Assembly: GCA_002021875.1 (NCBI GenBank)
Contig: CP018627.1
Coordinates: 930,001 to 994,000, forward strand
Direction of reading: 5' to 3'
Source: Streptomyces hygroscopicus
Lineage (GTDB): Bacteria > Actinomycetota > Actinomycetes > Streptomycetales > Streptomycetaceae
DNA: 64,000 bases
The position numbers and the translations under genes were made by a program. Each line of letters begins with the position of its first letter. Within the stretch, counting starts at the first letter, position 1. Below are positions 1 to 64,000 of this stretch, in pieces. The notes beneath the pieces are model-generated. The model was not told the DNA's origin and ran no database searches. It worked only from the letters and a program-made list of their open reading frames with translations.

Positions 1-611
1 ACGTCCCCGTAGAACGCCAGCTGGTCCATGCGCTCGGCATGGGTCCAGGGGCTTCCGTAGAAGCCCTCGATCACCCCGCGCAGCGGCATCAGCGGATGGT
101 CCGCGACGGAGACGGACGCGATGGTCCGGTGGCCGGATACCAGCTGACGCAGCGTCTGCGCGGCGTAGTACGTCCCGTCCGAGTCGGCGCCCGCGAGCGC
201 CACCGACGCGCGTCCCGCGGCGAGGGCGTAGCCCTCGGCGGGAAGCTCACCGGGCACCCGTCCCCCGGCGGCCCGGAGTGCCCGCACCACCCGTGCGTCG
301 GTGATCCGGCCGACGGTCACGGTCAGCTTCGGCCCGGGGCCGTCCTGGATCCGCGAGGCCCCCGCGCGGCGCAGCACGGAGGTGACGAGATCACGTGTCG
401 GACGGTCCACACCGTCCGCGACGACGAGGCGGACACGGGCGGGGACGCGGACGTCCGCTCCGATGCGGGACATCTCCTGCGGGTGCGGGGTGACGACCGG
501 CAGCGGCCCAGGGGCGGTGACCGCGGTGGCGGCCACGCCGGTGGGCAGCAGCAGGGCGAGGAGGGTGAACAACACCGTGACGCTGGCCAGGGTGCTGGAG
601 CGACTGCGCAT
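1..611 (-). CDS. Secreted GH84-type beta-N-acetylglucosaminidase, N-terminal part (cut by window edge)
   Basis: The reading frame opens at ATG 609-611 and stays open to the left edge, so only about 203 N-terminal residues are present. It begins with a signal peptide: basic MRSRSS, a hydrophobic stretch to about residue 26, and an Ala-rich cleavage region. Residues about 35-165 have the look of the GH20b-like domain that precedes GH84 catalytic domains (VVTPHPQEM, then TYYAAQTLRQL). The visible end reads RGVIEGFYGSPW followed by TH..RMDQLAFYGD, which is the hallmark opening of the GH84 / NAGidase barrel in hyaluronidases and O-GlcNAcase-like enzymes. The catalytic Asp pair lies off the window. 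Expected role: extracellular release of GlcNAc from glycans. It sits at the head of a glycan-enzyme neighbourhood. GH20 is an alternative, but the EGFYG motif favours GH84. Confidence 0.85.
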   Translation of the reverse strand, partial: MRSRSSTLASVTVLFTLLALLLPTGVAATAVTAPGPLPVVTPHPQEMSRIGADVRVPARVRLVVADGVDRPTRDLVTSVLRRAGASRIQDGPGPKLTVTVGRITDARVVRALRAAGGRVPGELPAEGYALAAGRASVALAGADSDGTYYAAQTLRQLVSGHRTIASVSVADHPLMPLRGVIEGFYGSPWTHAERMDQLAFYGD

Positions 612-828
612 GGGACATCTTCTCCGTGGCGTTCGGTGGCCTTCGGGGGCGGTGCCGTGCGGTGATGCCGGGCGTGTGCGGTGTGCCGTGCGCGGTACGG
701 GCCCCGGCGGGGCTCGGCGTATCCCTACCCAGCGGTGAGCGCGGATGATCGGGCCGGTCACCGGTCGTCAGTTGCCGTGTGGGTCGGGTGATGTGAGAGC
801 CGGGCGCCAGGCCGGACCGACGCGCCCG

Positions 829-1278
829 TCAGTCCTCGAGCAGCGCGTCGACCACACGGCCGAAGAGCAGACGGCCGGACCAGACCGTGGGCGGGTCGAA
901 CAGCCGGGGCAGCCCCCGTAGCCGCGCCTCCTCACGCCACACCACCTCGGACCCGCCGTCGCGGGGACGCACCTCGATCTCGGCCCATCCGAGGACCACT
1001 GAGCCGCGCTTCTCCAGCCTGCAGATACCGGGAGTGTCACCGGCCAGCGGGGCACCGGCGGGTGGGTCCCAGCGCACGACCTCCATGGGGTCGTCGAATC
1101 CGGCGCGGCCGACTCCGGTGCGCACCACGACCACGGTGCCCACCCGGGTCGGCCCCGCCGGACGGACGGTGACGCCGCTCAGTGGTACATGGGCGCCGTG
1201 GCGCGGCCAGTCGGTGAGCCGTCGCCAGGTCTCGCCGACGGGCAGGGGGGTGCGCCGCTGGATACGGAAGTGGGCCAC
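829..1278 (-). CDS. SRPBCC-family (polyketide cyclase/dehydrase-like) protein
   Basis: About 149 residues from a GTG start giving (V)AHFRIQRRTPL. The frame is open upstream to a GTG at 1344, but that adds residues with no family resemblance. The pattern fits the START/SRPBCC helix-grip fold that binds hydrophobic ligands: an opening strand, then TWRRLTDWPRHGAHVPL, then a central strand block ending in alternating WREEARLRGLPRLFD. No catalytic residues can be assigned. It is monocistronic and divergent from the GH28 gene, sharing a 202-bp upstream region. Function unknown; a ligand-binding or toxin-like SRPBCC role is only family inference. Confidence 0.7.
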   Translation of the reverse strand: MAHFRIQRRTPLPVGETWRRLTDWPRHGAHVPLSGVTVRPAGPTRVGTVVVVRTGVGRAGFDDPMEVVRWDPPAGAPLAGDTPGICRLEKRGSVVLGWAEIEVRPRDGGSEVVWREEARLRGLPRLFDPPTVWSGRLLFGRVVDALLED

Positions 1279-1312
1279 AGCGGGATCGTAGGTGATCGGC
1301 GGCCGGAGACCA

Positions 1313-1340
1313 TTGACAGCTCGTATCCGCCTGTTACTTT
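1313..1340 (+). promoter_or_regulatory. Sigma-70-type promoter for the GH28 gene
   Basis: A perfect -35 hexamer TTGACA at 1313-1318 is followed, after 16 bp, by TACTTT at 1335-1340, which fits the TANNNT -10 pattern of the principal streptomycete sigma factor. It lies 140 bp upstream of the GH28 start, leaving a 5' leader that contains the palindrome at 1419-1434. Confidence 0.5.
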
Positions 1341-1418
1341 CCACAGAGGAGAGAGATCCTACCTTTTCTGGCTCGCATCGAGAAATGCCGCCCCAGCAAG
1401 GGGATCATTGCAGGTCAA

Positions 1419-1434
1419 TTAGGTCCAGACCTAA
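1419..1434. promoter_or_regulatory. DasR-like (dre-type) palindromic operator
   Basis: TTAGGTC-CA-GACCTAA is a perfect 7+2+7 palindrome whose core GGTCNNGACC is that of the GntR-family DasR box (roughly TGGTCTAGACCA). It lies in the 5' leader, between the promoter at 1313-1340 and the ATG at 1481, a classic roadblock position. DasR represses amino-sugar and glycanase genes and releases DNA on binding GlcN-6-P-type ligands. The flanking base differs from the dre consensus (A in place of T before GGTC), so another GntR or ROK regulator is possible. Confidence 0.5.
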
Positions 1435-1480
1435 CAACACGTCGGATCTCCACGGCTCCACAGGAGAAGGAGAACGAGAG

Positions 1481-2998
1481 ATGAAGAGACTCGCCGCAGG
1501 CGCGGCGCTCGCACTCGCCGCCGTCTTCGGGTTATCGCAGGTGCCCCAGGCGACCGCCGCCCCCGCACCCGAGGAGGCCGCCGCCGCGGCCCCGGTGTTC
1601 AGCGTGATGGACTACGGCGCGAAGGCCGACGGTTCGAGCAATGACTCCGCCGCCATCGACAAGGCCATCACGGCGGCCAACAGCGCCGGAGGCGGGATCG
1701 TCCGCTTCCCGTCGGGTCAGTACAAGTCCAAGAACACCGTCCACCTCAAGAGCGAGGTGACCCTCCAGCTGGACTCCGGGGCCACGATTCTCGGTTCGAG
1801 CGCGGACACCTACGACAAGGCCGAGTCCAACCCGAACGACGGCTACCAGGACTACGGCCACAGCCACTTCCACAACGCGATGTTCTACGGCGACAAGCTC
1901 ACCGACATCGGGTTCACCGGCTCGGGAACCATCGACGGCGCGGGCAACCTCATCACCGGGAACCCCGACTCCGGCGAGGCGGACAAGATCATCTCCCTGA
2001 CCCGCTGCGACGGGCTGACCCTCGACGGGATCACCCTGCGGCGCGGTGGCCACTTCGCGGCCCTCATCAACGGCTGCAAGAACGTGACCTCGGACCACCT
2101 CACCATCGACACGGCGAGCGACCGCGACGGCTGGAACATCATCAGCACCACCAATGTCACGGTCACCAACGCCAATATCGCCGCCAATGACGACGCGCTC
2201 GCCTTCAAGAGCGATTACGCCCTGGGCGCCAAGCTGCCCAACGGCCAGGTGCGGGTGACCGATTCACATCTCTCCGCGAAATGCTGCAACGCCCTGATGT
2301 TCGGCTCCGAAACCTGTGGTGACTTCACGGACTACGTCTTCCAGGGCATCACCATCACCGGTGCGGACAAGTCCGGGCTCGGCATGGTCTCGATGGACGG
2401 CGCCAACATCTCCGATGTGCACTATCGCGACATCACCATGACCAATGTGCACTCCCCCATCATGCAGAAGATCGGGACGAGAAAACGGTGCGGGGGAAAT
2501 CCGGGAGTCGGCCACATCAGCGACATCACCTACGACAACATCACCGGCACCGGTAACACCCCCTCCTTCAGCCCGACGCTGTGGGGCGAGTCCGGTGGCA
2601 ATCACATCAGCGGTGTGACCTTCAACCACGTCAATCTCACCGTGCCCGGCGGCAACGGCACCATGTCCACCGGTGTTCCCAGCAATGACTCCGACGACTA
2701 CAACCCGAAGAGCATCGGCACCCGTCCCGCCTTCGGCTGGTATCTGCACAACGCGGACCACATCACGTTCAACGACAGCTCGGTCAAGTTCGCCAAGAAC
2801 GACGGCCGTCCGGCGGTCATCGCCAACTCCGGGACCGCGCTGCGCTTCAACCGCTTCACCGCACAGCGCGGCAGCGACAGCCCGGCGGACGTCATCCTCC
2901 AGGACGTGTCGGGCTACTGCCTCGCCGACAGCGCCAACACCTCTGGCGGCGCACTGCGGGTGAGCACCGGCGGATCCAGCGAGGACTGCTCGTCATAA
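1481..2998 (+). CDS. Secreted GH28-like (polygalacturonase/pectate-lyase-fold) glycanase
   Basis: 505 residues from ATG 1481, with AGGAGAAGG 11 bp upstream. Signal peptide over residues 1-28 (MKRLAAGAALALAAVFG..., cleavage near ATAAPA). The mature part opens with FSVMDYGAKADGSSNDSAAI, the N-terminal signature of the pectate-lyase/GH28 right-handed beta-helix, and continues as repeated short coils. GIDGAG-like (TIDGAGNLI) and ANDDALAFKSD, in the position of the GH28 NTDD...AIKS active-site block, are visible; the Thr of NTDD is replaced. Cysteine pairs (CCNA, ETCGD, KRCGG) suggest disulfides. Leu18 is encoded by TTA (1532-1534), a bldA-type control point in the signal peptide. Substrate not assignable; pectic or other uronic/amino-sugar polymers are possible. 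Convergent with the GH113-like gene. Confidence 0.8.
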   Translation: MKRLAAGAALALAAVFGLSQVPQATAAPAPEEAAAAAPVFSVMDYGAKADGSSNDSAAIDKAITAANSAGGGIVRFPSGQYKSKNTVHLKSEVTLQLDSGATILGSSADTYDKAESNPNDGYQDYGHSHFHNAMFYGDKLTDIGFTGSGTIDGAGNLITGNPDSGEADKIISLTRCDGLTLDGITLRRGGHFAALINGCKNVTSDHLTIDTASDRDGWNIISTTNVTVTNANIAANDDALAFKSDYALGAKLPNGQVRVTDSHLSAKCCNALMFGSETCGDFTDYVFQGITITGADKSGLGMVSMDGANISDVHYRDITMTNVHSPIMQKIGTRKRCGGNPGVGHISDITYDNITGTGNTPSFSPTLWGESGGNHISGVTFNHVNLTVPGGNGTMSTGVPSNDSDDYNPKSIGTRPAFGWYLHNADHITFNDSSVKFAKNDGRPAVIANSGTALRFNRFTAQRGSDSPADVILQDVSGYCLADSANTSGGALRVSTGGSSEDCSS

Positions 2999-3040
2999 CC
3001 GACGCTCGTCATCATCGACGGCAGTCGACCACACCCCCCG

Positions 3041-4063
3041 TCACCCCCGCCACCAGCGGCGCAGCACCTGCTCGGCGGGTTTGCCATGGGGGGTGTAGGC
3101 CAGCCGCGGCGCGGTCTCGCCGCTGTCCGGCCAGTCGTCCCACATCCACCAGCACACCCCGGCCCACCACGGCCGGCCGTCGAAGGCGGTCAGCAGCGCT
3201 TCATACGCGGCGGACTGCTCATCCACCGCCGCGCGCTCGCTGACGGTCCAGGAGTACGGCGCGGCGACGGCGCCCCGCTGGCTGACGTAGCCGGCCTCGG
3301 TGAACAGGATCTTCTTGTCCCATCGGGCGGAGAACGCGGCGAGTTCGGCGACGATCGGCTTCCAGCCCTTCGCCAGCCGCGCGGGGTCGTCGGTGGCGGA
3401 GCCGGCCAGCGGCCAGTAGGCGTCGATGCCGATCAGATCGAGTGAGCCCCAGAACCGGATCCGGGTGTACTCGTCGTAGTTGGCGGCGTAGGTCAGCGGG
3501 CCGTCGTAGGTGTCGCGCACCGCGGCGATCACATCGGTCCAGCGGCGCCGGTCGGCGGAGGTCCCGGCCAGTTCGGTGCCGACGGCGAACTGCTCCACGT
3601 CCAGTTCGTCGGCCAGCCTGGCGTAGTGGGTGATGAAGCGCCGGTACGCGGTGAACCAGGCGTCCGGGTCGGTGGGCCGGATCCCGGCCCGGTCCCCGCC
3701 GTCCACCAGGTCCACATGCGGTTTGAGCATCACCTTCAGCCCGGCACCATGGGCCAGGCCGACGATCCGCCGCACACTGCGGTCGCTCGCGGTCTCCTCG
3801 GTGGTGTGCATCGTGGCGCGCCGGGTCCCGTTCTGGTACCAGGTGGGGGTGAAGACCACCCATCCGGCGCCGGTGCCGGCGATCTGCCGCAGATAGCGGC
3901 GGGCCTCGGGGCGGTCGTAGTCGTCGGTGTTCCAGGCGGGCAGCGTGATGCCCCGCACCTGGCCATGGGGGGTGGGCGGGTCGTCGTCCCCACCGGCCGA
4001 GCATCCGGTCAGGACGGCGACGGCGGCGGTGACCGCCGCGGTCGCGCGCCTCAGCGCTCTCAT
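3041..4063 (-). CDS. GH113-like TIM-barrel glycoside hydrolase lipoprotein
   Basis: 340 residues from ATG 4063; an upstream in-frame ATG at 4087 is rejected because the lipoprotein signal starts at MRALRRATAAVTAAVAVLTGC. LTGC at residues 17-20 is a lipobox, so the protein should be anchored outside the membrane. The mature part begins GITLPAW and runs through alternating strands and helices (GWVVFTPTWYQ, LKVMLKPHVDL). VGTELAGT supplies the expected general acid Glu and ILFTEAGY the nucleophile Glu, both at the strand ends used by GH113 mannanase-like enzymes. It lies 112 bp downstream of the DUF2334 gene on the same strand, so the two probably form an operon that trims an exported polysaccharide. 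GH5/GH113-clan membership is firm; substrate is not. Confidence 0.78.
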   Translation of the reverse strand: MRALRRATAAVTAAVAVLTGCSAGGDDDPPTPHGQVRGITLPAWNTDDYDRPEARRYLRQIAGTGAGWVVFTPTWYQNGTRRATMHTTEETASDRSVRRIVGLAHGAGLKVMLKPHVDLVDGGDRAGIRPTDPDAWFTAYRRFITHYARLADELDVEQFAVGTELAGTSADRRRWTDVIAAVRDTYDGPLTYAANYDEYTRIRFWGSLDLIGIDAYWPLAGSATDDPARLAKGWKPIVAELAAFSARWDKKILFTEAGYVSQRGAVAAPYSWTVSERAAVDEQSAAYEALLTAFDGRPWWAGVCWWMWDDWPDSGETAPRLAYTPHGKPAEQVLRRWWRG

Positions 4064-4175
4064 CGGGGCAGGGCCTTCCTCGGGCACGGGCCCGGGTGGT
4101 ACGTGACCGTTCCCGGCCCGCGCGGGGCGGACCGGGAACGGCCTGCGGACGGTATGACGGTGGATCAGGTGGCGC

Positions 4176-6038
4176 TCAGATCAGGCTCTCGGGGCTGACG
4201 AAGGTGTAGCCGAGGGCCAGGATGCCCTCGACGGTCTCCTTCAGCGGCTCGACCGGCTGGTAGGGGTGGTAGTAGAAGCTGGCGAAGCCGTCCCGTACGG
4301 CCAGGTTGGCCTTGGCGTTGTTGATCAGGTCGGCCGCCAGCCGGGGCGGGTTGTTGTTGTGGGCCTCGGGCTCGTAGCTGCCCAGGTTCTCCGGGATCAC
4401 CTTGGTGCCGTAGACGTCGGTGACCGGGTACGGGAAGAACTGCCCGAGGTAGCGGCTGGAGTCGGTCGGGGCGCCGGAGAGAGTGCCCGAGAAGTACAGC
4501 GGACGCTCCATGCGGGCCGCGAAGTTCTGCGCGAACACCTTGTAGTCGGTGGCCGAGGCCGCGTAGTGCGGAGTGGTCCACAGCTTCGGCGTGGGCAGGC
4601 CCACCCGCGTGAACTCGGCCAGGGCGGCGGTGACCCGGCCCTGTGCCCACTCCGCGGAGTCCTCGGTCGCCGGGCCGTCGTAGACCACCGTGTCGGTGGC
4701 GTCCACATGGGCCCGGAAGAACTCGAAGTCGTCGGCGGTCAGCCCGTTGTACGGGTTGTCGACGTTGCCGTACTGATGGGTGTAGCCGTGGTCCATCAGC
4801 ACCGCGCCGTTGTTGAGCATGTACTTGAGGGTGTTCACCAGCGCCGGGCGCTGGGCAAGGCGCACGGTGCGCGCCACGCCGTTGTTCTGCACGCCCTTGG
4901 GGTCGCTGTAGACCGGGATGACATTGATGCCGTAGGCGATGTTCTTCGACTTCAGGTAGTCCGCGACCGCCCGCAGGCTGGTGGTGTCCGAGAGCGGGGT
5001 GATGTCCTCCAGGCGCACCATGGCCCGGTGCTGCTCGGCGGTCTCGGGAGCCAGCGCGTCGAAGAGCAGGTCCTGGAAGGCGATGATCCGGTCGGCCTCG
5101 GAAACGTAGGTGAAGGGGATCTCACCGACGTAGGTCAGGTTGCCGGAGCGGATCGCCCACGGGGAGGTCTTCTCCGCGCCACCGGCCGTGTCGACCGCCT
5201 GGGCCAGCTCGGTCACCGGCGCGTTGTCCCCACCGGGTGTGATGTGGGGGTGCAGGACACCGGCGTCCTGGCCCGCCGGAATCTTCCGGGTCAGGTCCTG
5301 GCCCTTGTAGGCCACCTTGGTGATCTCGCCGACGCTGCCGTCCACGTCGTAGAACGACGAGGTCGGATCCCAGCCGTACCGGTACGCGAACTCCTGCAGG
5401 CTGACGGAGTTCGCCATGTTCCAGATGTTCTCGCCGACCCAGATCACCGGCCGCTCGGAGAGCAGGGTGTCCAGGTAGAAGTCCTCCGGTACGGCGTCGG
5501 GGATCTCGTCGCCGTAGTAGGTGGAGCCGATGTAGACGGTGGCGTCGTAGCTCTCCATCAGGCCGGAGGTGTACTCCTGGACCGGCTTTGAGGTCACGGT
5601 GCCGAAGTGGCCGCCGAGGTTGGCCACGCCCATCGCGTACAGCTCACCGAGGTGTCCGTACGGGCCCGCCGTGTCGTACAGCACCAGCGTCTTGGCCTGG
5701 CCCGGCTCGGGGGCCCGCGGTGCGCGTTTCGCGTGCGGTCCGGTGGCCCGGAGCGACCGCCGGAGCTGCTTCGATGTCCGTTTTTCGCCGGTGTGGCTTC
5801 CGGCCATCTCGGCGCGGCGCTCACGGTCGGCGGACCGCTGGGCGGCCGCCCAGCCCTTGAGGTCCTTGCCGTTCACACCGGTCGCGGGGCTCTGTGCCGC
5901 CGACCTGTCGGCGTCCCCCCGGCCCTCGCGGGCCGCCGCCGCGGAAGGCGCCAAAAAGCCGCCGCCCAGCAGGGCGGTGATGGCGAGGGCGATCAACGCC
6001 AGCCAGGCCGGCCGTGCTCTTCTTAAGGGTTCCGTCAT
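4176..6038 (-). CDS. Secreted DUF2334 (polysaccharide-deacetylase-like) protein
   Basis: 620 residues from ATG 6038; the frame also opens at 6056, but that codon lies inside the GAGGGGGG ribosome binding site of the chosen start. N-terminal signal (ALIALAITALLGGGFLAPSAAAA), then a charged linker. Residues about 100-330 form an N-terminal alpha/beta region (KTLVLYDTAGPYGHLGELYA). The DUF2334 deacetylase-like domain follows: VRLEDITPLSDT supplies the metal Asp, and LMDHGYTHQYGN the paired His, typical of the carbohydrate esterase 4-like fold. Expected role: de-N-acetylating a surface polysaccharide. It heads the operon with the GH113 lipoprotein and is divergent from the GT2/epimerase operon, sharing a regulatory region with three phased repeats. 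Confidence 0.8.
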   Translation of the reverse strand: MTEPLRRARPAWLALIALAITALLGGGFLAPSAAAAREGRGDADRSAAQSPATGVNGKDLKGWAAAQRSADRERRAEMAGSHTGEKRTSKQLRRSLRATGPHAKRAPRAPEPGQAKTLVLYDTAGPYGHLGELYAMGVANLGGHFGTVTSKPVQEYTSGLMESYDATVYIGSTYYGDEIPDAVPEDFYLDTLLSERPVIWVGENIWNMANSVSLQEFAYRYGWDPTSSFYDVDGSVGEITKVAYKGQDLTRKIPAGQDAGVLHPHITPGGDNAPVTELAQAVDTAGGAEKTSPWAIRSGNLTYVGEIPFTYVSEADRIIAFQDLLFDALAPETAEQHRAMVRLEDITPLSDTTSLRAVADYLKSKNIAYGINVIPVYSDPKGVQNNGVARTVRLAQRPALVNTLKYMLNNGAVLMDHGYTHQYGNVDNPYNGLTADDFEFFRAHVDATDTVVYDGPATEDSAEWAQGRVTAALAEFTRVGLPTPKLWTTPHYAASATDYKVFAQNFAARMERPLYFSGTLSGAPTDSSRYLGQFFPYPVTDVYGTKVIPENLGSYEPEAHNNNPPRLAADLINNAKANLAVRDGFASFYYHPYQPVEPLKETVEGILALGYTFVSPESLI

Positions 6039-6098
6039 GCTCTTTACCCCCCTCATTCGGGTCCCGCATTGCAGGGAACGAGACAGCGGGAAAACAGC

Positions 6099-6160
6099 GG
6101 ATCATGGCCGATTACGGCCTGAGGATCATGGCCGGACACCGCGCATGGATCATGGCCGGT
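6099..6160. repeat. Three direct repeats with exact 24-bp phase in a divergent promoter region
   Basis: GGATCATGGCCG occurs at 6099, 6123 and 6147, three copies with starts exactly 24 bp apart (a little over two helical turns). They sit in the 351-bp divergent region between the DUF2334 gene (starting 6038, leftward) and the small membrane protein/GT2 operon (starting 6390, rightward). Regular phasing suggests a regulator binding cooperatively on one DNA face. Nothing else coding is seen between 6039 and 6389; the rest is AT-richer leader. Confidence 0.5.
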
Positions 6161-6389
6161 TCCCCACCGAATTTCCACCAGCGGGATCACTGAACTCAAC
6201 AATCCGGTGATTGTTCTGACGATTCGCGCCGCCTGTCAATGGGGCCGATGGGGCAGAAAATTACGCCTTGAAAGTTCAACTGAAGCTCACCTTCGGCCGT
6301 GTTGGGTCTGGTACCTTCCGTAAGCGCGCAGAGGTCGGCCCGTTGGGGAGGCGTCCGGCACTCCTGCGCCAACTAAGGTGGGGGGACCG

Positions 6390-6632
6390 ATGTACGGTAG
6401 GTCTGCTGTGGGATCAGTGCTGCCCTTGGTCGGCCTGGCCGCGGCACCGGAAATGATTCCTGGAATTCCGGTTGCCAGGGCTTTGCAGGCAACCGCCGGG
6501 GCGGGATTCCTGTTGTACTGCCTCATTGTTCTCGGCCTGTTGCTGGCTCGAATACGATTACGTGCCCGCCCCTCCGCGACCGGTTCCAGGCCCCCCGTGG
6601 CCAAGGACCTGTCCGCGGTGGACCGGACGTGA
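6390..6632 (+). CDS. Small membrane protein coupled to the GT2 synthase
   Basis: 80 residues from ATG 6390, preceded by AAGGTGGGGGG. The sequence has two hydrophobic segments (GSVLPLVGLAAAPEMI-like and GAGFLLYCLIVLGLLLA) and a basic, Pro-rich tail. Its TGA at 6630-6632 overlaps the GTG of the GT2 gene by 4 bp (GTGA), so the two should be translated together. No family recognised. By position it could be a small subunit or stabiliser of the membrane synthase, as small proteins often accompany processive GT2 enzymes; that is inference. Confidence 0.65.
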   Translation: MYGRSAVGSVLPLVGLAAAPEMIPGIPVARALQATAGAGFLLYCLIVLGLLLARIRLRARPSATGSRPPVAKDLSAVDRT

Positions 6633-7870
6633 CCGATGAGCCCCTCATATGGGCCAGCGTCGCCATCATCGTGATGGCCGGTACCTACAACTTCGGTCTG
6701 TTCCTGCTGTCCCGGCGCCGGCTGCCGCACCGTTCCGGCTCCGGTGAACAACGCTTCTATGTCTTTCTGCTCGCCTGCCTGAACGAGGAGAAAGTGCTGG
6801 CCGAAAGCCTTGCGCGGATTACCGCCCTGCCCGCCGGAAAGTGCGTCGCCCTCGTCATCGACGACGCCTCCGACGACCGGACCGCCGAGATCGCCCGGTC
6901 CGCGGACCCCGAGCGGGTGTGGCTCCATCAGCGCAAGCTGCCGGGCGCCCGTCTCGGCAAGGGCGCCGCGCTCAACGACGGTGTGCGACTGCTGCGCGCT
7001 TCGGGGCTGCTCGGCGGCCGTGACCCGGACGATGTCATCGTCTGTGTGGTGGACGCGGACGGCCGGCTGGACCCGCATGTCATCGAGGCGGTCGACCCGT
7101 TCTTCAACGATCCGCGGACCGGGGCCACCCAGATCGGCGTCCGGATGTACAACCGCCGGGCCGGGCTGCTGGCCCGGATGCAGGACATGGAGTTCGTCGT
7201 CTACGGCGACATCTTCCAAAGCGCCCGCCGGTTCATCGGCAGCGTCGGCATGGGCGGCAACGGCCAGTTCATGCGGCTGTCCGCGCTCGACTCGCTGGGC
7301 GAGGACCCCTGGAGCGACAGCCTCACCGAGGACCTGGACCTCGGGGTGCGGCTGATCGCCCGGGGCTGGACCAATCAGCACTGCACCACGGCGGCCGTCT
7401 CCCAGCAGGCCGTACTGGATCTGCGGCGGCTGGTGCGCCAGCGGTCCCGCTGGTTCCAGGGGCATCTGCAGTCGGCCAACCTGGTCCCGCTGATCCTGCG
7501 GGAGGTGCCCGGCCGGGCCGCGATGGACCTCATCTACCACCTGTCCAGCCCGGTGCTGATCCTGCTCACCTCACTGCTGCCGCTGTCCTTCCTGGTGGCG
7601 GTCCTCGGCACGATCGCCGGTTCCCTCCAGGCCGGCCGGCCGCTGGTCTCCACCATGTGGTTCCTCGGCCCGTATCTGCTCTCGTTCACCGCGGCCTGGA
7701 TCTACGGCTTCGTCTACCGCCGGCGCGAATCCTCGCTCGGCACGCTCCACGCGGTACTGCTCGGCCACATCTTCGTGATCTACGGATACATCTGGTTCGC
7801 CGCGGGCTGGTGGGGATTGTGGCGGGCCGTCACCGGAAAGCGCACCTGGCTCAAGACCGCCCGCAGCTGA
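6629..7870 (+). CDS. Membrane processive family 2 glycosyltransferase
   Basis: 413 residues from GTG 6629. One N-terminal helix (IWASVAIIVMAGTYNFGLFLL) precedes a cytoplasmic GT-A domain: NEEKVLAESL, VIDDASDD, the metal-binding DXD as VDADG, then TEDLDLG and QRSRW, the ED and Q(Q/R)xRW motifs of processive synthases (hyaluronan, cellulose, PNAG type). Three or more C-terminal helices follow (LILLTSLLPLSFLVAVLG, GPYLLSFTAAWIYGF, LLGHIFVIYGYIWFAAG). It should polymerise and extrude a polysaccharide. The adjacent UDP-GlcNAc 2-epimerase points to a GlcNAc/ManNAc polymer; the DUF2334 and glycoside hydrolase neighbours fit later deacetylation and trimming. Confidence 0.88.
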   Translation: MTDEPLIWASVAIIVMAGTYNFGLFLLSRRRLPHRSGSGEQRFYVFLLACLNEEKVLAESLARITALPAGKCVALVIDDASDDRTAEIARSADPERVWLHQRKLPGARLGKGAALNDGVRLLRASGLLGGRDPDDVIVCVVDADGRLDPHVIEAVDPFFNDPRTGATQIGVRMYNRRAGLLARMQDMEFVVYGDIFQSARRFIGSVGMGGNGQFMRLSALDSLGEDPWSDSLTEDLDLGVRLIARGWTNQHCTTAAVSQQAVLDLRRLVRQRSRWFQGHLQSANLVPLILREVPGRAAMDLIYHLSSPVLILLTSLLPLSFLVAVLGTIAGSLQAGRPLVSTMWFLGPYLLSFTAAWIYGFVYRRRESSLGTLHAVLLGHIFVIYGYIWFAAGWWGLWRAVTGKRTWLKTARS

Positions 7871-7902
7871 CCCTCAGGCACGGCTTCGGCACCTCATGCA
7901 CG

Positions 7903-7966
7903 GCTGACGCACCGCACGCATCGCACGCTGACGCACCGCACGCACCGCACGCACCGCTGACGCACC
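7903..7966. repeat. Short tandem repeat (24-bp period) before the epimerase gene
   Basis: GCTGACGCACCGCACGCA begins at 7903 and again at 7927, each followed by a YCGCAC spacer, and a partial third copy (GCTGACGCACC) begins at 7956. The block lies in the 195-bp gap between the GT2 gene and the epimerase gene; no hairpin or ORF explains it. The epimerase gene has its own AAGGAGACCC site just before its start. Confidence 0.6.
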
Positions 7967-8065
7967 TCATGCACTGCCGGTTTCCCGCACGCCCTGCGCC
8001 ACCCCGCTTGTGCAGCTCCTTCCTTTTCGCTCCGCTTCATTTCACTCCTCTCGTCAAGGAGACCC

Positions 8066-9286
8066 ATGTCCCTCATTGGCAGACCCGTGTCCCTGTCCAT
8101 GGACGAGCCCTCCGCACCGCGTCCGCCCCGCACCGCCGTCCGGACCATGCTGGTGCTCGGCACCCGCCCGGAGGCGATCAAACTGGCCCCGGTGGTCCGG
8201 GCGATGGCCGCCTCCACGCTGTTCCAGCCGGTGGTGGTGACCACCGGTCAGCACCGCGAGATGCTGCAGCAGATGCTCGGTCTGCTGGGGGTCGGGGTGA
8301 AGACCGACCTGGCCGTGATGCGGGACCGGCAGCGGCTGTCGGAGTTGACCGCGCGGCTGGTGGACGGGCTGGGCACGGTGATCCGCGCCGAACGGCCGGA
8401 TCTGGTGGTGGTCCAGGGCGACACCACCACGGCGCTGTGCGGTGCGCTGGCCGCGTTCTACGAACGCGTACCGGTGGCTCATGTCGAGGCGGGGCTGCGT
8501 ACCGGCGTCCTGGACAACCCCTTTCCCGAGGAGCTCAACCGCCGGATGATCGGCCGGGTGGCCCGCTGGCACTTCGCCCCCACCGACCGGTCCGCCGCCC
8601 AGCTCCGGGCCGAGGGCGTACCGCCGGAGCAGGTGATCACCACCGGCAACACGGTCATCGACAACCTGCTGTGGGTGCTGAAGGAGGGCGCCGGGCACAG
8701 CGCCTTCCGCACCGCACACCGCAAGGTGCTGCTGACCCTGCACCGCCGGGAGAACCAGGGGGAGCGGATGCGGGCGATGGGCGCGGCGCTGCGCCGGCTG
8801 GCCGACCGCGGTGATGTGGAAATCGTGCTGCCGCTGCACCGCAGCCCCGCGGTGCGGGAGGCCCTGCTGCCGGAGCTGGAGGCCCATCCGGGGGTGCGGG
8901 TGGTGGATCCGCTGGACTATCTGGACTTCGCCGCCACCCTCGCCGACTGCGATCTGGTGCTGACCGACTCCGGCGGGCTGCAGGAGGAGGCCCCGAGCCT
9001 CGGCAAGCCCGCGCTGGTACTCCGGACCACCACCGAGCGCCCCGAGGCCGTCGAGGCGGGGGCGGCCCGGCTGGTGGGCACGGACCCGGAGGCGATCCTC
9101 GCCGCCGCCGGGCGGTTACTGGACGATCCGGAGGAGTACGCGCGGATGGCCGGGGCGGGAAATCCCTTCGGCGACGGCCGGGCCGCCGACCGCATCATGG
9201 CCCGGCTCACCGAGGACTTCGGTCAGGAGAAGGCGGTGAACACCGCACGGCGCGACGCGGCCGGCTCGTATGATCCGGTGGCATGA
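8066..9286 (+). CDS. wecB: UDP-N-acetylglucosamine 2-epimerase (non-hydrolysing)
   Basis: 406 residues from ATG 8066 with AAGGAG 7 bp upstream. It converts UDP-GlcNAc to UDP-ManNAc. The family landmarks are present in order: VLGTRPEAIKLAPV near residue 33, TGQHREML, VQGDTTTALCGALAAF, HVEAGLRTG, PFPEELNR, TLHRREN, and LTDSGGLQEEAPSLGKP with TERPEAVEAG. Length is usual for WecB/MnaA. A TTA leucine codon lies at 9116-9118, implying bldA-dependent translation. Its TGA overlaps the next gene's ATG (9283). In this operon it probably supplies UDP-ManNAc to the GT2 synthase. Confidence 0.92.
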   Translation: MSLIGRPVSLSMDEPSAPRPPRTAVRTMLVLGTRPEAIKLAPVVRAMAASTLFQPVVVTTGQHREMLQQMLGLLGVGVKTDLAVMRDRQRLSELTARLVDGLGTVIRAERPDLVVVQGDTTTALCGALAAFYERVPVAHVEAGLRTGVLDNPFPEELNRRMIGRVARWHFAPTDRSAAQLRAEGVPPEQVITTGNTVIDNLLWVLKEGAGHSAFRTAHRKVLLTLHRRENQGERMRAMGAALRRLADRGDVEIVLPLHRSPAVREALLPELEAHPGVRVVDPLDYLDFAATLADCDLVLTDSGGLQEEAPSLGKPALVLRTTTERPEAVEAGAARLVGTDPEAILAAAGRLLDDPEEYARMAGAGNPFGDGRAADRIMARLTEDFGQEKAVNTARRDAAGSYDPVA

Positions 9287-9978
9287 CGTCGTTACGCGGG
9301 CGCACCTGGTGGCGTGCCGGGGGGCTGGTGCTGGCCGTCGTCCTCGTGGTGGTCGGGGCGCTCGCGCTGTCCGGCGTATGGGACCGGGAGCGGCGGCCGG
9401 AGAACGTCAGGACCTGGCGGGACGGTTCGGTGCACGGCCCGTGGCGGTCGGTGTTCCACGGCTACGGCGGGAACGTCGGCGGGGTGGACGAACTGACGCT
9501 CACTCCGCGGGCGGCCCGCCGTACGGACCGTACCCACGCCTGCCTGGTGGTCTCCACCGCCCGCTACGAGCGCCTGGACTTCCGGGCCCGGATGCGCACG
9601 GCCGAGCAACTGCGCACACCCGAGCCCAATCCATGGGAAGTGGCGTGGCTGGTGTGGGCGTACACCGACCCGGAGCACTTCTACTATGTGGCGCTCAAGC
9701 CCAACGGCTGGGAGCTGGGCAAACGGGACCCGGCCTATCGGGGCGGGCAGCGGTTCCTGGCCACCGGCACCCGCCCCTTCCAGGTCGGCGACTGGTCGGA
9801 CGTACGGGTCCGGCAGCAAGGTCCGCGGATGACGGTGGCGGTGGACGACCGTCAGGTGGTGGGCTTCACCGACCGGGAACGCCCGTACGCGGCGGGGAGT
9901 GTGGGCGCCTACACCGAGGACGCCCGGGCGGAGTTCCGCGACATCACCGTCCCCGGGGAGCCGTCTGACCCCTCATGA
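9283..9978 (+). CDS. Membrane-anchored concanavalin/LamG-like protein
   Basis: 231 residues from ATG 9283, overlapping the wecB stop (ATGA). An N-terminal helix (GGLVLAVVLVVVGALALSGVW) anchors or exports it. The rest is a beta-sandwich of the LamG / 3-keto-disaccharide hydrolase type: WRSVFHGYGG, YERLDFRARMRT, WLVWAYTDPEHFYYVALKPNGWELGKRD, WSDVRVRQQGPRMTVAVDD. Such domains bind carbohydrate. As last gene of the exopolysaccharide operon it may bind or cleave the polymer at the surface; no catalytic residues can be claimed. Its last 70 bp overlap the 3' end of the opposing HelD-like gene. Confidence 0.7.
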   Translation: MTSLRGRTWWRAGGLVLAVVLVVVGALALSGVWDRERRPENVRTWRDGSVHGPWRSVFHGYGGNVGGVDELTLTPRAARRTDRTHACLVVSTARYERLDFRARMRTAEQLRTPEPNPWEVAWLVWAYTDPEHFYYVALKPNGWELGKRDPAYRGGQRFLATGTRPFQVGDWSDVRVRQQGPRMTVAVDDRQVVGFTDRERPYAAGSVGAYTEDARAEFRDITVPGEPSDPS

Positions 9979-12260
9979 TCGGGCAGGTCGGAGGGGTCCG
10001 TCAGCTCGGACGGGTCCGCCAGCTCGGACAGGTCGGTCAGGTCGCGCAGCCCCTCCGGCAGCGGCCCGGTGTGCACCACGCCCAGCCGCTGGGTGGCCCG
10101 GGTGAGCGCCACATAGAGGTCGCTGGTGCCGAACTCCCCGGGCTCGGCCACGATCACCGTGTCGAACTCCAGCCCCTTGGCCTGCCGGGGGTCGAGCAGC
10201 ACCACCGCGCTGGTCAGGTCCGGGGACCGGCCGGTGGACGCCTCCGGGAGGGCGGCTGACAGCGCGTCATGACGGTCCTTCGGGGCGATCACCGCGAGAC
10301 GGCCCTCGGTGCGGGTCTCCCGCGCCACGGCCGCGGCCACCGCGCCGGGCAGATCGCCGGTGTGCTCCGCCCAGGGCCGCACCCCCGTGGCGCGGACCGA
10401 GCGCGGCGGCTGGAAGGCGGGGTCGACGGTGCGGGCCACCCGGGCCGCGATCTCCATGATCTCGGTGGGGGTGCGGTAGTTGACGCCGAGCCGGGTGTGC
10501 TCCCAGCGGTCGCCCACGTACGGCTCCAGGATCGAGGACCAGGAGCCGCAGCCGCCCGGTTCCGCGGTCTGCGCAGGGTCGCCGACCAGCGTCATCGAAC
10601 GGGTCGGGCTGCGCCGCATCAGCAGCCGCCACGCCATCACGGACAGCTCCTGGGCCTCGTCCACGATGATGTGGCCGAAGGCCCAGGTGCGGTCGGCGGC
10701 GGCGCGTTCGGCGGCGCTGCGGTGGTCGCGCTCCTCGGACCGGTCCGCCAGCCGTTCGGCGTCGATGAGGTCGTGGGCGGCCAGCACCTCCGACTCCTCG
10801 TCGTCGCGGTCCTCGAACTCCAGGGTGCGGGAGCCGTAGGAGAGGTCGAGCACGCCCTGGGCGTAGTCGATGCGCTCCTGGCGCTCGGCCTCCGCGGCGG
10901 CGCGGGCCGCCGAGTCGTCGTGGCCGAGGAGTTCGGCGGCCTCGTCCAGCAGCGGGACGTCGGCGGGGGTCCACTCGCCGTCGGTGCGGCGGATCGCGGC
11001 GGCGTCGGCGTCGGAGAGGTGGACGGGGTCGCTGAGGAAGTCGGCCACGAGCTGCTGCGGGGTGAGGGCCGGCCATAGCTGCTCGATGGCGGCGTGCACC
11101 TCGGGGTTGACCGCGATCGCCTTGCCGAGCTGGGCGACGTCGTCCGCGCCGAGGAGGTTGGGCCCGCCGTAGGGGTCCGCGCCGATCCGGTCGACGAGCT
11201 GATCGGTGAGGTCGTCGATGATGCGGAACGCGAAGTGCGGACGGGCGAGGTTGTGCGGCAGCCCGGTCTCCCGGGCCTTGTGGCCGGCCTCGGACGCGAT
11301 GTCCCGGTCCAGCACCAGTTCGCCGTCGTCGTGGTCGATCACGATCGCGGGGTCGGGCAGCGTCTGCCGGTCCCGTACGAAGCGGGCCAGGACATCCGCC
11401 ATCTCCGCGCGGCCCTTGACCTCGGCGGCCTCGGGGGTGTCGGTGCCGGTGGCCGTCACCCCGGGGAAGAGCTCACCGAGCGTGGCGAGGAGCACGCCCG
11501 TCTCGCCGAGCGAGGGCAGCACCTCCCCGATATAGCCGAGGAACGCCGGGTTGGGCCCGACGATCAGCACCGCGCGACGGGCCAGCAACTCCCGCTGCGC
11601 GTAGAGCAGATACGCGGCGCGGTGCAGCGCCACGACGGTCTTCCCGGTGCCGGGGCCGCCCTCGACGACATGGACGCCGTGGTGCGGGGCGCGGATGATC
11701 TGGTCCTGTTCGGCCTGGATGGTCTGCACGATGTCGTGCATCCGCCCGGTGCGCGCGGCATCGAGCGCGGAGAGCAGGACGGCGTCCGCGTCGGACCCCT
11801 CATGCCCGGTCCGTATGGTGTCCGCGAGATCCAGGATCTCGTCGTGCAACCCGGTGACCTTGGGGCCCTCGGTGGTGATGTGGCGCCTGCGGCGCAGCCC
11901 CATGGGGGTGTGCCCGGTGGCGAGATAGAACGGACGCGCCACATCGGCCCGCCAGTCGATGACCAGCGGGGTGCGGTCCGCGTCATCGCGCCGGATGCCG
12001 ATGCGGCCGATGTGGTGGTCACGGCCGTCGCGGAACAGCAGCCGGCCGAAACACAGCCCCCGCTCCCCCGACTCGAACGCGGCGAGCAGACCGGACCGCT
12101 CGGCCACCAGCACATCGCGCTCCAGCCGAGCCTGGAAGGTGGTGCCCGCCAAGGACAGCGCTTCGGTCACCGACTCCTCGGCTCGTGCCCTGAGCTCGGC
12201 GAGGCGCCCGTTGAGCAGATCAAGGAATTCTTGCTCACGGTCCCATTCCTCGTTTGACAA
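9909..12260 (-). CDS. HelD-family RNA polymerase recycling ATPase (UvrD-like)
   Basis: 783 residues from ATG 12260. The N-terminal helical hairpin (EWDREQEFLDLLNGRLAELRARAEES) matches the HelD arm that enters the polymerase secondary channel. Then come a GRIGIRR...LVIDWRADVARPFY block, Walker A GGPGTGKT, a long insertion, IIVDEAQELS (Walker B), GDPAQT, LGVNYRTPTEI and the C-terminal VALTRATQRLGVV, the SF1 helicase motif set. HelD proteins remove stalled RNA polymerase from DNA, and some actinobacterial relatives confer rifamycin tolerance. Not assigned to HelR because its N-terminus does not resemble that subgroup as I remember it. Convergent and overlapping by 70 bp with the preceding operon. 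Confidence 0.85.
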   Translation of the reverse strand: MSNEEWDREQEFLDLLNGRLAELRARAEESVTEALSLAGTTFQARLERDVLVAERSGLLAAFESGERGLCFGRLLFRDGRDHHIGRIGIRRDDADRTPLVIDWRADVARPFYLATGHTPMGLRRRRHITTEGPKVTGLHDEILDLADTIRTGHEGSDADAVLLSALDAARTGRMHDIVQTIQAEQDQIIRAPHHGVHVVEGGPGTGKTVVALHRAAYLLYAQRELLARRAVLIVGPNPAFLGYIGEVLPSLGETGVLLATLGELFPGVTATGTDTPEAAEVKGRAEMADVLARFVRDRQTLPDPAIVIDHDDGELVLDRDIASEAGHKARETGLPHNLARPHFAFRIIDDLTDQLVDRIGADPYGGPNLLGADDVAQLGKAIAVNPEVHAAIEQLWPALTPQQLVADFLSDPVHLSDADAAAIRRTDGEWTPADVPLLDEAAELLGHDDSAARAAAEAERQERIDYAQGVLDLSYGSRTLEFEDRDDEESEVLAAHDLIDAERLADRSEERDHRSAAERAAADRTWAFGHIIVDEAQELSVMAWRLLMRRSPTRSMTLVGDPAQTAEPGGCGSWSSILEPYVGDRWEHTRLGVNYRTPTEIMEIAARVARTVDPAFQPPRSVRATGVRPWAEHTGDLPGAVAAAVARETRTEGRLAVIAPKDRHDALSAALPEASTGRSPDLTSAVVLLDPRQAKGLEFDTVIVAEPGEFGTSDLYVALTRATQRLGVVHTGPLPEGLRDLTDLSELADPSELTDPSDLPDHEGSDGSPGTVMSRNSARASSV

Positions 12261-12345
12261 TTCGACTCCCGCCGGGATACGATGACTTCATCAGGTTTCC
12301 GTATGCCACAAATTCATTAGCACATGGAAATCCCCAATATACGCC

Positions 12346-12385
12346 GAGAAACGCCCCGGCCGTCAAGGCAGCCGGGGCGTTTCTC
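12346..12385 (-). terminator. Perfect 15-bp stem terminator
   Basis: GAGAAACGCCCCGGC (12346-12360) and GCCGGGGCGTTTCTC (12371-12385) pair perfectly around a 10-nt loop. It lies just beyond the stop of the leftward oxidoreductase gene and upstream of the HelD start, so it isolates the two. Confidence 0.8.
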
Positions 12386-12397
12386 TGTTTTATGGCC

Positions 12398-13357
12398 TCA
12401 CACCACCTGGATGACGTGTTTGCCGCGGACACCCCCTGCTTCCATGGCGCGGTGGGCCTCTCCCACGCCGGAGAGTGGATGGACGGTGTCGATGACCGGC
12501 CGGATGGCCCCATTCTCCACATACGTGGCAAGGTCCGCGAAGAGCTCATGCGTGGGATTGCCGGAGAAGGCCCGCACCCGACGTGAGCCGTGCAGGGTGG
12601 AGACGAGGATGGAGCCCAGCGAAGACAGCGGACGGTCTGCGTCGAAGGCGATGGACACCATGCGACCGCCGGGCGACAGCAGCCCGCGGTACGCGTCGCG
12701 CCCGGTGCCCACTGTGTCCAGTACGGCGTCGAAGGGGCCGAGGGCGGTCGGCCCGGTGGTCCGGTAGTCATGGGCCTCATCGGCGCCGAGCTCCCGGACG
12801 AGGTCGAGCGCCTTCGCTCCGGCGAGCGCGGTGACATGGGCACCGAGCGCGTGTCCGAGCTGCACGGCGACGCTGCCGACACCCCCGGCCGCCCCACGTA
12901 CCAGCAGCCGCTCGCCGCCCCGCAGGCCGATCTTGTCGCGCAGCGCCGTGATGGCCGTGGTGCCGACGCCGGGCAGGGCAGCGGCCCGGACCAGATCGAT
13001 ACCGTCGGGCGCGAAGGAGAGCTGACGTGGCCGGACGGCCACGTACTCGGCGGCCGCCCCGAACGTCCCGCGCGGCGTCGCCCCCCACACCCGGTCGCCC
13101 ACCGCGAGATGGCTCACGGAGGAACCTACCTCGGCGATCTCCCCGGTGATGTCGACGCCGGTGCCCTTGGGGAACTTCCGCCCGGTCACCAGCTTCAGCT
13201 TGCCCGCCCGGCCCGGGAGCTCGCCACCGTTCACGCTCGTGGCGTGCACCCGCACCAGCACCTCCCGCGGACCGGCCACCGGCTTGGGCAGCGTGCCCTC
13301 GTACAGCACCTCGGGAGGTCCGTACCGGTCGTATCGCGCCGCGCGCATCTCACTCAT
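12398..13357 (-). CDS. Zinc-type-fold NADP-dependent quinone oxidoreductase (MDR family)
   Basis: About 319 residues. The frame is open to 13468, but the MDR fold starts at MRAARYDRYGPPEVL; of three clustered ATGs (13366, 13357, 13348), 13357 has GAGGGCG just upstream and is chosen. Order: N-terminal GroES-like domain (REVLVRVHATSVNGGELPGR, GTGVDITGEIAEVGSSV, GDRVWG), then a Rossmann domain with GAAGGVGSVAVQLGHALGAHV (NADPH). No zinc-binding cysteines are seen, so it is the quinone-oxidoreductase type. It is divergent from a TetR gene with an 80- to 90-bp shared gap, the usual sign that the regulator controls it. Confidence 0.85.
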   Translation of the reverse strand: MSEMRAARYDRYGPPEVLYEGTLPKPVAGPREVLVRVHATSVNGGELPGRAGKLKLVTGRKFPKGTGVDITGEIAEVGSSVSHLAVGDRVWGATPRGTFGAAAEYVAVRPRQLSFAPDGIDLVRAAALPGVGTTAITALRDKIGLRGGERLLVRGAAGGVGSVAVQLGHALGAHVTALAGAKALDLVRELGADEAHDYRTTGPTALGPFDAVLDTVGTGRDAYRGLLSPGGRMVSIAFDADRPLSSLGSILVSTLHGSRRVRAFSGNPTHELFADLATYVENGAIRPVIDTVHPLSGVGEAHRAMEAGGVRGKHVIQVV

Positions 13358-13447
13358 CGCCCTCATCGTCCCTTTCGCATATCGGGGTGGCCGCCACGCT
13401 AATGCGCACAAAGGGTCGAACCGCCGGGTCGGCGTAATGTAAGAAAC

Positions 13448-14131
13448 ATGCCTTCCCTCGTCTCTCACATAGCGCCCGCCACCGGGGACCCGGCCGTCCA
13501 GAGCTCAGGGTTGCGGTCCGACGCGGAGTCCAACCGCCGACGCGTCCTCGAGGCGGCCCGGGCGCTGTTCGTCTCACGCGGGCTCGATGTGCCGATGGCC
13601 ACCATCGCCCGTCATGCCCGGGTCGGGGTGGCCACGCTCTACCGGCGCTTCCCCACCCGCGAGGCGCTGGTCACGGCGGTGTTCTCCGATGAGTTCGCCG
13701 CCTGCGCGACGGTCGTCGACGACGCCCTGGCCGACGAGGACGCGTGGCGGGCCTTCCGCCGGACCATCGAGACGGTGTGTGCCTCACAGGCCCATGACCG
13801 GGGGTTCAACGACGCTCTCCTGTCGTCGCATCCCGACACGGCCGGCTTCGAGCGGGAGCGGCTGCGCGTCGAAGAGGGCTTCGCCGAGGTGGTCCGGCGC
13901 GCCAAGGCCGAGGGACGGCTGCGCCAGGACTTCGACGTGTCCGATCTGACCCTCGTCTTCATGGCCAACCGAGGTGTTGTCGGCGACGTGGCGACGGCAC
14001 CGGCCGCGTCCCGGCGGCTGGTGGCGCACCTTCTGCGGTCCTTCGAGGCGGGGCGGGCCGAGCCGGCCCGCCCCCTGCCGCCACCGATGGCGCCGGGACC
14101 GGGCCGGCCGTACCCGGCTCGGGAGGGATGA
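13448..14131 (+). CDS. TetR-family transcriptional regulator
   Basis: 227 residues from ATG 13448. A 25-residue lead precedes the HTH: SNRRRVLEAARALFVSRGLDVPMATIARHARVGVATLYRRFPTREALVTAVF, a textbook TetR DNA-binding domain. The C-terminal ligand domain is helical, with a Pro-rich tail. Only 90 bp separate its start from the divergent oxidoreductase, so it probably represses that gene and itself. It ends 1 bp from the stop of the convergent CAP-domain gene. Confidence 0.88.
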   Translation: MPSLVSHIAPATGDPAVQSSGLRSDAESNRRRVLEAARALFVSRGLDVPMATIARHARVGVATLYRRFPTREALVTAVFSDEFAACATVVDDALADEDAWRAFRRTIETVCASQAHDRGFNDALLSSHPDTAGFERERLRVEEGFAEVVRRAKAEGRLRQDFDVSDLTLVFMANRGVVGDVATAPAASRRLVAHLLRSFEAGRAEPARPLPPPMAPGPGRPYPAREG

Positions 14132-14132
14132 A

Positions 14133-14648
14133 CTACCGGGCGGCGCCGAAGTCCTGCGTCCAGTAGTGGCCGGGCTGCGCCACGCCGACGCCGATCTCCT
14201 TGAAGTCGCAGTTCAGGATGTTGGCCTTGTGGCCGGGGCTGGACATCCAGCCCGCCATGACGCTCTTGGGCGACTCGTAGCCGTAGGCCACGTTCTCGCC
14301 GTAGGTGCTCCAGGAGTAGCCCGCGCGCTCGATCCGGTCGCCCGGGGAGGACCCGTCGGAGCCGGTGTGCGACATATTGCTGTGGGCCGCCATGTCCTCG
14401 CTGTGGTCCTGGGCGGCCTTGGTCAGCTTCTCGTTCACGGTCAGCGGCTTACAACCGGCCTTGCCGCGCTCGCTGTTGACGAGATCCACCACCTCCTGCT
14501 GGTCGGTGGCGGCCGCGGAAGTGGCGGCGGAGGAGCCCGCGGTGGCGGACTGTGCCATCGCGGCCGAGGGAACACCCACGGCGGCCACGGCGAGGGTGGC
14601 GACGGCTATCTTGCGGCGGTGCGTCGTGCTGTTGCGGTGCTTGCTCAT
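14133..14648 (-). CDS. Secreted CAP-domain (SCP/PR1-like) protein
   Basis: 171 residues from ATG 14648 (MSKHRNSTTHRRK); GTGAGGTC lies upstream. Signal peptide to about residue 33 (VATLAVAAVGVPSAAMAQ). CAP domain from DQQEVVDLVNSERGKAGC: KLTKAAQDHSEDMAAHSNMSHTG and ENVAYGY...SVMAGWMSSPGHKANILN contain the conserved His/Glu/His cavity residues of bacterial CAP proteins (YkwD-like). Two cysteines could form a disulfide. Role of bacterial CAP proteins is not settled. The 348 bp upstream (14649-14996) hold no gene; I looked for a ydaO-type riboswitch and did not recognise one. Confidence 0.85.
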   Translation of the reverse strand: MSKHRNSTTHRRKIAVATLAVAAVGVPSAAMAQSATAGSSAATSAAATDQQEVVDLVNSERGKAGCKPLTVNEKLTKAAQDHSEDMAAHSNMSHTGSDGSSPGDRIERAGYSWSTYGENVAYGYESPKSVMAGWMSSPGHKANILNCDFKEIGVGVAQPGHYWTQDFGAAR

Positions 14649-14996
14649 ACGTGACCTCACACTCGGTTGAGGCCCGTCATTCTTGGAGCCGTCGCCACGC
14701 GGGGCAACACACGTGTTCGTACTACAAGGGTTCGTAGCGAGGACGGCGCTTGCGATCAGCGGCGAGACATGCTGAGCCGGTTCCGGGGAGCCCTCAGGTG
14801 GCCCGACGCCCCATCAGAAATCGCGGCAACCAGGCGAGTGGACAACCTGCCCGGAGCACCGGCGATCGAGAGGGCACGGAACCGGCTATTTCCGACAGAG
14901 AAGATAAAACCACTATGTCGGCTAGTCGATATGAGCCACTACGCCCCCTTTACGACGGCGCCCGGTGTGAGAGATGTCATGACATGACAGGGGTGG

Positions 14997-16688
14997 TCAG
15001 CGGCGGTAGATGGTGATCGAGTGGCCGACCTCGTCGATCGGCTCGCTGCCGTCGATCAGCTCCGCCAGCCGGCCGGTGGCCTGCGCGATCGACGAGTCCG
15101 AGACCACCAGCAGCCCGCGCACCTCCTCCGGGCGGGCCCGGCGCGGGTCGGACGCGTGGATGCCGTAGGCGGACGGCACACCGCTGCCCTTGTAGACGAG
15201 CCAGATCCGCTCGCCCCGGTATCGCTCCCGGAGGCGGTCGGCCAGCCGCCCCAGGTCCTGCCCCCAGTCGACGTTCGAGTCATGCAGTCGCAGATGGGTC
15301 CGGGACGGGCCGCCGAACGCCTCGTTGGAGTACGGCAGATAGTACGGATACGTCCGCAGCGAGCTGACCGCGACGAACAGGACCAGCGCCAGAGTGGCCC
15401 CGTACGCCCAGCGCCGCCGCACGGCCATCAGCCCGGCCGCCGCCACGGCCAGGAACATCGGCAGGAAGATGGCGTATCTCACCCCGAGGTTGCGGGCCCC
15501 GTCCAGGGCGGCGAGCAGCAGCACTGCCGCGGGGACGAGGACATACGGCGCGGCGGGCCGCAGCCGGGGCGCCACCAGCATCGCGACGCTCCCGGCCGCC
15601 CAGAGCGCCAGCATGCCCAGGGGCGTCTTCACCAGCAGCGCGACGGGCAGGTAGTACCAGAGCGACCCGAGGTAGCGGCGGCCGAGCAGAAAGCCATGCC
15701 AGGTGTCGTGCTCGAAGCCGAACTGGACACGCATCCCATCGCGGTACGCCTCCGGCAGCGGCAGCAGGTCGACGGCGAGGCCGCGGAGCCCGTGGACGAC
15801 CGGCACCGGCCCGGTGGGCGTCCAGCGCAGCCGGGGGTCGACCAGGAAGTAGACGGCCCACACCACGGCCACCGCGATCAGCGCCACGGCCACCGCCGCC
15901 GCCACCCCCATCCCGAGCGACCGCGCATGGCCGCGCGGTGTGCGGTCGTGGGTACGGCGGGCGTACCAGACCGAGAGCACGGCCAGGAGCAGCAGCACCG
16001 GAACCGCCGCCAGCATGCTCATCTTCGTGGCCAGGGCCGCGCCGAGCGCCACTCCCGCGAGCGGAAGATACAGCCGTGGCCGCCGCCGCGCCCGCCACAG
16101 CAGCCAGACGGACGTCAGCAGAAAACCGGCCGCCGGTACGTCGAGCGTGGCGAGGGAACCGTGCGCGATGATGTCCGGCGAGAAGGTGTACAGGGCGAGC
16201 GCCACCGCCCCGCCCACGGGTCCGGTCAGTTCACGGGCGAACGCGAACACCACCAGTCCGAACAGCAGCGTCAGCGCGATCATCGGCAGCCGTGCGCACA
16301 GCATCAGCCGCCAGGGGTCGTTGCCCGATTCGTAGAGCACATGCCGTCCGAGCGCCGTCTGGTCACCGGTGAAGGCGGCGTCCAGGTGCGGGCGTGCGAG
16401 GGCCACCCCCGCCTCGATGACGAGCTTGCCCAGCGGTGGATGCTCGGGGTTGTAACGCACCCGGTGATGGTGCAGGGAGTCCACCGCCGTACCGACGTAC
16501 ACGGGCTCGTCGATGGTCGGCGTCTGCTCCACCGCCGTGGTGACCATCGCGACCGCCATCTGAACGAGGAGCGCCACGACGGCGGCCACCACCAGCCACC
16601 GCCGATGCCGCCCCGGCCCCGCCACCCACCGGCCCTTCGGTCCGCCGACGGTCCTGGTCACGCTGTCGATCACGCCCGCCCACCGCAT
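14997..16688 (-). CDS. GT39/PMT-like membrane glycosyltransferase
   Basis: 563 residues from ATG 16688; the frame remains open far upstream without any domain. After a basic start and one helix (WLVVAAVVALLVQMAVAMV) comes TPTIDEPVYVG, the first-loop acidic motif of polyprenol-phosphate mannosyl/arabinosyl transferases, and NPEHPPLGKLV, a PMT hallmark. About ten further hydrophobic helices follow, then a soluble C-terminal part (DSNVDWGQDLGRLADRLRERY, typical of this actinobacterial group). It likely transfers a sugar from a lipid carrier to an extracytoplasmic acceptor. The 227 bp between it and the exporter gene hold no gene. Confidence 0.82.
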   Translation of the reverse strand: MRWAGVIDSVTRTVGGPKGRWVAGPGRHRRWLVVAAVVALLVQMAVAMVTTAVEQTPTIDEPVYVGTAVDSLHHHRVRYNPEHPPLGKLVIEAGVALARPHLDAAFTGDQTALGRHVLYESGNDPWRLMLCARLPMIALTLLFGLVVFAFARELTGPVGGAVALALYTFSPDIIAHGSLATLDVPAAGFLLTSVWLLWRARRRPRLYLPLAGVALGAALATKMSMLAAVPVLLLLAVLSVWYARRTHDRTPRGHARSLGMGVAAAVAVALIAVAVVWAVYFLVDPRLRWTPTGPVPVVHGLRGLAVDLLPLPEAYRDGMRVQFGFEHDTWHGFLLGRRYLGSLWYYLPVALLVKTPLGMLALWAAGSVAMLVAPRLRPAAPYVLVPAAVLLLAALDGARNLGVRYAIFLPMFLAVAAAGLMAVRRRWAYGATLALVLFVAVSSLRTYPYYLPYSNEAFGGPSRTHLRLHDSNVDWGQDLGRLADRLRERYRGERIWLVYKGSGVPSAYGIHASDPRRARPEEVRGLLVVSDSSIAQATGRLAELIDGSEPIDEVGHSITIYRR

Positions 16689-16909
16689 AGCGACAGACGC
16701 TAACGCCCTCGTGCCACCGCACCGGGCATCCGCCGGGAAACTTGAGCGGACTCCGCAATCCGAACCGTGCCATCCGGGGGGCGTACTGGCCGTCGGAGTG
16801 CATCCGCAGCGTGTGCTCGCGGAGGGCTTCGGGGATTTTTGTCCGGTGTGCTCTTCTGATCGGGGCCCGCCTGAGCACCCCCGCGCCGAGCGCGTTGAGA
16901 AGGAAGTGA

Positions 16910-18484
<1,575 letters not shown>

Positions 18485-18515
18485 CCCCGTAGCCCCCTAG
18501 CCCCGCGGAGCCTGA

Positions 18516-21389
18516 CTAGGTCATCTGGCGCCGCACCAACTCGTGCAGCTTTCCGCCCGGGACGGCCATCAGCTCGGCCGGGGCGCCCTGCTCCACGATC
18601 CGGCCGTCCTCCATGACCAGCACGCGGTCGGCGTCCATGACGGTCGACAGCCGGTGCGCGATCACCAGCCGGCTGGCGTGGAGGCGGCGGGTGCTGTCGA
18701 TGACGATGCGCTGGGTCTCGTTGTCCAGGGCGCTGGTGGCCTCGTCGAAGAAGAGGACGCGCGGACGGCGGATCAGCGCCTGGGCGATCATCAGCCGCTG
18801 GCGCTGGCCGCCGGAGATGGCGCCGCTGCCGGAGATCATGGTCTGGAGCCCCATGGGCATCTGGCGGATGTCCTCGGCCAGGCCCGACAGTTCGGCGGCC
18901 TCCATGGCCTCCTCGGGGGTGAACGGCTCGGCACCGCGGATGCAGTCGAGCACCGTGCCGCCCAGGGGCTGGGCGTTCTGGAGGACCACCCCGCACTGGC
19001 GGCGCACGGCCGCCTGGTCGAGGGCGGCGAGGTCCTGGCCGTCGTAGAGCACACTGCCGGACACCGGCCGTTCGAAGCCGATGAGCAACCGCAGCAGGGT
19101 CGACTTGCCGCAGCCGCTCGGGCCGACGACAGCCACGAATTCGCCCGGCCGGATCTCCAGTGAGACATCGTCGAGCACCAGCGGGCCGTCGTCACCGTAG
19201 CGGAAGGTGAGGTTTCTGGCCCGGAGGTCACCGGAGAGCATCCCCGGCTGGGCACTGCCGCCGCGGACCTCGGGCGGCTCGTCCAGGATCGGCTTGACCT
19301 GCTCGAACATGGGCAACACCGCGACCACCGAGACCAGGGCGTTGGTGAGCTGCGTGAGGGAGGTGAGCAGCATGGTCACGGAGGTGTTGAAGGTCAGAAA
19401 GGCCCCCGCCGACATGCTGCCCCGTGCCGGACCGGCCAGCAGCATGAACACCGTGAGGGAGACCAGCGGAAGGTAGACGGCGTCCAGCACCTGGGTGAGG
19501 TTCTTGATGCGCCCGGTGCGCTGGTGCAGATCGCGGGAGTGGGCGAAGCCACGGGCCCAGGCCGCGTAGGCGAAGTTCTCGGCCGCGGCGACACGTAGCT
19601 TGGGCAGACCGCGCAGGGTCTGGAACGCCTGGTTGTTGAGCTTGTTCTCGCTCTCCACCAGCCGTCGCTGCCAGCGCACCTGCCACAGCCCCATCCCGAG
19701 GAAGACCCCGGAGACCACCAGCAGTACGGCGATCACCGCGAGCGCCAGGGAGGCGCTGTAGTACAGCAGCAGGGCGAGGTTCATCGCGCCCACGGTGCCG
19801 GCCTGGAGGACCGTCGGGGCGATCCCGGACAGCACCCTGCGCATGGTGCTGATGCCCATCGCCGCGCTGGCCAGCTCTCCGGTGGAGCGCTGGGCGAAGA
19901 AGGTGGTGGGCAGCCGCAGCAGCCGGTCCCACACCGCGGGCTGGAGGGTGGACTCCAGTCGCCCCTCGAGACGCAGCAGGGTCAGGTTCTGCAGCAGCAT
20001 GAAGGCGGCCGCGACGACGCTGGAGACGATCAGGGCCAGGGAGATCTGGACGATGGGGCTCTTCTCGGCGCGGGGCACGAAGCCGCCCAGCACCTGGCCG
20101 GTGGCGAGCGGCACCAGCGCGCCGAGCGCCACCGTCACCAGCCCGCCGATCAGGAGGTTGCGAACGTCCCCGGTGGCGCCGCGCACGCTGAAGCGCATCA
20201 GCCGCCACATCGTCATCGGGCGGTCGGGCAGCGGACGGTAGAACATCACGGCCCGCGGCTCGAATTCCTCCGCGTTGCCCCCGCCGACGCGGATCCGCAG
20301 GCCCGAGGCGGGGTTGACCGCCTCGTACCGGCCGCGCCGCCACAGCAGCGCCACCGGGGCCCCGGACTTGGCGCGGTAGCCCACCAGCGGTCCGGCGTCC
20401 TCCCGCCACCAGCCGCCCTCCAGCCGGACGGCGCGGGTGCGGATCCGGGCGTGGGCGGCGATGCGCTCCACCGGATCCGTACGGTCCTCGGTGGCGCGGC
20501 CCCTCGGCGGGTCGGGCAGGGTGATCCCGGCGGCCTCCGCCACCCGGCGGCACACCGCGTGCACCGCGTCGTCGGTGCTCTCCTCCGACGGCCGCCGCTC
20601 CCGCCGCTGCCCTCCGATGGAGGCGATCAGTGCCTGGTCGGCGCGGGTGCGCACGGCCTCACCGGCCCGGATACCGGCCGCGGTGCGGTCCGCGTGGGCC
20701 CGCTCCATGGTCTCGATCCAGCGGTCCACCGCGGTGCCGAGGCGGTACTGCTGGTTGACCATCCGCTGCCACAGCGCGCCGTCGATCAGCAGGTCACCGG
20801 CGGCCTGGGCGCTGTATTCGGCGCCGTAGCGCACGCTGCCGGGCGGCACCGGCAGCCAGAGCAGGTCCTCGTCGGCCGCCTCCGCCTCGGGCGCGGCCCC
20901 GCCGTCCAGCGGGGCCTGGAAGAGGACGCCGAGGCTGCGGCTCACCCCGAGCGCCACGGCGTGCTCCAGCGGGGTGGGCGGGGTGTCCTGGAATCCGCCG
21001 CCCCCGTAGGTGCCGTACGGGTCGTGGGTCTGGCCCGTGCCGTACGCGTCGTACGCCTCCGGACGGTACAGCTCGCGCAGCGGGATGCGGCGCACCAGGC
21101 AGTCCTGCGAGGGCCGGCCCAGCAGGGTGTGGCGTGGCCCCTCGACCGGGCCCGGGAGCGCGGCGCCCGTCTCCAGCCGGCCGAGGAAGTGCCACTGCCC
21201 CTCCTCCGCGGCGTCGACCGCGAACAGGTCCAGGGCTCCGCCGACGACGAGCCAGAGCACCTGCGGGCCCTCCAGCGGGAGGCTGCGCAGCCCGGCGCAG
21301 TCGACGGGCGTGCCGAGGGCGCCCAGCGCCTGGACCACCGCGTCGCCGCCGTCCGCGGCCACCGCCGCGGCCGGGTGAACGGACGCCAT
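18516..21389 (-). CDS. NHLP-type bacteriocin export ABC transporter, permease/ATPase (second exporter)
   Basis: 957 residues from ATG 21389, 1 bp after the stop of the peptidase-ABC gene. The N-terminal ~390 residues are a cyclic-nucleotide-binding-like sensor region (LWLVVGGALDLFAVD, WHFLGRLETGAALPG), as in the NHLM second exporter family. Transmembrane domain about 400-690 (NLLIGGLVTVALGALVPLATGQVLGGF, PTTFFAQRSTGELASAAMGI). Nucleotide-binding domain: Walker A GPSGCGKST, signature ISGGQRQRL, Walker B VLFFDEATSALD. There is no C39 peptidase. Such proteins always accompany a peptidase-containing partner in GG-leader peptide operons. Confidence 0.88.
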   Translation of the reverse strand: MASVHPAAAVAADGGDAVVQALGALGTPVDCAGLRSLPLEGPQVLWLVVGGALDLFAVDAAEEGQWHFLGRLETGAALPGPVEGPRHTLLGRPSQDCLVRRIPLRELYRPEAYDAYGTGQTHDPYGTYGGGGFQDTPPTPLEHAVALGVSRSLGVLFQAPLDGGAAPEAEAADEDLLWLPVPPGSVRYGAEYSAQAAGDLLIDGALWQRMVNQQYRLGTAVDRWIETMERAHADRTAAGIRAGEAVRTRADQALIASIGGQRRERRPSEESTDDAVHAVCRRVAEAAGITLPDPPRGRATEDRTDPVERIAAHARIRTRAVRLEGGWWREDAGPLVGYRAKSGAPVALLWRRGRYEAVNPASGLRIRVGGGNAEEFEPRAVMFYRPLPDRPMTMWRLMRFSVRGATGDVRNLLIGGLVTVALGALVPLATGQVLGGFVPRAEKSPIVQISLALIVSSVVAAAFMLLQNLTLLRLEGRLESTLQPAVWDRLLRLPTTFFAQRSTGELASAAMGISTMRRVLSGIAPTVLQAGTVGAMNLALLLYYSASLALAVIAVLLVVSGVFLGMGLWQVRWQRRLVESENKLNNQAFQTLRGLPKLRVAAAENFAYAAWARGFAHSRDLHQRTGRIKNLTQVLDAVYLPLVSLTVFMLLAGPARGSMSAGAFLTFNTSVTMLLTSLTQLTNALVSVVAVLPMFEQVKPILDEPPEVRGGSAQPGMLSGDLRARNLTFRYGDDGPLVLDDVSLEIRPGEFVAVVGPSGCGKSTLLRLLIGFERPVSGSVLYDGQDLAALDQAAVRRQCGVVLQNAQPLGGTVLDCIRGAEPFTPEEAMEAAELSGLAEDIRQMPMGLQTMISGSGAISGGQRQRLMIAQALIRRPRVLFFDEATSALDNETQRIVIDSTRRLHASRLVIAHRLSTVMDADRVLVMEDGRIVEQGAPAELMAVPGGKLHELVRRQMT

Positions 21390-21390
21390 G

Positions 21391-23673
21391 TCAGTGCTCC
21401 TTCATCAGCTCGGCGTACGGCCCTCCGGCGGCGGCGAGGTCCTCGTGCCGTCCGCGTTCGACGACCGTGCCGCGGTTCAGGACGAGGATCTCGTCGCTGT
21501 CCCGCACGGTGCTGAGCCGGTGGGCGATCACCACACACGCACAGCCGCGGCGGCGCAGGTTGTCCATGACGATCTGCTCGGTGCGCGCGTCCAGGGCGCT
21601 GGTGACCTCGTCCAGGACCAGCACGCTGGGGCGGCGCACCAGGGCGCGGGCGATCTCCAGCCGCTGCCGCTGGCCGCCGGAGAAGTTGCGGCCGTCCTGC
21701 TCCACCCGGCAGTGGATCCCCTCCGGGCGCCGTGTGATCACATCGTCGTAGAGCGCGGCGTCCCGCAGGGCCTCCACCACCGCCTCGTCCGGGATCGACG
21801 GGTCCCACAGCGCCACGTTGTCCCGCACCGTGCCCTCGAACAGGAAGACGTCCTGATCGACGAAGGAGACCGAGGCGGCCAGCGCACCGCGGGGGATGTC
21901 CTCCAGGCGCTGTCCGTCGACGCGGATGACCCCCTCCCAGGGGGCGTAGAGGCCGGAGACGAGCCGGGAGACGGTGGACTTGCCGCTGCCGGAGGCGCCG
22001 ACCAGCGCCACCTGGCGGCCGGGGCCGACGGAGAGCGAGAAGTCGCGCAGCAGCGGTTCGTCCAGCGGGCTGTAGCCGAAGGTGATGTTCTCCAGTGTCA
22101 CCTGCCCGGTCAGCCGGCGGGTGTCCTCGCGCGGCTCGTCGCGGGTGTAGAGGGAGTCCACCGGGAAGTTCTCCACGTCCTTGAGCCGGGTCACATCGGC
22201 GGAGAAGTCCTGGATGCGTCCGGCCACTCCGTTGAGCCGGGTGATGGGCGCGGTGAAGCGGGTCACCAGCGCCTGGAAGGCCACCAGCAGACCGATGGAG
22301 ATATGGCCCTCGACGGCCCGCAGCCCGCCGATCCAGAGAATGAGGGCGCTGTTGAGCGTGGCGAGGGTGGGGGCGACCACGGCCAGTGCGGCGCTGGGCA
22401 CGCCGAGGCGCTGCTGCTCCTCCAGGGTGATGGCGTGCTGTCCGGCCCAGCGGCGGAAGTAGCCGGTCTCCCCGCCGGTGGCCTTCACCGTCTCGATGAG
22501 CTGGAGACCGGTGTACGAGGTGGTGGTCAGCCGCGCGGTGTCGGCCCGCAGCTTCTGGGTCCTGGTGGCCCGCAGCCGCACCACCACCCGTATCGCCACC
22601 ACGTTGAGCAGCGCCAACCCGACGCCGACGAGGGTGAGTTGGGGGTCGTAGGTCCACAGCAGAAAGGCGTAGAGCACCACGACGATCCCGTCCACGGCCG
22701 CGGCGGCCAGATCGCGGGCGAGCGTTTCGGCGACGGTGTCGTTGGAGCGCAGCCGCTGGACCAGGTCGGCCGGGCTGCGCTGGGCGAAGAAGGTGACGGG
22801 CAGCCGCAGCAGATGCCGCAGGAACCGCGCGCTGCTGAGGGTGGAGGAGATGATGCGTCCGCGCAGCAGGTTCGCCTGCTGGACGCCGGTCAGTACGGCG
22901 GTGAGCACCACCGCCACGGCCATGGACGCGAACAGCGGCTCCAGCGTCGAATCCTGGCCGCCGATCAGGAAGGTGTCGATGAAGGTGCGGCTGAGCGCCG
23001 GGACCGCGGCCCCCACCGCCACCAGCAACAGGCTGGCCAGCAGCGAGGCCAGCAGGGTGCCCGTGGTGCCGCGCATGCGCGGCGGCAGGGCGCCCATTAC
23101 CCCGGGACGGCGCCCGCCCCGGCGGAAGGAGTCCTCGGGTTCGAGGACCAGGACCACACCGGTGAAGCTGGTGTCGAACTCCTCGACGGGGACGAAACGG
23201 CGCCCCTTGTCGGGGTCGTTGATGTGGACGCCGCGCTTGCCGAACCGCCGCCCCATGCCGTCGTAGACGACGTAGTGGTTGAACTCCCAGAACAGGATCG
23301 CCGGGGCCCTGACCTCCGCGAGGGCCTCGGGCTCCATCTGCATGCCCTTGGCGCGCAGACCGTAGCTCCGGGCGGCCTTGAGCAGATTGCTGGCGCGCGA
23401 TCCGTCCCGGGAGACACCGCAGGCGATCCGCAGCTCCTCCAACGGCACATGGCGCCCGTAGTGGCCGAGCACCATGGCGAGTGAGGCCGCACCGCACTCC
23501 AGGGCCTCCATCTGGAGCACGGTGGGGGTGCGCACGGTCCGGCGCCGGGTCTTCCTCGGCCCGGCTCCGCCACGTGGGGCGCGGCGCCGTCCGCGGGCCG
23601 GCTGGGGGCGGCGCGCTCCGCTGCTTCCGGCGGGTGCGGGCCGGGGCGGTCCGCCCTGGTTGGTCGCGGTCAC
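21391..23673 (-). CDS. Peptidase-containing ABC transporter (C39, PCAT; NHLP type)
   Basis: 760 residues from GTG 23673; an in-frame TTG at 23685 is less likely because the GTG overlaps the adaptor's TGA (GTGA). After a 45-residue Arg/Pro-rich lead, the C39 protease: Cys60 in LECGAASLAMVL, His in FNHYVVYDG, Asp in INDPDKGRR. It should cut precursors after a double glycine. Six-helix membrane domain about 165-440, with LLRLPVTFFAQRSPADLVQRL. ATPase: GASGSGKST, FSGGQRQRLEIARAL, VLVLDEVTSALD. It cleaves and exports the small GG-leader peptide encoded just upstream. Middle gene of a compact operon. Confidence 0.92.
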   Translation of the reverse strand: MTATNQGGPPRPAPAGSSGARRPQPARGRRRAPRGGAGPRKTRRRTVRTPTVLQMEALECGAASLAMVLGHYGRHVPLEELRIACGVSRDGSRASNLLKAARSYGLRAKGMQMEPEALAEVRAPAILFWEFNHYVVYDGMGRRFGKRGVHINDPDKGRRFVPVEEFDTSFTGVVLVLEPEDSFRRGGRRPGVMGALPPRMRGTTGTLLASLLASLLLVAVGAAVPALSRTFIDTFLIGGQDSTLEPLFASMAVAVVLTAVLTGVQQANLLRGRIISSTLSSARFLRHLLRLPVTFFAQRSPADLVQRLRSNDTVAETLARDLAAAAVDGIVVVLYAFLLWTYDPQLTLVGVGLALLNVVAIRVVVRLRATRTQKLRADTARLTTTSYTGLQLIETVKATGGETGYFRRWAGQHAITLEEQQRLGVPSAALAVVAPTLATLNSALILWIGGLRAVEGHISIGLLVAFQALVTRFTAPITRLNGVAGRIQDFSADVTRLKDVENFPVDSLYTRDEPREDTRRLTGQVTLENITFGYSPLDEPLLRDFSLSVGPGRQVALVGASGSGKSTVSRLVSGLYAPWEGVIRVDGQRLEDIPRGALAASVSFVDQDVFLFEGTVRDNVALWDPSIPDEAVVEALRDAALYDDVITRRPEGIHCRVEQDGRNFSGGQRQRLEIARALVRRPSVLVLDEVTSALDARTEQIVMDNLRRRGCACVVIAHRLSTVRDSDEILVLNRGTVVERGRHEDLAAAGGPYAELMKEH

Positions 23674-24476
23674 GGGAGCAGCCAATCGCTGGGATGTTGG
23701 TCGGCCAGATGGACGGTGCCGCTGGTCAGGGTCATGGAGCCGAGGGCGAACGGCGGGCCTTCGGGGGACGACCAGCGGTAGCCGGAGCGGGTGCCGGAGC
23801 TGCGCTTGAGGCGCACCTGGACGGCGACCGGCGGGCCGTGCTTCGAGAACTCCTCGCCGAGTTGCTCACTGCCGAGGTAGGAGCCGATCTGCTGGCTCGA
23901 CTGGGCGGTCCGGCCGACGGCCCGCACTTCACCGCGGAGCACACCGTAGGTCTGCGTGGGCGCCGACTGCACACTGAGGTCGACCGACGCGCCCGGCCGC
24001 ACCGAGGCCGCCCGGTCCGCGGGTATGTACAGGGTCGCGACCAGGGGATCGCCGGAGTGGCCGACCCGCTCCACGGAGGCGACGTTGGCGCCGGTGTTCA
24101 GCACGGAGCCGATCGAGGCGGTGAGGGTGGTGAGCCGGCCGCCCGCGATGGTGCGCACGACCGTGGTGCCACGGGTGGTGCGGACCTTCAGCAGTGGTGC
24201 GCCCGCCGGGAGGGTGCTGCCCTCCCGGGCGAGGACGGAGGTCACCTGGCCGGCGATCGGGCTCTGCAGCACATAGCTGCCCTGGCCGTGGGTGAGGATC
24301 CCGGTGGCATCAAGGGTGTTGGACACGGTGCCGGTGACGGCCCATACGGCGGCACCGGCCATGACCGCCATCGTGACCGCCAGCGCCAGCCATCCCTGGG
24401 GGCGGGCATAGCGCACCGGCAGGTCGATGTCCTCTGCCGACTGCAGCTTGGAGAGGGCCTGCTGGCGGAACTGCAC
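23670..24476 (-). CDS. HlyD-like membrane fusion/adaptor protein of the NHLP exporter
   Basis: 268 residues from GTG 24476 with GAGGAAAG upstream. A short cytoplasmic start (QFRQQALSKLQSAEDIDLPVRY, the NHLM HlyD opening) leads to one membrane helix (GWLALAVTMAVMAGAAVWAVTG). Then a lipoyl/barrel-sandwich: GQGSYVLQSPIAGQVTSVLAREGSTLPAGAPLLKV, and a C-terminal beta domain (VATLYIPADRAASVRPG). The coiled-coil hairpin of Gram-negative HlyD is absent, as usual for this short family. It bridges the ABC exporter to the cell surface. Confidence 0.87.
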   Translation of the reverse strand: MQFRQQALSKLQSAEDIDLPVRYARPQGWLALAVTMAVMAGAAVWAVTGTVSNTLDATGILTHGQGSYVLQSPIAGQVTSVLAREGSTLPAGAPLLKVRTTRGTTVVRTIAGGRLTTLTASIGSVLNTGANVASVERVGHSGDPLVATLYIPADRAASVRPGASVDLSVQSAPTQTYGVLRGEVRAVGRTAQSSQQIGSYLGSEQLGEEFSKHGPPVAVQVRLKRSSGTRSGYRWSSPEGPPFALGSMTLTSGTVHLADQHPSDWLLP

Positions 24477-24531
24477 GAGAGTCTTTCCTCAGCCGCGAAG
24501 GGAGTGATCAAAGGGGGCCGCGGACCGCCGA

Positions 24532-24560
24532 GTGCCCCGGACCAGGCGGGCCCGGGGCAC
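24532..24560 (-). terminator. Intercistronic stem-loop between precursor and exporter genes
   Basis: GTGCCCCGG (24532-24540) pairs with CCGGGGCAC (24552-24560) around an 11-nt loop, in the 104-bp gap between the precursor stop and the HlyD start. It has no T-run, so it may act as a partial terminator or RNA-stabilising end that gives much more precursor than exporter mRNA. Confidence 0.5.
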
Positions 24561-24580
24561 AGGGGAGCGGTAAATCAGCC

Positions 24581-24799
24581 TCAGAGGGTGCCGACGACCC
24601 CACCGACGATGCCGGTGGTGTTCAGGCCGGTGAGACCGTCAACCGTGCCGGTGACGGTGCCGAGGGCGCCGGTCACCGGGCCGGTGACCGAGTCGACGGT
24701 GCCGAGGACGTCGCCCACGGGGCTGCCGATCCCGCCCGCCACGTTGTCCAGCTCGGCGTCGGAGATCTCCTGGGTCGCGACCTTGGGCGCGTTGTTCAT
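24581..24799 (-). CDS. GG-leader precursor peptide, cysteine-free Gly/Thr/Val core
   Basis: 72 residues from ATG 24799, with AAGGGAG 8 bp upstream. The frame is open to 24973, but nothing before this start has peptide character. Leader: MNNAPKVATQEISDAELDNV ending AGG, the classic ELDNVAGG double-glycine cleavage site. The 49-residue core starts GIGSPVGDVL and contains two related halves (LGTVDSVTGPVTG and LGTVTGTVDGLTG), then TGIVGGVVGTL. It has no Cys, no aromatic residue and no Lys or Arg, only three Asp. Without cysteine it cannot form lanthionines or sactionines; Thr dehydration alone would need an enzyme that is not here. It is therefore probably an unmodified exported peptide: a class II-like bacteriocin or a surface-active/amyloid-like peptide. 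Confidence 0.82.
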   Translation of the reverse strand: MNNAPKVATQEISDAELDNVAGGIGSPVGDVLGTVDSVTGPVTGALGTVTGTVDGLTGLNTTGIVGGVVGTL

Positions 24800-25263
24800 T
24801 GTTGCGTCTCCCTTGGGTGAACGTCTCGTTGAGCTTGCAACAGCGCACGGGAACCGAGGGGAATCAGCTCCCGCGGCATGGTCACGGGATGCCCGGAGGA
24901 CACCGGGCTCCGTGAAATGCCTGAACGCGGAAGGGATGTAACCACGGGGCCCGCCACGCGGCGAATCACCCACGGTCCGGAACCGGGCATTCCGCCACTT
25001 TCAGATCACACGGCGGACACATTCGCACACCTCGCCGACGCCATTCCCTCACAGAAAGGCCACCGACCTCACGTGGCATCGCATCCCTCGGGCGATGCGA
25101 CGCGCGTCATTTCGGGTCGGACCGCCGGGGCCGGGGCCGAGGTGGCGCATGAGCCGGGTGGCACACATGGCGTCTGTGTAACAGGTGTGCCGATCGCTTG
25201 AAGACCGGGCGGACAGGGCCGCATGCGAGGACGTGGCGGCACGGGAATGCGACATGTGCGACT
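24800..25263. other. Leader/promoter region of the peptide-export operon; no gene seen
   Basis: 464 bp between the precursor start and the GST stop. ORFs across it lack family resemblance and good ribosome binding sites. The promoter for the leftward export operon must lie here, but I could not place convincing hexamers. Confidence 0.5.
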
Positions 25264-26292
25264 TCAGACCGCCCGGCCCGCCTGCGGTACCACCTCGCCG
25301 TCCGGCACCGGTCCGGGTGCGGTGCCGTCGCCGAACGGGCGCCCGCCCAGTTCCGCACGGTGATGCGGGGTCAGCCAGCCGGAGAGGTCGGGGCCGAGCG
25401 GGACGATGCCGGTGGGGTTGATGTCGGTGTGCACCCGGTAGTAGTGGCGCTTGATGTGGTCGAAGTCGACGGTGTCCCCGAAACCCGGTGTCTGGAAGAG
25501 GTCACGGACGTAAGCCCACAGCACCGGGTCCTCGCTGAGCTTGTTGCGGTTGCACTTGAAGTGGCCGTGGTAGACGGCGTCGAAGCGGACCAGCGTGGTG
25601 AACAGCCGGATGTCGGCCTCGGTGATGGTGTCGCCGACCAGATAGCGACGCGTGGACAGCCGCTCCGACAGCTCGTCCAGGCGGGCGAAGAGACGTCGGT
25701 ACGCGTCGTCGTAGGTGTCCTGGTGCTCGGCGAAGCCCGCCCGGTACACACCGTTGTTCACATCGCGGTAGACCCCCTCCGCCACGTCGTCGATCTCGTC
25801 GCGGTGCTCCTCGGGGTACAGGTCCGGGGCGCCCTCGCGCTGGAGGGCGGTCCATTCGGTGGCGAGGTCCAGGGTGATCCGGTGGAAGTCGTTGGTGACC
25901 AGCGCTCCACTGGGGACGTCCACGACCGCGGGCACACTCACCCCGCCCGGATAGCCGGTCTCGCGGGCGTCGTACGCCTCACTGAGGAAGGCGATGCCCA
26001 GCACCGGGTCCCGGTCCCCCGGGTCCAGGGTGAAGCGCCAGCTGCGCTCGTCCTGGATGGGATCGGTGATGGCCAGCGAGAGGGCCGGCTCCAGGCCGAG
26101 CAGCCGCCGTGAGATCAGCGCCCGGCTCGCCCACGGGCAGGCCCGGCTGGCCACCAGCCGATAGCGCCCGGCCTCCACCGGCCAGCCGTCCCGGCCGTCG
26201 GCGGTGATCCGGTCGGCGAAGTGCGGCCCGGATCGGCGGAACTCCTTGCGCTCGCTGGGTGTCTCCTGGTCAGCGGTGTTCAACGGGACCAC
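25264..26292 (-). CDS. Xi-class glutathione S-transferase-like (quinone-conjugate reductase)
   Basis: 342 residues from GTG 26292 with AAGGTGGTAG upstream. Thioredoxin-like N-terminal domain with the Xi-class catalytic motif SRACPWASR (Cys52); LVTNDFHRITLDL follows, and the all-helical C-terminal domain holds RYLVGDTITEADIRLFTTLVRFDAVYHGHFKCN. These enzymes (YqjG/ECM4) reduce glutathionyl-hydroquinones, releasing the thiol. Streptomycetes use mycothiol, so the physiological thiol here may be mycothiol; that is inference. Monocistronic. Confidence 0.88.
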   Translation of the reverse strand: MVPLNTADQETPSERKEFRRSGPHFADRITADGRDGWPVEAGRYRLVASRACPWASRALISRRLLGLEPALSLAITDPIQDERSWRFTLDPGDRDPVLGIAFLSEAYDARETGYPGGVSVPAVVDVPSGALVTNDFHRITLDLATEWTALQREGAPDLYPEEHRDEIDDVAEGVYRDVNNGVYRAGFAEHQDTYDDAYRRLFARLDELSERLSTRRYLVGDTITEADIRLFTTLVRFDAVYHGHFKCNRNKLSEDPVLWAYVRDLFQTPGFGDTVDFDHIKRHYYRVHTDINPTGIVPLGPDLSGWLTPHHRAELGGRPFGDGTAPGPVPDGEVVPQAGRAV

Positions 26293-26488
26293 CTACCACC
26301 TTCCGAAGCGGGAACCGTCGTGCACGGTCCATGTCACGGGTTGCCCTCCGAGGCTTCTGCGCCACGGATGACACCTACTCGGTTCCACGCCCCGGGAAGG
26401 GGTATTCCTCACGGATCGGACAGGGTGGCGCTACGGGGGCGCACCAGCGTTCAAGACCGGAGGCGAGGCCGGGGGCCAGGGTCGGGGC

Positions 26489-27448
26489 ATGCCTGAGAAC
26501 AAGGGCTGGAAGAGCCCGTATCTCCTGCTCACGATCACGATGCTGCTGTGGGGCAGCGCCTTCTCCAGTTCCAAGTCGGTGGTCGCCCAGATGCCGCACA
26601 CCGTGGCGGCGCTGCTGCGCTTCGGCGGCGGGGCGGTCGCCCTGCTGGCGGCCGTGGCGCTCTTCGGCAGACCGGCCGCCCCGGCTTCCTCGCGCGGTGG
26701 CGGGCGGGCCGCGCTCGCGGGTCTCCTGGGGGTCTTCGCCTACAACGGCTTCTTCTTCTGGGGGCTGTCGCTGGCGCCCTCGCTCGACGCGGGAATCCTC
26801 ATCCCCGTCCTGAGCCCGGTGCTCACCAGCGCCTTTCTGCTGGTCACCGGCCGTGACCGGCCCTCAGGCGCACGGCTGGCGGGGCTCGCGCTCGGGCTCG
26901 CCGGGGCAGTGGTGTTCTTCTTCGGCGCGGGCGGCAGCGCGCACGGCGGCGCCACCCGGCTGACGGGCGATCTGCTCTATCTGCTCAGCGCGGTGTGCTG
27001 GGCCGCGTTCACGCTCATCGGGCCCCGGGTGCTGGCCGGTGTCGATCCGCTGCGCGCCACGACCTACGCGACGTGTGCCGGGGCGGTGCTGCTGGGGGCG
27101 CTCGCCGTACCCGATCTCGGCGATACGCACTGGAGTGAGCTGCCGGCCGGCCTCTGGCTGAACGTGGTGTTCCTCGCCATCGGCCCGGCCGCCATCGCCA
27201 ATCTCCTCTACTACCGGGGAGTGGGCGCGGTGGGTCCCGCGTCGGCGTCCTTGATGATGTTCATGGTCCCGGTGATCAACACCGTGTGCGCCATGCTCTT
27301 CCTTGGCGAGTCCTTCGGCGGTCTGCAGGCGCTGGGCGCCCTGGTGCTGCTGTCGGGTGCGGTGCTCGCCGTCACCCGGGGACGTGGACCGGCACGTCCC
27401 CGAGCGAGTACCGCGCCCACCGCGGGAAAGAAGCCCTCGGAGCTGTGA
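26489..27448 (+). CDS. EamA/DMT-superfamily permease (RhaT/YdcZ-like 10-TM)
   Basis: 319 residues from ATG 26489. Two EamA repeats of about five helices each: YLLLTITMLLWGSAFSSSKSVV starts the first and GDLLYLLSAVCWAAFTLIGPRVL the second. The C-terminal repeat has YYRGVGAVGPASASLMMFMVPVINTVCAMLFLGE, the usual EamA ending. It moves small metabolites (amino acids, sugars, nucleosides) across the membrane; no substrate can be read off. It stands alone between the GST and the PucR-like regulator. Confidence 0.87.
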   Translation: MPENKGWKSPYLLLTITMLLWGSAFSSSKSVVAQMPHTVAALLRFGGGAVALLAAVALFGRPAAPASSRGGGRAALAGLLGVFAYNGFFFWGLSLAPSLDAGILIPVLSPVLTSAFLLVTGRDRPSGARLAGLALGLAGAVVFFFGAGGSAHGGATRLTGDLLYLLSAVCWAAFTLIGPRVLAGVDPLRATTYATCAGAVLLGALAVPDLGDTHWSELPAGLWLNVVFLAIGPAAIANLLYYRGVGAVGPASASLMMFMVPVINTVCAMLFLGESFGGLQALGALVLLSGAVLAVTRGRGPARPRASTAPTAGKKPSEL

Positions 27449-27464
27449 GGCACCGTACGGCGCC

Positions 27465-27498
27465 GGTCTGCATCACTCCCCTCGTGGTGATGCAGACC
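27465..27498 (+). terminator. Perfect 12-bp stem terminator after the EamA gene
   Basis: GGTCTGCATCAC (27465-27476) pairs with GTGATGCAGACC (27487-27498) over a 10-nt loop, 16 bp after the permease stop. Further on, a 14-bp direct repeat GTGCACGGTGCGCA (27581-27594 and 27612-27625) abuts the 3' end of the next gene; I cannot assign it. Confidence 0.75.
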
Positions 27499-27626
27499 GA
27501 CGTCACGCTGGGAGGCGAGGCTTCGTTCCCGCGCTGCGCGGCAGGAGTGACGGTAAAGCGGATCACCGGGGCGGGCAACGGTGCACGGTGCGCATCGCGC
27601 GCCCGCGATATGTGCACGGTGCGCAG

Positions 27627-29207
27627 TCAGTCCACCGGCTGGAGCCCGGTGATGTGCAGGGCGTGCACCAGGTCGTGAATCCCGGAGCCGGTGGTGAGCA
27701 GGTCACGGCTGAGCAGGTGTTCGGCGGCCCGCAGATGGGATCTGACGGTGTTCCGGCTGAGACCGAGATGGCGGGCGGTCCGCTGGGCGTCGGTGTTCGC
27801 GTCGATCCAGGCGCGCAAGGTGGTGTACAGATCGCGGCCACGGGTGCTCTGGAGCGGGCGGAGGAATTCCCGCGCCCAGGCGTGTGCGGGCTCGGTGCGG
27901 AACAGCTCGTCCAGGGTGGGCTCCGGCCGCCCACGCTCGGCGCCGAAGCCGCCGTCCGGCTGCCCTCCGGCCAGGCAGAAGGCCAGGTCGAGGGCGGCCC
28001 GGGTGCGTACGTCGCCCAGGTCGAGGCCGAGGGTCGCCGCCACCCGGCCGAGGTGGTGGGAGACGGTGTTGCGGCTGATGTCCAACAGCCGGGCCACGGC
28101 GGACCGGGGGAAGGTGACGGCGAGCCGGGTGATGTCCAGGGTGGCTCTCGGGGTGGATCCGAGTGGCCGCAGCAGGGCACGGGCCCAGGCGCCCGCCTCC
28201 GTGCGGGGCAGCAGCGGCACCAGCGGTGTCCGGCCGAGGTAGGCGGCCACCCGCTCGGGCGTATGGCGCGCCGCGGCCAGGGCGTGCAGGGCCTGCCCGT
28301 ACGCCTCGGCCGTCGCGCCGAGCGGATACGGGCTGCTGATGCCCAGCGCGTAGTGCGGGTTGTCCCGCACCAGGCGGCGCAGCACCGTGCCCTGGCCTTG
28401 GGTCACCTGGGGGCCGTCGGCGGAGGCGTTGCCCGCATCGTCAGTGACCTCGTTGTCGGGCTCGCCGTCCGCCTCATCGGTGGCCTTGTCGGCGAACTCG
28501 TCGGCGGACCCGTCGGCGACGAGACAGATGAGGTGTTCCTTGAAGGCTGGGCAGTGCACCATCAGGCCCGTGCCGTGATAGCCCGATCCGTCCTGGTAGT
28601 TCTGCGCCAGCCGGTCCCGGTCCTCCGAGGGGCAGTGCAGCAGATAGACACGCAGCCGTTCGGCGTCCAGCAGCGCGGGGACGGCGCCGGTGGTCATGCG
28701 GCGGGCCAGGGTGAGGTCTCCCGCCAGCAGGGCGCTGAACACGGCGAACCGCAACTGCCGCGCCTTGTACTGATACCCGCGCAAGGTGGTGTCCGCGTCC
28801 TGCGCCCGGTCCAGGAGCGCGATGAGGCTTCCGGCGTGCGAGACCAGCGACGCCGCTTCGCGGGTGGGCGCCGAGGTGCCGGCCACCACCAGGACGGGGC
28901 GTGGCGCGCGCGGGCCGAGCGCTTCCAGACGCACCTGAAAGGCACCGCTCTCGGTGACCGCCGCGGCCATCTGACCACCGGCCAGCCGGGACAGCGTCCG
29001 TTCGAGCGAGGGCAGGATCTGGCGCGGGAAGCGGGCGGTGGAGGTTTCGACGGCGCCCGCGCTGCCGATCAGCGCGACATCGGCGTCGATCTGCCGGCCC
29101 AGCCAGTCGAGAACCGCCCGCGGATCCGCCCCGGCCCCCCGGCTCATCTGCCGCCGCACCTCGTGCAGCAACTCATCCAGCCGCCCGGTGTGCGCCCGTG
29201 CCTCCAC
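27627..29207 (-). CDS. PucR/CdaR-like transcriptional regulator
   Basis: 526 residues from GTG 29207, chosen because GGGAGGA sits 8 bp upstream; a GTG at 29246 lacks this. An N-terminal sensor region (RAVLDWLGRQIDADVALIGSAG) is followed by a long GGDEF-like CdaR middle (LLHCPSEDRDRL...HYALGISSPYPLGATAEAYGQALHAL). Two C-terminal HTH blocks follow: ITRLAVTFPRSAVARLLDISRNTVSHHLGRV and AQRTARHLGLSRNTVRSHLRAAEHLL. The tandem PucR-type HTH and length fit the family. An acidic low-complexity insertion (DEADGEPDNEVTDDAGN) lies in the middle. Target unknown; no metabolic operon adjoins it. Confidence 0.8.
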   Translation of the reverse strand: MEARAHTGRLDELLHEVRRQMSRGAGADPRAVLDWLGRQIDADVALIGSAGAVETSTARFPRQILPSLERTLSRLAGGQMAAAVTESGAFQVRLEALGPRAPRPVLVVAGTSAPTREAASLVSHAGSLIALLDRAQDADTTLRGYQYKARQLRFAVFSALLAGDLTLARRMTTGAVPALLDAERLRVYLLHCPSEDRDRLAQNYQDGSGYHGTGLMVHCPAFKEHLICLVADGSADEFADKATDEADGEPDNEVTDDAGNASADGPQVTQGQGTVLRRLVRDNPHYALGISSPYPLGATAEAYGQALHALAAARHTPERVAAYLGRTPLVPLLPRTEAGAWARALLRPLGSTPRATLDITRLAVTFPRSAVARLLDISRNTVSHHLGRVAATLGLDLGDVRTRAALDLAFCLAGGQPDGGFGAERGRPEPTLDELFRTEPAHAWAREFLRPLQSTRGRDLYTTLRAWIDANTDAQRTARHLGLSRNTVRSHLRAAEHLLSRDLLTTGSGIHDLVHALHITGLQPVD

Positions 29208-29445
29208 AGCAGTGCTCCTCCCACTCCGTGGTGCGCCATGTCGCACGGACCGATCGGCGGTCCGCGCACCCGCCGTACTTTATGCCCGGTTCACGGGACC
29301 TCGGGAAGTGCCGTGGGCATCAGGCCGGTTCGGCGGGGCGGGCCTACCGGATGGGGAGGTGTCCGCGCAGGCCAGGGCCCTGCGTGGGGGGCGTGGCGGG
29401 GCTGTTAGGTTGACATGCCCAGTTGAACGGGGAAAGGAAGATCAC

Positions 29446-29922
29446 GTGCGCAAGGCAGTACACATGGCGGTCACTTCGGTCATCGTCGCTCTTGTCGTCA
29501 GCGGCTGCGGAGACAGTGACGACGGGAAGAAGGAATCGAAGCCGAGCGGCGAAGCCACCCAGACCGCCCAGAAGTCGCCGAGTTCGAGCCCGGCGGCCCA
29601 GCGCACGATCATCGAGCGTTCGGCGGGGTCCTGGAAGTCCATCGTGGCGGCGAAGTCCGACGACGCCCTGGAGACCCTCACCATCGCGGACGGCAAGGTC
29701 ACGGCGAAGGGGCCGAAGCTCGACTGCACCGGCACGCTGAAGTCCGGCCAGAAGGGCGGCGAGGACGAGCCTTCCCTGACCCTGTCGTGCAAGGGCGGCA
29801 GTGACGGAGGCCGGGGCGAGGGCACCGTGGGGATGAAGGGCGACGACGCCCTGGCGATCAACTGGAAGGGCCCCGAGGGCGGCTTCGGCGGTCCCGTCGA
29901 CAGCTTCCGCCGGGCGGGCTGA
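29446..29922 (+). CDS. Small secreted lipoprotein, function unknown
   Basis: 158 residues from GTG 29446, with GGAAAGGAAG upstream. Lipoprotein signal: MRKAVHMAVTSVIVALVVSGC, Cys21 in VSGC. A disordered Ser/Lys/Pro-rich linker (residues 23-50) precedes a small beta domain with one Cys pair (LDCTGTLKSGQ...LTLSCKGG). The repeated short strands suggest a lipocalin-like or META-like barrel, but no family is recognised. Confidence 0.78.
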   Translation: MRKAVHMAVTSVIVALVVSGCGDSDDGKKESKPSGEATQTAQKSPSSSPAAQRTIIERSAGSWKSIVAAKSDDALETLTIADGKVTAKGPKLDCTGTLKSGQKGGEDEPSLTLSCKGGSDGGRGEGTVGMKGDDALAINWKGPEGGFGGPVDSFRRAG

Positions 29923-29938
29923 CCTCAGGGCGCGCTCA

Positions 29939-29971
29939 GGCCACCGCGGGCGGGCAACGGCCGCGGTGGCC
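29939..29971. terminator. Bidirectional stem-loop terminator
   Basis: GGCCACCGCGG (29939-29949) and CCGCGGTGGCC (29961-29971) form a perfect 11-bp stem between the converging lipoprotein and TetR genes. An extra copy of CCGCGGTGGCC lies at 29981-29991. Confidence 0.65.
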
Positions 29972-30026
29972 AGCCCAGAGCCGCGGTGGCCGAGCGGAGG
30001 AAGACGCGCATGACGTGCTCGCGGAC

Positions 30027-30635
30027 TCAGTCCACCGAGCGGAACAAGCCCTCCAGCGCGCTCGCCACCTGGTCGGCCGAGAGCGGGTCGTCGACACCGC
30101 CCATCGCGTAGATGCCCCGGTCCAGTTTGATGCCCCGTGTCATCGCGCCGAGCAGCGTGGCCAGTTCGGTGCCTCGCAGGGCGGGCCGGTGCCCGGCCCG
30201 ATCGAACAGCCCGTCCAGCATGGTGCCGATACGGCAGCTGAACCGCCTCTCGTGTTCCACCAGCGCCGAGGCGGCATCGCCGTCCCGGAGCGCCATCAGC
30301 CGGAATTCCAGGTGGATGAAGACCCACCGGGTATCCAGATGCTCCCCGTTGAAGATCTCGGCGAAGGTCCGGGCGAGCTGGGGGGCCAGATCCCGTCCGG
30401 TGTCCATCTCGGCGATCCGCTCCCCGATGTAGTCGGCGGTGCGGTCGCTGTGCCGCCGGAAGACATCGAGGAAGAGCTTCAGCTTGCTGTCGTAGTTGGA
30501 GTAGAAGGCCCCGGTGGTCCTGCCCGCGCACTGGCAGATGTATCCGATCGAGGCCCCGTGGAAGCCGCGTTCGGAGAACGCCCGCTCCGCCCCGACGATC
30601 AGCGCTTCCACGGTCTTTGACCGCTGCGGCGGCAT
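30027..30635 (-). CDS. TetR-family regulator, probable repressor of the P450 gene
   Basis: 202 residues from ATG 30635. N-terminal HTH: TVEALIVGAERAFSERGFHGASIGYICQCAGRTTGAFYSNYDSKLKLFLDVF, with the TetR pattern TGAFYSNYDSK. The remaining helical domain would bind the inducer. It diverges from the cytochrome P450 gene across 174 bp that contain the inverted repeat at 30711-30738, making it the likely regulator of that P450. Confidence 0.88.
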   Translation of the reverse strand: MPPQRSKTVEALIVGAERAFSERGFHGASIGYICQCAGRTTGAFYSNYDSKLKLFLDVFRRHSDRTADYIGERIAEMDTGRDLAPQLARTFAEIFNGEHLDTRWVFIHLEFRLMALRDGDAASALVEHERRFSCRIGTMLDGLFDRAGHRPALRGTELATLLGAMTRGIKLDRGIYAMGGVDDPLSADQVASALEGLFRSVD

Positions 30636-30710
30636 CGGTGTGCCCCTCTCCCCCAGTTGTTCGGAAACCTGGCCAGATCCGTACGGTAGCCGATCCGCCC
30701 CTCTGTTCAG

Positions 30711-30738
30711 TAGGGAACCCTATCGGTAGCGTTCCCTA
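30711..30738. promoter_or_regulatory. Inverted-repeat operator between TetR and P450 genes
   Basis: TAGGGAAC (30711-30718) and GTTCCCTA (30731-30738) are perfect inverted half sites with a 12-bp spacer that itself contains CTATCGGTAG, a near-palindrome. Half-site centres are 20 bp apart, about two helical turns, as expected for TetR dimers. The site sits near mid-gap, about 75 bp from each start. Confidence 0.65.
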
Positions 30739-30809
30739 TTGAAAGCCGCGGCCGACGGCTCCGGGAAGTTCGCCCCGGAAAGTTCGAGGAATCACGAAGG
30801 AGAGCCATC

Positions 30810-32033
30810 GTGAACGCTCCGATGCCCACGACCCATGACGACCTCCGAGACCTCCACGACCTCCCTTCATATCCGAACGACCGGGACGACTACGTCAATC
30901 CGGCACGTGCACTGCTCACCGGGCCGCCGATCAGCCCGCTGAGGTTCGCCGGCGGCAGCGCCGGCTGGCTGGTGACCGGATATCACGAGGCGCGGGAGGT
31001 GCTGCGGGATTCCCGGTTCAGCGCCGAGCGCTGGCGTGGCGACGACACGATGCGGAAGGTCCCCGAGTCGATCCGCCGGGACCGCAGCAGCGGGGCGGGG
31101 TCATTCCTGGCCATGGACGCCCCGGAGCACGGCCGCTACCGGGGACAGCTCACGCGGTACTTCACGGTGCGGCGGATGCGCGAGCTGGAAGCGCGCGTCG
31201 AAGACATCGTTGCCAACCAGCTGGACGCGTTGGAGGCGGCGGGTAAACCGGCCGATCTGGTGCGGCACTTCGCCCTGCCCATCCCCTCGCTGGTGATCTG
31301 CGAGATGCTCGGTGTGCCGTACGAGGAGCGGGAGTTCTTCCAGACCGTCGCCGCGCGGCTGCTCCGCCAGGACCGCACCGATGAGGAGTTCGTCGCCGGG
31401 AAGACCGCGCTCGACGACTTCCTGCGCACACTGGTCGAAGCCAAGCGCAAGGAGCCGCAGGACGATCTGATCTCCCTGCTGACCGCCGTTGACGAGCTCA
31501 ATGACGAGGAGATCGGCGGCATCGCGGGGCTGCTGCTGATCGCCGGCCACGAGACCACCACCAACATGCTCAGCCTCGGCACCTTCGCCCTGCTGCGCCG
31601 GCCCGAGCAGTTCGAGCGGCTGCGGGCCGACGAGTCGCTCCTTCCGCAGGCAGTCGAGGAGCTGCTGCGCTATCTCAGCATCGTCAACGCCTTCCCCGTC
31701 CGCATCGCGCTGGAGGACGTGGTCGTCGGCGGTGTCACCATCGCGGCGGGCCAGTCCGTGGCCGTCTCGGTCCCGGCGGCGAACCGGGACCCGGCGCTGG
31801 TGGACGACCCGGACACGCTCGACGTCGGGCGTCCCCGCAGCAGCCATCTGGCCTTCGGATACGGCATCCATCAGTGTCTCGGTCAGCATCTGGCCAGGAT
31901 CGAGCTGGTGTCGGGCTACCGCGGACTGATCCGCCGGCTCCCGGGGCTGCGGCTCGCCGTGCCCCCGGAGGAGGTCCGGATGCGCAGCGACATGGTCATC
32001 TACGGAGCACACGAGCTGCCCGTCACCTGGTGA
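30810..32033 (+). CDS. Cytochrome P450 monooxygenase
   Basis: 407 residues from GTG 30810, with GAAGGAGAG upstream. Full-length bacterial class I P450: FLAMDAPEHGRYRGQLTRYFTVRRM (C-helix), I-helix GLLLIAGHETTTNML with the acid/Thr pair for oxygen activation, K-helix EELLRYL, PERF-like DVGRPRSSHLAFGYG and heme loop FGYGIHQCLGQHLAR (Cys356). Looks closest to the CYP105/CYP107 style of streptomycete P450s. No ferredoxin follows, so redox partners are encoded elsewhere. Probably controlled by the divergent TetR through the 30711-30738 operator. Confidence 0.92.
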   Translation: MNAPMPTTHDDLRDLHDLPSYPNDRDDYVNPARALLTGPPISPLRFAGGSAGWLVTGYHEAREVLRDSRFSAERWRGDDTMRKVPESIRRDRSSGAGSFLAMDAPEHGRYRGQLTRYFTVRRMRELEARVEDIVANQLDALEAAGKPADLVRHFALPIPSLVICEMLGVPYEEREFFQTVAARLLRQDRTDEEFVAGKTALDDFLRTLVEAKRKEPQDDLISLLTAVDELNDEEIGGIAGLLLIAGHETTTNMLSLGTFALLRRPEQFERLRADESLLPQAVEELLRYLSIVNAFPVRIALEDVVVGGVTIAAGQSVAVSVPAANRDPALVDDPDTLDVGRPRSSHLAFGYGIHQCLGQHLARIELVSGYRGLIRRLPGLRLAVPPEEVRMRSDMVIYGAHELPVTW

Positions 32034-32066
32034 CACGGAGCACACGGCTGCCCGTCACCTGGTGAC
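32005..32066 (+). repeat. Tandem ~30-bp duplication across the P450 stop codon
   Basis: GGAGCACACGAGCTGCCCGT... (32005 to 32034) is repeated almost exactly from 32037 to 32066; both copies contain CTGCCCGTCACCTGGTGAC. The first copy encodes the last residues (AHELPVTW) and the TGA; the second is an out-of-frame echo. It is a recent local duplication rather than a binding site. Confidence 0.8.
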
Positions 32067-32130
32067 AACGCCGGGCACGACCCGGCCTCCACACACGGCG
32101 CCGGGCGGGCCTGACCTCCACACAGCCGAA

Positions 32131-32172
32131 ATCATCACATGACCTCCACGCACACGGAGTTCATGTGATGAT
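32131..32172. terminator. Long AT-rich stem-loop between P450 and amidase genes
   Basis: ATCATCACATGA (32131-32142) pairs perfectly with TCATGTGATGAT (32161-32172), and an inner CTCC/GGAG pair extends the stem. It lies 98 bp after the P450 stop and 50 bp before the amidase GTG, so it could terminate the first or regulate the second. The AT-rich stem is unusual for this genome. Confidence 0.5.
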
Positions 32173-32222
32173 TCGGTGACCCTGGCCCGTCCGGGCCGGG
32201 GGTGTGGAGGGGAAATACAAAC

Positions 32223-33359
32223 GTGAAGTCAACGACCTTCAGATCCGCCGTGGGGGCCGTGCTGACGGCGGCCCTGTCCGCCGTGGTCCTGCCCGCCTCC
32301 GCCGCGAGCGCGGCGGAGAGCCCGGCGGCGGCCGGCACCGTGGACACCGCGACCGCACGGTCCTTCGGGCGCCTGGCCGACGCGGTGCTGACCCAGCGCA
32401 CGGCGGCGCTGCTGGACACCAAGCAGTCGGTGCGGCGCGCCGCCCCGCTCGCCGAGAAGAACGTCCGCCTGTCGGCCGGCCAGACCCGGACCGAGGACAC
32501 GGCGCTGTCCGCGCTGCGCTCCCGCAAGGCGCGGCTCGCGGCCCTGGGCGAGGCGTACACATCTGCCGACACCAAGGTGGCGGTGGACCGGGTGCGGGTC
32601 GAGGCCGGGCACGCCACCGTCCAGGCCACCGAGACCACGACGCTGGCCTACAAGAAGATACGCGGCGACGAGCCCGCGACGACCGGCTTCCAGGCGCACC
32701 ACCGGCTGAGCTTCGCCGCCACCGCGGACGGGAAGTGGCAGCTGACCGGCCTCACCTCGACCGACGACGGCCCGCTGGCGGTCAACGAGCCCGCCACGGC
32801 GCCGGTGGCGGCCAGGACGACGGCCCTGCCCGATGCGACGCCCGCCGCCATCTCGGTGCCGTCCCGGCCGCAGACGAAGCCCGCGGGAAGCTACGACTAC
32901 GCGGCGATGGCCTCGTACGCCGAGAAGTACTGGCAGAACTACAACCCCGCCTACCGGAAGTTCAACGAGGCCGGTGGCGACTGCACCAACTTCGTCAGCC
33001 AGGCCCTGAAGGCGGGCGGCTGGGCCAACAAGTCCGGCGACGCCGAGGACTACCGCAGCTGGTGGTACGACACCTCGTACCAGTCGACGTCCTGGGTGGG
33101 CGCCAACGAGTGGTCGTGGTTCACACTGGACGCCAAGCGCGCCACCAACCTGGCGAACGTCTACTACATGGGCGTCGGCGACGTCATGCAGATGGACTTC
33201 GACAAGGACGGGTCCAAGGACCACACCATGGTCGTCACCTACCGGAGCTCCAGCGGGGTCCCGTATCTGACCTACCACTCGGTCAACACCTACCGGAAGT
33301 CCGTGGCCAGCATCATCGCCTCGTACCCGACCTCGGCCTACTACGCCTACCGCACCTGA
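32223..33359 (+). CDS. Secreted putative amidase-domain (Amidase_6) protein
   Basis: 378 residues from GTG 32223; an in-frame start at 32202 would place extra residues before the signal. Signal peptide (KSTTFRSAVGAVLTAALSAVVLPASAASA). Residues 30-190 form a helical then beta N-terminal region. From YDYAAMASYAEKYWQNYNPAYRKFNEAGGDCTNFVSQAL the Amidase_6 papain-like fold is clear: the Cys in GDCTNFVSQ is the expected nucleophile and KDHTMVVTYR supplies the His; WWYDTSYQSTSWVGANEW is the typical middle. Function in streptomycetes is unknown; cell-wall peptide hydrolysis is a guess. Confidence 0.85.
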   Translation: MKSTTFRSAVGAVLTAALSAVVLPASAASAAESPAAAGTVDTATARSFGRLADAVLTQRTAALLDTKQSVRRAAPLAEKNVRLSAGQTRTEDTALSALRSRKARLAALGEAYTSADTKVAVDRVRVEAGHATVQATETTTLAYKKIRGDEPATTGFQAHHRLSFAATADGKWQLTGLTSTDDGPLAVNEPATAPVAARTTALPDATPAAISVPSRPQTKPAGSYDYAAMASYAEKYWQNYNPAYRKFNEAGGDCTNFVSQALKAGGWANKSGDAEDYRSWWYDTSYQSTSWVGANEWSWFTLDAKRATNLANVYYMGVGDVMQMDFDKDGSKDHTMVVTYRSSSGVPYLTYHSVNTYRKSVASIIASYPTSAYYAYRT

Positions 33360-33382
33360 GCGCGCCTCCCCGTGACCGTGGT

Positions 33383-33403
33383 CCCCGCCCCTCCCGGGCG
33401 GGG
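33383..33403 (+). terminator. GC-rich hairpin after the amidase gene
   Basis: CCCCGCCC (33383-33390) and GGGCGGGG (33396-33403) make a perfect 8-bp stem with a 5-nt loop, 24 bp after the amidase stop. Confidence 0.55.
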
Positions 33404-33482
33404 TCCGCGGCATTTGCCCCCGGCCCGGGGCGGTATGTCACAGTGGACCGCCCCTCCCCTACTCCTCACCCTTCCGAAAGTG

Positions 33483-34244
33483 ATGCAGTCCACGACGTTC
33501 CCTCCCCGCACCGCGGATCTGTTCACCCAGGGCCTGGAGGACCGCCCGGGCTCCGCCCTGCTGCGTTTCGGCGCGGCACGCCGACGCCCGGCCGGCCGGC
33601 TCAGCTGGTCCGGCCCCGGAGCCGTGGCCTGGCTCGATGGCCCCCGGGGCCATGTGTGGAGCGTCGGGAAGCCGGTGGCCGCCGCCGGTCTGGTGCTGGG
33701 CGCGGCACAGCGCCTTCCCGACGATGTGAAGGAGTTCACGGGTCCCCGCGGCACCGACGCCCTGGTCGCCCGCCACCTGCCGCTGGCCGATGTGGTCGAG
33801 TGGGTCTTCCGCTGGACACCGGACGAACCACCCGTCCATCCGGGTGAGGAGCGCGTGGTCGAGCTCGGCGAGGGCCACCACGAGGAGCTGCATGCCTTCC
33901 TCCGGGAGCACAGCCCGGCTCATTCGACCGGCCCCGGCTCCTCCGGTATCAGCCTGTGGGCCGGGATCCGGGGCGAGGACGGGCGGCTGGTGGCCTGCGG
34001 CGCCCTGAGCAGCCTGCGGGACAGCGGCGCCCCGCTGATGGCGTCCGTGGCGACCGACGCCGGGCAGCGCGGCCAGGGGCTCGGCGCGGCGCTGACCTCC
34101 TGGCTCACCCGGTACGCCGTACGCCGGTACGGCTTCTGCACACTGTGGCAGCTCGCCGACAACGCCCCCGCCGAACGGCTCTACACCCGCCTCGGCTACC
34201 GCAACGAGGACCTCTGCGTGGCCGCGCGGATCGCCGCGCACTGA
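33483..34244 (+). CDS. GNAT-family N-acetyltransferase
   Basis: About 253 residues from ATG 33483 (MQSTTFPPRTADL); an in-frame ATG at 33435 is possible and neither has a strong ribosome binding site. The N-terminal half is a degenerate GNAT-like or oligomerisation region. The C-terminal half is a canonical acetyl-CoA-binding fold: LWAGIRGEDGRLVACGALSS, SVATDAGQRGQGLGAALTSWL (motif A, Q/RxxGxG/A), LADNAPAERLYTRLGYR (motif B). Substrate unknown. Confidence 0.82.
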   Translation: MQSTTFPPRTADLFTQGLEDRPGSALLRFGAARRRPAGRLSWSGPGAVAWLDGPRGHVWSVGKPVAAAGLVLGAAQRLPDDVKEFTGPRGTDALVARHLPLADVVEWVFRWTPDEPPVHPGEERVVELGEGHHEELHAFLREHSPAHSTGPGSSGISLWAGIRGEDGRLVACGALSSLRDSGAPLMASVATDAGQRGQGLGAALTSWLTRYAVRRYGFCTLWQLADNAPAERLYTRLGYRNEDLCVAARIAAH

Positions 34245-34398
34245 CCCCGACACCTCGGTCCCGAAACCCGGCGCACACCGGCGAGCGGCCGACCGCGTGA
34301 TGTGATGTCCGCACGGTGTTCACCCGACGGACACCGAAGCAACGTCAGCACGCCTGCGTACACACACGTCTTCGAGCCGCGAGAGATGGAGTGACGCC

Positions 34399-36918
34399 AT
34401 GCCGGGCGCCCTGTCACGACGTTCCGCCCTGTCCTTCCTGGGAGGGGCGGTGGCCGTCGCCGCCACCGGTGGGGGCGGCCGGCCGGCGGCCGCGGCCGAT
34501 CCCGCTTCCGGATCCGGATCCGGCCCCGGATCCGCGCCCGGTCCCGCAAGTGGTCCCGCCTCCCGGGTGGACACCCTCATCGGCCGGATGACGCTCGAGG
34601 AGAAGGTCTCGCTGCTGCACGGCGCGAAGGATCCCCAGAGCCTCGGGCAGGCGGGCTACACCCCCGGTGTCCCCCGGCTCGGCATTCCACCACTGCGCCT
34701 CGCCGACGGGCCCGCCGGCGTGCGGGTCGCCCGGCGGGCCACCGCGCTGCCCGCGCCGGTGCTGCTCGCCTCCGCCTTCGACCCGGCGCTGGCGCGGGAG
34801 TACGGGCGCACCATCGGGCGCGAGGGCCGCGCTCTGGGCCAGGATGTGCTGCTCTCCCCCATGGTCAATCTCATCCGCACCCCGTATGCCGGGCGCAATT
34901 TCGAGACGTTCGGCGAGGACCCCCTGCTCGCCTCCGAGCTGGTGGCCGAGGAAGTCCGCGGCATCCAGGGCGAGGGCCTGATCGCCACCGTCAAGCACTT
35001 CGCCCTGAACAACCAGGAGTACGAGCGGGAGTCGATCGATGTCATCGCCGACGAGCGGACGATGCGGGAGACGGAGCTGCCCGGCTTCGAGGCGGCCGTA
35101 CGGGCGGGCGCCGGGGCGGTCATGGGCGCCTACAACAAGGTCAACGGGGCCTTCGCCTGCGAGAGCGGGCCGCTGCTGACCAGAGTGCTGCGTGAGGACT
35201 GGGGCTTCGACGGCTGGGTGATGACCGACTGGCACGCCGCCCACAGCACCGCGGCGGCCCTCGGCGCCGGGCTCGACATGGAGATGCCCGACGGCAAGTA
35301 CTTCGGCGCCGCCCTGCTCAGGGCGGTGGCCGACGGGACCGTACCCGAGGCCGAGGTGAATCGCGCGGCCGGTCGCGTCCTGACCGTCATGGACCGCTTC
35401 GGACTGCTGGACGGCGGTGCCCCGCCGAGGCCCGGCCGGGATCCCGAGGCCGGGGCGCGCACCGCGCTGAAGGTCGCGACGGCGGGCGGCATTCTGCTGC
35501 GCAATGAGCACGGCACACTGCCGCTGACCGGGCCCGCCGCCCGGTCGATCGCCGTCGTCGGGCCCGCCGGCTCCATCCCCTTCGTCAGTGGCGGCGGCAG
35601 CGCCCAGGTGGTCCCCGACCACGCCGCGAGCCCGCTGGAGGCGATGCGCGAGCGTGCCGGGAAGGGGGCCCGGGTGGACTACGCCCTGGGCGAGGACGTG
35701 TTCGGCAAGCGGCTCCCCGCCGCCGCGCTCTCCCCGGCCACCGGGCTGGAGGAGCGGAAGGTGGCGGCGGGGAAGAGCTGGAGCTACGACGGCACCCTCA
35801 CCGTCGCCGAGGCCGATGAGTGGACGTTCGTCCTGCACTTCAGTGGCCCGCCCACCGGCCGCCCGAAGGTCCTGCTGGACGGCGAGGAGCTGTTCCCGTT
35901 CCGGCCCGGCCTGGGCGAGTACTTCACCGGTGGCTTCCTCAGCGCCACCCCGGACGGGCTCGCCGTGCGCCGGGCGGCCGTCGCGCCGGCGGCGGGGAAG
36001 CACCGGCTGAAGGTCACCGCCAAGGGCGGCGGGGAGGGGCTGACCTTCCGGCTGCGCCGCACCACCTCCGCCACTCGCGCCGCCGATGTCGCCGAGGCCG
36101 TGCGAGGCGCCCGCGCCGCGCACAGTGTGGTGCTCTTCGCCCACGAGGACGCCACCGAGGGCAGGGACCGCACCACCATCGCCCTTCCCGGCCATCAGAA
36201 CGCGCTGATCGCCGCCGTCACCGAGGCCAACCCACGCACGACTGTGGTCCTCAACACCTCCTCGTGCACCTCGATGCCATGGCTGGACCGCACCGGCGCC
36301 GTCCTCCAGATGTACTACCCGGGCCAGGAGGGCGCCGCCGCCACCACCGCCCTGCTCTTCGGCGACGCGAACCCCAGCGGCCGGCTCACCCAGTCCTTCC
36401 CCGTCTCCGACGACCGCCATCCGATGGCCGAGGACCCCCGGCGCTACCCCGGGGTGAACGGCCGTGAGGAGTACTCCGAGGGCATCCAGGTCGGCTATCG
36501 CTGGTACGACGCCGAGGGCGTGCGGCCGCTCTTCCCCTTCGGCCACGGCCTGTCGTACACCACCTTCGCCTATGCGGGGCTGCGGCTGCGAAGAGACGGA
36601 AGCGGGCTGGAGGCGGTCTTCACCGTGCGCAACACCGGGCGGCGGGCCGGGGCGGAGGTGGCCCAGGTGTATGTGGGGCCCTCCCCCGAGCTGCCGCCCG
36701 ACCAGGCCGAGCGCGCCCTGGCCGGATTCCGGCGGATCCACCTGCGGCCCGGTGAGGCGCGGCAGGTGACCGTACGGGTGGCCGCCCGGACGCTGTCCTC
36801 CTGGGACACCGAACGCCATGGCTGGGTGCTGGGCACCGGGCGCCGGACCGTGGAAGTGGGCTCCTCCTCCCGCGATCCGAAGCTGCGCGGGCAGATCGAG
36901 GTCCGCCACGGGGCCTAG
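34399..36918 (+). CDS. Tat-exported GH3 beta-glucosidase with PA14 and Fn3-like domains
   Basis: 839 residues from ATG 34399 with GGAG 8 bp upstream. Signal with twin arginine (SRRSALSFLGGAVAVAATG) suggests Tat export, followed by a Gly/Ser/Pro linker. GH3 barrel about 60-330: LRLADGPAGVRV, RNFETFGEDPLLAS, KHFALNNQEYER (substrate-binding KH) and WVMTDWHAAHS with the nucleophile Asp. The second GH3 domain is interrupted by a PA14 insert (KSWSYDGTLTVAEADEWTFVLHF to about residue 560), as in many beta-glucosidases. A C-terminal Fn3-like domain (EVAQVYVGPSPELPPDQAERALAGFRR) closes it. Hydrolyses terminal beta-glucosides outside the cell. Confidence 0.92.
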   Translation: MPGALSRRSALSFLGGAVAVAATGGGGRPAAAADPASGSGSGPGSAPGPASGPASRVDTLIGRMTLEEKVSLLHGAKDPQSLGQAGYTPGVPRLGIPPLRLADGPAGVRVARRATALPAPVLLASAFDPALAREYGRTIGREGRALGQDVLLSPMVNLIRTPYAGRNFETFGEDPLLASELVAEEVRGIQGEGLIATVKHFALNNQEYERESIDVIADERTMRETELPGFEAAVRAGAGAVMGAYNKVNGAFACESGPLLTRVLREDWGFDGWVMTDWHAAHSTAAALGAGLDMEMPDGKYFGAALLRAVADGTVPEAEVNRAAGRVLTVMDRFGLLDGGAPPRPGRDPEAGARTALKVATAGGILLRNEHGTLPLTGPAARSIAVVGPAGSIPFVSGGGSAQVVPDHAASPLEAMRERAGKGARVDYALGEDVFGKRLPAAALSPATGLEERKVAAGKSWSYDGTLTVAEADEWTFVLHFSGPPTGRPKVLLDGEELFPFRPGLGEYFTGGFLSATPDGLAVRRAAVAPAAGKHRLKVTAKGGGEGLTFRLRRTTSATRAADVAEAVRGARAAHSVVLFAHEDATEGRDRTTIALPGHQNALIAAVTEANPRTTVVLNTSSCTSMPWLDRTGAVLQMYYPGQEGAAATTALLFGDANPSGRLTQSFPVSDDRHPMAEDPRRYPGVNGREEYSEGIQVGYRWYDAEGVRPLFPFGHGLSYTTFAYAGLRLRRDGSGLEAVFTVRNTGRRAGAEVAQVYVGPSPELPPDQAERALAGFRRIHLRPGEARQVTVRVAARTLSSWDTERHGWVLGTGRRTVEVGSSSRDPKLRGQIEVRHGA

Positions 36919-36982
36919 GCCGGTCGTGGCCGGAAGTCCCGTCGGCCGTGGCCGCCTTCGCATACGAGGACTACGCTAATAT

Positions 36983-37009
36983 GGCGCGTGTGCAACTAAT
37001 GGCGCACGC
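36983..37009. promoter_or_regulatory. Imperfect inverted repeat upstream of the SDR gene
   Basis: GGCGCGTGTGC at 36983-36993 and GGCGCACGC at 37001-37009 form an imperfect inverted repeat (GCGTGTGC against GCGCACGC) within an AT-richer patch 30-55 bp before the GTG. Could be an operator; no regulator is adjacent. Confidence 0.3.
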
Positions 37010-37038
37010 AAGCTTTAAGGCATCGACGAAGGAGCGCC

Positions 37039-37833
37039 GTGCAGATCGACCTTTCCGGTAGGACCGCCCTGGTAACCGGCTCCACGCAGGGCATCGGATT
37101 CGCCATCGCCGCCGGCCTGGCGCGGGCGGGCGCCCGTGTCGCCATCAACGGGCGCCGACAGGAGTCCGTCGAGGCCGCCATCCAGAAGCTGGAGGAGGAC
37201 ACGGAGGGCGGCTCGTTCATCCCCGCCCCCGGCGACATCACGTCCGACGACGGCGCCCGTGAGGTCACCGGCGCCGTGCCGGACGCCGATGTCCTGATCA
37301 ACAACCTCGGCATCTTCGGGGCCACTCCGGCGCTGGAGATCAGCGACGATGAGTGGCGGCGCTATTTCGAGGTGAACGTCCTGGCCTCCGTCCGGATGAT
37401 CCGGAGCCTGCTGCCCGGGATGAAGGACCGGGCATGGGGCCGGATCGTGAACGTCGCCAGCGACTCCGCCGTCGTCATCCCGGCCGAGATGATCCACTAC
37501 GGGATGTCGAAGACCGCGCTGCTCGCGGTCACCCGCGGCTTCGCCAAGGAGGCCGCCGGTACGGGCGTCACCGTCAACTCGCTGATCGCCGGGCCGACTC
37601 ACACCGGCGGTGTCGAGGACTTCGTGTACGAACTGGTGGACCCTGAGCTGCCCTGGGACGAGGCCCAGCGGGAGTTCATGGCCAAGTACCGGCCACAGTC
37701 GCTGCTCCAGCGGCTGATCGAGCCCGAGGAGATCGCCAACATGGCGGTCTACCTCAGCTCGCCGCTCGCCTCGGCCACCACCGGCGGAGCCGTGCGTGCC
37801 GACGGCGGCTACGTCGACTCGATCCTCCCCTGA
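37039..37833 (+). CDS. Short-chain dehydrogenase/reductase
   Basis: 264 residues from GTG 37039 with GAAGGAG upstream. Classical SDR: TGSTQGIGFAIAAGLARAGA (TGxxxGxG cofactor loop), NNLGIFG, catalytic Ser in NVASDSAVV, and YGMSKTALL giving the Tyr-x-x-x-Lys (with YxMSK). A basic residue after the first strand pair (NGRRQ) favours NADP(H). It converges on the methyltransferase at the end of the polyketide operon and is separated by a strong terminator, so membership in that pathway is uncertain. Confidence 0.88.
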   Translation: MQIDLSGRTALVTGSTQGIGFAIAAGLARAGARVAINGRRQESVEAAIQKLEEDTEGGSFIPAPGDITSDDGAREVTGAVPDADVLINNLGIFGATPALEISDDEWRRYFEVNVLASVRMIRSLLPGMKDRAWGRIVNVASDSAVVIPAEMIHYGMSKTALLAVTRGFAKEAAGTGVTVNSLIAGPTHTGGVEDFVYELVDPELPWDEAQREFMAKYRPQSLLQRLIEPEEIANMAVYLSSPLASATTGGAVRADGGYVDSILP

Positions 37834-37888
37834 CGCGGGCACCATCCGCTCCCCCGGGCCCCGAGGCGGGACCCGGGGGACACGTCAG
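37830..37888. terminator. Bidirectional terminator between SDR and polyketide operon
   Basis: TCCCCCGGG (37850-37858) pairs with CCCGGGGGA (37872-37880); an outer CTGACG (37830-37835) pairs with CGTCAG (37883-37888), giving a two-tier stem between converging genes. Confidence 0.7.
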
Positions 37889-37925
37889 CGGGGCACCTCG
37901 GCGGCGGCCGGGACGGGCCGGGGCA

Positions 37926-39032
37926 TCACATCGGCGCATCGCACCGGGCCACCACCCGGTAGGCGTTGGACACCTTCCCCCACCCCGCCAGCGGCTTGAG
38001 CAACAGCCGGTCCAATGCGGTCGCGAGGACCAGCGCGGGGACGGCCGCGAGCAGCAGCGCACAGCGCAGCAGCCAGCGCGCCCGGCCGGGCGGTCGCGGC
38101 AGCGAAGGGGCGTCATCAGGCGGGATGACCGCGTTCAGTGACAGCCATACGGCGCCCAGCAGATCGACCGTGTCGGACGGTTCGCGGTGCTCCTCGGCGA
38201 CGACGGTGAAGCCGAGCGCGTCCAGTTCCTTCCGGAGGTTCGCCACCGGCAGGAAGTGCAGATGCTGGGGCTGCAGCCAGGGCAGCCAGAAGCGGCCGAG
38301 GAGCCGGGCGAACCAGCACTCCGGATCGGGCACCTCGATCAGCAGATGGCCACCGGGGCGCAACGCCCGCCGGGCCGCGCGGAGTTCGGCGCGGGGATCG
38401 GTGCTGTGCTCCAGATAGTGGAACATGCTCACCACGTCGTAGCCCCCGGCCAGGCTCTCCTCGGCCAGCTCGGGGAAGCTGCCACGGATGCCCCGGTCTA
38501 TGCGCCCCGTCCGCTCGGCCAGTTCGACGCCGTCGGTGAAGTCCAGTCCGTCGAAGCGGGTGGCGGGGAAGACGGTACGGGCCACCGCGGGGAAGTGGCC
38601 GTGTCCCGTGCCGACATCGAGCCAGGTCTTCGGGGGCTCGGCGGAGGGCTCCTGGAACATCGCGCGCCGCCGGTACACCTTGTCCCGCCCGGCGAAGAGG
38701 TTGCCGAGTTCGATCTCCCCCATCCCGTCGTAGAAGTCGCGGTAGTAGAACTCCAGGCCGTCGCCGTTCAGCCTGGGGTTCTGGAAGACGTGGCGGCAGT
38801 CGGCGCACGCGTCGAGCGCGAAGCGGCCCGGCTTGCTCTGGTAGCGGTCCCTGGTGCGCAGCCGCCGCTTCAGCCGCGTCGAGCCGCACCAGGGACAGTC
38901 GGTACGGCGCGGTTCGAAGAACCGCCCGGTGCCCCGCGCCAGATCGGCCTGGTAGCCGGGGCGCAGCGCGGCGACGGTCTCGGCGCGCGACGGCTTCGCG
39001 GGCGTGCGTGGTGCGTCGGACGTGCGGCTCAT
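37926..39032 (-). CDS. Zinc-ribbon SAM methyltransferase with C-terminal membrane segment
   Basis: 368 residues from ATG 39032, with GAGGGGGA upstream and an ATGA overlap with the glycosyltransferase stop. An N-terminal zinc ribbon (CPWCGST ... CADC) precedes a class I methyltransferase: TWLDVGTGHGHFPAVA binds SAM, FDGLDFTDGVELAE is motif II, YDVVSMFHYLEHSTDP the post-II region and LRPGGHLLIEVPDP. Near the C-terminus WLLRCALLLAAVPALVLATALDRLL is a membrane helix. Methyltransferases with this ribbon are common in sugar and lipid tailoring. Last gene of the PUFA-like operon; it could methylate the sugar or the acyl head of a membrane-bound glycolipid product. Confidence 0.85.
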   Translation of the reverse strand: MSRTSDAPRTPAKPSRAETVAALRPGYQADLARGTGRFFEPRRTDCPWCGSTRLKRRLRTRDRYQSKPGRFALDACADCRHVFQNPRLNGDGLEFYYRDFYDGMGEIELGNLFAGRDKVYRRRAMFQEPSAEPPKTWLDVGTGHGHFPAVARTVFPATRFDGLDFTDGVELAERTGRIDRGIRGSFPELAEESLAGGYDVVSMFHYLEHSTDPRAELRAARRALRPGGHLLIEVPDPECWFARLLGRFWLPWLQPQHLHFLPVANLRKELDALGFTVVAEEHREPSDTVDLLGAVWLSLNAVIPPDDAPSLPRPPGRARWLLRCALLLAAVPALVLATALDRLLLKPLAGWGKVSNAYRVVARCDAPM

Positions 39033-40285
39033 CGGTCCCCCTCGGGAGTCGGCGTGGCATGGCCACCGGCCTTCGCGGCCAGCGCTTCCAGATGTCCGGC
39101 CGCCGCGACGGCGCCGCCCGCCGCGCGGAACGAGGCCCCGACGCGCTCGGCGGCGATGCGGTACCCCGGTTCGTACAGGACGGTGTCCAGCGCCTCGCCG
39201 AGCCCGGCCGCCCTCGCCCGGCCGAACCTGACCCGGACGCCCGCGCCCGCGTCCACCACCTGCGCGGCCACCACCGGCTGGTCGTCCCGGATGGGGGCCA
39301 CGACGAGCGGAACGCCGTGCCACAGGGTTTCGCAGACCGTGTTGTGGCCCGCGTGGCACACCACCGCGCTCACTCGTTCCAGAAGGGGGAGTTGCGGGAC
39401 GTAGCGGCGCACCAGGACGTCCGAGTCATCCGGGCCGTCCGGGGCGAGTACGCCCTCCGGGTCGACGATGACCGTCTGGAAACGACCGGCCCGGGCCCGT
39501 ACGGCCTCCCGGCACTCGGTGAGGAAGCGCGCCCCGGCATCGGTGTTCGCGGTGCCGAGCGTGACCAGGACGGCCAGGCGCGCGGGGTCCAGCCACTCCC
39601 AGGGGAAGTCCGTCGTGGCCGGCCGCTCGGCGATCGACGGGCCCACGTAACGGATGCGGTCGCCCGCCCGGGCCGGCCGTCCCGCCAGCTCCTCGGTGGT
39701 GAAGGCCAGGACCAGATCCGGTGAGAACCGGGGATCGGCCGTGCTCTCCGGATCGCCGATCCGGCCCCGCGCCTCGTCCATTTGCCCGTCCAGCCAGGCG
39801 TCGATCTTGGGCAGACCGTCCAGCGCGCCCGTGAACTCCGCCGAGGTGGTGGCGGATGTGGCCCAGCGCACCCCCAGCCGTTCGGCCACCAGTCCACCCG
39901 CCACGGTCTGCTGATCGGCGATCACCACATCCGGGCGGAACTCCTCGATGGCCTTGGCGACGCCCGGGGCCATGGCCTCGGCGAGTGGCACCAGGAACCG
40001 CTCCCACAGGAACCTCAGCGCCGCCGGGCCGCGTACGTCCGGTGGCCGGTCCGCTCCGCCCTCGCCCAGCACCGGCCCGGCGCAGTGGTAGACCGTCGCC
40101 CCCTGCCCGGTCAGCCGCCCGACGACCTCGGGCATCCCGGCCCAGGCCACCTGGTGTCCCCGGGCGGTCAGTTCGGCCGCCACGCCGAGGGTGGGGTTGA
40201 CGTGGCCGACCAGTGGCGGCACGACGAAGAGAAAGCGGCGGGGTACGCGGGGTGGGGCTGCCTGCGATCTGCTGGGTTCGCTCAT
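39029..40285 (-). CDS. GT1-family glycosyltransferase (MGT/UGT-like)
   Basis: 418 residues from ATG 40285, overlapping the hydrolase stop by ATGA; the frame is open further up, but only here does the GT-B fold start. N-terminal Rossmann: FLFVVPPLVGHVNPTLGVAAELTARGHQVAWAG, the acceptor-side signature. C-terminal donor site: VSAVVCHAGHNTVCETLWHGVPLVVAPIRDDQPVVA, matching the HxGxxT..E.L..GVP....P..xDQ block that binds UDP- or TDP-sugars. Usual length for the macrolide-glycosyltransferase group. It should glycosylate the polyketide or fatty-acyl product of the operon; sugar identity is unknown and no deoxysugar genes are present. Confidence 0.9.
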   Translation of the reverse strand: MSEPSRSQAAPPRVPRRFLFVVPPLVGHVNPTLGVAAELTARGHQVAWAGMPEVVGRLTGQGATVYHCAGPVLGEGGADRPPDVRGPAALRFLWERFLVPLAEAMAPGVAKAIEEFRPDVVIADQQTVAGGLVAERLGVRWATSATTSAEFTGALDGLPKIDAWLDGQMDEARGRIGDPESTADPRFSPDLVLAFTTEELAGRPARAGDRIRYVGPSIAERPATTDFPWEWLDPARLAVLVTLGTANTDAGARFLTECREAVRARAGRFQTVIVDPEGVLAPDGPDDSDVLVRRYVPQLPLLERVSAVVCHAGHNTVCETLWHGVPLVVAPIRDDQPVVAAQVVDAGAGVRVRFGRARAAGLGEALDTVLYEPGYRIAAERVGASFRAAGGAVAAAGHLEALAAKAGGHATPTPEGDR

Positions 40286-41223
40286 GAGGCATCGGCCTCC
40301 AGGGGTGCGTCCGCCACCGGGGCGCCGGTGCCCGGTTCGCACCCGTGGATCCAGGACAGCAGCAGTTCGCGGATGCGCGTGGGCGCCTCGGCGAGGACCG
40401 AATGCCCCTGTCCCGGCAGGACGACGGTCCGAGTGCCGGGCAGCACCGACTCCAGCCACCGCTCCTGCCCGGCGAGTTCGGAATCGGCGCCGTAGACGGC
40501 CAGCACCGGGCAGCGCACCGCGCCGACCTGCTCCTCGCTCACCACCCGGCTCTCCGGTACGTCCTCGGCGATGGTGGTCGTACGGACCAGGCGGGCGGCC
40601 GACTTGGCCAGCCGTGCGGTGTGGGCGCCCCGGTGGGCGCTGACCCAGGCCAGCGACTCGGCCTCATGGACGACCAGTTCGGCGGCGACGCGCCGGAGGA
40701 TTCCGCTGATCTCGGTCAGCCAGCTCTCGGTGGCGGGTTTCGCCTCGATCACCGCGATCCCGGCCACCCGCTCCGGATGGCGCATGGCGTAGGCGAACGC
40801 CACCGTTCCGCCGAAGCAGTTGCCCACCAGATGGACCGGGCCCGTGATGTCCAGCCGGTCGAGCAGCCGCTCCAGATCGGTGACGAACGTGTCCAGCCGG
40901 TAGCCGGAGCCGGGGCGCTCGCTGCGGCCGTGTCCCCGCTGGTCGTACATCACCACCTCCAGTCCGGCGGCGGCGAGGTCCGGGGCCACCGTGAAGTACC
41001 AGCTGGCGAGGGAGTCGGTGAGCAGACCGTGGATGAGCACGGCGGTGGCGGTGGGCGGACGGCCGTCGGGCGGGGACAGCCGCTGGACATGCAGTCGGAC
41101 GCCGTCCGGCCCGGTATCCGGACCGTCATGGTCCGTGGCATGGTCCGCGTCGTCGCCCGTACCGCGGCCTGTGCCGCTGCCCGTGCCCTCGCAGGTGTCG
41201 CGGCCGGTGTCGATCATCGCCAT
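40282..41223 (-). CDS. Alpha/beta hydrolase with cysteine nucleophile (thioesterase/acyltransferase-like)
   Basis: 313 residues from ATG 41223, 3 bp after the ACP stop. A 40-residue lead rich in Thr/Gly/Asp precedes the fold: AVLIHGLLTDSLASWYFTVAPDLAAAGLEVVMYDQRGHGRSERPG, the oxyanion and strand-4 signatures. The nucleophile elbow reads VGNCFGGTVAFAYA: TGC (about residue 138) replaces the usual Ser of GxSxG. Acid in VYGADSELAGQ and His in LPGQGHSVLAEAP complete a triad. Sitting right after the free ACP in the polyketide operon, it is the best candidate for chain release. A Cys nucleophile in thioesterases often favours transfer to another acceptor over hydrolysis. Confidence 0.85.
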   Translation of the reverse strand: MAMIDTGRDTCEGTGSGTGRGTGDDADHATDHDGPDTGPDGVRLHVQRLSPPDGRPPTATAVLIHGLLTDSLASWYFTVAPDLAAAGLEVVMYDQRGHGRSERPGSGYRLDTFVTDLERLLDRLDITGPVHLVGNCFGGTVAFAYAMRHPERVAGIAVIEAKPATESWLTEISGILRRVAAELVVHEAESLAWVSAHRGAHTARLAKSAARLVRTTTIAEDVPESRVVSEEQVGAVRCPVLAVYGADSELAGQERWLESVLPGTRTVVLPGQGHSVLAEAPTRIRELLLSWIHGCEPGTGAPVADAPLEADAS

Positions 41224-41226
41224 GGG

Positions 41227-41553
41227 TCAGCTCCCCCCGGCTGCCCTGAGGCTCCGGACGACGTACTCGACGAGTTGCCCCACGGCGAGGTCGATGATCT
41301 CGTCGAGCTCCAGGCCCGCCACGAACTCGGCGAAGTTGACCTGTCTGCCGTACCGGGCCTCCAGGCTGCCGGCCAGCGTCACCAGGTCGATGCTCTCCAG
41401 CTCCAGATCCTGGGTGAAGCGGGTCCGCATGGTGACCTCGATCTCGTCGAGGCCGTATTCGTCGAGCATGGCCCGGAGCATCCCGGATATCTCCGCGAGC
41501 ACGGCCGGTGCGTCGACGGGGGGTGCCGAGGCGGTCTGATTGACGGTGGTCAC
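41227..41553 (-). CDS. Free-standing acyl carrier protein
   Basis: 108 residues from GTG 41553, which overlaps the TGA of the second PKS (GTGA). A 15-residue flexible lead, then a four-helix ACP: ISGMLRAMLDEYGLDEIEV, loop, DLELESIDLVTLAGSLEARYG with the phosphopantetheine Ser in ESIDLV, and a last acidic helix. The motif is the (D/E)S(I/L) type of stand-alone ACPs. It probably carries the finished or starter acyl chain between the two megasynthases and the Cys hydrolase. Confidence 0.88.
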   Translation of the reverse strand: MTTVNQTASAPPVDAPAVLAEISGMLRAMLDEYGLDEIEVTMRTRFTQDLELESIDLVTLAGSLEARYGRQVNFAEFVAGLELDEIIDLAVGQLVEYVVRSLRAAGGS

Positions 41554-44500
41554 TGATCGCTCTCCTCGTCCTGTTCCTGGTGGTCCGGGCCGGTCGTCCA
41601 GGCCACGGCGTAGTCCCTGTCCGGCAGTCCGGGCGGGTTGGCGATGGTGATGCAGTGGACCTGGTAGCGGCGCGGGCGCTGCCCGGGGGCGGTGGCCGCC
41701 ACCTCGACGATGAGCCGGGCCGCCGGTGCCGCGTCGCGGTCATCGGCTCCCGGCCGTACCGCGGCGATGGTGAGGTCACGTGGCCGGGCGCGCGGGCCGG
41801 GGCCCTCCGCCATGGCCACCGCCTCTTTCGCGGCCCGGAAGGTGGTGGCCCAGCGGGCGCGCGATCCACCGCCCCCGGCCGTCGCGGCCGCGAGGAGTTC
41901 CCGCTCGGCCCGGCCGAAGGCGGCCGCGAGGGCGTGGTCGTCGCGGTCGGCGACCTCTTCGATGGCGATACCGGGGCCCGGGGCCCCGTGTGCGCGCGGC
42001 ACCACCAGGGCGACTCCGGCCTCGGCCCGGTGTGCCAGCGAGAGGGCCAGTTCGGGCAGGATCCGGCCGTGGACGCCGATGGCGCACGGGCGCCCGTGGG
42101 CGTCGTCGCGTATGCCGATCTCGGCGGGGAAGACCGGGCCTTCGCCGTGGTCCCAGAGCCATCGCCGTACGGCGTCCTTGGCCGCGATCCTGCCCAGCAG
42201 CCACTGTCTGCGGCCGCGTGGCGGCTGGTGTTCATAGGCGGTGCGCTCGTCGCTGCTCAGGTGGTTACGCATGATCAGATCGCGGGAGGCGAGATCGGGC
42301 CAGCGCTCGTGGAGCAGTACCCAGCCGCCCGGCTGGGGCCGGGACAGCGTGTTGCGCTGCGGGAAGCGCTCCACGGGGCGGGTGTCGGGGTGGTTGTCGA
42401 ACCGGCGGTCCTGCCAGCCGGACAGCTCCGCCCACACCTCACCGCCGATCAGCAGTTGGGCGTCGGCCTCCAGCGCGGTATCGGTCAGCGAGGTGATCCT
42501 GATCAGGCACTCCACCGGCGTGCCGGGGCTCGGATGCGGGCCGAAGAAGCGCATCAGACGCATGCCGACCGGGAAGACCACGGTCCGTTCGATGCGGGTC
42601 GCCATGATCCAGTAGCCGAGGAGCTGTCCGACGTTGTCCAGGAGCGCGCCGGGCGCGGGGGGCGTGGTGATCGTGCCGCGGATGTGCGACTCGCCGATCG
42701 CGGTGAGCGCGGTGAGCCCCTGGAAGGCCGGGCCATGAAACATCCAGCGCTCGGCGTAGACGAGATGTGCGGTGTGGTCGGGCCTGCGTTCGGTGGCGGG
42801 GTCGGCGGGCCAGGGGGTGGGGCGGGCCGCGGGATGGTGGGGAGCGACTTCCACGGTGGCGCGGGCGCTGCGGCCGAAGGTGACGGTGTAGTGGGCCGCC
42901 GAGGCGGGGGTCGCGGTGACGGGGACGGTGCTGGGGGGTGCCGCCGTCACCCACTGGTCGAAGCGGGCGCCGTGGACGGCGACGGCCACGGCGCCGCCGG
43001 CCGTCTGCTCCGCCGCCGTCTGCTCCGCCGCCGTCTGCTCCGCCGCCGTCTGCTCCGCCGCCGTCTGCTCCGCCGCTGTGTGCTCCGCCGCGTCCATGAG
43101 GTGCTGGACGATCGTGGTGGCCGGGACCACGGGCCAGCGGTCCGACTCATCGGGCCAGCCGGGGCGTTGGGGGAAGAAGCAGTGGTCATGGAGGTAGGGC
43201 ATGGTCTCGGTGGAGACCCGCAGATCGTGGGTGCGCGGGATCGGTGGGCGGCCTGCCGCGATGACCGCTGTCGCGGTGGTGGCGGTCTCGTCGAGCAGGG
43301 CGAGTAGTTCGGCTTCCCACAACGGTGGTGGGCAATCGTTCCGCGGGGCGGAACGGGTGGGCGCCACCCGACCCGCACCAGGCGACGGCGACCAAGCACC
43401 ACGGCGCGGCCCCGCTCCCCAGGGCACCGCTCGCGATAGCTCATCGCGCAATTCGCTCAGCCTCGGTTCGCTGAACGAGACCAGTGAACCGTTCAGGTCC
43501 AGCCGCACCGGAGGAAGCACTGGCCTCGCTCGCGAGGCTTCAGCCTCGCTTCGCAGTGCCGGATCCACCTCCGCCCCCTCCGTCCACAGGGCCGTGGCCA
43601 CGCGGCGGAGCTGGGAGACGCCGTCGCGGTGGGGGGAGTTGGCGGCCACCACCAGGTGGTCGCGGCCGTGCAGCGTATCGCCGATGAGCGACCCCAGCTG
43701 GCCCGTGCCGACCTGGACGAACGCGCGGAAGCCCGCCTCGTACAGGGCCTCGGTCAGCAGCCGGAAGCGCACCGGCTCCAGCAAGTGGCGGATGAACAGC
43801 TCGCGCACCTCCGCCTCGGTCGCCGGATACGGTGCGGCGGTCGTTCCGGACCAGACGGGGATCCTGGGCGGCAGGAGCAGCTCGAAGCGTTCCGTCACGG
43901 CTCGGATGGGGTCGAGGTAGGGCGCCAGCATCGGGGTGTGGAAACCGGACTGGAAGGGCAGGAGCTGCGCGATCACGCCCTCGGCGCGCAGGGCCCGGAC
44001 GAACTCCTCGACATCGTCGCGCGGTCCGCACACCATCGACTGGCCGGGCGCGTTGTCGTGCGAGAGCACGATCCGGCCGTCCGCCCGCGCCTCCAGCTCC
44101 GCGAGCACCCGTGGCGCACCGGCGCCGAGGACGGCGAAGGCCAGGCCGGGCACTCGCAGCGCGTCGGGGTCGAAGGAATCGAGGAAGGCGTCGACCTCCT
44201 CACCCGCGTAGAGGCCGCCCACGGCCAGCGCGGTCCACTCCCCCACGCTGTGCCCGGCGACCGCGTCCGGTACGACCCCCATCCGCCGCAGCGCCGCGTC
44301 CAGCAGCCGGCCGACGCCGAAAACACCGACACCATGACGGCCGATGTCGCCCACGCGGGCCGCCTCGCCGACGTGGTCCCCGGCGGGGCGGGAGAGCCCG
44401 AAGTACTCGGCGACGCCGTCCACCCGAGGGACGAACTCGGCTTCGAGGCCGGGGAAGACGAAGGCGAGCTTTCCCGTGGCCGCCTTTCTCCTGCCCGCGT

Positions 44501-46217
44501 ATTCCGTGGCCGCCGGGCCCGCGCCGAGCAGCGGCGCGGGGGTGAACCAGATGTCGTTGCGGCCACGCCAGGGACGCCCCTTGGCCACCATGCGCCGGGC
44601 GAGAGCGAGCCGTTTGGCGGTGGGGTCGACGATGCCGAGCCGGGTACGGGCGTCCCGCCCCGTCACCGTCGTCCGTACGGTCGCGTCGTCCACCGCCAGC
44701 ACCTCGGCCAGCCGCTCCGGGGTGTCCGCGGCCAGGGCCAGCACCCGCTCCGGTTCGATGACGACGGTCGTGGCGCGCTGCGCCACCGACACCGGCGGCT
44801 GCTCCAGCACCACATGGGCGTTGATCCCACCGAATCCGAAGGCGTTGACGGCCGCGCGCCGTACGGGCGCCTCCCAGGGCTCGGCCGCGCCGAGCACCGA
44901 GAAGCGGGTGGCCGCCAGCGCCGGATGGGGGTCGTCGCAGTGCAGCGTGGGCAACAGTCGGCCGTGGTGGACCGCGAGGGCGGCCTTCACCAGACCGGCG
45001 ACACCGGCGGCGGGCATGGTGTGGCCGATCATCGACTTCACCGAGCCGATGACGGCCGTCTCACCCTGCGCGCCACCGGGGCCGAACACCTCGGCCAGCG
45101 TGGCCAGTTCAGCCGTGTCCCCGGCGGGCGTCGCGGTGCCGTGCGCCTCCAGCAGCCCGATGGCGCCCGGCTCGCGCGGATCGAGGCCCGCGGCCCGCCA
45201 CGCCTGTCGTACGGCCCGGGTCTGACCGCCCGGGTCCGGGTTGACCAGACCGGTGGCGCGGCCGTCGGAGGCCACACCGGTGCCGCGGATCACCGCGTAG
45301 ACGCGGTCGCCCTCGCGGAGTGCGTCGTCGAGCCGCTTGAGGACGACCACACCTGTGCCCTCTCCGATCAGCAGGCCGTCGGCCGCGCGGTGGAAGGGCC
45401 GGATCCGCTGGGTCGGTGACAGCGCGCGCAGTTGCGAGAACACGCTCCACAAGGTGATGTCGTGGCAGTGGTGCACTCCGCCCGCGAGCATCACATCGCA
45501 CCGGCCCGAGGCCAGCTCGCCCACCGCCTGGTCGACGGCGACGAGCGAGGAGGCGCAGGCGGCGTCCACGGTGTAGGCGGGGCCGCGCAGATCGAGCCGG
45601 TTGGCGATGCGCGAGGCGGCGAGGTTGGGCACCAGGCCGATGGCCGCCTCGGGCCGGTCCGGGCCGAGCCGCTCGGTGAACGCGGCTCGTACGAGGTCGA
45701 GTTGGCCGGGGCCGAGGTCGGGCAGCAGCTCGCCGAGGGTCCGTACGAGCTGGTGAGCCGTGCGCACCCGCTGGTCGAGCCGGACCAGCCCGGGGGTGAG
45801 ATAGCCGCCCCGGCCCAGCACCACGCCCACCCGCTGCCGGTCGGGGAGCCGGTCCGCACCGCCCGCGTCGGCGATGGCCGCCGCCGCGACGCCCAGGGCG
45901 ATCAGCTGGTCGGGGTCGGTGCCGGCCACCGAGTTCGGCATGATCCCGAACCGGGCGGCCTCGATCCGGGCGAACTCGTCCACGAACCCGCCCCGACGGC
46001 AGTACACCCGGTCGGGCGCCGCGGGCGTGTCGCCACCGCCGTCCGGGGCGTAGAAACCGGCATCCCACCGCCCGTCCGGGACGTCGCTGATGGCGTCCAC
46101 GCCGCCGACCAGGTTGCGCCAGTAGGTGTCCAGGTCCGGGGAGCCGGGCAGCAGCACGGACATGCCGACGATGGCCACCGGCGGCTGCCGGTGCGCCTGC
46201 TCGTCCGTCACGCTCAC
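41550..46217 (-). CDS. PUFA-like iterative PKS subunit: KS-AT-DH-PPTase
   Basis: 1555 residues from GTG 46217, overlapping the first PKS stop (GTGA); the open frame further upstream is a shadow of that gene. KS residues about 15-430: Cys221 in DAACASSLVAVD, EAHGTATPAGD, and SVKSMIGHTMPAAG, so all three catalytic residues are present. AT about 560-860, GHSVGEWTAL near 656. A linker with unusual inserts (about 880-970) and a DH/product-template hotdog: LHDHCFF...PVVPATTI near 1010 and ALLDNVGQLLGYW near 1199, split by a TAAEQ repeat (1043-1072). The C-terminal ~215 residues are a 4'-phosphopantetheinyl transferase: GIAIEEV and FRAAKEAVAMA (KEA motif). The PPTase could activate the ACPs of this operon itself. 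Confidence 0.9.
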   Translation of the reverse strand: MSVTDEQAHRQPPVAIVGMSVLLPGSPDLDTYWRNLVGGVDAISDVPDGRWDAGFYAPDGGGDTPAAPDRVYCRRGGFVDEFARIEAARFGIMPNSVAGTDPDQLIALGVAAAAIADAGGADRLPDRQRVGVVLGRGGYLTPGLVRLDQRVRTAHQLVRTLGELLPDLGPGQLDLVRAAFTERLGPDRPEAAIGLVPNLAASRIANRLDLRGPAYTVDAACASSLVAVDQAVGELASGRCDVMLAGGVHHCHDITLWSVFSQLRALSPTQRIRPFHRAADGLLIGEGTGVVVLKRLDDALREGDRVYAVIRGTGVASDGRATGLVNPDPGGQTRAVRQAWRAAGLDPREPGAIGLLEAHGTATPAGDTAELATLAEVFGPGGAQGETAVIGSVKSMIGHTMPAAGVAGLVKAALAVHHGRLLPTLHCDDPHPALAATRFSVLGAAEPWEAPVRRAAVNAFGFGGINAHVVLEQPPVSVAQRATTVVIEPERVLALAADTPERLAEVLAVDDATVRTTVTGRDARTRLGIVDPTAKRLALARRMVAKGRPWRGRNDIWFTPAPLLGAGPAATEYAGRRKAATGKLAFVFPGLEAEFVPRVDGVAEYFGLSRPAGDHVGEAARVGDIGRHGVGVFGVGRLLDAALRRMGVVPDAVAGHSVGEWTALAVGGLYAGEEVDAFLDSFDPDALRVPGLAFAVLGAGAPRVLAELEARADGRIVLSHDNAPGQSMVCGPRDDVEEFVRALRAEGVIAQLLPFQSGFHTPMLAPYLDPIRAVTERFELLLPPRIPVWSGTTAAPYPATEAEVRELFIRHLLEPVRFRLLTEALYEAGFRAFVQVGTGQLGSLIGDTLHGRDHLVVAANSPHRDGVSQLRRVATALWTEGAEVDPALRSEAEASRARPVLPPVRLDLNGSLVSFSEPRLSELRDELSRAVPWGAGPRRGAWSPSPGAGRVAPTRSAPRNDCPPPLWEAELLALLDETATTATAVIAAGRPPIPRTHDLRVSTETMPYLHDHCFFPQRPGWPDESDRWPVVPATTIVQHLMDAAEHTAAEQTAAEQTAAEQTAAEQTAAEQTAGGAVAVAVHGARFDQWVTAAPPSTVPVTATPASAAHYTVTFGRSARATVEVAPHHPAARPTPWPADPATERRPDHTAHLVYAERWMFHGPAFQGLTALTAIGESHIRGTITTPPAPGALLDNVGQLLGYWIMATRIERTVVFPVGMRLMRFFGPHPSPGTPVECLIRITSLTDTALEADAQLLIGGEVWAELSGWQDRRFDNHPDTRPVERFPQRNTLSRPQPGGWVLLHERWPDLASRDLIMRNHLSSDERTAYEHQPPRGRRQWLLGRIAAKDAVRRWLWDHGEGPVFPAEIGIRDDAHGRPCAIGVHGRILPELALSLAHRAEAGVALVVPRAHGAPGPGIAIEEVADRDDHALAAAFGRAERELLAAATAGGGGSRARWATTFRAAKEAVAMAEGPGPRARPRDLTIAAVRPGADDRDAAPAARLIVEVAATAPGQRPRRYQVHCITIANPPGLPDRDYAVAWTTGPDHQEQDEESDQ
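43001..43090. repeat. Six 15-bp tandem repeats inside the DH region
   Basis: The unit CCGTCTGCTCCGCCG occurs five times exactly from 43001 and a sixth, degenerate copy ends at 43090. Read on the coding (minus) strand it encodes TAAEQ repeats within the DH domain of the second PKS. Multiples of 3 keep the frame; copy number is likely to vary among strains. Confidence 0.9.
43338..43369. repeat. Two adjacent in-frame hairpins in the AT-DH linker
   Basis: GTTCCGCGGGGCGGAAC (43338-43354) and GGGTGGGCGCCACCC (43355-43369) are back-to-back 6-bp stems inside the second PKS. Around them (about 43325-43480) the protein is Arg/Pro/Gly-rich (WGAGPRRGAWSPSPGAGR) with no domain likeness. Nearby 43513-43556 carries another palindrome (CCTCGCTCGCGAGG) and the phrase TCAGCCTCGCTTCGC, close to TCAGCCTCGGTTCGC at 43458-43472. 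Looks like small palindromic elements inserted in frame. Confidence 0.5.
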
Positions 46218-49200
46218 CAGTCCGAGGCGGTGTAGACGACGGATCCGATGGACTCCTCGCCCCAGGCCAGCTCGCGCAGCAGCGCCAGCGTGCCCTCCTC
46301 GGGGTCGATGAGCGAGATGCCGCGCCGGGCGTACTCGCGGCTCAGCTCCGGTGTGACCATCCCGCCATGGGCGCCAGTCGGTGCCCATGGGCCCCAGTGC
46401 ACGGTCAGCGCCCGGCGGCCGGTGCGGTCCCGCCAGCGCGCGCCGAGGGTCTCCAGCGTGTCGTTGGCCGCCGCGTAGTCCACCTGGCCGCGGTTGCCGA
46501 GGGCGGCGGCGATGCTGCCGAACAACACGGCGAACGCCGGGGGTTCGGGCAGCTCCGCCAGCGCGTCCAGCAGCGTCCGGGCCCCCTCCACCTTGGTCCC
46601 GTACACCCGCTGGAAGGACTCGGCGGACTTCTCCGCGATCAGCCGGTCCTCGATCACACCGGCCCCGTAGACGACACCGTCCAGCCGTCCGTGGTCGGCG
46701 TGGATCTGCTTCACCGCTTGGAGCACCGCTTCGGCGTCGCGGAAGTCCACCGAGCGATAGCGGACCCGGCCGCCCAGGGCGGTCAGCTCCTCGATGGTCG
46801 CGGCGACCTCCCGCCGCGCCAGGATACGTGCGGCCTCCCGCTGGATCTCGGCGGGCCCCAGCCCGCCCCGGGCCGCGAGCGCCGCGCGCAGGGCCGTCTC
46901 GTCGCGGGCCCCGGCGGTGGCCGGGTCCTCGGGGCCGACGGGCTCCGGCGTACGGCCGAGCAGCTCGATCCGGCAGCGGGCGGCGGACGCGAGAGTGGCG
47001 GCGCACCGCGCGGTAATGCCCCGCGCCCCGCCGACCAGGACCACCACCGCGTCCCGGTCCAGGCCGAGCGCGGCGGCCTCCGCCGCGCCGTCCCCGGCGG
47101 GCCCGGCGCCCGAACCGGCGAGCGCGCCCAGCGGGGCCTCCACGAGGTCCAGCCGGTGGCGCCGCCCTTCCGCGGTGCGCAGCACGACGGGCGTACGGTC
47201 CGGGGCGAGCAACTCGTCGAGCAGGCCGTCGGCCACGGCGTCGGCGAACCCGGGCGCTGCGGTGGAATCGGGCGCTTCGGCGGATCCGGGCGCGGCGGCG
47301 GAACCGAGGGCTTCGGCGGATCCGGCTGCGGCGGCGGAACCGGCCGCGTCGGTGGACCCAGCCACGTCCGCCGCACCGGCCACGTCGGCGGACCCAGGCG
47401 CGTCGGCGGAACCGGCCTCGTCGGTGGACCCGGCCACGTATGCGGACCCGGCCACGTGTGCGGACCCGGCCGCGTCGGCGGGGAACTCCACCAGCCTGGT
47501 GACCAGGTCCGGGTACTCCCTGGCCACCGTGCGGAAGACCCCGCGCAACCCGGCCGTGCGCGCGGTGAGCGGGTCGGCTCGGCGGAGCGCCAGCAGCCAG
47601 TGCGGGGCGCGCCGCAGGGCCGACTGGAGGGCCGTGAACGCCTCCGGCAGCACCGACGCGCCGGAAGTAGCCAGCGGGTCGAGCAGCAGCACACCGTCCA
47701 CCCGGCCGTCGCCCTCGGTGAGCGGATGCCCGGCGGCGAGGCGGACGGCCTCGGCACCGCGCTCGACGAGACGGGCGGCCACCGCCTCGGCCACCCCGTC
47801 ACCCTCCCCGCCGAGCAGGGCGAAACGCCGGCCGGTCAGATCGGGCGGTGCGGTGGCACCGTCGTCGGGTGCGCCGAGGGGCACGGGCACCAGCCGCAGC
47901 CGCTTGGGCGCCACACCGGCCACGACCACGGGCTCGGGCTCGGGCTCGGGCTCGGCCACGGCAACGGGCTCGGCCGCCACATCCTCGGCCACCGGCTCCG
48001 GTTCGTCGGGCGGTGTGGCGGAGGCCGCGGGGGCGGGGGCAAGGCGGGCGCTGAGCCAGTCGGTGACGGCTGCGGTGGTACGGGCCTTGGCCAGCTCCTC
48101 CAGCTCCTCATCGCCCAGAGCGGCGGTGTCCGCGCCCGCCACACCGAGGCGCCGCGCCAACTCGCCGGCGATCTCGGCGCGTTTGATGGAGTCGATGCTG
48201 AGATCGGCTTCGAGATCGAGGTCGGGTTCGATCATGTCGACCGGATAGCCGGTGCGTTCGCTGATGATCTCGGAGACCGCGCGCAGCACATCGGGCCCGG
48301 TGGCGGGCGCGGGCGGGGCAGAGGCGGGAGACACGGCGGCCACCGGCGCGGCGGCCCCTGAGGTGGCGGCCACCGCGGCAGTGGCCACCGGCACGGCGGC
48401 CACCGGGCCGAGCTCGGCGGGTAGGGACGCGGCCGTGGCGACCGGAGCTGGTGGCGACGCGTGCCGTTCGCCCGGCGCCCCTCCGAAGTAGGTGAGGAGC
48501 ACATCGCGCTGGGCGGCGATCATCTCCCGGCTGGTCCTCAGGAACTCCGAGATCAGGGCGTCCCTGCCCTCGTACTCGCCGCCACCCGTCCGATCGGTCT
48601 GGCTCACGGTCGCCTCCATGACACGTCGGGCCGGTGCCAGCGCACCGGGAAGGAGCTCACCGTCCGCGGTGCGGACCAGGTGTCCGTCGACCGTCCAGCC
48701 GGGCCGTTTCGGTGGTGGGGCGGATCCCGCCGCCACTGCGTCACGGCCGTGGAAAAGCCAGGCCGTACGCACCGGAACACCGGCGACGGCCAGCCGGGCG
48801 AGGGTGTCGAGAAACCCCCGCGGTCCGGCGGAGCCGCTACGCCGTCCCTCGCAGGCGAGGGCGAGGTGCGGACGGCCGTCGAGGATCTCCCCCACCAGCC
48901 GGGTGAGCACCGTCCCCGGACCGGCCTCCACGAAGGTCCGCGCGCCCGCCTCGTACATGGCCTCGATCTGTGCCACGAAGCGGACGGGCGCGCCGATCTG
49001 GGCGGCGAGTTCGGCGCGGATGGCGTCCGGCTCCGTGCCGTGCGGGGCGGCGGTGCGGTTCGCCCAGACGGGGAACTCGGCCGCCCGCACCGGATGGCCG
49101 GCCAGCGCCTCGGCGAACCGCGCACCGGCCCCGGCCACCAGCGGGCTGTGGAAGGCGCAGGCCACCGGGATCCGTTTGACCGAGTGCCCGGCCGCCCGCA

Positions 49201-52200
49201 GCAGCCGTACCGCCTCCTGGACGTCCCGCTCGGGCCCGGAGATCACGGTCTGCCGTGGCGCGTTGTGGTTGGCGGTCACCACGCGCTCGGCGAGCCCGGC
49301 CGTCCGCAGCACCGGCTCGACCTCGCCGGGGGCCGCGGTCACGGCAGCCATGGTGCCGGGCTCCTCCCCGGCGGCCTCGGCGGCGCCGAGGATGGCTGCC
49401 GCCCGCTCGGCGCTCAACTGCGGCAGCGTACGGGGGTCGAGGGCGCCCGCGGCGCACAGTGCGACCAGCTCGCCGTAGCTGTGTCCGGCCGCCATGTCGG
49501 GCCGAACCCCGGCGGAGGTCAGCAGGGTGTACGCGGCGAGCCCGACCATACCCAGTGCCGGCTGGGCCACCCGGGTGTCGGTGATGGCGGTGCGCTGTGC
49601 CGCCTGCCCGGCCTCGTCGAAGGCGGCCGGGGGATACAGCGCGTCGGCGTAGGCGCGTCCGTGGCGCAACTGACGCTGGAGTTCCGGGAAGGTGACGAAG
49701 GCGTCGGCGAACATCCCGGGCCGCTGGCTGCCCTGCCCGGGGAAGAGGAAGGCGACCTTGCCGCGCTGCGGCTCACCCCCAGCCTCTTCGGCCGCGTCCG
49801 GGGCGATGTGCGGCCCGTCCGTTCCGCGTGGCCCCGGGCCCGGCGGATCGCCCGCGAGCACCTGACGTAATCGTGCGGCCAGATCGTCCAGGTCCGAGGC
49901 CACCACGGCCACCCGGACCGGCTCCTGCCCGGCGTCGGCCCGCCGGGAGGCGGTCAGCGCGACGTCGCGCAGCCGCCATGGCCGTCCTGCCGTGTCATTG
50001 GCCATGAGCTGGTCGAGTGTCTCCTGGACCACCCGCAGCGCCGCCGCCCGGTCGGCCCCGCGGAAGAGGAACAGCTCGGCGGGCCAGGCGTCCAGCCCCT
50101 GTGCGGGCGGCGCTCCCCGGCCGTGTGCCGCCAGCACCACATGGAAGTTGGTCCCGCCGAAGCCGAACGCGCTGACCCCGGCAACCCGTTCGGCGGGCGC
50201 GGCGGCCCATGGCCGGGCCCGGGTGTGGAAGGCGAAGGGGCTGCGGTCCGCGTCCCATGCCTCGTTGGGCCTGGTCAGATGCAGTGTCGGCGGTGTGATG
50301 CCGGTGTACAGCGACATCGCGGCCTTCACCAGTCCGGCGAGCCCCGCGGCGCATTTGGTGTGCCCGATCTGGGACTTCACCGAGCCCAGCGCACACCCGC
50401 CCGGTGCGGCCCCGGCGTCGGTGAACACCTCGCCCAGGACGGTGAGTTCGGTGCGGTCGCCGACGACCGTGCCGGTGCCGTGTGCCTCGAGCAGGCCGAC
50501 GTCGGCGGGCGAGAGGTGGGCATTGGCGTACGCGCGCTCCAGCGCGGCCCGCTGTCCCTCGGGGCGCGGGGCGGTCAGCCCGAGCGAGCGGCCGTCGCTG
50601 GAGGAGCCGACGCCCTTGATGACGCCGTAGACGCGGTCGCCGTCCCGTTCGGCGTCGGCCAGCCGTTTGAGGACGACGCAGGCGACGCCCTCGCCGAGCG
50701 CGATTCCGTCGGCCGAGCTGTCGAAGGTGCGGGAGCGGCCCGTCGGGGAGAGGGCGTGCACCGAGGAGAAGAGCACATAGTCGTTGATGCCGTTGTGCAG
50801 ATCGGCGCCGCCGCACAGTACGAGGTCGCTGGTGCCGGCGGTCAGCTCCTTGCAGGCCACGTCCACGGCGGCCAGCGATGACGCGCATGCCGCGTCCACG
50901 GTGTAGTTGGCGCCGCCGAGGTCGAGCCGGTTGGCGATCCGCCCGGAGATGACGTTGGCGAGCATGCCGGGGAAGGAGTCCTCGGTGAGCCGCGGGAGCT
51001 GGTCCGCCAGGTCCCGCGGCACCTCGCGGACGTAGCGTGGCAGGACGGCGCGCAGCGTCTGGGCGTTGGACAGATCGCTGCCCGCCTCGGCGCCGAAGAC
51101 CACGGAGGTGCGGGAGCGGTCGAAGGTCCGACCGCCGTCGCCGGGTGCGCCGTATCCGGCGTCGTCCAGGGCCCGGCGGGCGGCCTCCAGGGCCAGCAGC
51201 TGGACGGGTTCGATGCTGCCGAGCGAGGCCGGGGGGATGCCGTAGCGCAGCGGGTCGAAGGGGACGGGTGGCAGAAAGCCACCCCATTTGGAGGCGGAGG
51301 CACCGTCCTTGTCGCCCGTGTAGTGGACGGCCGGGTCCCAGCGCTCGGCGGGCACTTCGGTGACGGCGTCCACACCGCCCACCACATTGGCCCAGAACGA
51401 GGCGAGGTCGGGCGCCTGCGGAAACATGCACGCCATGCCGACCACGGCCACGTCCAGCGGCGCGGGCGCCTCGGCCGCCGCCGGGGCCGAGGCCACGCCC
51501 AGGCGCTCGCACACCTCCTCGGCGCGTGCGGTGAGGAAGTTGGCGGCGCCGGGGCCCACCGCATGGTGCAGGGCGTCGATCGTGGTGGTGGCCGAGCGCA
51601 GCACGGCGACCTGTCCGGCCATGAACATCCCGCCGCTGAGCTGGTGTTCCTCGTCCACCGAAGCCAACGCGCCGTCGGGCCCGCGGTCCATGCCCTTGCT
51701 GGCGATCCTCAGCCGTCCCACATTCAGCCGCTCCAGCCGCTCCCAGACTTCCCGGTCCGGCAGGCCCTCGTTCCGCAGCCGTTCCTTGACGGTGTCGAAG
51801 CTCTCGGTGAAGGGGCTGGGCACGCAGCGTGTGGCATGGCCGGGGGCGGTCTCCAGCAGCACGGTGTGCTCGGCGGCCACCACGTGGCGCTGGAAGAGCG
51901 GCTGTAAGGCGCCGTGCGCCACCGCCTCCTCGGTGAAGAGATAGGCGGTGCCCATCAGCGAGCCGATGGCGACGCCGCGCCGGGTGAGCGGGGCGGTGAG
52001 CGCGGCCACCATCGCGGCGGAGCGTTCGTCGTGCACTCCCCCGGCGAAGAAGATCTCGATACCCGCGCCCTCGGTGCCGTCGGTCCCGTCGGTGCCGTCG
52101 GTGCCGTGGGTGTTCGCCATATGACGCGGGTCGTGCGCGGTGTCGTCGAGGAAGTCCTCGACGACGGCGATCTGGGCCTCCCATAACGGGAAGCTGTTGC

Positions 52201-53527
52201 GCGGCCCCACGTGGCCGCCGCATTCGGAGCCCTCGAAGACGAACCGCCGGGCCCCGGCCTGGAGGAACTGGCGCAGCAGCCCCGGCGAGGGCACATGCAG
52301 ATAGGTGGCGATGCCGTCCCGCTCCAGCGCCTTGGCCTGGGACGGCCGTCCGCCCGCGATGATGGCGTGGCTGGGGCGGATCTCCCGTACGGCCTCGAGC
52401 TGGGCGTTCCTCATCTCCTCGGGTGCGAAGCCGAGGACCCCGACCCCCCAGGGGCGTCCGTCCAGCGCGGCCGCGGCCTCCTCCAGCATGGTGCGCGCCT
52501 GCTCACGTCCGGCCAGGGCGAGCGCGATGAACGGCAGCGCTCCCCCGGCGGCGACGGCGGAGGCGAACGCGCCCTGGTCGCTGACCCTGGTCATCGGACC
52601 CTGTGCGATGGGCAGCCGGGTGCCGAGGCGGGTGCTCAGCGGGGCGCCGGGGCGCAGCGCCGAGACGGCGGAGCCGTTCCGTCCGGCCTCGTGCGCGGAC
52701 TTCCGGATGGCGTCGGTGATGCCCCGTACGGTGCGGCCCACATCTCGCCATCGCTCGGCGAACTGGGCTGCCAGGAAGCCGTCCTGACCCACCGTCAGAT
52801 TTGGCTCGATGTGCTGGGTGGCGCGCCCCCGGCGCCGCAGGACGCGGTGCCCGTCGAGGACGGTGGTCTCGGAGCCGTCCATGGAGCGGATGGCGGCGGC
52901 CCGGTCCTCCGGGAGCCCCGATTCGGTGAGCAGGGCCAGCTGGGTGTCGAGCACGACCCCGGCCGCGCCGCCGAGTACCGACGCCGCGGCGGTGTGTGGG
53001 CCGATGCCGCCGCAGGCCCACACCGGTAACGACACCCGGGGGTCGGCGAGGAGCCGCTGCAGCAGGACGAAGGTGCCCAACACCCCGATCCGCCCGCCAC
53101 TCTCACTGCCCCGGGCGATCAGCCCGTGCGCTCCGGCACGGACGGCTTCGAGCGCCTCGTCCAGGTCGGTGACCTCGGCCAGCACTCGGCAGCGGCCGGA
53201 TACGGCCTCCACCGGCCAGGGCGAGTTCACCCCGAGCACCACCGTATGCGGACCGGGCGCGCCACCCTCCGGGCTGCCGGTGGCCGGGGCGTCCGGCAGG
53301 TCCGCGGGGGTGAGGCGGCAGCCCGCAGCGGCCCGCACGCCGTACCGCCCGTCGGCCACCCACTCGCCGATGTCCTGCCACGCCTGGAGGGCCTCGCGGC
53401 CCGTTGTGCCCAGGTCGAGAACGCCGAGGCCGCCCGCGCGGCTGACCGCTGCGGCGAGTCTGGCGTCCGGTTCCCCGAAGGGAGTGATGCCGATGACAAG
53501 ATCGCCGGCGTCCACGGCGGATGACAT
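46214..53527 (-). CDS. PUFA-like iterative PKS subunit: tandem NMO/PfaD-like ER-KS-AT-ACP-KR
   Basis: 2437 residues from ATG 53527 (GGAG 5 bp upstream); a GTG at 53578 in the same frame is poorer. Residues about 10-270: a first FMN barrel (VIGITPFGEPDARLAAAVSRAGG, VWACGGIGPHTAAASVLGGAAGVVLDT). About 300-650: a second nitronate-monooxygenase/PfaD-like barrel (LPIAQGPMTRVSDQG, FEGSECGGHVGPR). KS about 695-1110, Cys881 in DAACASSLAAVD, HGTGT, IGHTKCAAG. AT about 1235-1540 with GHSYGELVAL near 1349. One ACP, DLSIDSIKRAE, Ser near 1780: the DSIK motif of PUFA synthases. KR about 2150-2400 (GGARGITA, FGSIAAALGNRGQVDYAAAN). The order, with enoyl reductase and KR but a single ACP, is PUFA-synthase-like. 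Four TTA codons: 53027-53029, 52184-52186, 51905-51907, 49868-49870. First gene of the operon. Confidence 0.92.
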   Translation of the reverse strand: MSSAVDAGDLVIGITPFGEPDARLAAAVSRAGGLGVLDLGTTGREALQAWQDIGEWVADGRYGVRAAAGCRLTPADLPDAPATGSPEGGAPGPHTVVLGVNSPWPVEAVSGRCRVLAEVTDLDEALEAVRAGAHGLIARGSESGGRIGVLGTFVLLQRLLADPRVSLPVWACGGIGPHTAAASVLGGAAGVVLDTQLALLTESGLPEDRAAAIRSMDGSETTVLDGHRVLRRRGRATQHIEPNLTVGQDGFLAAQFAERWRDVGRTVRGITDAIRKSAHEAGRNGSAVSALRPGAPLSTRLGTRLPIAQGPMTRVSDQGAFASAVAAGGALPFIALALAGREQARTMLEEAAAALDGRPWGVGVLGFAPEEMRNAQLEAVREIRPSHAIIAGGRPSQAKALERDGIATYLHVPSPGLLRQFLQAGARRFVFEGSECGGHVGPRNSFPLWEAQIAVVEDFLDDTAHDPRHMANTHGTDGTDGTDGTEGAGIEIFFAGGVHDERSAAMVAALTAPLTRRGVAIGSLMGTAYLFTEEAVAHGALQPLFQRHVVAAEHTVLLETAPGHATRCVPSPFTESFDTVKERLRNEGLPDREVWERLERLNVGRLRIASKGMDRGPDGALASVDEEHQLSGGMFMAGQVAVLRSATTTIDALHHAVGPGAANFLTARAEEVCERLGVASAPAAAEAPAPLDVAVVGMACMFPQAPDLASFWANVVGGVDAVTEVPAERWDPAVHYTGDKDGASASKWGGFLPPVPFDPLRYGIPPASLGSIEPVQLLALEAARRALDDAGYGAPGDGGRTFDRSRTSVVFGAEAGSDLSNAQTLRAVLPRYVREVPRDLADQLPRLTEDSFPGMLANVISGRIANRLDLGGANYTVDAACASSLAAVDVACKELTAGTSDLVLCGGADLHNGINDYVLFSSVHALSPTGRSRTFDSSADGIALGEGVACVVLKRLADAERDGDRVYGVIKGVGSSSDGRSLGLTAPRPEGQRAALERAYANAHLSPADVGLLEAHGTGTVVGDRTELTVLGEVFTDAGAAPGGCALGSVKSQIGHTKCAAGLAGLVKAAMSLYTGITPPTLHLTRPNEAWDADRSPFAFHTRARPWAAAPAERVAGVSAFGFGGTNFHVVLAAHGRGAPPAQGLDAWPAELFLFRGADRAAALRVVQETLDQLMANDTAGRPWRLRDVALTASRRADAGQEPVRVAVVASDLDDLAARLRQVLAGDPPGPGPRGTDGPHIAPDAAEEAGGEPQRGKVAFLFPGQGSQRPGMFADAFVTFPELQRQLRHGRAYADALYPPAAFDEAGQAAQRTAITDTRVAQPALGMVGLAAYTLLTSAGVRPDMAAGHSYGELVALCAAGALDPRTLPQLSAERAAAILGAAEAAGEEPGTMAAVTAAPGEVEPVLRTAGLAERVVTANHNAPRQTVISGPERDVQEAVRLLRAAGHSVKRIPVACAFHSPLVAGAGARFAEALAGHPVRAAEFPVWANRTAAPHGTEPDAIRAELAAQIGAPVRFVAQIEAMYEAGARTFVEAGPGTVLTRLVGEILDGRPHLALACEGRRSGSAGPRGFLDTLARLAVAGVPVRTAWLFHGRDAVAAGSAPPPKRPGWTVDGHLVRTADGELLPGALAPARRVMEATVSQTDRTGGGEYEGRDALISEFLRTSREMIAAQRDVLLTYFGGAPGERHASPPAPVATAASLPAELGPVAAVPVATAAVAATSGAAAPVAAVSPASAPPAPATGPDVLRAVSEIISERTGYPVDMIEPDLDLEADLSIDSIKRAEIAGELARRLGVAGADTAALGDEELEELAKARTTAAVTDWLSARLAPAPAASATPPDEPEPVAEDVAAEPVAVAEPEPEPEPVVVAGVAPKRLRLVPVPLGAPDDGATAPPDLTGRRFALLGGEGDGVAEAVAARLVERGAEAVRLAAGHPLTEGDGRVDGVLLLDPLATSGASVLPEAFTALQSALRRAPHWLLALRRADPLTARTAGLRGVFRTVAREYPDLVTRLVEFPADAAGSAHVAGSAYVAGSTDEAGSADAPGSADVAGAADVAGSTDAAGSAAAAGSAEALGSAAAPGSAEAPDSTAAPGFADAVADGLLDELLAPDRTPVVLRTAEGRRHRLDLVEAPLGALAGSGAGPAGDGAAEAAALGLDRDAVVVLVGGARGITARCAATLASAARCRIELLGRTPEPVGPEDPATAGARDETALRAALAARGGLGPAEIQREAARILARREVAATIEELTALGGRVRYRSVDFRDAEAVLQAVKQIHADHGRLDGVVYGAGVIEDRLIAEKSAESFQRVYGTKVEGARTLLDALAELPEPPAFAVLFGSIAAALGNRGQVDYAAANDTLETLGARWRDRTGRRALTVHWGPWAPTGAHGGMVTPELSREYARRGISLIDPEEGTLALLRELAWGEESIGSVVYTASDW
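47240..47473. repeat. Thirteen 18-bp repeats encoding a hexapeptide linker
   Basis: The ACP-KR linker of the first PKS (residues about 2019-2096) is a run of 13 hexapeptides of the form (A/P/L)-G-S-(A/T)-x-x: AGSAHV, AGSAYV, AGSTDE, AGSADA, PGSADV and so on to PGFADA. At DNA level this is an imperfect 18-bp tandem repeat. Likely a flexible tether of variable length. Confidence 0.88.
52073..52109. repeat. 9-bp repeats in the second enoyl-reductase domain
   Basis: Four 9-bp units close to GGTGCCGTC/GGTCCCGTC encode the run GTDGTDGTDGTEG in the first PKS, on a surface loop of the second FMN barrel just after the GSECGGH block. It is another in-frame slippage tract in this gene. Confidence 0.75.
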
Positions 53528-53891
53528 GTTTTCTCCGAAAATCGCTAGCGCAGCAGGAAAGGGAGATAATTCGGGCACGCATGTCGAACGTATGGCACGG
53601 GAATCTCGCGAAACGGCGCGGGGCTGAAATTAGCCACTTCATTACTGAAGAGTCAACAAGCAGTCCCAAGCCCGCGCCACGACGGGCTGATTCTCGCCAG
53701 ACGCGAAGACATCGGCGGTGTTGCCACCTCCTCCCCCCTCTGTTAAATGTTCATATATCTCAGGTGAAAGAGATCGCTGCCGAAGGTATGCCGGGGCGCA
53801 TGAGTGAACCTTGATTGCGCCTTAACCTGCGCGGACTCCAGATCCTGATTTCGCTGTCGCGAATTTCGTGTACGGGCAGGAGAGGCGGGGC
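53528..53891. other. Upstream region of the PUFA-like operon; AT-richer, no gene seen
   Basis: About 360 bp between the first PKS start and the ABC-F terminator. Base composition drops (for example around GTTAAATGTTCATATATCTC). A rightward ORF (53521-53814) has no domain likeness and is not called. The promoter of the leftward polyketide operon must lie here; its long leader leaves room for a regulator site, but no clean repeat was found. Confidence 0.5.
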
Positions 53892-53960
53892 GGCCCGGGC
53901 GGGCGGCCACGCCTCTCGGGTGGCCCGGGCGGGCGGCCACGTGGGCCGCCCGCCCGGGCC
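53892..53960 (-). terminator. Very strong terminator after the ABC-F gene, with a duplicated arm
   Basis: GGCCCGGGCGGGCGGCC at 53922-53938 pairs perfectly over 17 bp with GGCCGCCCGCCCGGGCC at 53944-53960 (5-nt loop). The left arm is duplicated at 53892-53908, so two alternative pairings exist. It lies 5 bp past the ABC-F stop and insulates the polyketide operon. Confidence 0.8.
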
Positions 53961-53964
53961 GGTC

Positions 53965-55638
53965 TCAGTCGGTCACCTCCGTCGCGGACGACGCCTCGAG
54001 CAGATCCCGCACCTCATCGGCAGCGGTCTCCCGCAGCTCCTCGCCGACCAGCAGCCACCGGGTGATGCCGATCGATTCCAGGAACGGCAGATCGTGGCTG
54101 GAGACCACGAGCGCGCCCTCGTAGGAGTCCAGCGCGCTCGTCAACTGCCGCACACTGGCCATGTCGAGGTTGTTGGTCGGCTCGTCGAGCAGCAGCAGCT
54201 GCGGGGCCGGTGCGGCGAGCATGGTGGCCGCGAGGGCGGCCCGGAAACGTTCGCCACCCGAGAGCGTGCCCGCCGGCTGGTCCGCCCGCGCCCCCTTGAA
54301 CAGGAAGCGCGCGAGCTGGGAGCGGATCTGGTTGTCGGTGATCCCGGGCGCCCGGCGCGCGACATTCGCCGCCACGCTCAGCTCGTCGTCCAGCACATCC
54401 AGCCGCTGAGGGAGGAACCGCAGCGGCACGAACGCCCTGGCCTCCCCGGACAGCGGGGCGAGCTGGCCGGTGAGGGTACGCAGCAGTGTGGTCTTGCCCG
54501 CTCCGTTGCGTCCCACCAGTGCGATGCGTTCGGGCCCCTGCACATGGAGGGTGGCCTCGCGCAGGGCGCCGTACCGGGGGCTCAGTTCACTCAGGCTGAG
54601 CACGGTGCGGCCCGCGGGCACGGCGGTGTGCGGCAGGCTCACCCGGATCTCGGCGTCGTCGCGTACCGCCTCGGCGGCCTCCTCACGCCGCTCGCGCGCC
54701 TCGTGGAGGCGGTCTTCCTGCAGGTCGCGGAGCTTGCCGGCCGACTCCTGCGCGGACCGCTTGCGGGCACCGGCGACGATTCTCGGGGCCCGCCGCTCGA
54801 TGTCCATCTTCTTGCTGTTCCGCTGCCGGCGTGCCAGTTTGATGTGGGTCTCCTCCAGTTCGCGCTTTTGCCGACGCACATCCGCCTCGGCGACCCGCAG
54901 CATCCGCGCGGCCACCTCCTGCTGAGTGGCCAGCGCCTCCCGGTAGGCGGACCAGCCGCCGCCGTACCAGGTCACCGACCCGGACCGCAGTTCGGCGATG
55001 CGGTCCACCCGCTCCAGCAGCTCACGGTCGTGGCTGACCACGACCAGCACACCGGAGCGCCAGGAGTCGACGGCGTCGTAGAGCCGCCGCCGCGCGAACA
55101 GGTCGAGGTTGTTGGTGGGTTCGTCGAGCAGCAGGACGTCGGGGCGCTCCAGGAGCAGGGCGGCCAGGCGCAGCAGTACGGTCTCCCCGCCGGAGAGGTG
55201 GCCGATGGTGCGGTCCAGTTCGATATCGCCGAGCCCGAGTGAGCCCAGTGTCGCCAGGGCCCGCTCCTCGACGTCCCAGTCGTCGCCGATCGTCTCGAAG
55301 TGGACCTCGTCGACGTCTCCCGCCTCGATGGCGCTCAGGGCGGCGCGCCGCCCGGCGATGCCCAGGGCCTGGTCGACGCGGAGAGTGGTGTCGAGGGTGA
55401 TGTTCTGCGGAAGGTAGGCGAGGCTGCCGCCGACGGTCACCGACCCCTGCGCGGGACGCAGCCGGCCGCCGATCAGCCGCAGCAGGGTGGACTTGCCGCT
55501 GCCGTTGGTGCCGACGAGGCCGGTGCGGCCCCGACCGATGCCGAGCGAGAGCCCGTCGAAGACGTTCGTGCCGTCCGGCCACTGGAAGGACACGGCCGAG
55601 CAGGTCACGGAGGCGCTGGGGGTGGGGGTTGCTGCCAT
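53965..55638 (-). CDS. ABC-F ribosome-protection ATPase
   Basis: 557 residues from ATG 55638; the frame is open to 55764, but that is leader. Two ABC domains and no membrane helices: first, GTNGSGKSTLL, LSGGETVLLRLAALLL, VLLLDEPTNNLD and VVSHDREL; a charged coiled interdomain arm (about 240-340, rich in RRQKRELEETHIKLARRQRNSKKMDIERR); second, GRNGAGKTTLL, LSGGERFRAALAATML, LLLLDEPTNNLD and VSSHDLPFL. Members displace macrolides, lincosamides, streptogramins or pleuromutilins from the ribosome. Position between two polyketide loci suggests self-resistance. No ribosome binding site is strong; the long leader has hairpins that could attenuate it. Confidence 0.9.
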   Translation of the reverse strand: MAATPTPSASVTCSAVSFQWPDGTNVFDGLSLGIGRGRTGLVGTNGSGKSTLLRLIGGRLRPAQGSVTVGGSLAYLPQNITLDTTLRVDQALGIAGRRAALSAIEAGDVDEVHFETIGDDWDVEERALATLGSLGLGDIELDRTIGHLSGGETVLLRLAALLLERPDVLLLDEPTNNLDLFARRRLYDAVDSWRSGVLVVVSHDRELLERVDRIAELRSGSVTWYGGGWSAYREALATQQEVAARMLRVAEADVRRQKRELEETHIKLARRQRNSKKMDIERRAPRIVAGARKRSAQESAGKLRDLQEDRLHEARERREEAAEAVRDDAEIRVSLPHTAVPAGRTVLSLSELSPRYGALREATLHVQGPERIALVGRNGAGKTTLLRTLTGQLAPLSGEARAFVPLRFLPQRLDVLDDELSVAANVARRAPGITDNQIRSQLARFLFKGARADQPAGTLSGGERFRAALAATMLAAPAPQLLLLDEPTNNLDMASVRQLTSALDSYEGALVVSSHDLPFLESIGITRWLLVGEELRETAADEVRDLLEASSATEVTD

Positions 55639-56088
55639 GGTGTTCTCGCATTCGCAAGCGCTGTGAAAAGGGGCTACGTATGCGAGCACCACGCGGCGAC
55701 CAAGCCGGGAAAACGGGTGCGGCCCTCCGAAGGGTGAGGGACGGCTGATGCACCGAGGTCGCATTCACGCGGGTCACGGGCGGCAAGAAGGCCGGCTACG
55801 ACGTGACGGGCTACGGCTTGTGCCGTACCGCGCGATGATCGCGAACCTCAGATACGCAACGTCCACCTCTATCGGAGACAACAGGACCCGGGAAGTGTAG
55901 CGCAGCCGAGGTGCGTGATGTCGTGTGCGCGGCCGGGCGGGGCCGCCGTGCCACCTTCCTGCCAACCTTTCCCGCGCCCCCCGCTTCCGCGGACGACCGC
56001 CGTTACGATCACCCGCGTGACCTGGCGGCGCACCGGTTCCGAGGCGCGCCGCCCGTTTCGGATCGCATCGGATCAAAGGGCGTGAGAA
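55639..56088. promoter_or_regulatory. Divergent leader region with possible ABC-F attenuator
   Basis: 450 bp between the leftward ABC-F gene and the rightward secreted protein. On the ABC-F side are two small hairpins: TACGGC-TTGT-GCCGTA (55812-55827) and a CCCTC/GAGGG stem (55723-55740). A possible short leader peptide reading VDVAYLRFAIIARYGT begins with GTG before them. ABC-F resistance genes are often controlled by such leader attenuation; this copy is inference. Nothing else coding is seen. Confidence 0.4.
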
Positions 56089-56754
56089 GTGAATAGCCGG
56101 TTGAGTATCGCGGCCGTGTCGGCCGTCTCCCTGGTGGCGTTCCTGGGTGGTACGACGGTGGCGACGGCCCAGGAGTCCGACCCGGCGCCGAAGTCGTGTG
56201 ACGGTGTCCGGCTGACCGGCGAGCTTCCCGTTCCGGCGCCCGGCCAGGCCGTCTCGGGACAGATCACCATAGGCGCCGACTGCAAGCCGGAACCGGTCTC
56301 CGTCCAGCACGGCCCGGCATCGGAGCGCTCGGCCCGCACCGCCACCGCCGCCGCTGCCGGGCATCAGCTGCGTGGCTGGAACGAGATGTACGACTGCTGC
56401 AACATCCGGATGACGGGTCTGTACACCGCCTCCTCGTGGGACACGGCGAACGGCCGCGTCACCACGGCCGGCACCACGGCCACCCAGGAGTGGAACCGTG
56501 AGCCGTGGGACGCCGGTTGGTCGCTCACCTCGCAGACCGCGAAAAACGACTGTGTCACCGACTGCGCCGAGGTCAACTCCGAGGCGCACGCCGACTTCGC
56601 GTACCAGGGTGTCTTCGATCCGACCGGCGACTGGTACAACAACACCCACCACTCCTACGTCCAGTTGAAGGCCGACGGGACGGCGAGCTGCCGCTTCGAT
56701 GTGGAGCTGCGGCACACCTTCGTGGGGTGGAACTGGCGGTACGGGTGCGAGTGA
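56089..56754 (+). CDS. Secreted cysteine-containing protein, function unknown
   Basis: 221 residues from GTG 56089, with AAAGGG 7 bp upstream. Signal peptide about 1-27 (RLSIAAVSAVSLVAFLGGTTVATA). The mature part has eight cysteines (SCDGV, ADCKPE, YDCCNI, NDCVTDC, SCRFD), which would form disulfides outside the cell, and many Trp/Tyr in a beta-rich C-terminal half (GRVTTAGTTATQEWNREPWDAGWSLTSQT). No family recognised; small secreted enzymes inhibitors or surface proteins are possible. Confidence 0.75.
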   Translation: MNSRLSIAAVSAVSLVAFLGGTTVATAQESDPAPKSCDGVRLTGELPVPAPGQAVSGQITIGADCKPEPVSVQHGPASERSARTATAAAAGHQLRGWNEMYDCCNIRMTGLYTASSWDTANGRVTTAGTTATQEWNREPWDAGWSLTSQTAKNDCVTDCAEVNSEAHADFAYQGVFDPTGDWYNNTHHSYVQLKADGTASCRFDVELRHTFVGWNWRYGCE

Positions 56755-56790
56755 CCACATTGGCGGCGCGGTAGCACACGACGTGGCCGC

Positions 56791-56847
56791 CGCCTCGCGC
56801 GAGGCGGGTGACCGGGTCCCGGGCGAACGCCGCCCGGGACCCGGTCA
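56791..56847. terminator. Bidirectional terminator between converging genes
   Basis: GACCGGGTCCCGGGC (56810-56824) pairs with GCCCGGGACCCGGTC (56832-56846), a perfect 15-bp stem with a 7-nt loop. A separate 16-bp palindrome CGCCTCGCGCGAGGCG precedes it at 56791-56806. Confidence 0.8.
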
Positions 56848-56861
56848 GGCGTAGCGCCGCG

Positions 56862-57560
56862 TCACGATGGCCCGGCACACCGGAGCAGTATCCGGGCCAG
56901 CTCGCGCGGCTGGGAGAACATCGGCCAGTGGCCGGTGTCCATCTCGACCAGCCGCCAGTGCTCGCTCTTCAGCAGCTCGGCCACGTCGTCCGTCGGCTCG
57001 GCGCCGTCGAGCAGACACTTGATGTACGTGGCCGGCAGCCCGCCGAGCGGGCGCGCCAGGACGGCCGACTCGGACAGCGTGGCGCCCGGATGCGGCGTGG
57101 CGCCCACGATCCGCGCGATCTGCTCCTCGGTGAGCCCCTGGCCGTGGTAATCGGCCTCGGTCAGGGGCGCCCAGAAGCCGCCGTTCGCGGCCATCGACGC
57201 CTCCACCATGGCCTGCCCGCCGGGCCAGGCCGACAGGAACGACTCACCGTCCGCCGGAACGTTGGAGTCCACGAACACCACATGGGCCAGCCGGTCGCCG
57301 ATGCGCTCGGCGGCCTGACCGACCGGGATGCCCGCATAGCTGTGCCCCACCAGGACCACATCGCGCAGATCGAGGCGCTCGATCTCGCCGACGATGTCCT
57401 GGACATGGGTCTGCTGCCCGGCCTGCACACCCTGCTTCTCGGCGAGTCCGGACAGCGTGAGGGCATGGACGCCGTGTCCGGCAGCACGCAGCTCCGGAAC
57501 CACCCCGTCCCATGCCCACGACCCCAGCCACGCACCCGCCACCAGTACGAATTCCGTCAT
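56862..57560 (-). CDS. Alpha/beta hydrolase (esterase/hydroxynitrile-lyase-like)
   Basis: 232 residues from ATG 57560 (MTEFVLVAGAWLGSWAWDG); earlier in-frame starts add residues without fold. Family features: oxyanion LVAGAWLGSWAW, nucleophile elbow VGHSYAGIPVGQAAE (Ser about 75), FVDSNVPADGES, and C-terminal MDTGHWPMFSQPRELARIL with the His. Typical of the small streptomycete alpha/beta hydrolase group related to plant methylesterases and hydroxynitrile lyases. Role unknown. Confidence 0.85.
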   Translation of the reverse strand: MTEFVLVAGAWLGSWAWDGVVPELRAAGHGVHALTLSGLAEKQGVQAGQQTHVQDIVGEIERLDLRDVVLVGHSYAGIPVGQAAERIGDRLAHVVFVDSNVPADGESFLSAWPGGQAMVEASMAANGGFWAPLTEADYHGQGLTEEQIARIVGATPHPGATLSESAVLARPLGGLPATYIKCLLDGAEPTDDVAELLKSEHWRLVEMDTGHWPMFSQPRELARILLRCAGPS

Positions 57561-57630
57561 GGCGGCAAGGTAGCGCGGGGGTCCGACAATGGACCGCCGG
57601 ATCACTCTCCTCCCGGCGGTGTGCCCGGCC

Positions 57631-57999
57631 TCAGCCACCGGGACAGGCAGGCGCACAGGACGAGCCGGCCGCGAAGAGCCATCCGCCGATGACATCGCTG
57701 AACCAGTGCACACCGAGGTGGACGCGGGTCAGGCCCACTGCCGCGCCCCGGCATCCGATCAGGGCGGCCACCGTTCGTCTGGCACGCGGAGCGCGCACCA
57801 GTGCCGCGCCGATGAGCAGGCCCGCGGCGATCGCGGAGGGGGTGGCGTGGTCGCAGGGGAAGGACCTGCCGGACGCGTGTGTCGCCCAGTCGCCCGTCGC
57901 GGGGCAGGTCGACCCCCGCCCCGCCCCTGACCGGAACCAGCGATTTCGAGCGGTTTCATCCGGCCTGAGAGGGAAACCCGCTCGTGTCGGGCCGCCCCG
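57631..57999 (-). pseudogene. Decayed PAP2-superfamily phosphatase remnant
   Basis: Translating the minus strand without asking for a start gives about 120 codons between stops that end at TGA 57631-57633. The C-terminal half is clearly PAP2: SFPCDHATPSAIAAGLLIG matches the SFPSGHA motif, and GLTRVHLGVHWFSDVIGGW matches SRVYLGVHYPSDVLGG. The N-terminal helices and first motif are missing, no ATG, GTG or TTG begins it, and the Ser-Gly of SGH is now Cys-Asp. It is a fragment of a membrane lipid/phosphate phosphatase gene, no longer functional. Confidence 0.75.
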
Positions 58000-58029
58000 T
58001 CAGGTCGCCCGACAAGGTACGGAGCGCAT

Positions 58030-59133
58030 ATGAAGTTGTCGTTTCTCGACCCGCTCTACGCGCGGCCCGGCCCATGGGCCGCCGTCTACCTGGACACCTC
58101 CCGCGACATCGAGGATCCGGAGAAGGCGATCGAGCTGCGCTGGCGGCACCTGCGCGACGCGCTGTCCGGCCAGGGCGTGGACAACGCCACCCTCTCCGCC
58201 CTACACACCGCCGTGGGCAGCGACCGGGAGGTGTCCGGACGGCACGGACAGGCCCTGTTCGCCGCCCATGGACGGCTCGGACTGGCCGAGGGGCTCCCCG
58301 AGCCGCCGGCGGCCGATTCGGCCCGCTTCACCTCGATCCCCGATGTGCTGCCCCTGGTGCTGCAACACGCCCCGGACATCCCCTATGTGGCCGTGGCGCT
58401 CTCCCGGGCCTTCGCGGAGACCGACCTGGAAGAGGATGTGGTGGTGCACTACCAAGCCGGGCGGTGGCCCATGAGCCGGGTGGCACCGGAGCCCCGCTAC
58501 AACCACATCGGCGCGGCCCGGGACTGGCCGGCGAACGCATTCGCGGTCGCCCACGAGCTGGAGAATCTGCGCCGCTGGACCGATGCCGAGACGATCGTGT
58601 TGCGGTGCGCGGCGGAGGACGTGTGGTTGCGCGGCGTGCTGGTCAACCATTTGCCCGAGTCCACCCAACAGCGCGTCGTCACCGTGCCCGACAGCGGACG
58701 ACCGGTGGCCGGACCCGGCCGGGCCCTGTTGGAGGCGGAGCTGAACGACACGCTGCGTGCCACGGTGAACGAACGGGACCGGACCTTGACGCACCGCTAC
58801 ATGGCGCAGCGCGCCCGGCACCCGGACACCTCCGAAGGGCTGTCCGCCGCCATCACCGCCCTACAGCGTGGCCAGGCCCACTGCCTGCTGCTCACCCGCC
58901 CTGTGAACCTTCCGGAGTCGCTGTGGGCGGGGCCCGAGCCCACCCACGTCACGCTGACGGAGCCGGACCTCCACACCTTCGGCGTGCACACCGGACGGCA
59001 GGAGCCCGCCGGGGCCGTGGTGGTACGGGCCCTGGTGAGCACCGGCGCCGAGCTGATCACGGTCCCGCGTGAGGAGCTGTCGCTGGAGGACGGGGTCGGG
59101 GTGCTGCTGCGCTACCACGACCCGTATACGTGA
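58030..59133 (+). CDS. Bacterial eRF1-like protein (baeRF/Vms1 family, Rv2629-like)
   Basis: 367 residues from ATG 58030. Begins PLYARPGPWAAVYLDTSRDIEDPEKAIELRWRHLRDAL, the typical start of the actinobacterial family related to Rv2629 and to Vms1/ANKZF1 peptidyl-tRNA hydrolases. Three consecutive alpha/beta parts are visible: an N-terminal domain to about 130, a middle domain (IGAARDWPANAFAVAHELENL...VWLRGVLVNHLPEST), and an eRF1 domain 3-like C-terminus (GQAHCLLLTRPVNLPESLWAGPEP...GAELITVPREELSLEDGVGVLLRYHDP). Expected to act at ribosome-bound tRNA during rescue. No GGQ-like motif can be pointed to with confidence. Monocistronic. Confidence 0.82.
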   Translation: MKLSFLDPLYARPGPWAAVYLDTSRDIEDPEKAIELRWRHLRDALSGQGVDNATLSALHTAVGSDREVSGRHGQALFAAHGRLGLAEGLPEPPAADSARFTSIPDVLPLVLQHAPDIPYVAVALSRAFAETDLEEDVVVHYQAGRWPMSRVAPEPRYNHIGAARDWPANAFAVAHELENLRRWTDAETIVLRCAAEDVWLRGVLVNHLPESTQQRVVTVPDSGRPVAGPGRALLEAELNDTLRATVNERDRTLTHRYMAQRARHPDTSEGLSAAITALQRGQAHCLLLTRPVNLPESLWAGPEPTHVTLTEPDLHTFGVHTGRQEPAGAVVVRALVSTGAELITVPREELSLEDGVGVLLRYHDPYT

Positions 59134-59220
59134 GGTCCGCCGCGCCCGCATCACGGCTCAGGACGCGTAAGACCCGCGTACGTAAAGCCGGTGCGCCCAA
59201 AGCCTCCGAGGATCTCGGGC

Positions 59221-60063
59221 TCAAAGGACCTCGAGGGGCACGGGCCCCGTGGGCGGGGGGAAGGCGCGGTCCAGCGCGTCCAGGTCCTCCGGGGTGAGCT
59301 CGAGATCCAGCGCGGCGTGGTTCTCCTCGACATGGTCGACCCGCCCGGCCTTGGGGATCGCCGCCACCCCCTGCCTGAGCACCCACGCCAGCGCCACCTG
59401 CGCGGGCGTCGCGCCGCGGGCCCGTGCGACCTCCCGCAGCGCACCGGAGCGCGGCAGGCGTCCCTGCTCGATGGGCGAATAGGCCATCAGGGGGATGTCG
59501 CGCCGGTGGCACCAGGGCATGAGGTCGTACTCGACACCGCGCCTGGTGAGGTTGTAGAGCACCTGGTCGACGGCGACACCGTCGCCACCGGGGGTGGAGA
59601 CGAGGTCTGTCATATCGGAGACGTCGAAGTTGCTCACACCCCAGTGGCGGATCTTGCCGCTGTCGGTCAGTTCGGCGAAGGCTTCGAGGGTCTCCTCCAG
59701 CGGGACCCGCCCCCGCCAGTGCAGCAGGTACAGATCCAGCCGGTCCGTGCCAAGCCGCCGCAGGCTGTCCTCACAGGCCGCGATGGTGCCACTGCGGTCG
59801 GCGTGGCCGGGGAGTACCTTGCTGACCAGGAATACCTCGTCGCGGCGGCCGGCGATCGCCTCTCCGACGAGTTCCTCGGAGGCGCCGCTGCCGTACATCT
59901 CGGCCGTGTCCACGACGGTCATGCCGAGGTCGAGTCCACGCCGCAGCGCCGCGATCTCATCGGCGCGGCGCCGAGGGTGGTCACCGATGTGCCAGGTGCC
60001 CTGGCCGAGCAGCGGGATCCGCTCCCCCGAGGGCAGCGGGACGGTGTCCGGTGCGCTGGTCAT
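59221..60063 (-). CDS. Aldo/keto reductase
   Basis: 280 residues from ATG 60063 with GGGAGG 9 bp upstream. (beta/alpha)8 AKR fold with its tetrad: Asp and Tyr in MTVVDTAEMYGSG, Lys in FLVSKVLPG, His in DLYLLHWRG. Then WGVSNFDVSDM, QVLYNLTRRGVEYDLMPWC and the NADPH-binding IPKAGRVDHVEENHAALD. It reduces aldehydes or ketones with NADPH. It lies 185 bp downstream of the methyltransferase, same strand, and so could be a late member of the modular polyketide locus or a stand-alone stress reductase. Confidence 0.88.
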   Translation of the reverse strand: MTSAPDTVPLPSGERIPLLGQGTWHIGDHPRRRADEIAALRRGLDLGMTVVDTAEMYGSGASEELVGEAIAGRRDEVFLVSKVLPGHADRSGTIAACEDSLRRLGTDRLDLYLLHWRGRVPLEETLEAFAELTDSGKIRHWGVSNFDVSDMTDLVSTPGGDGVAVDQVLYNLTRRGVEYDLMPWCHRRDIPLMAYSPIEQGRLPRSGALREVARARGATPAQVALAWVLRQGVAAIPKAGRVDHVEENHAALDLELTPEDLDALDRAFPPPTGPVPLEVL

Positions 60064-60248
60064 CTTGGCCGCCTCCCTGGTTCTCCGGCTGCCTCCCACG
60101 GTAGGCGAAGCCACGCGCCATGCGACGTCCGCGCCGTGTGGCCCCGGGGACGGTCGCGGTCCTCTCCGCGCCGAGGGGCGGGCCAAATGTGTCGACCCGC
60201 CCCTGAATGCCTCCCTGACGAGAGCCGGGAAATTCCGGCGCCGAGAAC

Positions 60249-61094
60249 TTACGCGGTTTCGGGGCGGCGCGCGGTGGCGATGAGATAACCCAGCTCGGGC
60301 ATTTCCATGTTCTCGCCCTCCGCGGGCTTCAACTTATTGAAGACCTCCGGGTCGACCTTGGACGCCAGCTGCTCCATGTTCTGGGCCATGGCCTCACCGA
60401 GCCGCCGGACCGACTGCTTGGTGGTGCTTTCGCTGACGTCGAGCAGCTCCGTACAGCGCAGCCCGGCCTCGCGCAGCATCGCCGGGTATGTCTCGAAAGA
60501 CGCGGGCGGCTGGGTGAGGTACCGCTGGAGAATGTTCTCGATGACCGGCCGCCGCTCCTCGGATATCTCTTCGCGCTCGTAGTTGTCGGTGAGCGCCAGC
60601 CGGCCGCCCGGGCGCAGAACGCGGGCGGCCTCCGCGAGCGCCGCCGCCCGGTCGGGCATCTGCATCACGGATTCCAGCATCCAGATGGCGTCGAAGGAGC
60701 CGTCGTCGAAGGCCAGGTCCATCGCGTCGCCGTACTGGAAGGTGACCTTGCCGCTCACCCCGGCGGCCTCGGCCAGCTCATTGGCCTTCTCGACCTGCTT
60801 ACGGCTGACGCTGATGCCCACCACCTCGGCACCCGTCTTCTGCGCGAGCCTGATCGCGGGCCCGCCGAAGCCGCAGCCGATGTCCAGGACCCGGGAGCCG
60901 GCGCCGATGCGCAGCCGCGCGATCATCATGTCGGTGAGCCGGTCGGCGGCATCCTCCAGGGTGGTGCTGTCCTCCTGGCTGTTCCAGTAGCCGACATGGA
61001 TGTTCGGGCCGTACAGCGAGGCGTCGAACATGCCCACCAGCTGGTCGTAGAACTCTCCGACCCGCTCACCGACCGCGCTGACATTGGACGTCAT
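60249..61094 (-). CDS. SAM-dependent O-methyltransferase-like (AveD/Rif-Orf14 type)
   Basis: 281 residues from ATG 61094, with GGGAGG 11 bp upstream. Opens VGEFYDQLVGMFDASLYGPNIHVGYWNSQEDSTTLEDAADRLTD, the N-terminal style of macrolide/ansamycin methyltransferases such as avermectin 5-O-methyltransferase. SAM motif I VLDIGCGFGGPAIRLAQKTGAEV; motif II AMDLAFDDGSFDAIWMLESVMQMPD; motif III LRPGGRLALTDNYEREE. The C-terminal helical part is typical of this group. It follows the polyketide synthase stop by 123 bp, so it probably methylates a hydroxyl of that polyketide. Confidence 0.87.
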   Translation of the reverse strand: MTSNVSAVGERVGEFYDQLVGMFDASLYGPNIHVGYWNSQEDSTTLEDAADRLTDMMIARLRIGAGSRVLDIGCGFGGPAIRLAQKTGAEVVGISVSRKQVEKANELAEAAGVSGKVTFQYGDAMDLAFDDGSFDAIWMLESVMQMPDRAAALAEAARVLRPGGRLALTDNYEREEISEERRPVIENILQRYLTQPPASFETYPAMLREAGLRCTELLDVSESTTKQSVRRLGEAMAQNMEQLASKVDPEVFNKLKPAEGENMEMPELGYLIATARRPETA

Positions 61095-61217
61095 GATGTT
61101 TCCTCCCGCAGTAATGGAAAGGTCTTCGGCGACATCAGAAATCCGCGAGCGCCTTCCCCGTTTTTTCTTCCGCGCTTCGAATGAGCGCGAGCCTATCAGG
61201 ATGTCAGGCAATGCGAA

Positions 61218-64000
61218 TCACACGTTCTCCGCAAGCCAGTTGAGGACCGCTTCGGCGGCCACGCCGGCGAAATCCTCCATCATGGTGAAGTGGTCGCCGG
61301 GAACGTCGATACGGGTGAGCGTGGCACCCCATGCCGATTCCTCGTCGTTCCCCTCCCCGGATCCCGGAAAGGATTCCTCCGCTTTCACCGTGAGAATCGG
61401 CGCGTCGATCGGCGTCGGCCCCCAGTCGGAGAAGAGGCGCAGATAGCCGCCCATCGCGGTCAGCCTGCCCTCGTCCACCACGCCGAACATCTTTTCCCGG
61501 TCGAACATCTTGCCGGACAGATTCGTTTGGATCCACGGCAACGCCTCGCTGCGCGGCAGATAGGTGTCCAGCAGGACGACCGCCGAGGGCGCGCTGCCAC
61601 GCGCCTCCAGCCGCCCGGCGACCGCCTGGGCGATCCAGCCGCCGGACGAGCGTCCTACGAGCACGAACGGCTTCTCTCCGACACAGCGCAGCACCGCCTC
61701 CGCCTGCATCTCCACGACGGCGTCGACGCTCGCCGGAAGCAGCTCCCCCTTGCCGAAACCGGGCTCTGGCAGCACGGAGACGTCGCGGCGGCCCCGGAAA
61801 CCGGCCGCGAAGCGGGCGTACTCACGCGGTCCGGAGATGGCGACCAGCGACGGGAAACACACCAGCCCCGGCGCCGTAGCGCCCTTGGAGAGCCGCACCA
61901 GCTTGGGCGGGGTGGTCAGCTCCGCCACCGTACGGAACGAAGGGCGCAGCCGGGCCGCTGCCATGAGCAACTGGGTGCCCGCCACGTACTGTTCATCGGC
62001 GCATGCCTGCCGGTACAGCTCCTCGATCGTCGAGCCGGTCGGGGCCTTGACCGCACCGGGGGGTGTGGCCGTGGTCGTGGTCTGGTGCGGCGCTCCGGCG
62101 GCGGGCGCTTCGCCCCGGGGCGCGGAGTCGGGGGCGCCGGGGACCAGTTGGGCGCGCAGGTGGGCGGCGAGCGCCGCGGGTGTGGTGTGGTCGAAGAGCA
62201 GCGTGGCGGGCAGATTGAGACCGGTGGCGAGGTTGAGCCGGTTGCGGATCTCCACGGCGGTGAGCGAGGTGATGCCCAGCTCGAGGAAGGCGTGGTCGTC
62301 CTCCACCAGGTCCGGTGAGTCATGGCCGAGCACGGTGGCGGCATGGGTGCGCACCAGCTCGGTCAGGAGCTGGGTCTGCTCCCTGACCGAGAGCCCGTTC
62401 AGGCGCTGCCCGATCGGCTCCACTCCCCCGGCGCCGGTGGCGGAGCCGGAGGCGCCGTTATGGGCGGTACGCCGGGCCGGGACCCGGACCAGCCCGCGCA
62501 GCAGATGCGGGACGCCGAAGGAGGCGGCCTGCACTCGTAGCGCGGCGATGTCGAGGCGCATGGGTACTAGGAGCGGGCGCGGATCGGTGGTGCTTTCCGG
62601 GTGCACGTCAGTGACGCTTTCCGGCCGGCCGCCGCCGCTCGCATCGGCGCCCTCGCCCGGACCGGGGTCCCCGGACCGGGCAGCCCGGGCATGCGCTTGC
62701 GCCGTCGCCGCGTCGAAGAGCGCCAGGCCCTCCTCGGACGACAGTGCGGTCACTCCCGCCCGGTTCAGCCGTTCGACGTCGCTGTCGTCCATGTGCCCCG
62801 TCATGGCGCTGCGTTCGGCCCACAGCCCCCAGGCCAGGGAGACCGCCGGAAGCCCCCCGGCCCTGCGCCGCTGCGCCAGCACGTCCAGGAAGGCGTTGGC
62901 CGCGGCGTAGTTGGCCTGGCCACTGCCACCGAACACGCCCGCCGCCGAGGAGAACAGCACGAACGCGGACAGCGGCAGGTCCTCCGTCAGCTCATGGAGG
63001 TTGATGGCGGCATCGGCCTTGGGCCGCAGCACCGTGTCGACGCGCTCCGGAGTCAGCGATCCGATCACCCCGTCGTCGAGGACACCTGCCGCGTGCACCA
63101 CCCCGGTCAGCGGATGCTCGGCCGGTACGGTGGTCAGCAGCCGCGCCAGCGCGGCGCGGTCGGCCGTGTCGCAGGCGGCCAGGGACACCGACGCCCCCGC
63201 CGCGGTCAGCTCGTCCACCAGCTCGGCGGCGCCGGTGGCCTCGCGGCCCCGGCGGCTGGTCAGCAGCAGATGGCGTACGCCGTGCTCGGCCACCAGGTGA
63301 CGGGCCACCAGGGAACCGAGCACACCCGTGGCGCCGGTGATGAGGACCGTTCCCGCCGGATCCCACAGCGGAGTGGCGGCGGCCTCGCCGTCCCGCTCCC
63401 CGGCCGGCGTGGACGCGGTCGCGCGGGCCGCGGGGACCCGGGCGAGCCGTGGCACCAGCACCCCGCCGGCGCGCACCGCCATCTGCGGCTCGTCGCCCGA
63501 CAGGGCCTGCGGCAGGGCGGCGAACGACGCCTCCTGGTCGTCCAGGTCGAGCAGCAGGAACCGGTCAGGATTCTCCGACTGCGCCGACCTCACCAGCCCC
63601 CACACCGCGGCGCAGGCCGGATCGGCGAGCGGTTCCCCGGGCCGGACGCCGACCGCCCCACGGGTGACCAGCACCAGCCGGGACCGCCCGAACCGCTCAT
63701 CGGCCAGCCACGACTGCACCAGCGCGAGGGCCCGGTGCGCCACGGCGCGGACCGCCTCGGCGGACGGTGCGAGTGCCACCGTGTCCGTTTCGTCGCGCGA
63801 GGCGGACGTGTGGTCGCGCGAGGCGGACGTGTGGTCGCGCGAGGCGGACGTGTGGGAAGGGGCCGAGGAGAGGGAAGGCTGGGAGGACAGGCAGGCGAAC
63901 ACCAGATCCGGCGCTGTTCGTCCCGCCTCGACGGCCTCTCCCAGAGCGGACGGATCCGCGTACGTCTCGGCCAGGGCACCGGCCGTGCCCGCCGACTTCA
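61218..64000 (-). CDS. Modular type I PKS, C-terminal KR-ACP-TE (cut by right window edge)
   Basis: The frame is open from the right edge (927 residues visible); the start lies outside. Order: KR structural part ([23 protein letters not shown]...), KR catalytic part with [33 protein letters not shown] (LDD, so B-type KR), [26 protein letters not shown] and [30 protein letters not shown], Ser present but Thr replaces the Asp of the usual DS. Then a linker (residues about 640-690) and a type I thioesterase: [15 protein letters not shown] (nucleophile Ser), LLDTYLP (Asp), [11 protein letters not shown] (His). This terminal module ends the assembly line and releases or cyclises the chain. No macrolide can be named from this fragment. 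Confidence 0.92.
63791..63856. repeat. Three 21-bp repeats in the KR linker of the modular PKS
   Basis: A 21-bp unit around GCGCGAGGCGGACGTGTGGT is repeated from 63794, 63815 and 63836. It encodes TSASRDH heptads between the previous domain and the KR. Confidence 0.85.

Follow-up and report, generated by a model that had tools for sequence, protein, structure and literature searches.

A conserved six-gene operon of Streptomyces hygroscopicus that probably joins an ArsA/ArsD-type iterative fatty acid synthase to glycolipid tailoring enzymes

The closest described relatives of the genes reported here are the Ars systems, in which ArsA reportedly synthesises the C23-C25 fatty acids that the type III polyketide synthases (PKSs) ArsB and ArsC use for phenolic lipids (part of PMC4824345 on these enzymes). 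In the classification of Shulse and Allen, Beijerinckia was placed together with Azotobacter as Type P, and the passages on this type state that Beijerinckia was not found to make phenolic lipids (PMC3098273). The passages of that paper on Type L, the type of SCO0124-0129 with EPA as predicted product, describe pfaD as a separate gene and pfaBC as a fusion with a chain-length factor (CLF) and two dehydratase (DH) domains. Homologues of SCO0126 and SCO0127 have been tabulated as KS/AT/ACP/KR/DH and KS/AT proteins, respectively (table in PMC5932044). Here we describe an operon that probably encodes an iterative type I fatty acid synthase of the ArsA/ArsD type, wired to a set of glycolipid tailoring enzymes.

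The window, i.e. the whole stretch of 64,000 nucleotides that was analysed, corresponds to bases 930001-994000 of a single 12.0-Mb contig. ORF and start-codon analysis of this window revealed six tightly packed genes on the minus strand at positions 37926-53527, and all genes and domains of the operon mentioned below are encoded by that strand. The first gene, g1 (46214-53527), has an ATG start directly after GGAGAAAAC and encodes a megasynthase of 2437 aa with the order ER1-ER2-KS-AT-ACP-KR. It is followed by g2 (41550-46217) for a megasynthase of 1555 aa with the order KS-AT-DH-PPTase, and by the gene for a free acyl carrier protein (41227-41553; Pfam PP-binding) with an ELESIDLV site. The remaining genes encode an alpha/beta hydrolase (40282-41223; Pfam Abhydrolase_1) with a Cys nucleophile in the motif GNCFGG and His274, a GT1 glycosyltransferase (GT; 39029-40285; Pfam UDPGT), and a SAM methyltransferase (MT; 37926-39032; Pfam Methyltransf_23) with a zinc ribbon (CPWC...CADC) and a hydrophobic C-terminal stretch. 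The actual starts of the GT and MT genes lie downstream of the starts of the longest ORFs. Four of the junctions are 4-bp overlaps and the ACP-hydrolase junction is a 3-bp gap; judged from the overlaps and the gene order, the six genes are taken to form one operon. A sequence-only reading of this DNA had proposed precisely this composition, with all junctions within 4 bp, and both proposals were confirmed, the former by Pfam matches, structure models and alignments. The signal scan detected no sigma-70-like promoter and no terminator-like site below the MT gene, and in total 6 terminator-like sites versus 2.1 expected. A protein with two ABC ATPase domains, for which close matches were seen only in near relatives, is encoded just upstream of the operon (53965-55764).

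Pfam matches on g1 comprised NMO, KS, AT, ACP and KR, and the first NMO-like domain is also backed by such matches. The model of residues 1-688 showed two alternating strand/helix halves with a mean pLDDT of 91. Active-site motifs were counted in 74 g1 sequences of more than 2050 aa, taken from 83 loci with the window included and three Ars-like loci excluded. The checked catalytic positions were invariant in KS1 (50276-51454; Cys-His-His), AT1 (48776-49750; GHSYG), the in-line ACP (48086-48280; SIDSIK), the KR (46382-47050; Lys-Ser-Tyr-Asn plus the nucleotide-binding loop) and the FabK-like enoyl reductase ER2 (51503-52654, residues 292-675; GSECGGHVGP). AT1 carries an Arg 25 residues past the Ser in 74/74 sequences, which we take to be malonyl-binding. 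ER1 (52838-53500, residues 10-230) is a degenerate NMO/FabK-like barrel that retains a Glu-x-Gly-Gly loop, and the His of its GGH loop is replaced by Arg in the window. At this position Arg was found in 60 of the 74 sequences, Pro in 7, Lys in 2 and His in only 1. The possibility that both enoyl reductases are active was therefore rejected, and the operon probably encodes one enoyl reductase (ER2) and one degenerate copy. The sequence-only reading had assumed tandem enoyl reductases, and this assumption holds for ER2 with its intact FabK-type His but not for ER1. Its concern that FMN/NADPH-binding residues of the NMO or KR domains might be missing did not materialise for ER2 and the KR. One ACP motif was present in 57 of the 74 g1 proteins, including that of the window, two in 15 and none in 2. 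The proposed use of a single in-line ACP plus a free ACP in an iterative multifunctional synthase is supported.

On g2, Pfam matched a KS, an AT and, below threshold, an ACPS domain. The DH (42273-43265), which had no Pfam match, was modelled as a PKS-type double hotdog and is the single dehydratase region of g2. Conservation was assessed in 71 complete g2 proteins of more than 1300 aa from the 83 loci, window included, among which a few appear frame-shifted and the entry for locus L050 is really g1. The DH residues His1012 and Asp1194 were each kept in 69/71, and the active-site Cys of KS2 (44937-46181) in 70/71. KS2 is the only KS of g2, and no CLF-type KS was seen in the operon. The AT2 core (43707-44333; GHSVG) kept its Ser and His in all 71 sequences and has no conserved Arg at the position seen in AT1: no commonly conserved Arg occurs in residues 667-699, residue 688 being Arg in 25/71. 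The PPTase-like domain (41796-42221) has GIAIEE in the window instead of the usual GIDIEE. The corresponding Asp is kept in 59/71 proteins and absent from 12, namely those of the window and loci L001, L003, L004, L006, L007, L011, L016, L022, L048, L050 and L057. In nine of these (the window, L001, L003, L004, L006, L007, L011, L016 and L022) the Trp before AAKEA is also replaced by Arg. From its sequence the window PPTase looks impaired, so that another PPTase would have to serve. A genome scan for the ACPS family missed the domain in the window and gave 4 matches at other places in the genome, including one in a second copy of the operon (copy 2, see below).

The tailoring enzymes were compared in 71 sequences each for the ACP, hydrolase and GT and in 55 for the MT (window included, from the 83 loci). 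The hydrolase nucleophile was Ser in 60/71 sequences and Cys in 11/71, the window among the latter, and a Cys nucleophile as a trait of the family was therefore rejected. Nine of the 11 Cys hydrolases belong to exactly the nine loci in which both PPTase motifs are changed; the other two (L005 and L058) occur with unchanged PPTase motifs. This natural Ser-to-Cys switch and the PPTase change offer ready comparisons for studies on the off-loading chemistry. The best solved relatives of the GT are labelled only ‘glycosyltransferase’, followed by the oleandomycin glycosyltransferase and the UDP-glucosyltransferase YjiC.

A scan of species genomes yielded 218 confirmed loci, of which the best 79 were compared. 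The genes for g1, g2, ACP, hydrolase and GT were all present in this order in 69 of the 79 loci; the other 10 are cut short by a contig end, which lies in g1 or g2 or, for L050, shortly after g1. The recurrence of this order in related loci, which the sequence-only reading had suggested as a check, shows that the arrangement is more than chance. The MT gene came next after the GT gene in 53 of the 69 complete loci, and 10 of the 16 loci in which it did not follow are from Pseudonocardiales. In L028 the MT could not be scored because the contig ends 153 bases past the GT gene, and in L076 (Catenulispora) the MT gene is located upstream. Most, but not all, junctions were within 4 bp (g1-g2 in 45/69, hydrolase-GT in 60/69; start codons chosen by script). 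In 11 further stretches the g2, ACP, hydrolase and GT genes occurred in order without exception, accompanied by an MT gene in 7, by a gene for an ABC exporter like that next to copy 2 in 3, and by neither in 1. Genes flanking the operon were common mainly to near relatives. Among 295 sampled Streptomyces genomes, 77, including the present one, encode the hydrolase at E 1e-40 or better; 65 of these score over 220 bits and 12 form a more distant set with 38-44% identity. Gene order was checked in 11 of these 77 genomes besides the present one. The closest match of the first 690 residues of g1, among the matches listed, was from Streptomyces sp. 11-1-2 (97%). Of 1296 plasmid records with any match to g1, two covered at least 80% of it. 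One of these, that of Streptomyces sp. NBC_00984 (L083), is a linear plasmid of 846 kb; it has all six genes in order, and the operon is flanked on either side by transposase genes. An ORF of about 250 residues between the GT and MT genes (L107 14951-15740, L108 14984-15899, L039 23880-24659 and L062 23640-24404) occurs in the more distant operon type, Allokutzneria and Crossiella; it is absent from the window, since the two genes overlap there.

Copy 2 is a divergent five-gene operon at 9589425-9603606 of the same genome. It has no detectable MT gene and is followed by a gene for an ABC half-exporter, the whole spanning G000:C1:9589425-9605480 (L093 3426-19481). Identities with the window are 58-62% for g1, 51-66% for g2, 57% for the ACP, 52% for the hydrolase and 59% for the GT. 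The KS1 of copy 2 groups with that of Amycolatopsis keratiniphila (support 95/92) and the window KS1 with that of S. hokutonensis (99/94), which argues against a recent duplication as the origin of copy 2. Among three relatives whose hydrolases are 96% identical, G081 and G176 have both copies and G122 has one, and a second hydrolase copy was found in 3 of the 26 genomes behind other loci (L021, L027 and L052). These data bear on the view that the window copy is decaying, with a lost PPTase and a hydrolase switched to Cys, while copy 2 does the work. This would fit the fact that both PPTase motifs, at the Asp and at the position preceding AAKEA, are changed in the window and in 8 other loci, and that copy 2 retains both motifs and a Ser nucleophile. 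However, the other checked catalytic motifs of the window copy are intact. Moreover, the genomes behind 7 of the 8 changed loci could be searched, and each of these draft genomes contained one hydrolase copy at E 1e-30, so that the changed copy persists alone in them. A rescue of the changed PPTase by copy 2 is thereby refuted as a general rule, and we regard decay of the window copy as distinctly unlikely.

As with the parts, their order and their conservation, the kinship of the operon with ArsA- and ArsD-like proteins can be read directly from the sequences. The comparison set consisted of proteins from Beijerinckia, Methylosinus and one Rhodobacteraceae record. The g1 protein aligns collinearly with its ArsA-like counterpart from Beijerinckia pBIND02, with 42% identity over residues 9-1595, 38% over residues 2148-2435 and weaker similarity around the ACP, and residues 1149-1480 of g2 are 30% identical to the Beijerinckia ArsD-like DH-PPTase. 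In a careful KS tree, from which four long rows of 34 were excluded, KS1 joined the three ArsA-like KS domains with a support of 97/92, and KS2 formed a separate clade. The sequence-only reading held that the operon mixes the plans of polyunsaturated fatty acid (PUFA) synthases and enediyne PKSs. A mixture it may be called, but it is better described as the Ars plan with an added KS-AT, since both Ars-type proteins occur in the Beijerinckia Type P locus. The Rhodobacteraceae SC52 plasmid locus (L082 9680-24299), where an ArsA-like synthase is encoded beside a TauD-like dioxygenase, a methyltransferase and an AT-DH-PPTase protein, represents another tailoring variant.

The same data speak to the question whether the operon encodes an EPA-type PUFA synthase, as SCO0124-0129 is labelled, with added glycosylation. 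The best NCBIfam model for g1 is indeed TIGR02813 (PfaA), and a joint clade of KS1 with the PfaA-like KS domains costs 9.5 log units and was not rejected (AU p 0.09); the PfaA-like and CLF labels in this tree were assigned from ACP number, sequence and missing Cys rather than from annotation. However, g1 scores 862.5 bits, below the PfaA cut-off of 1010.1, while the ArsA-like protein passes it with 1156 bits, and the PfaA model thus does not separate PUFA from Ars types. In addition, the single dehydratase region of g2 fits a PKS-type model rather than two FabA-like dehydratase/isomerase domains, the KS of g2 keeps its Cys and is separated from those KS-like domains in the reference loci that lack this residue (taken as CLF), and FabK ranks above PfaD for ER2. 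Neither the PUFA synthase as the underlying plan nor the likeness to SCO0124-0129, both drawn in the sequence-only reading, was upheld, the latter because the homologues of SCO0126 and SCO0127 appear with a different domain order in the published table; SCO0124-0129 was therefore rejected as a model. An EPA-type product is, in our opinion, highly unlikely.

A polyene made in the fashion of enediyne PKSs and then glycosylated was also considered, since the KS-AT-ACP-KR order plus DH and PPTase domains resembles that of such enzymes. Enediyne PKSs, however, are single polypeptides with the order KS-AT-ACP-KR-DH-PPTase and no enoyl reductase. Here, the domains are split over two proteins, the checked motifs of the in-line ER2 are conserved in 74/74 sequences, and KS1 groups with ArsA-like KS domains, all of which makes a polyene very improbable indeed. 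Lastly, the kinship to ArsA/ArsD-like proteins might suggest that, as in Azotobacter, a type III PKS takes over the chain to give a phenolic lipid, here decorated by the GT and MT, but this is hardly credible and largely refuted for the present genome, in which the scan found no Chal_sti_synt_C match (the search control was positive in 3/14 genomes).

For the favoured synthase of the ArsA/ArsD type the following route can be envisaged. AT1 would load malonyl groups onto the in-line ACP and KS1 would elongate the chain, which may then be reduced by the KR, the PKS-type DH and the FabK-like ER2 to a long, mainly saturated (or 3-hydroxy) chain, with ER1 being structural or vestigial. KS2-AT2, joined ahead of the ArsD-like DH-PPTase, may perform a special condensation, and AT2, which lacks the Arg taken as malonyl-binding, might transfer an acyl chain to an acceptor such as the free ACP, which would then hand it on. 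GT1 would attach a sugar to a hydroxyl of the chain, in the simplest case the 3-OH that remains if the final round of synthesis ends with the KR step, the MT would add a methyl, and the Ser/Cys hydrolase would release or transfer the acyl group. The glycosylated and methylated acyl product foreseen in the sequence-only reading thus stands as probable; the chain length and saturation, the sugar, the position of the methyl and the role of every tailoring enzyme are predictions from the gene content. The literature search of open-licence PMC papers returned no product for this operon family.

Glucolipsin, fattiviracin and cycloviracin are described in part of PMC4365757 as glucosides of hydroxylated long chains with C- or O-methyls, in which the carboxyl is esterified to glucose C6 in an ester dimer. 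It is conceivable, though on balance unlikely, that the present operon type lies behind such macrodilactone glycolipids, a suggestion that draws on analogy. In that case the synthase would leave a long 3-hydroxyacyl chain on the free ACP, and GT1 would glucosylate the 3-OH of this chain. The MT would introduce the methyl, either on the chain or on the sugar, and the Ser/Cys hydrolase would complete the dimer by forming an ester between the carboxyl and the 6-OH of a second unit. Operons with an MT gene would then correspond to methylated members and those with an ABC exporter gene to unmethylated ones, and the widespread operon could be linked to the antiviral glycolipids described in the 1990s. 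No gene cluster for these three compounds was found in the titles of open-licence PMC papers, and S. microflavus, S. purpurogeniscleroticus, N. vaccinii and Kibdelosporangium were not named among the matches listed (best 120 of 5452, 120 of 2467 and 120 of 731 matches; best 79 of 218 loci).

The window g1 contains four TTA codons (residues 167, 448, 541 and 1220), the other five operon genes and copy 2 none; among the 8129 codons of 13 further large ORFs in the window, 2 are TTA. In the orthologues of g1, 65 TTA codons occur in 181,510 codons, and the operon as a whole contains one or more TTA codons in 47 of 80 loci. Because translation of TTA codons depends on the bldA tRNA, this suggests developmental timing and possible bldA control of the synthase in this strain. 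The sporulation-timed expression of the SCO0124-29 cluster mentioned in part of PMC2374992 is not transferable to the window operon, as it concerns a different cluster.

With the hydrolase present in 77 of 295 Streptomyces genomes and no product found, the operon appears to represent a common actinomycete lipid pathway that is easily mislabelled as PUFA synthesis, and its placement with ArsA/ArsD leads to the concrete prediction of a long saturated or 3-hydroxy chain that is glycosylated and methylated. Compared with known systems, it resembles SCO0124-0129 in being a secondary lipid synthase of an actinomycete that comprises two large proteins, and it shares the KS-AT-ACP-KR core with the Pfa PUFA synthases and enediyne PKSs. 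It differs from the latter two in that no CLF was seen, in its one ACP and in-line FabK-like enoyl reductase, and in the split over two proteins; the tandem ACPs of PfaA and the KS-CLF didomain of PfaC have no counterpart in the window. Type M of Shulse and Allen (S. avermitilis, Actinosynnema, Frankia and Renibacterium) is a published category that possibly covers this operon family, a guess based on the occurrence of the names S. avermitilis and Actinosynnema sp. among the hydrolase matches listed (best 120). Macrodilactone glycolipids have features that the gene set of the window could make. Closest of all is the Beijerinckia Type P locus, which likewise encodes a tandem ER-KS-AT-ACP-KR protein and a DH-PPTase in a second protein, and where, as in Methylosinus, the first of two loops like those of g1 has a non-His residue (Gln or Arg) and the second is intact; in the Rhodobacteraceae protein a pattern search detected only one loop. 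The number of ACP motifs is two in Beijerinckia and one in Methylosinus, and the window has one in-line ACP. The ArsD-like protein of Beijerinckia lacks a KS-AT, whereas in the window the DH-PPTase is only the C-terminal part of g2, behind the added KS2-AT2. The Beijerinckia neighbours include two genes annotated as 3-oxoacyl-ACP synthase III C-terminal, which we interpret as type III PKS genes, whereas the window adds the ACP, hydrolase, GT1 and MT. The operon is best regarded as part of a widespread lipid pathway, in which a variant form of the Ars-type secondary fatty acid synthase occurs together with enzymes for glycolipid tailoring.
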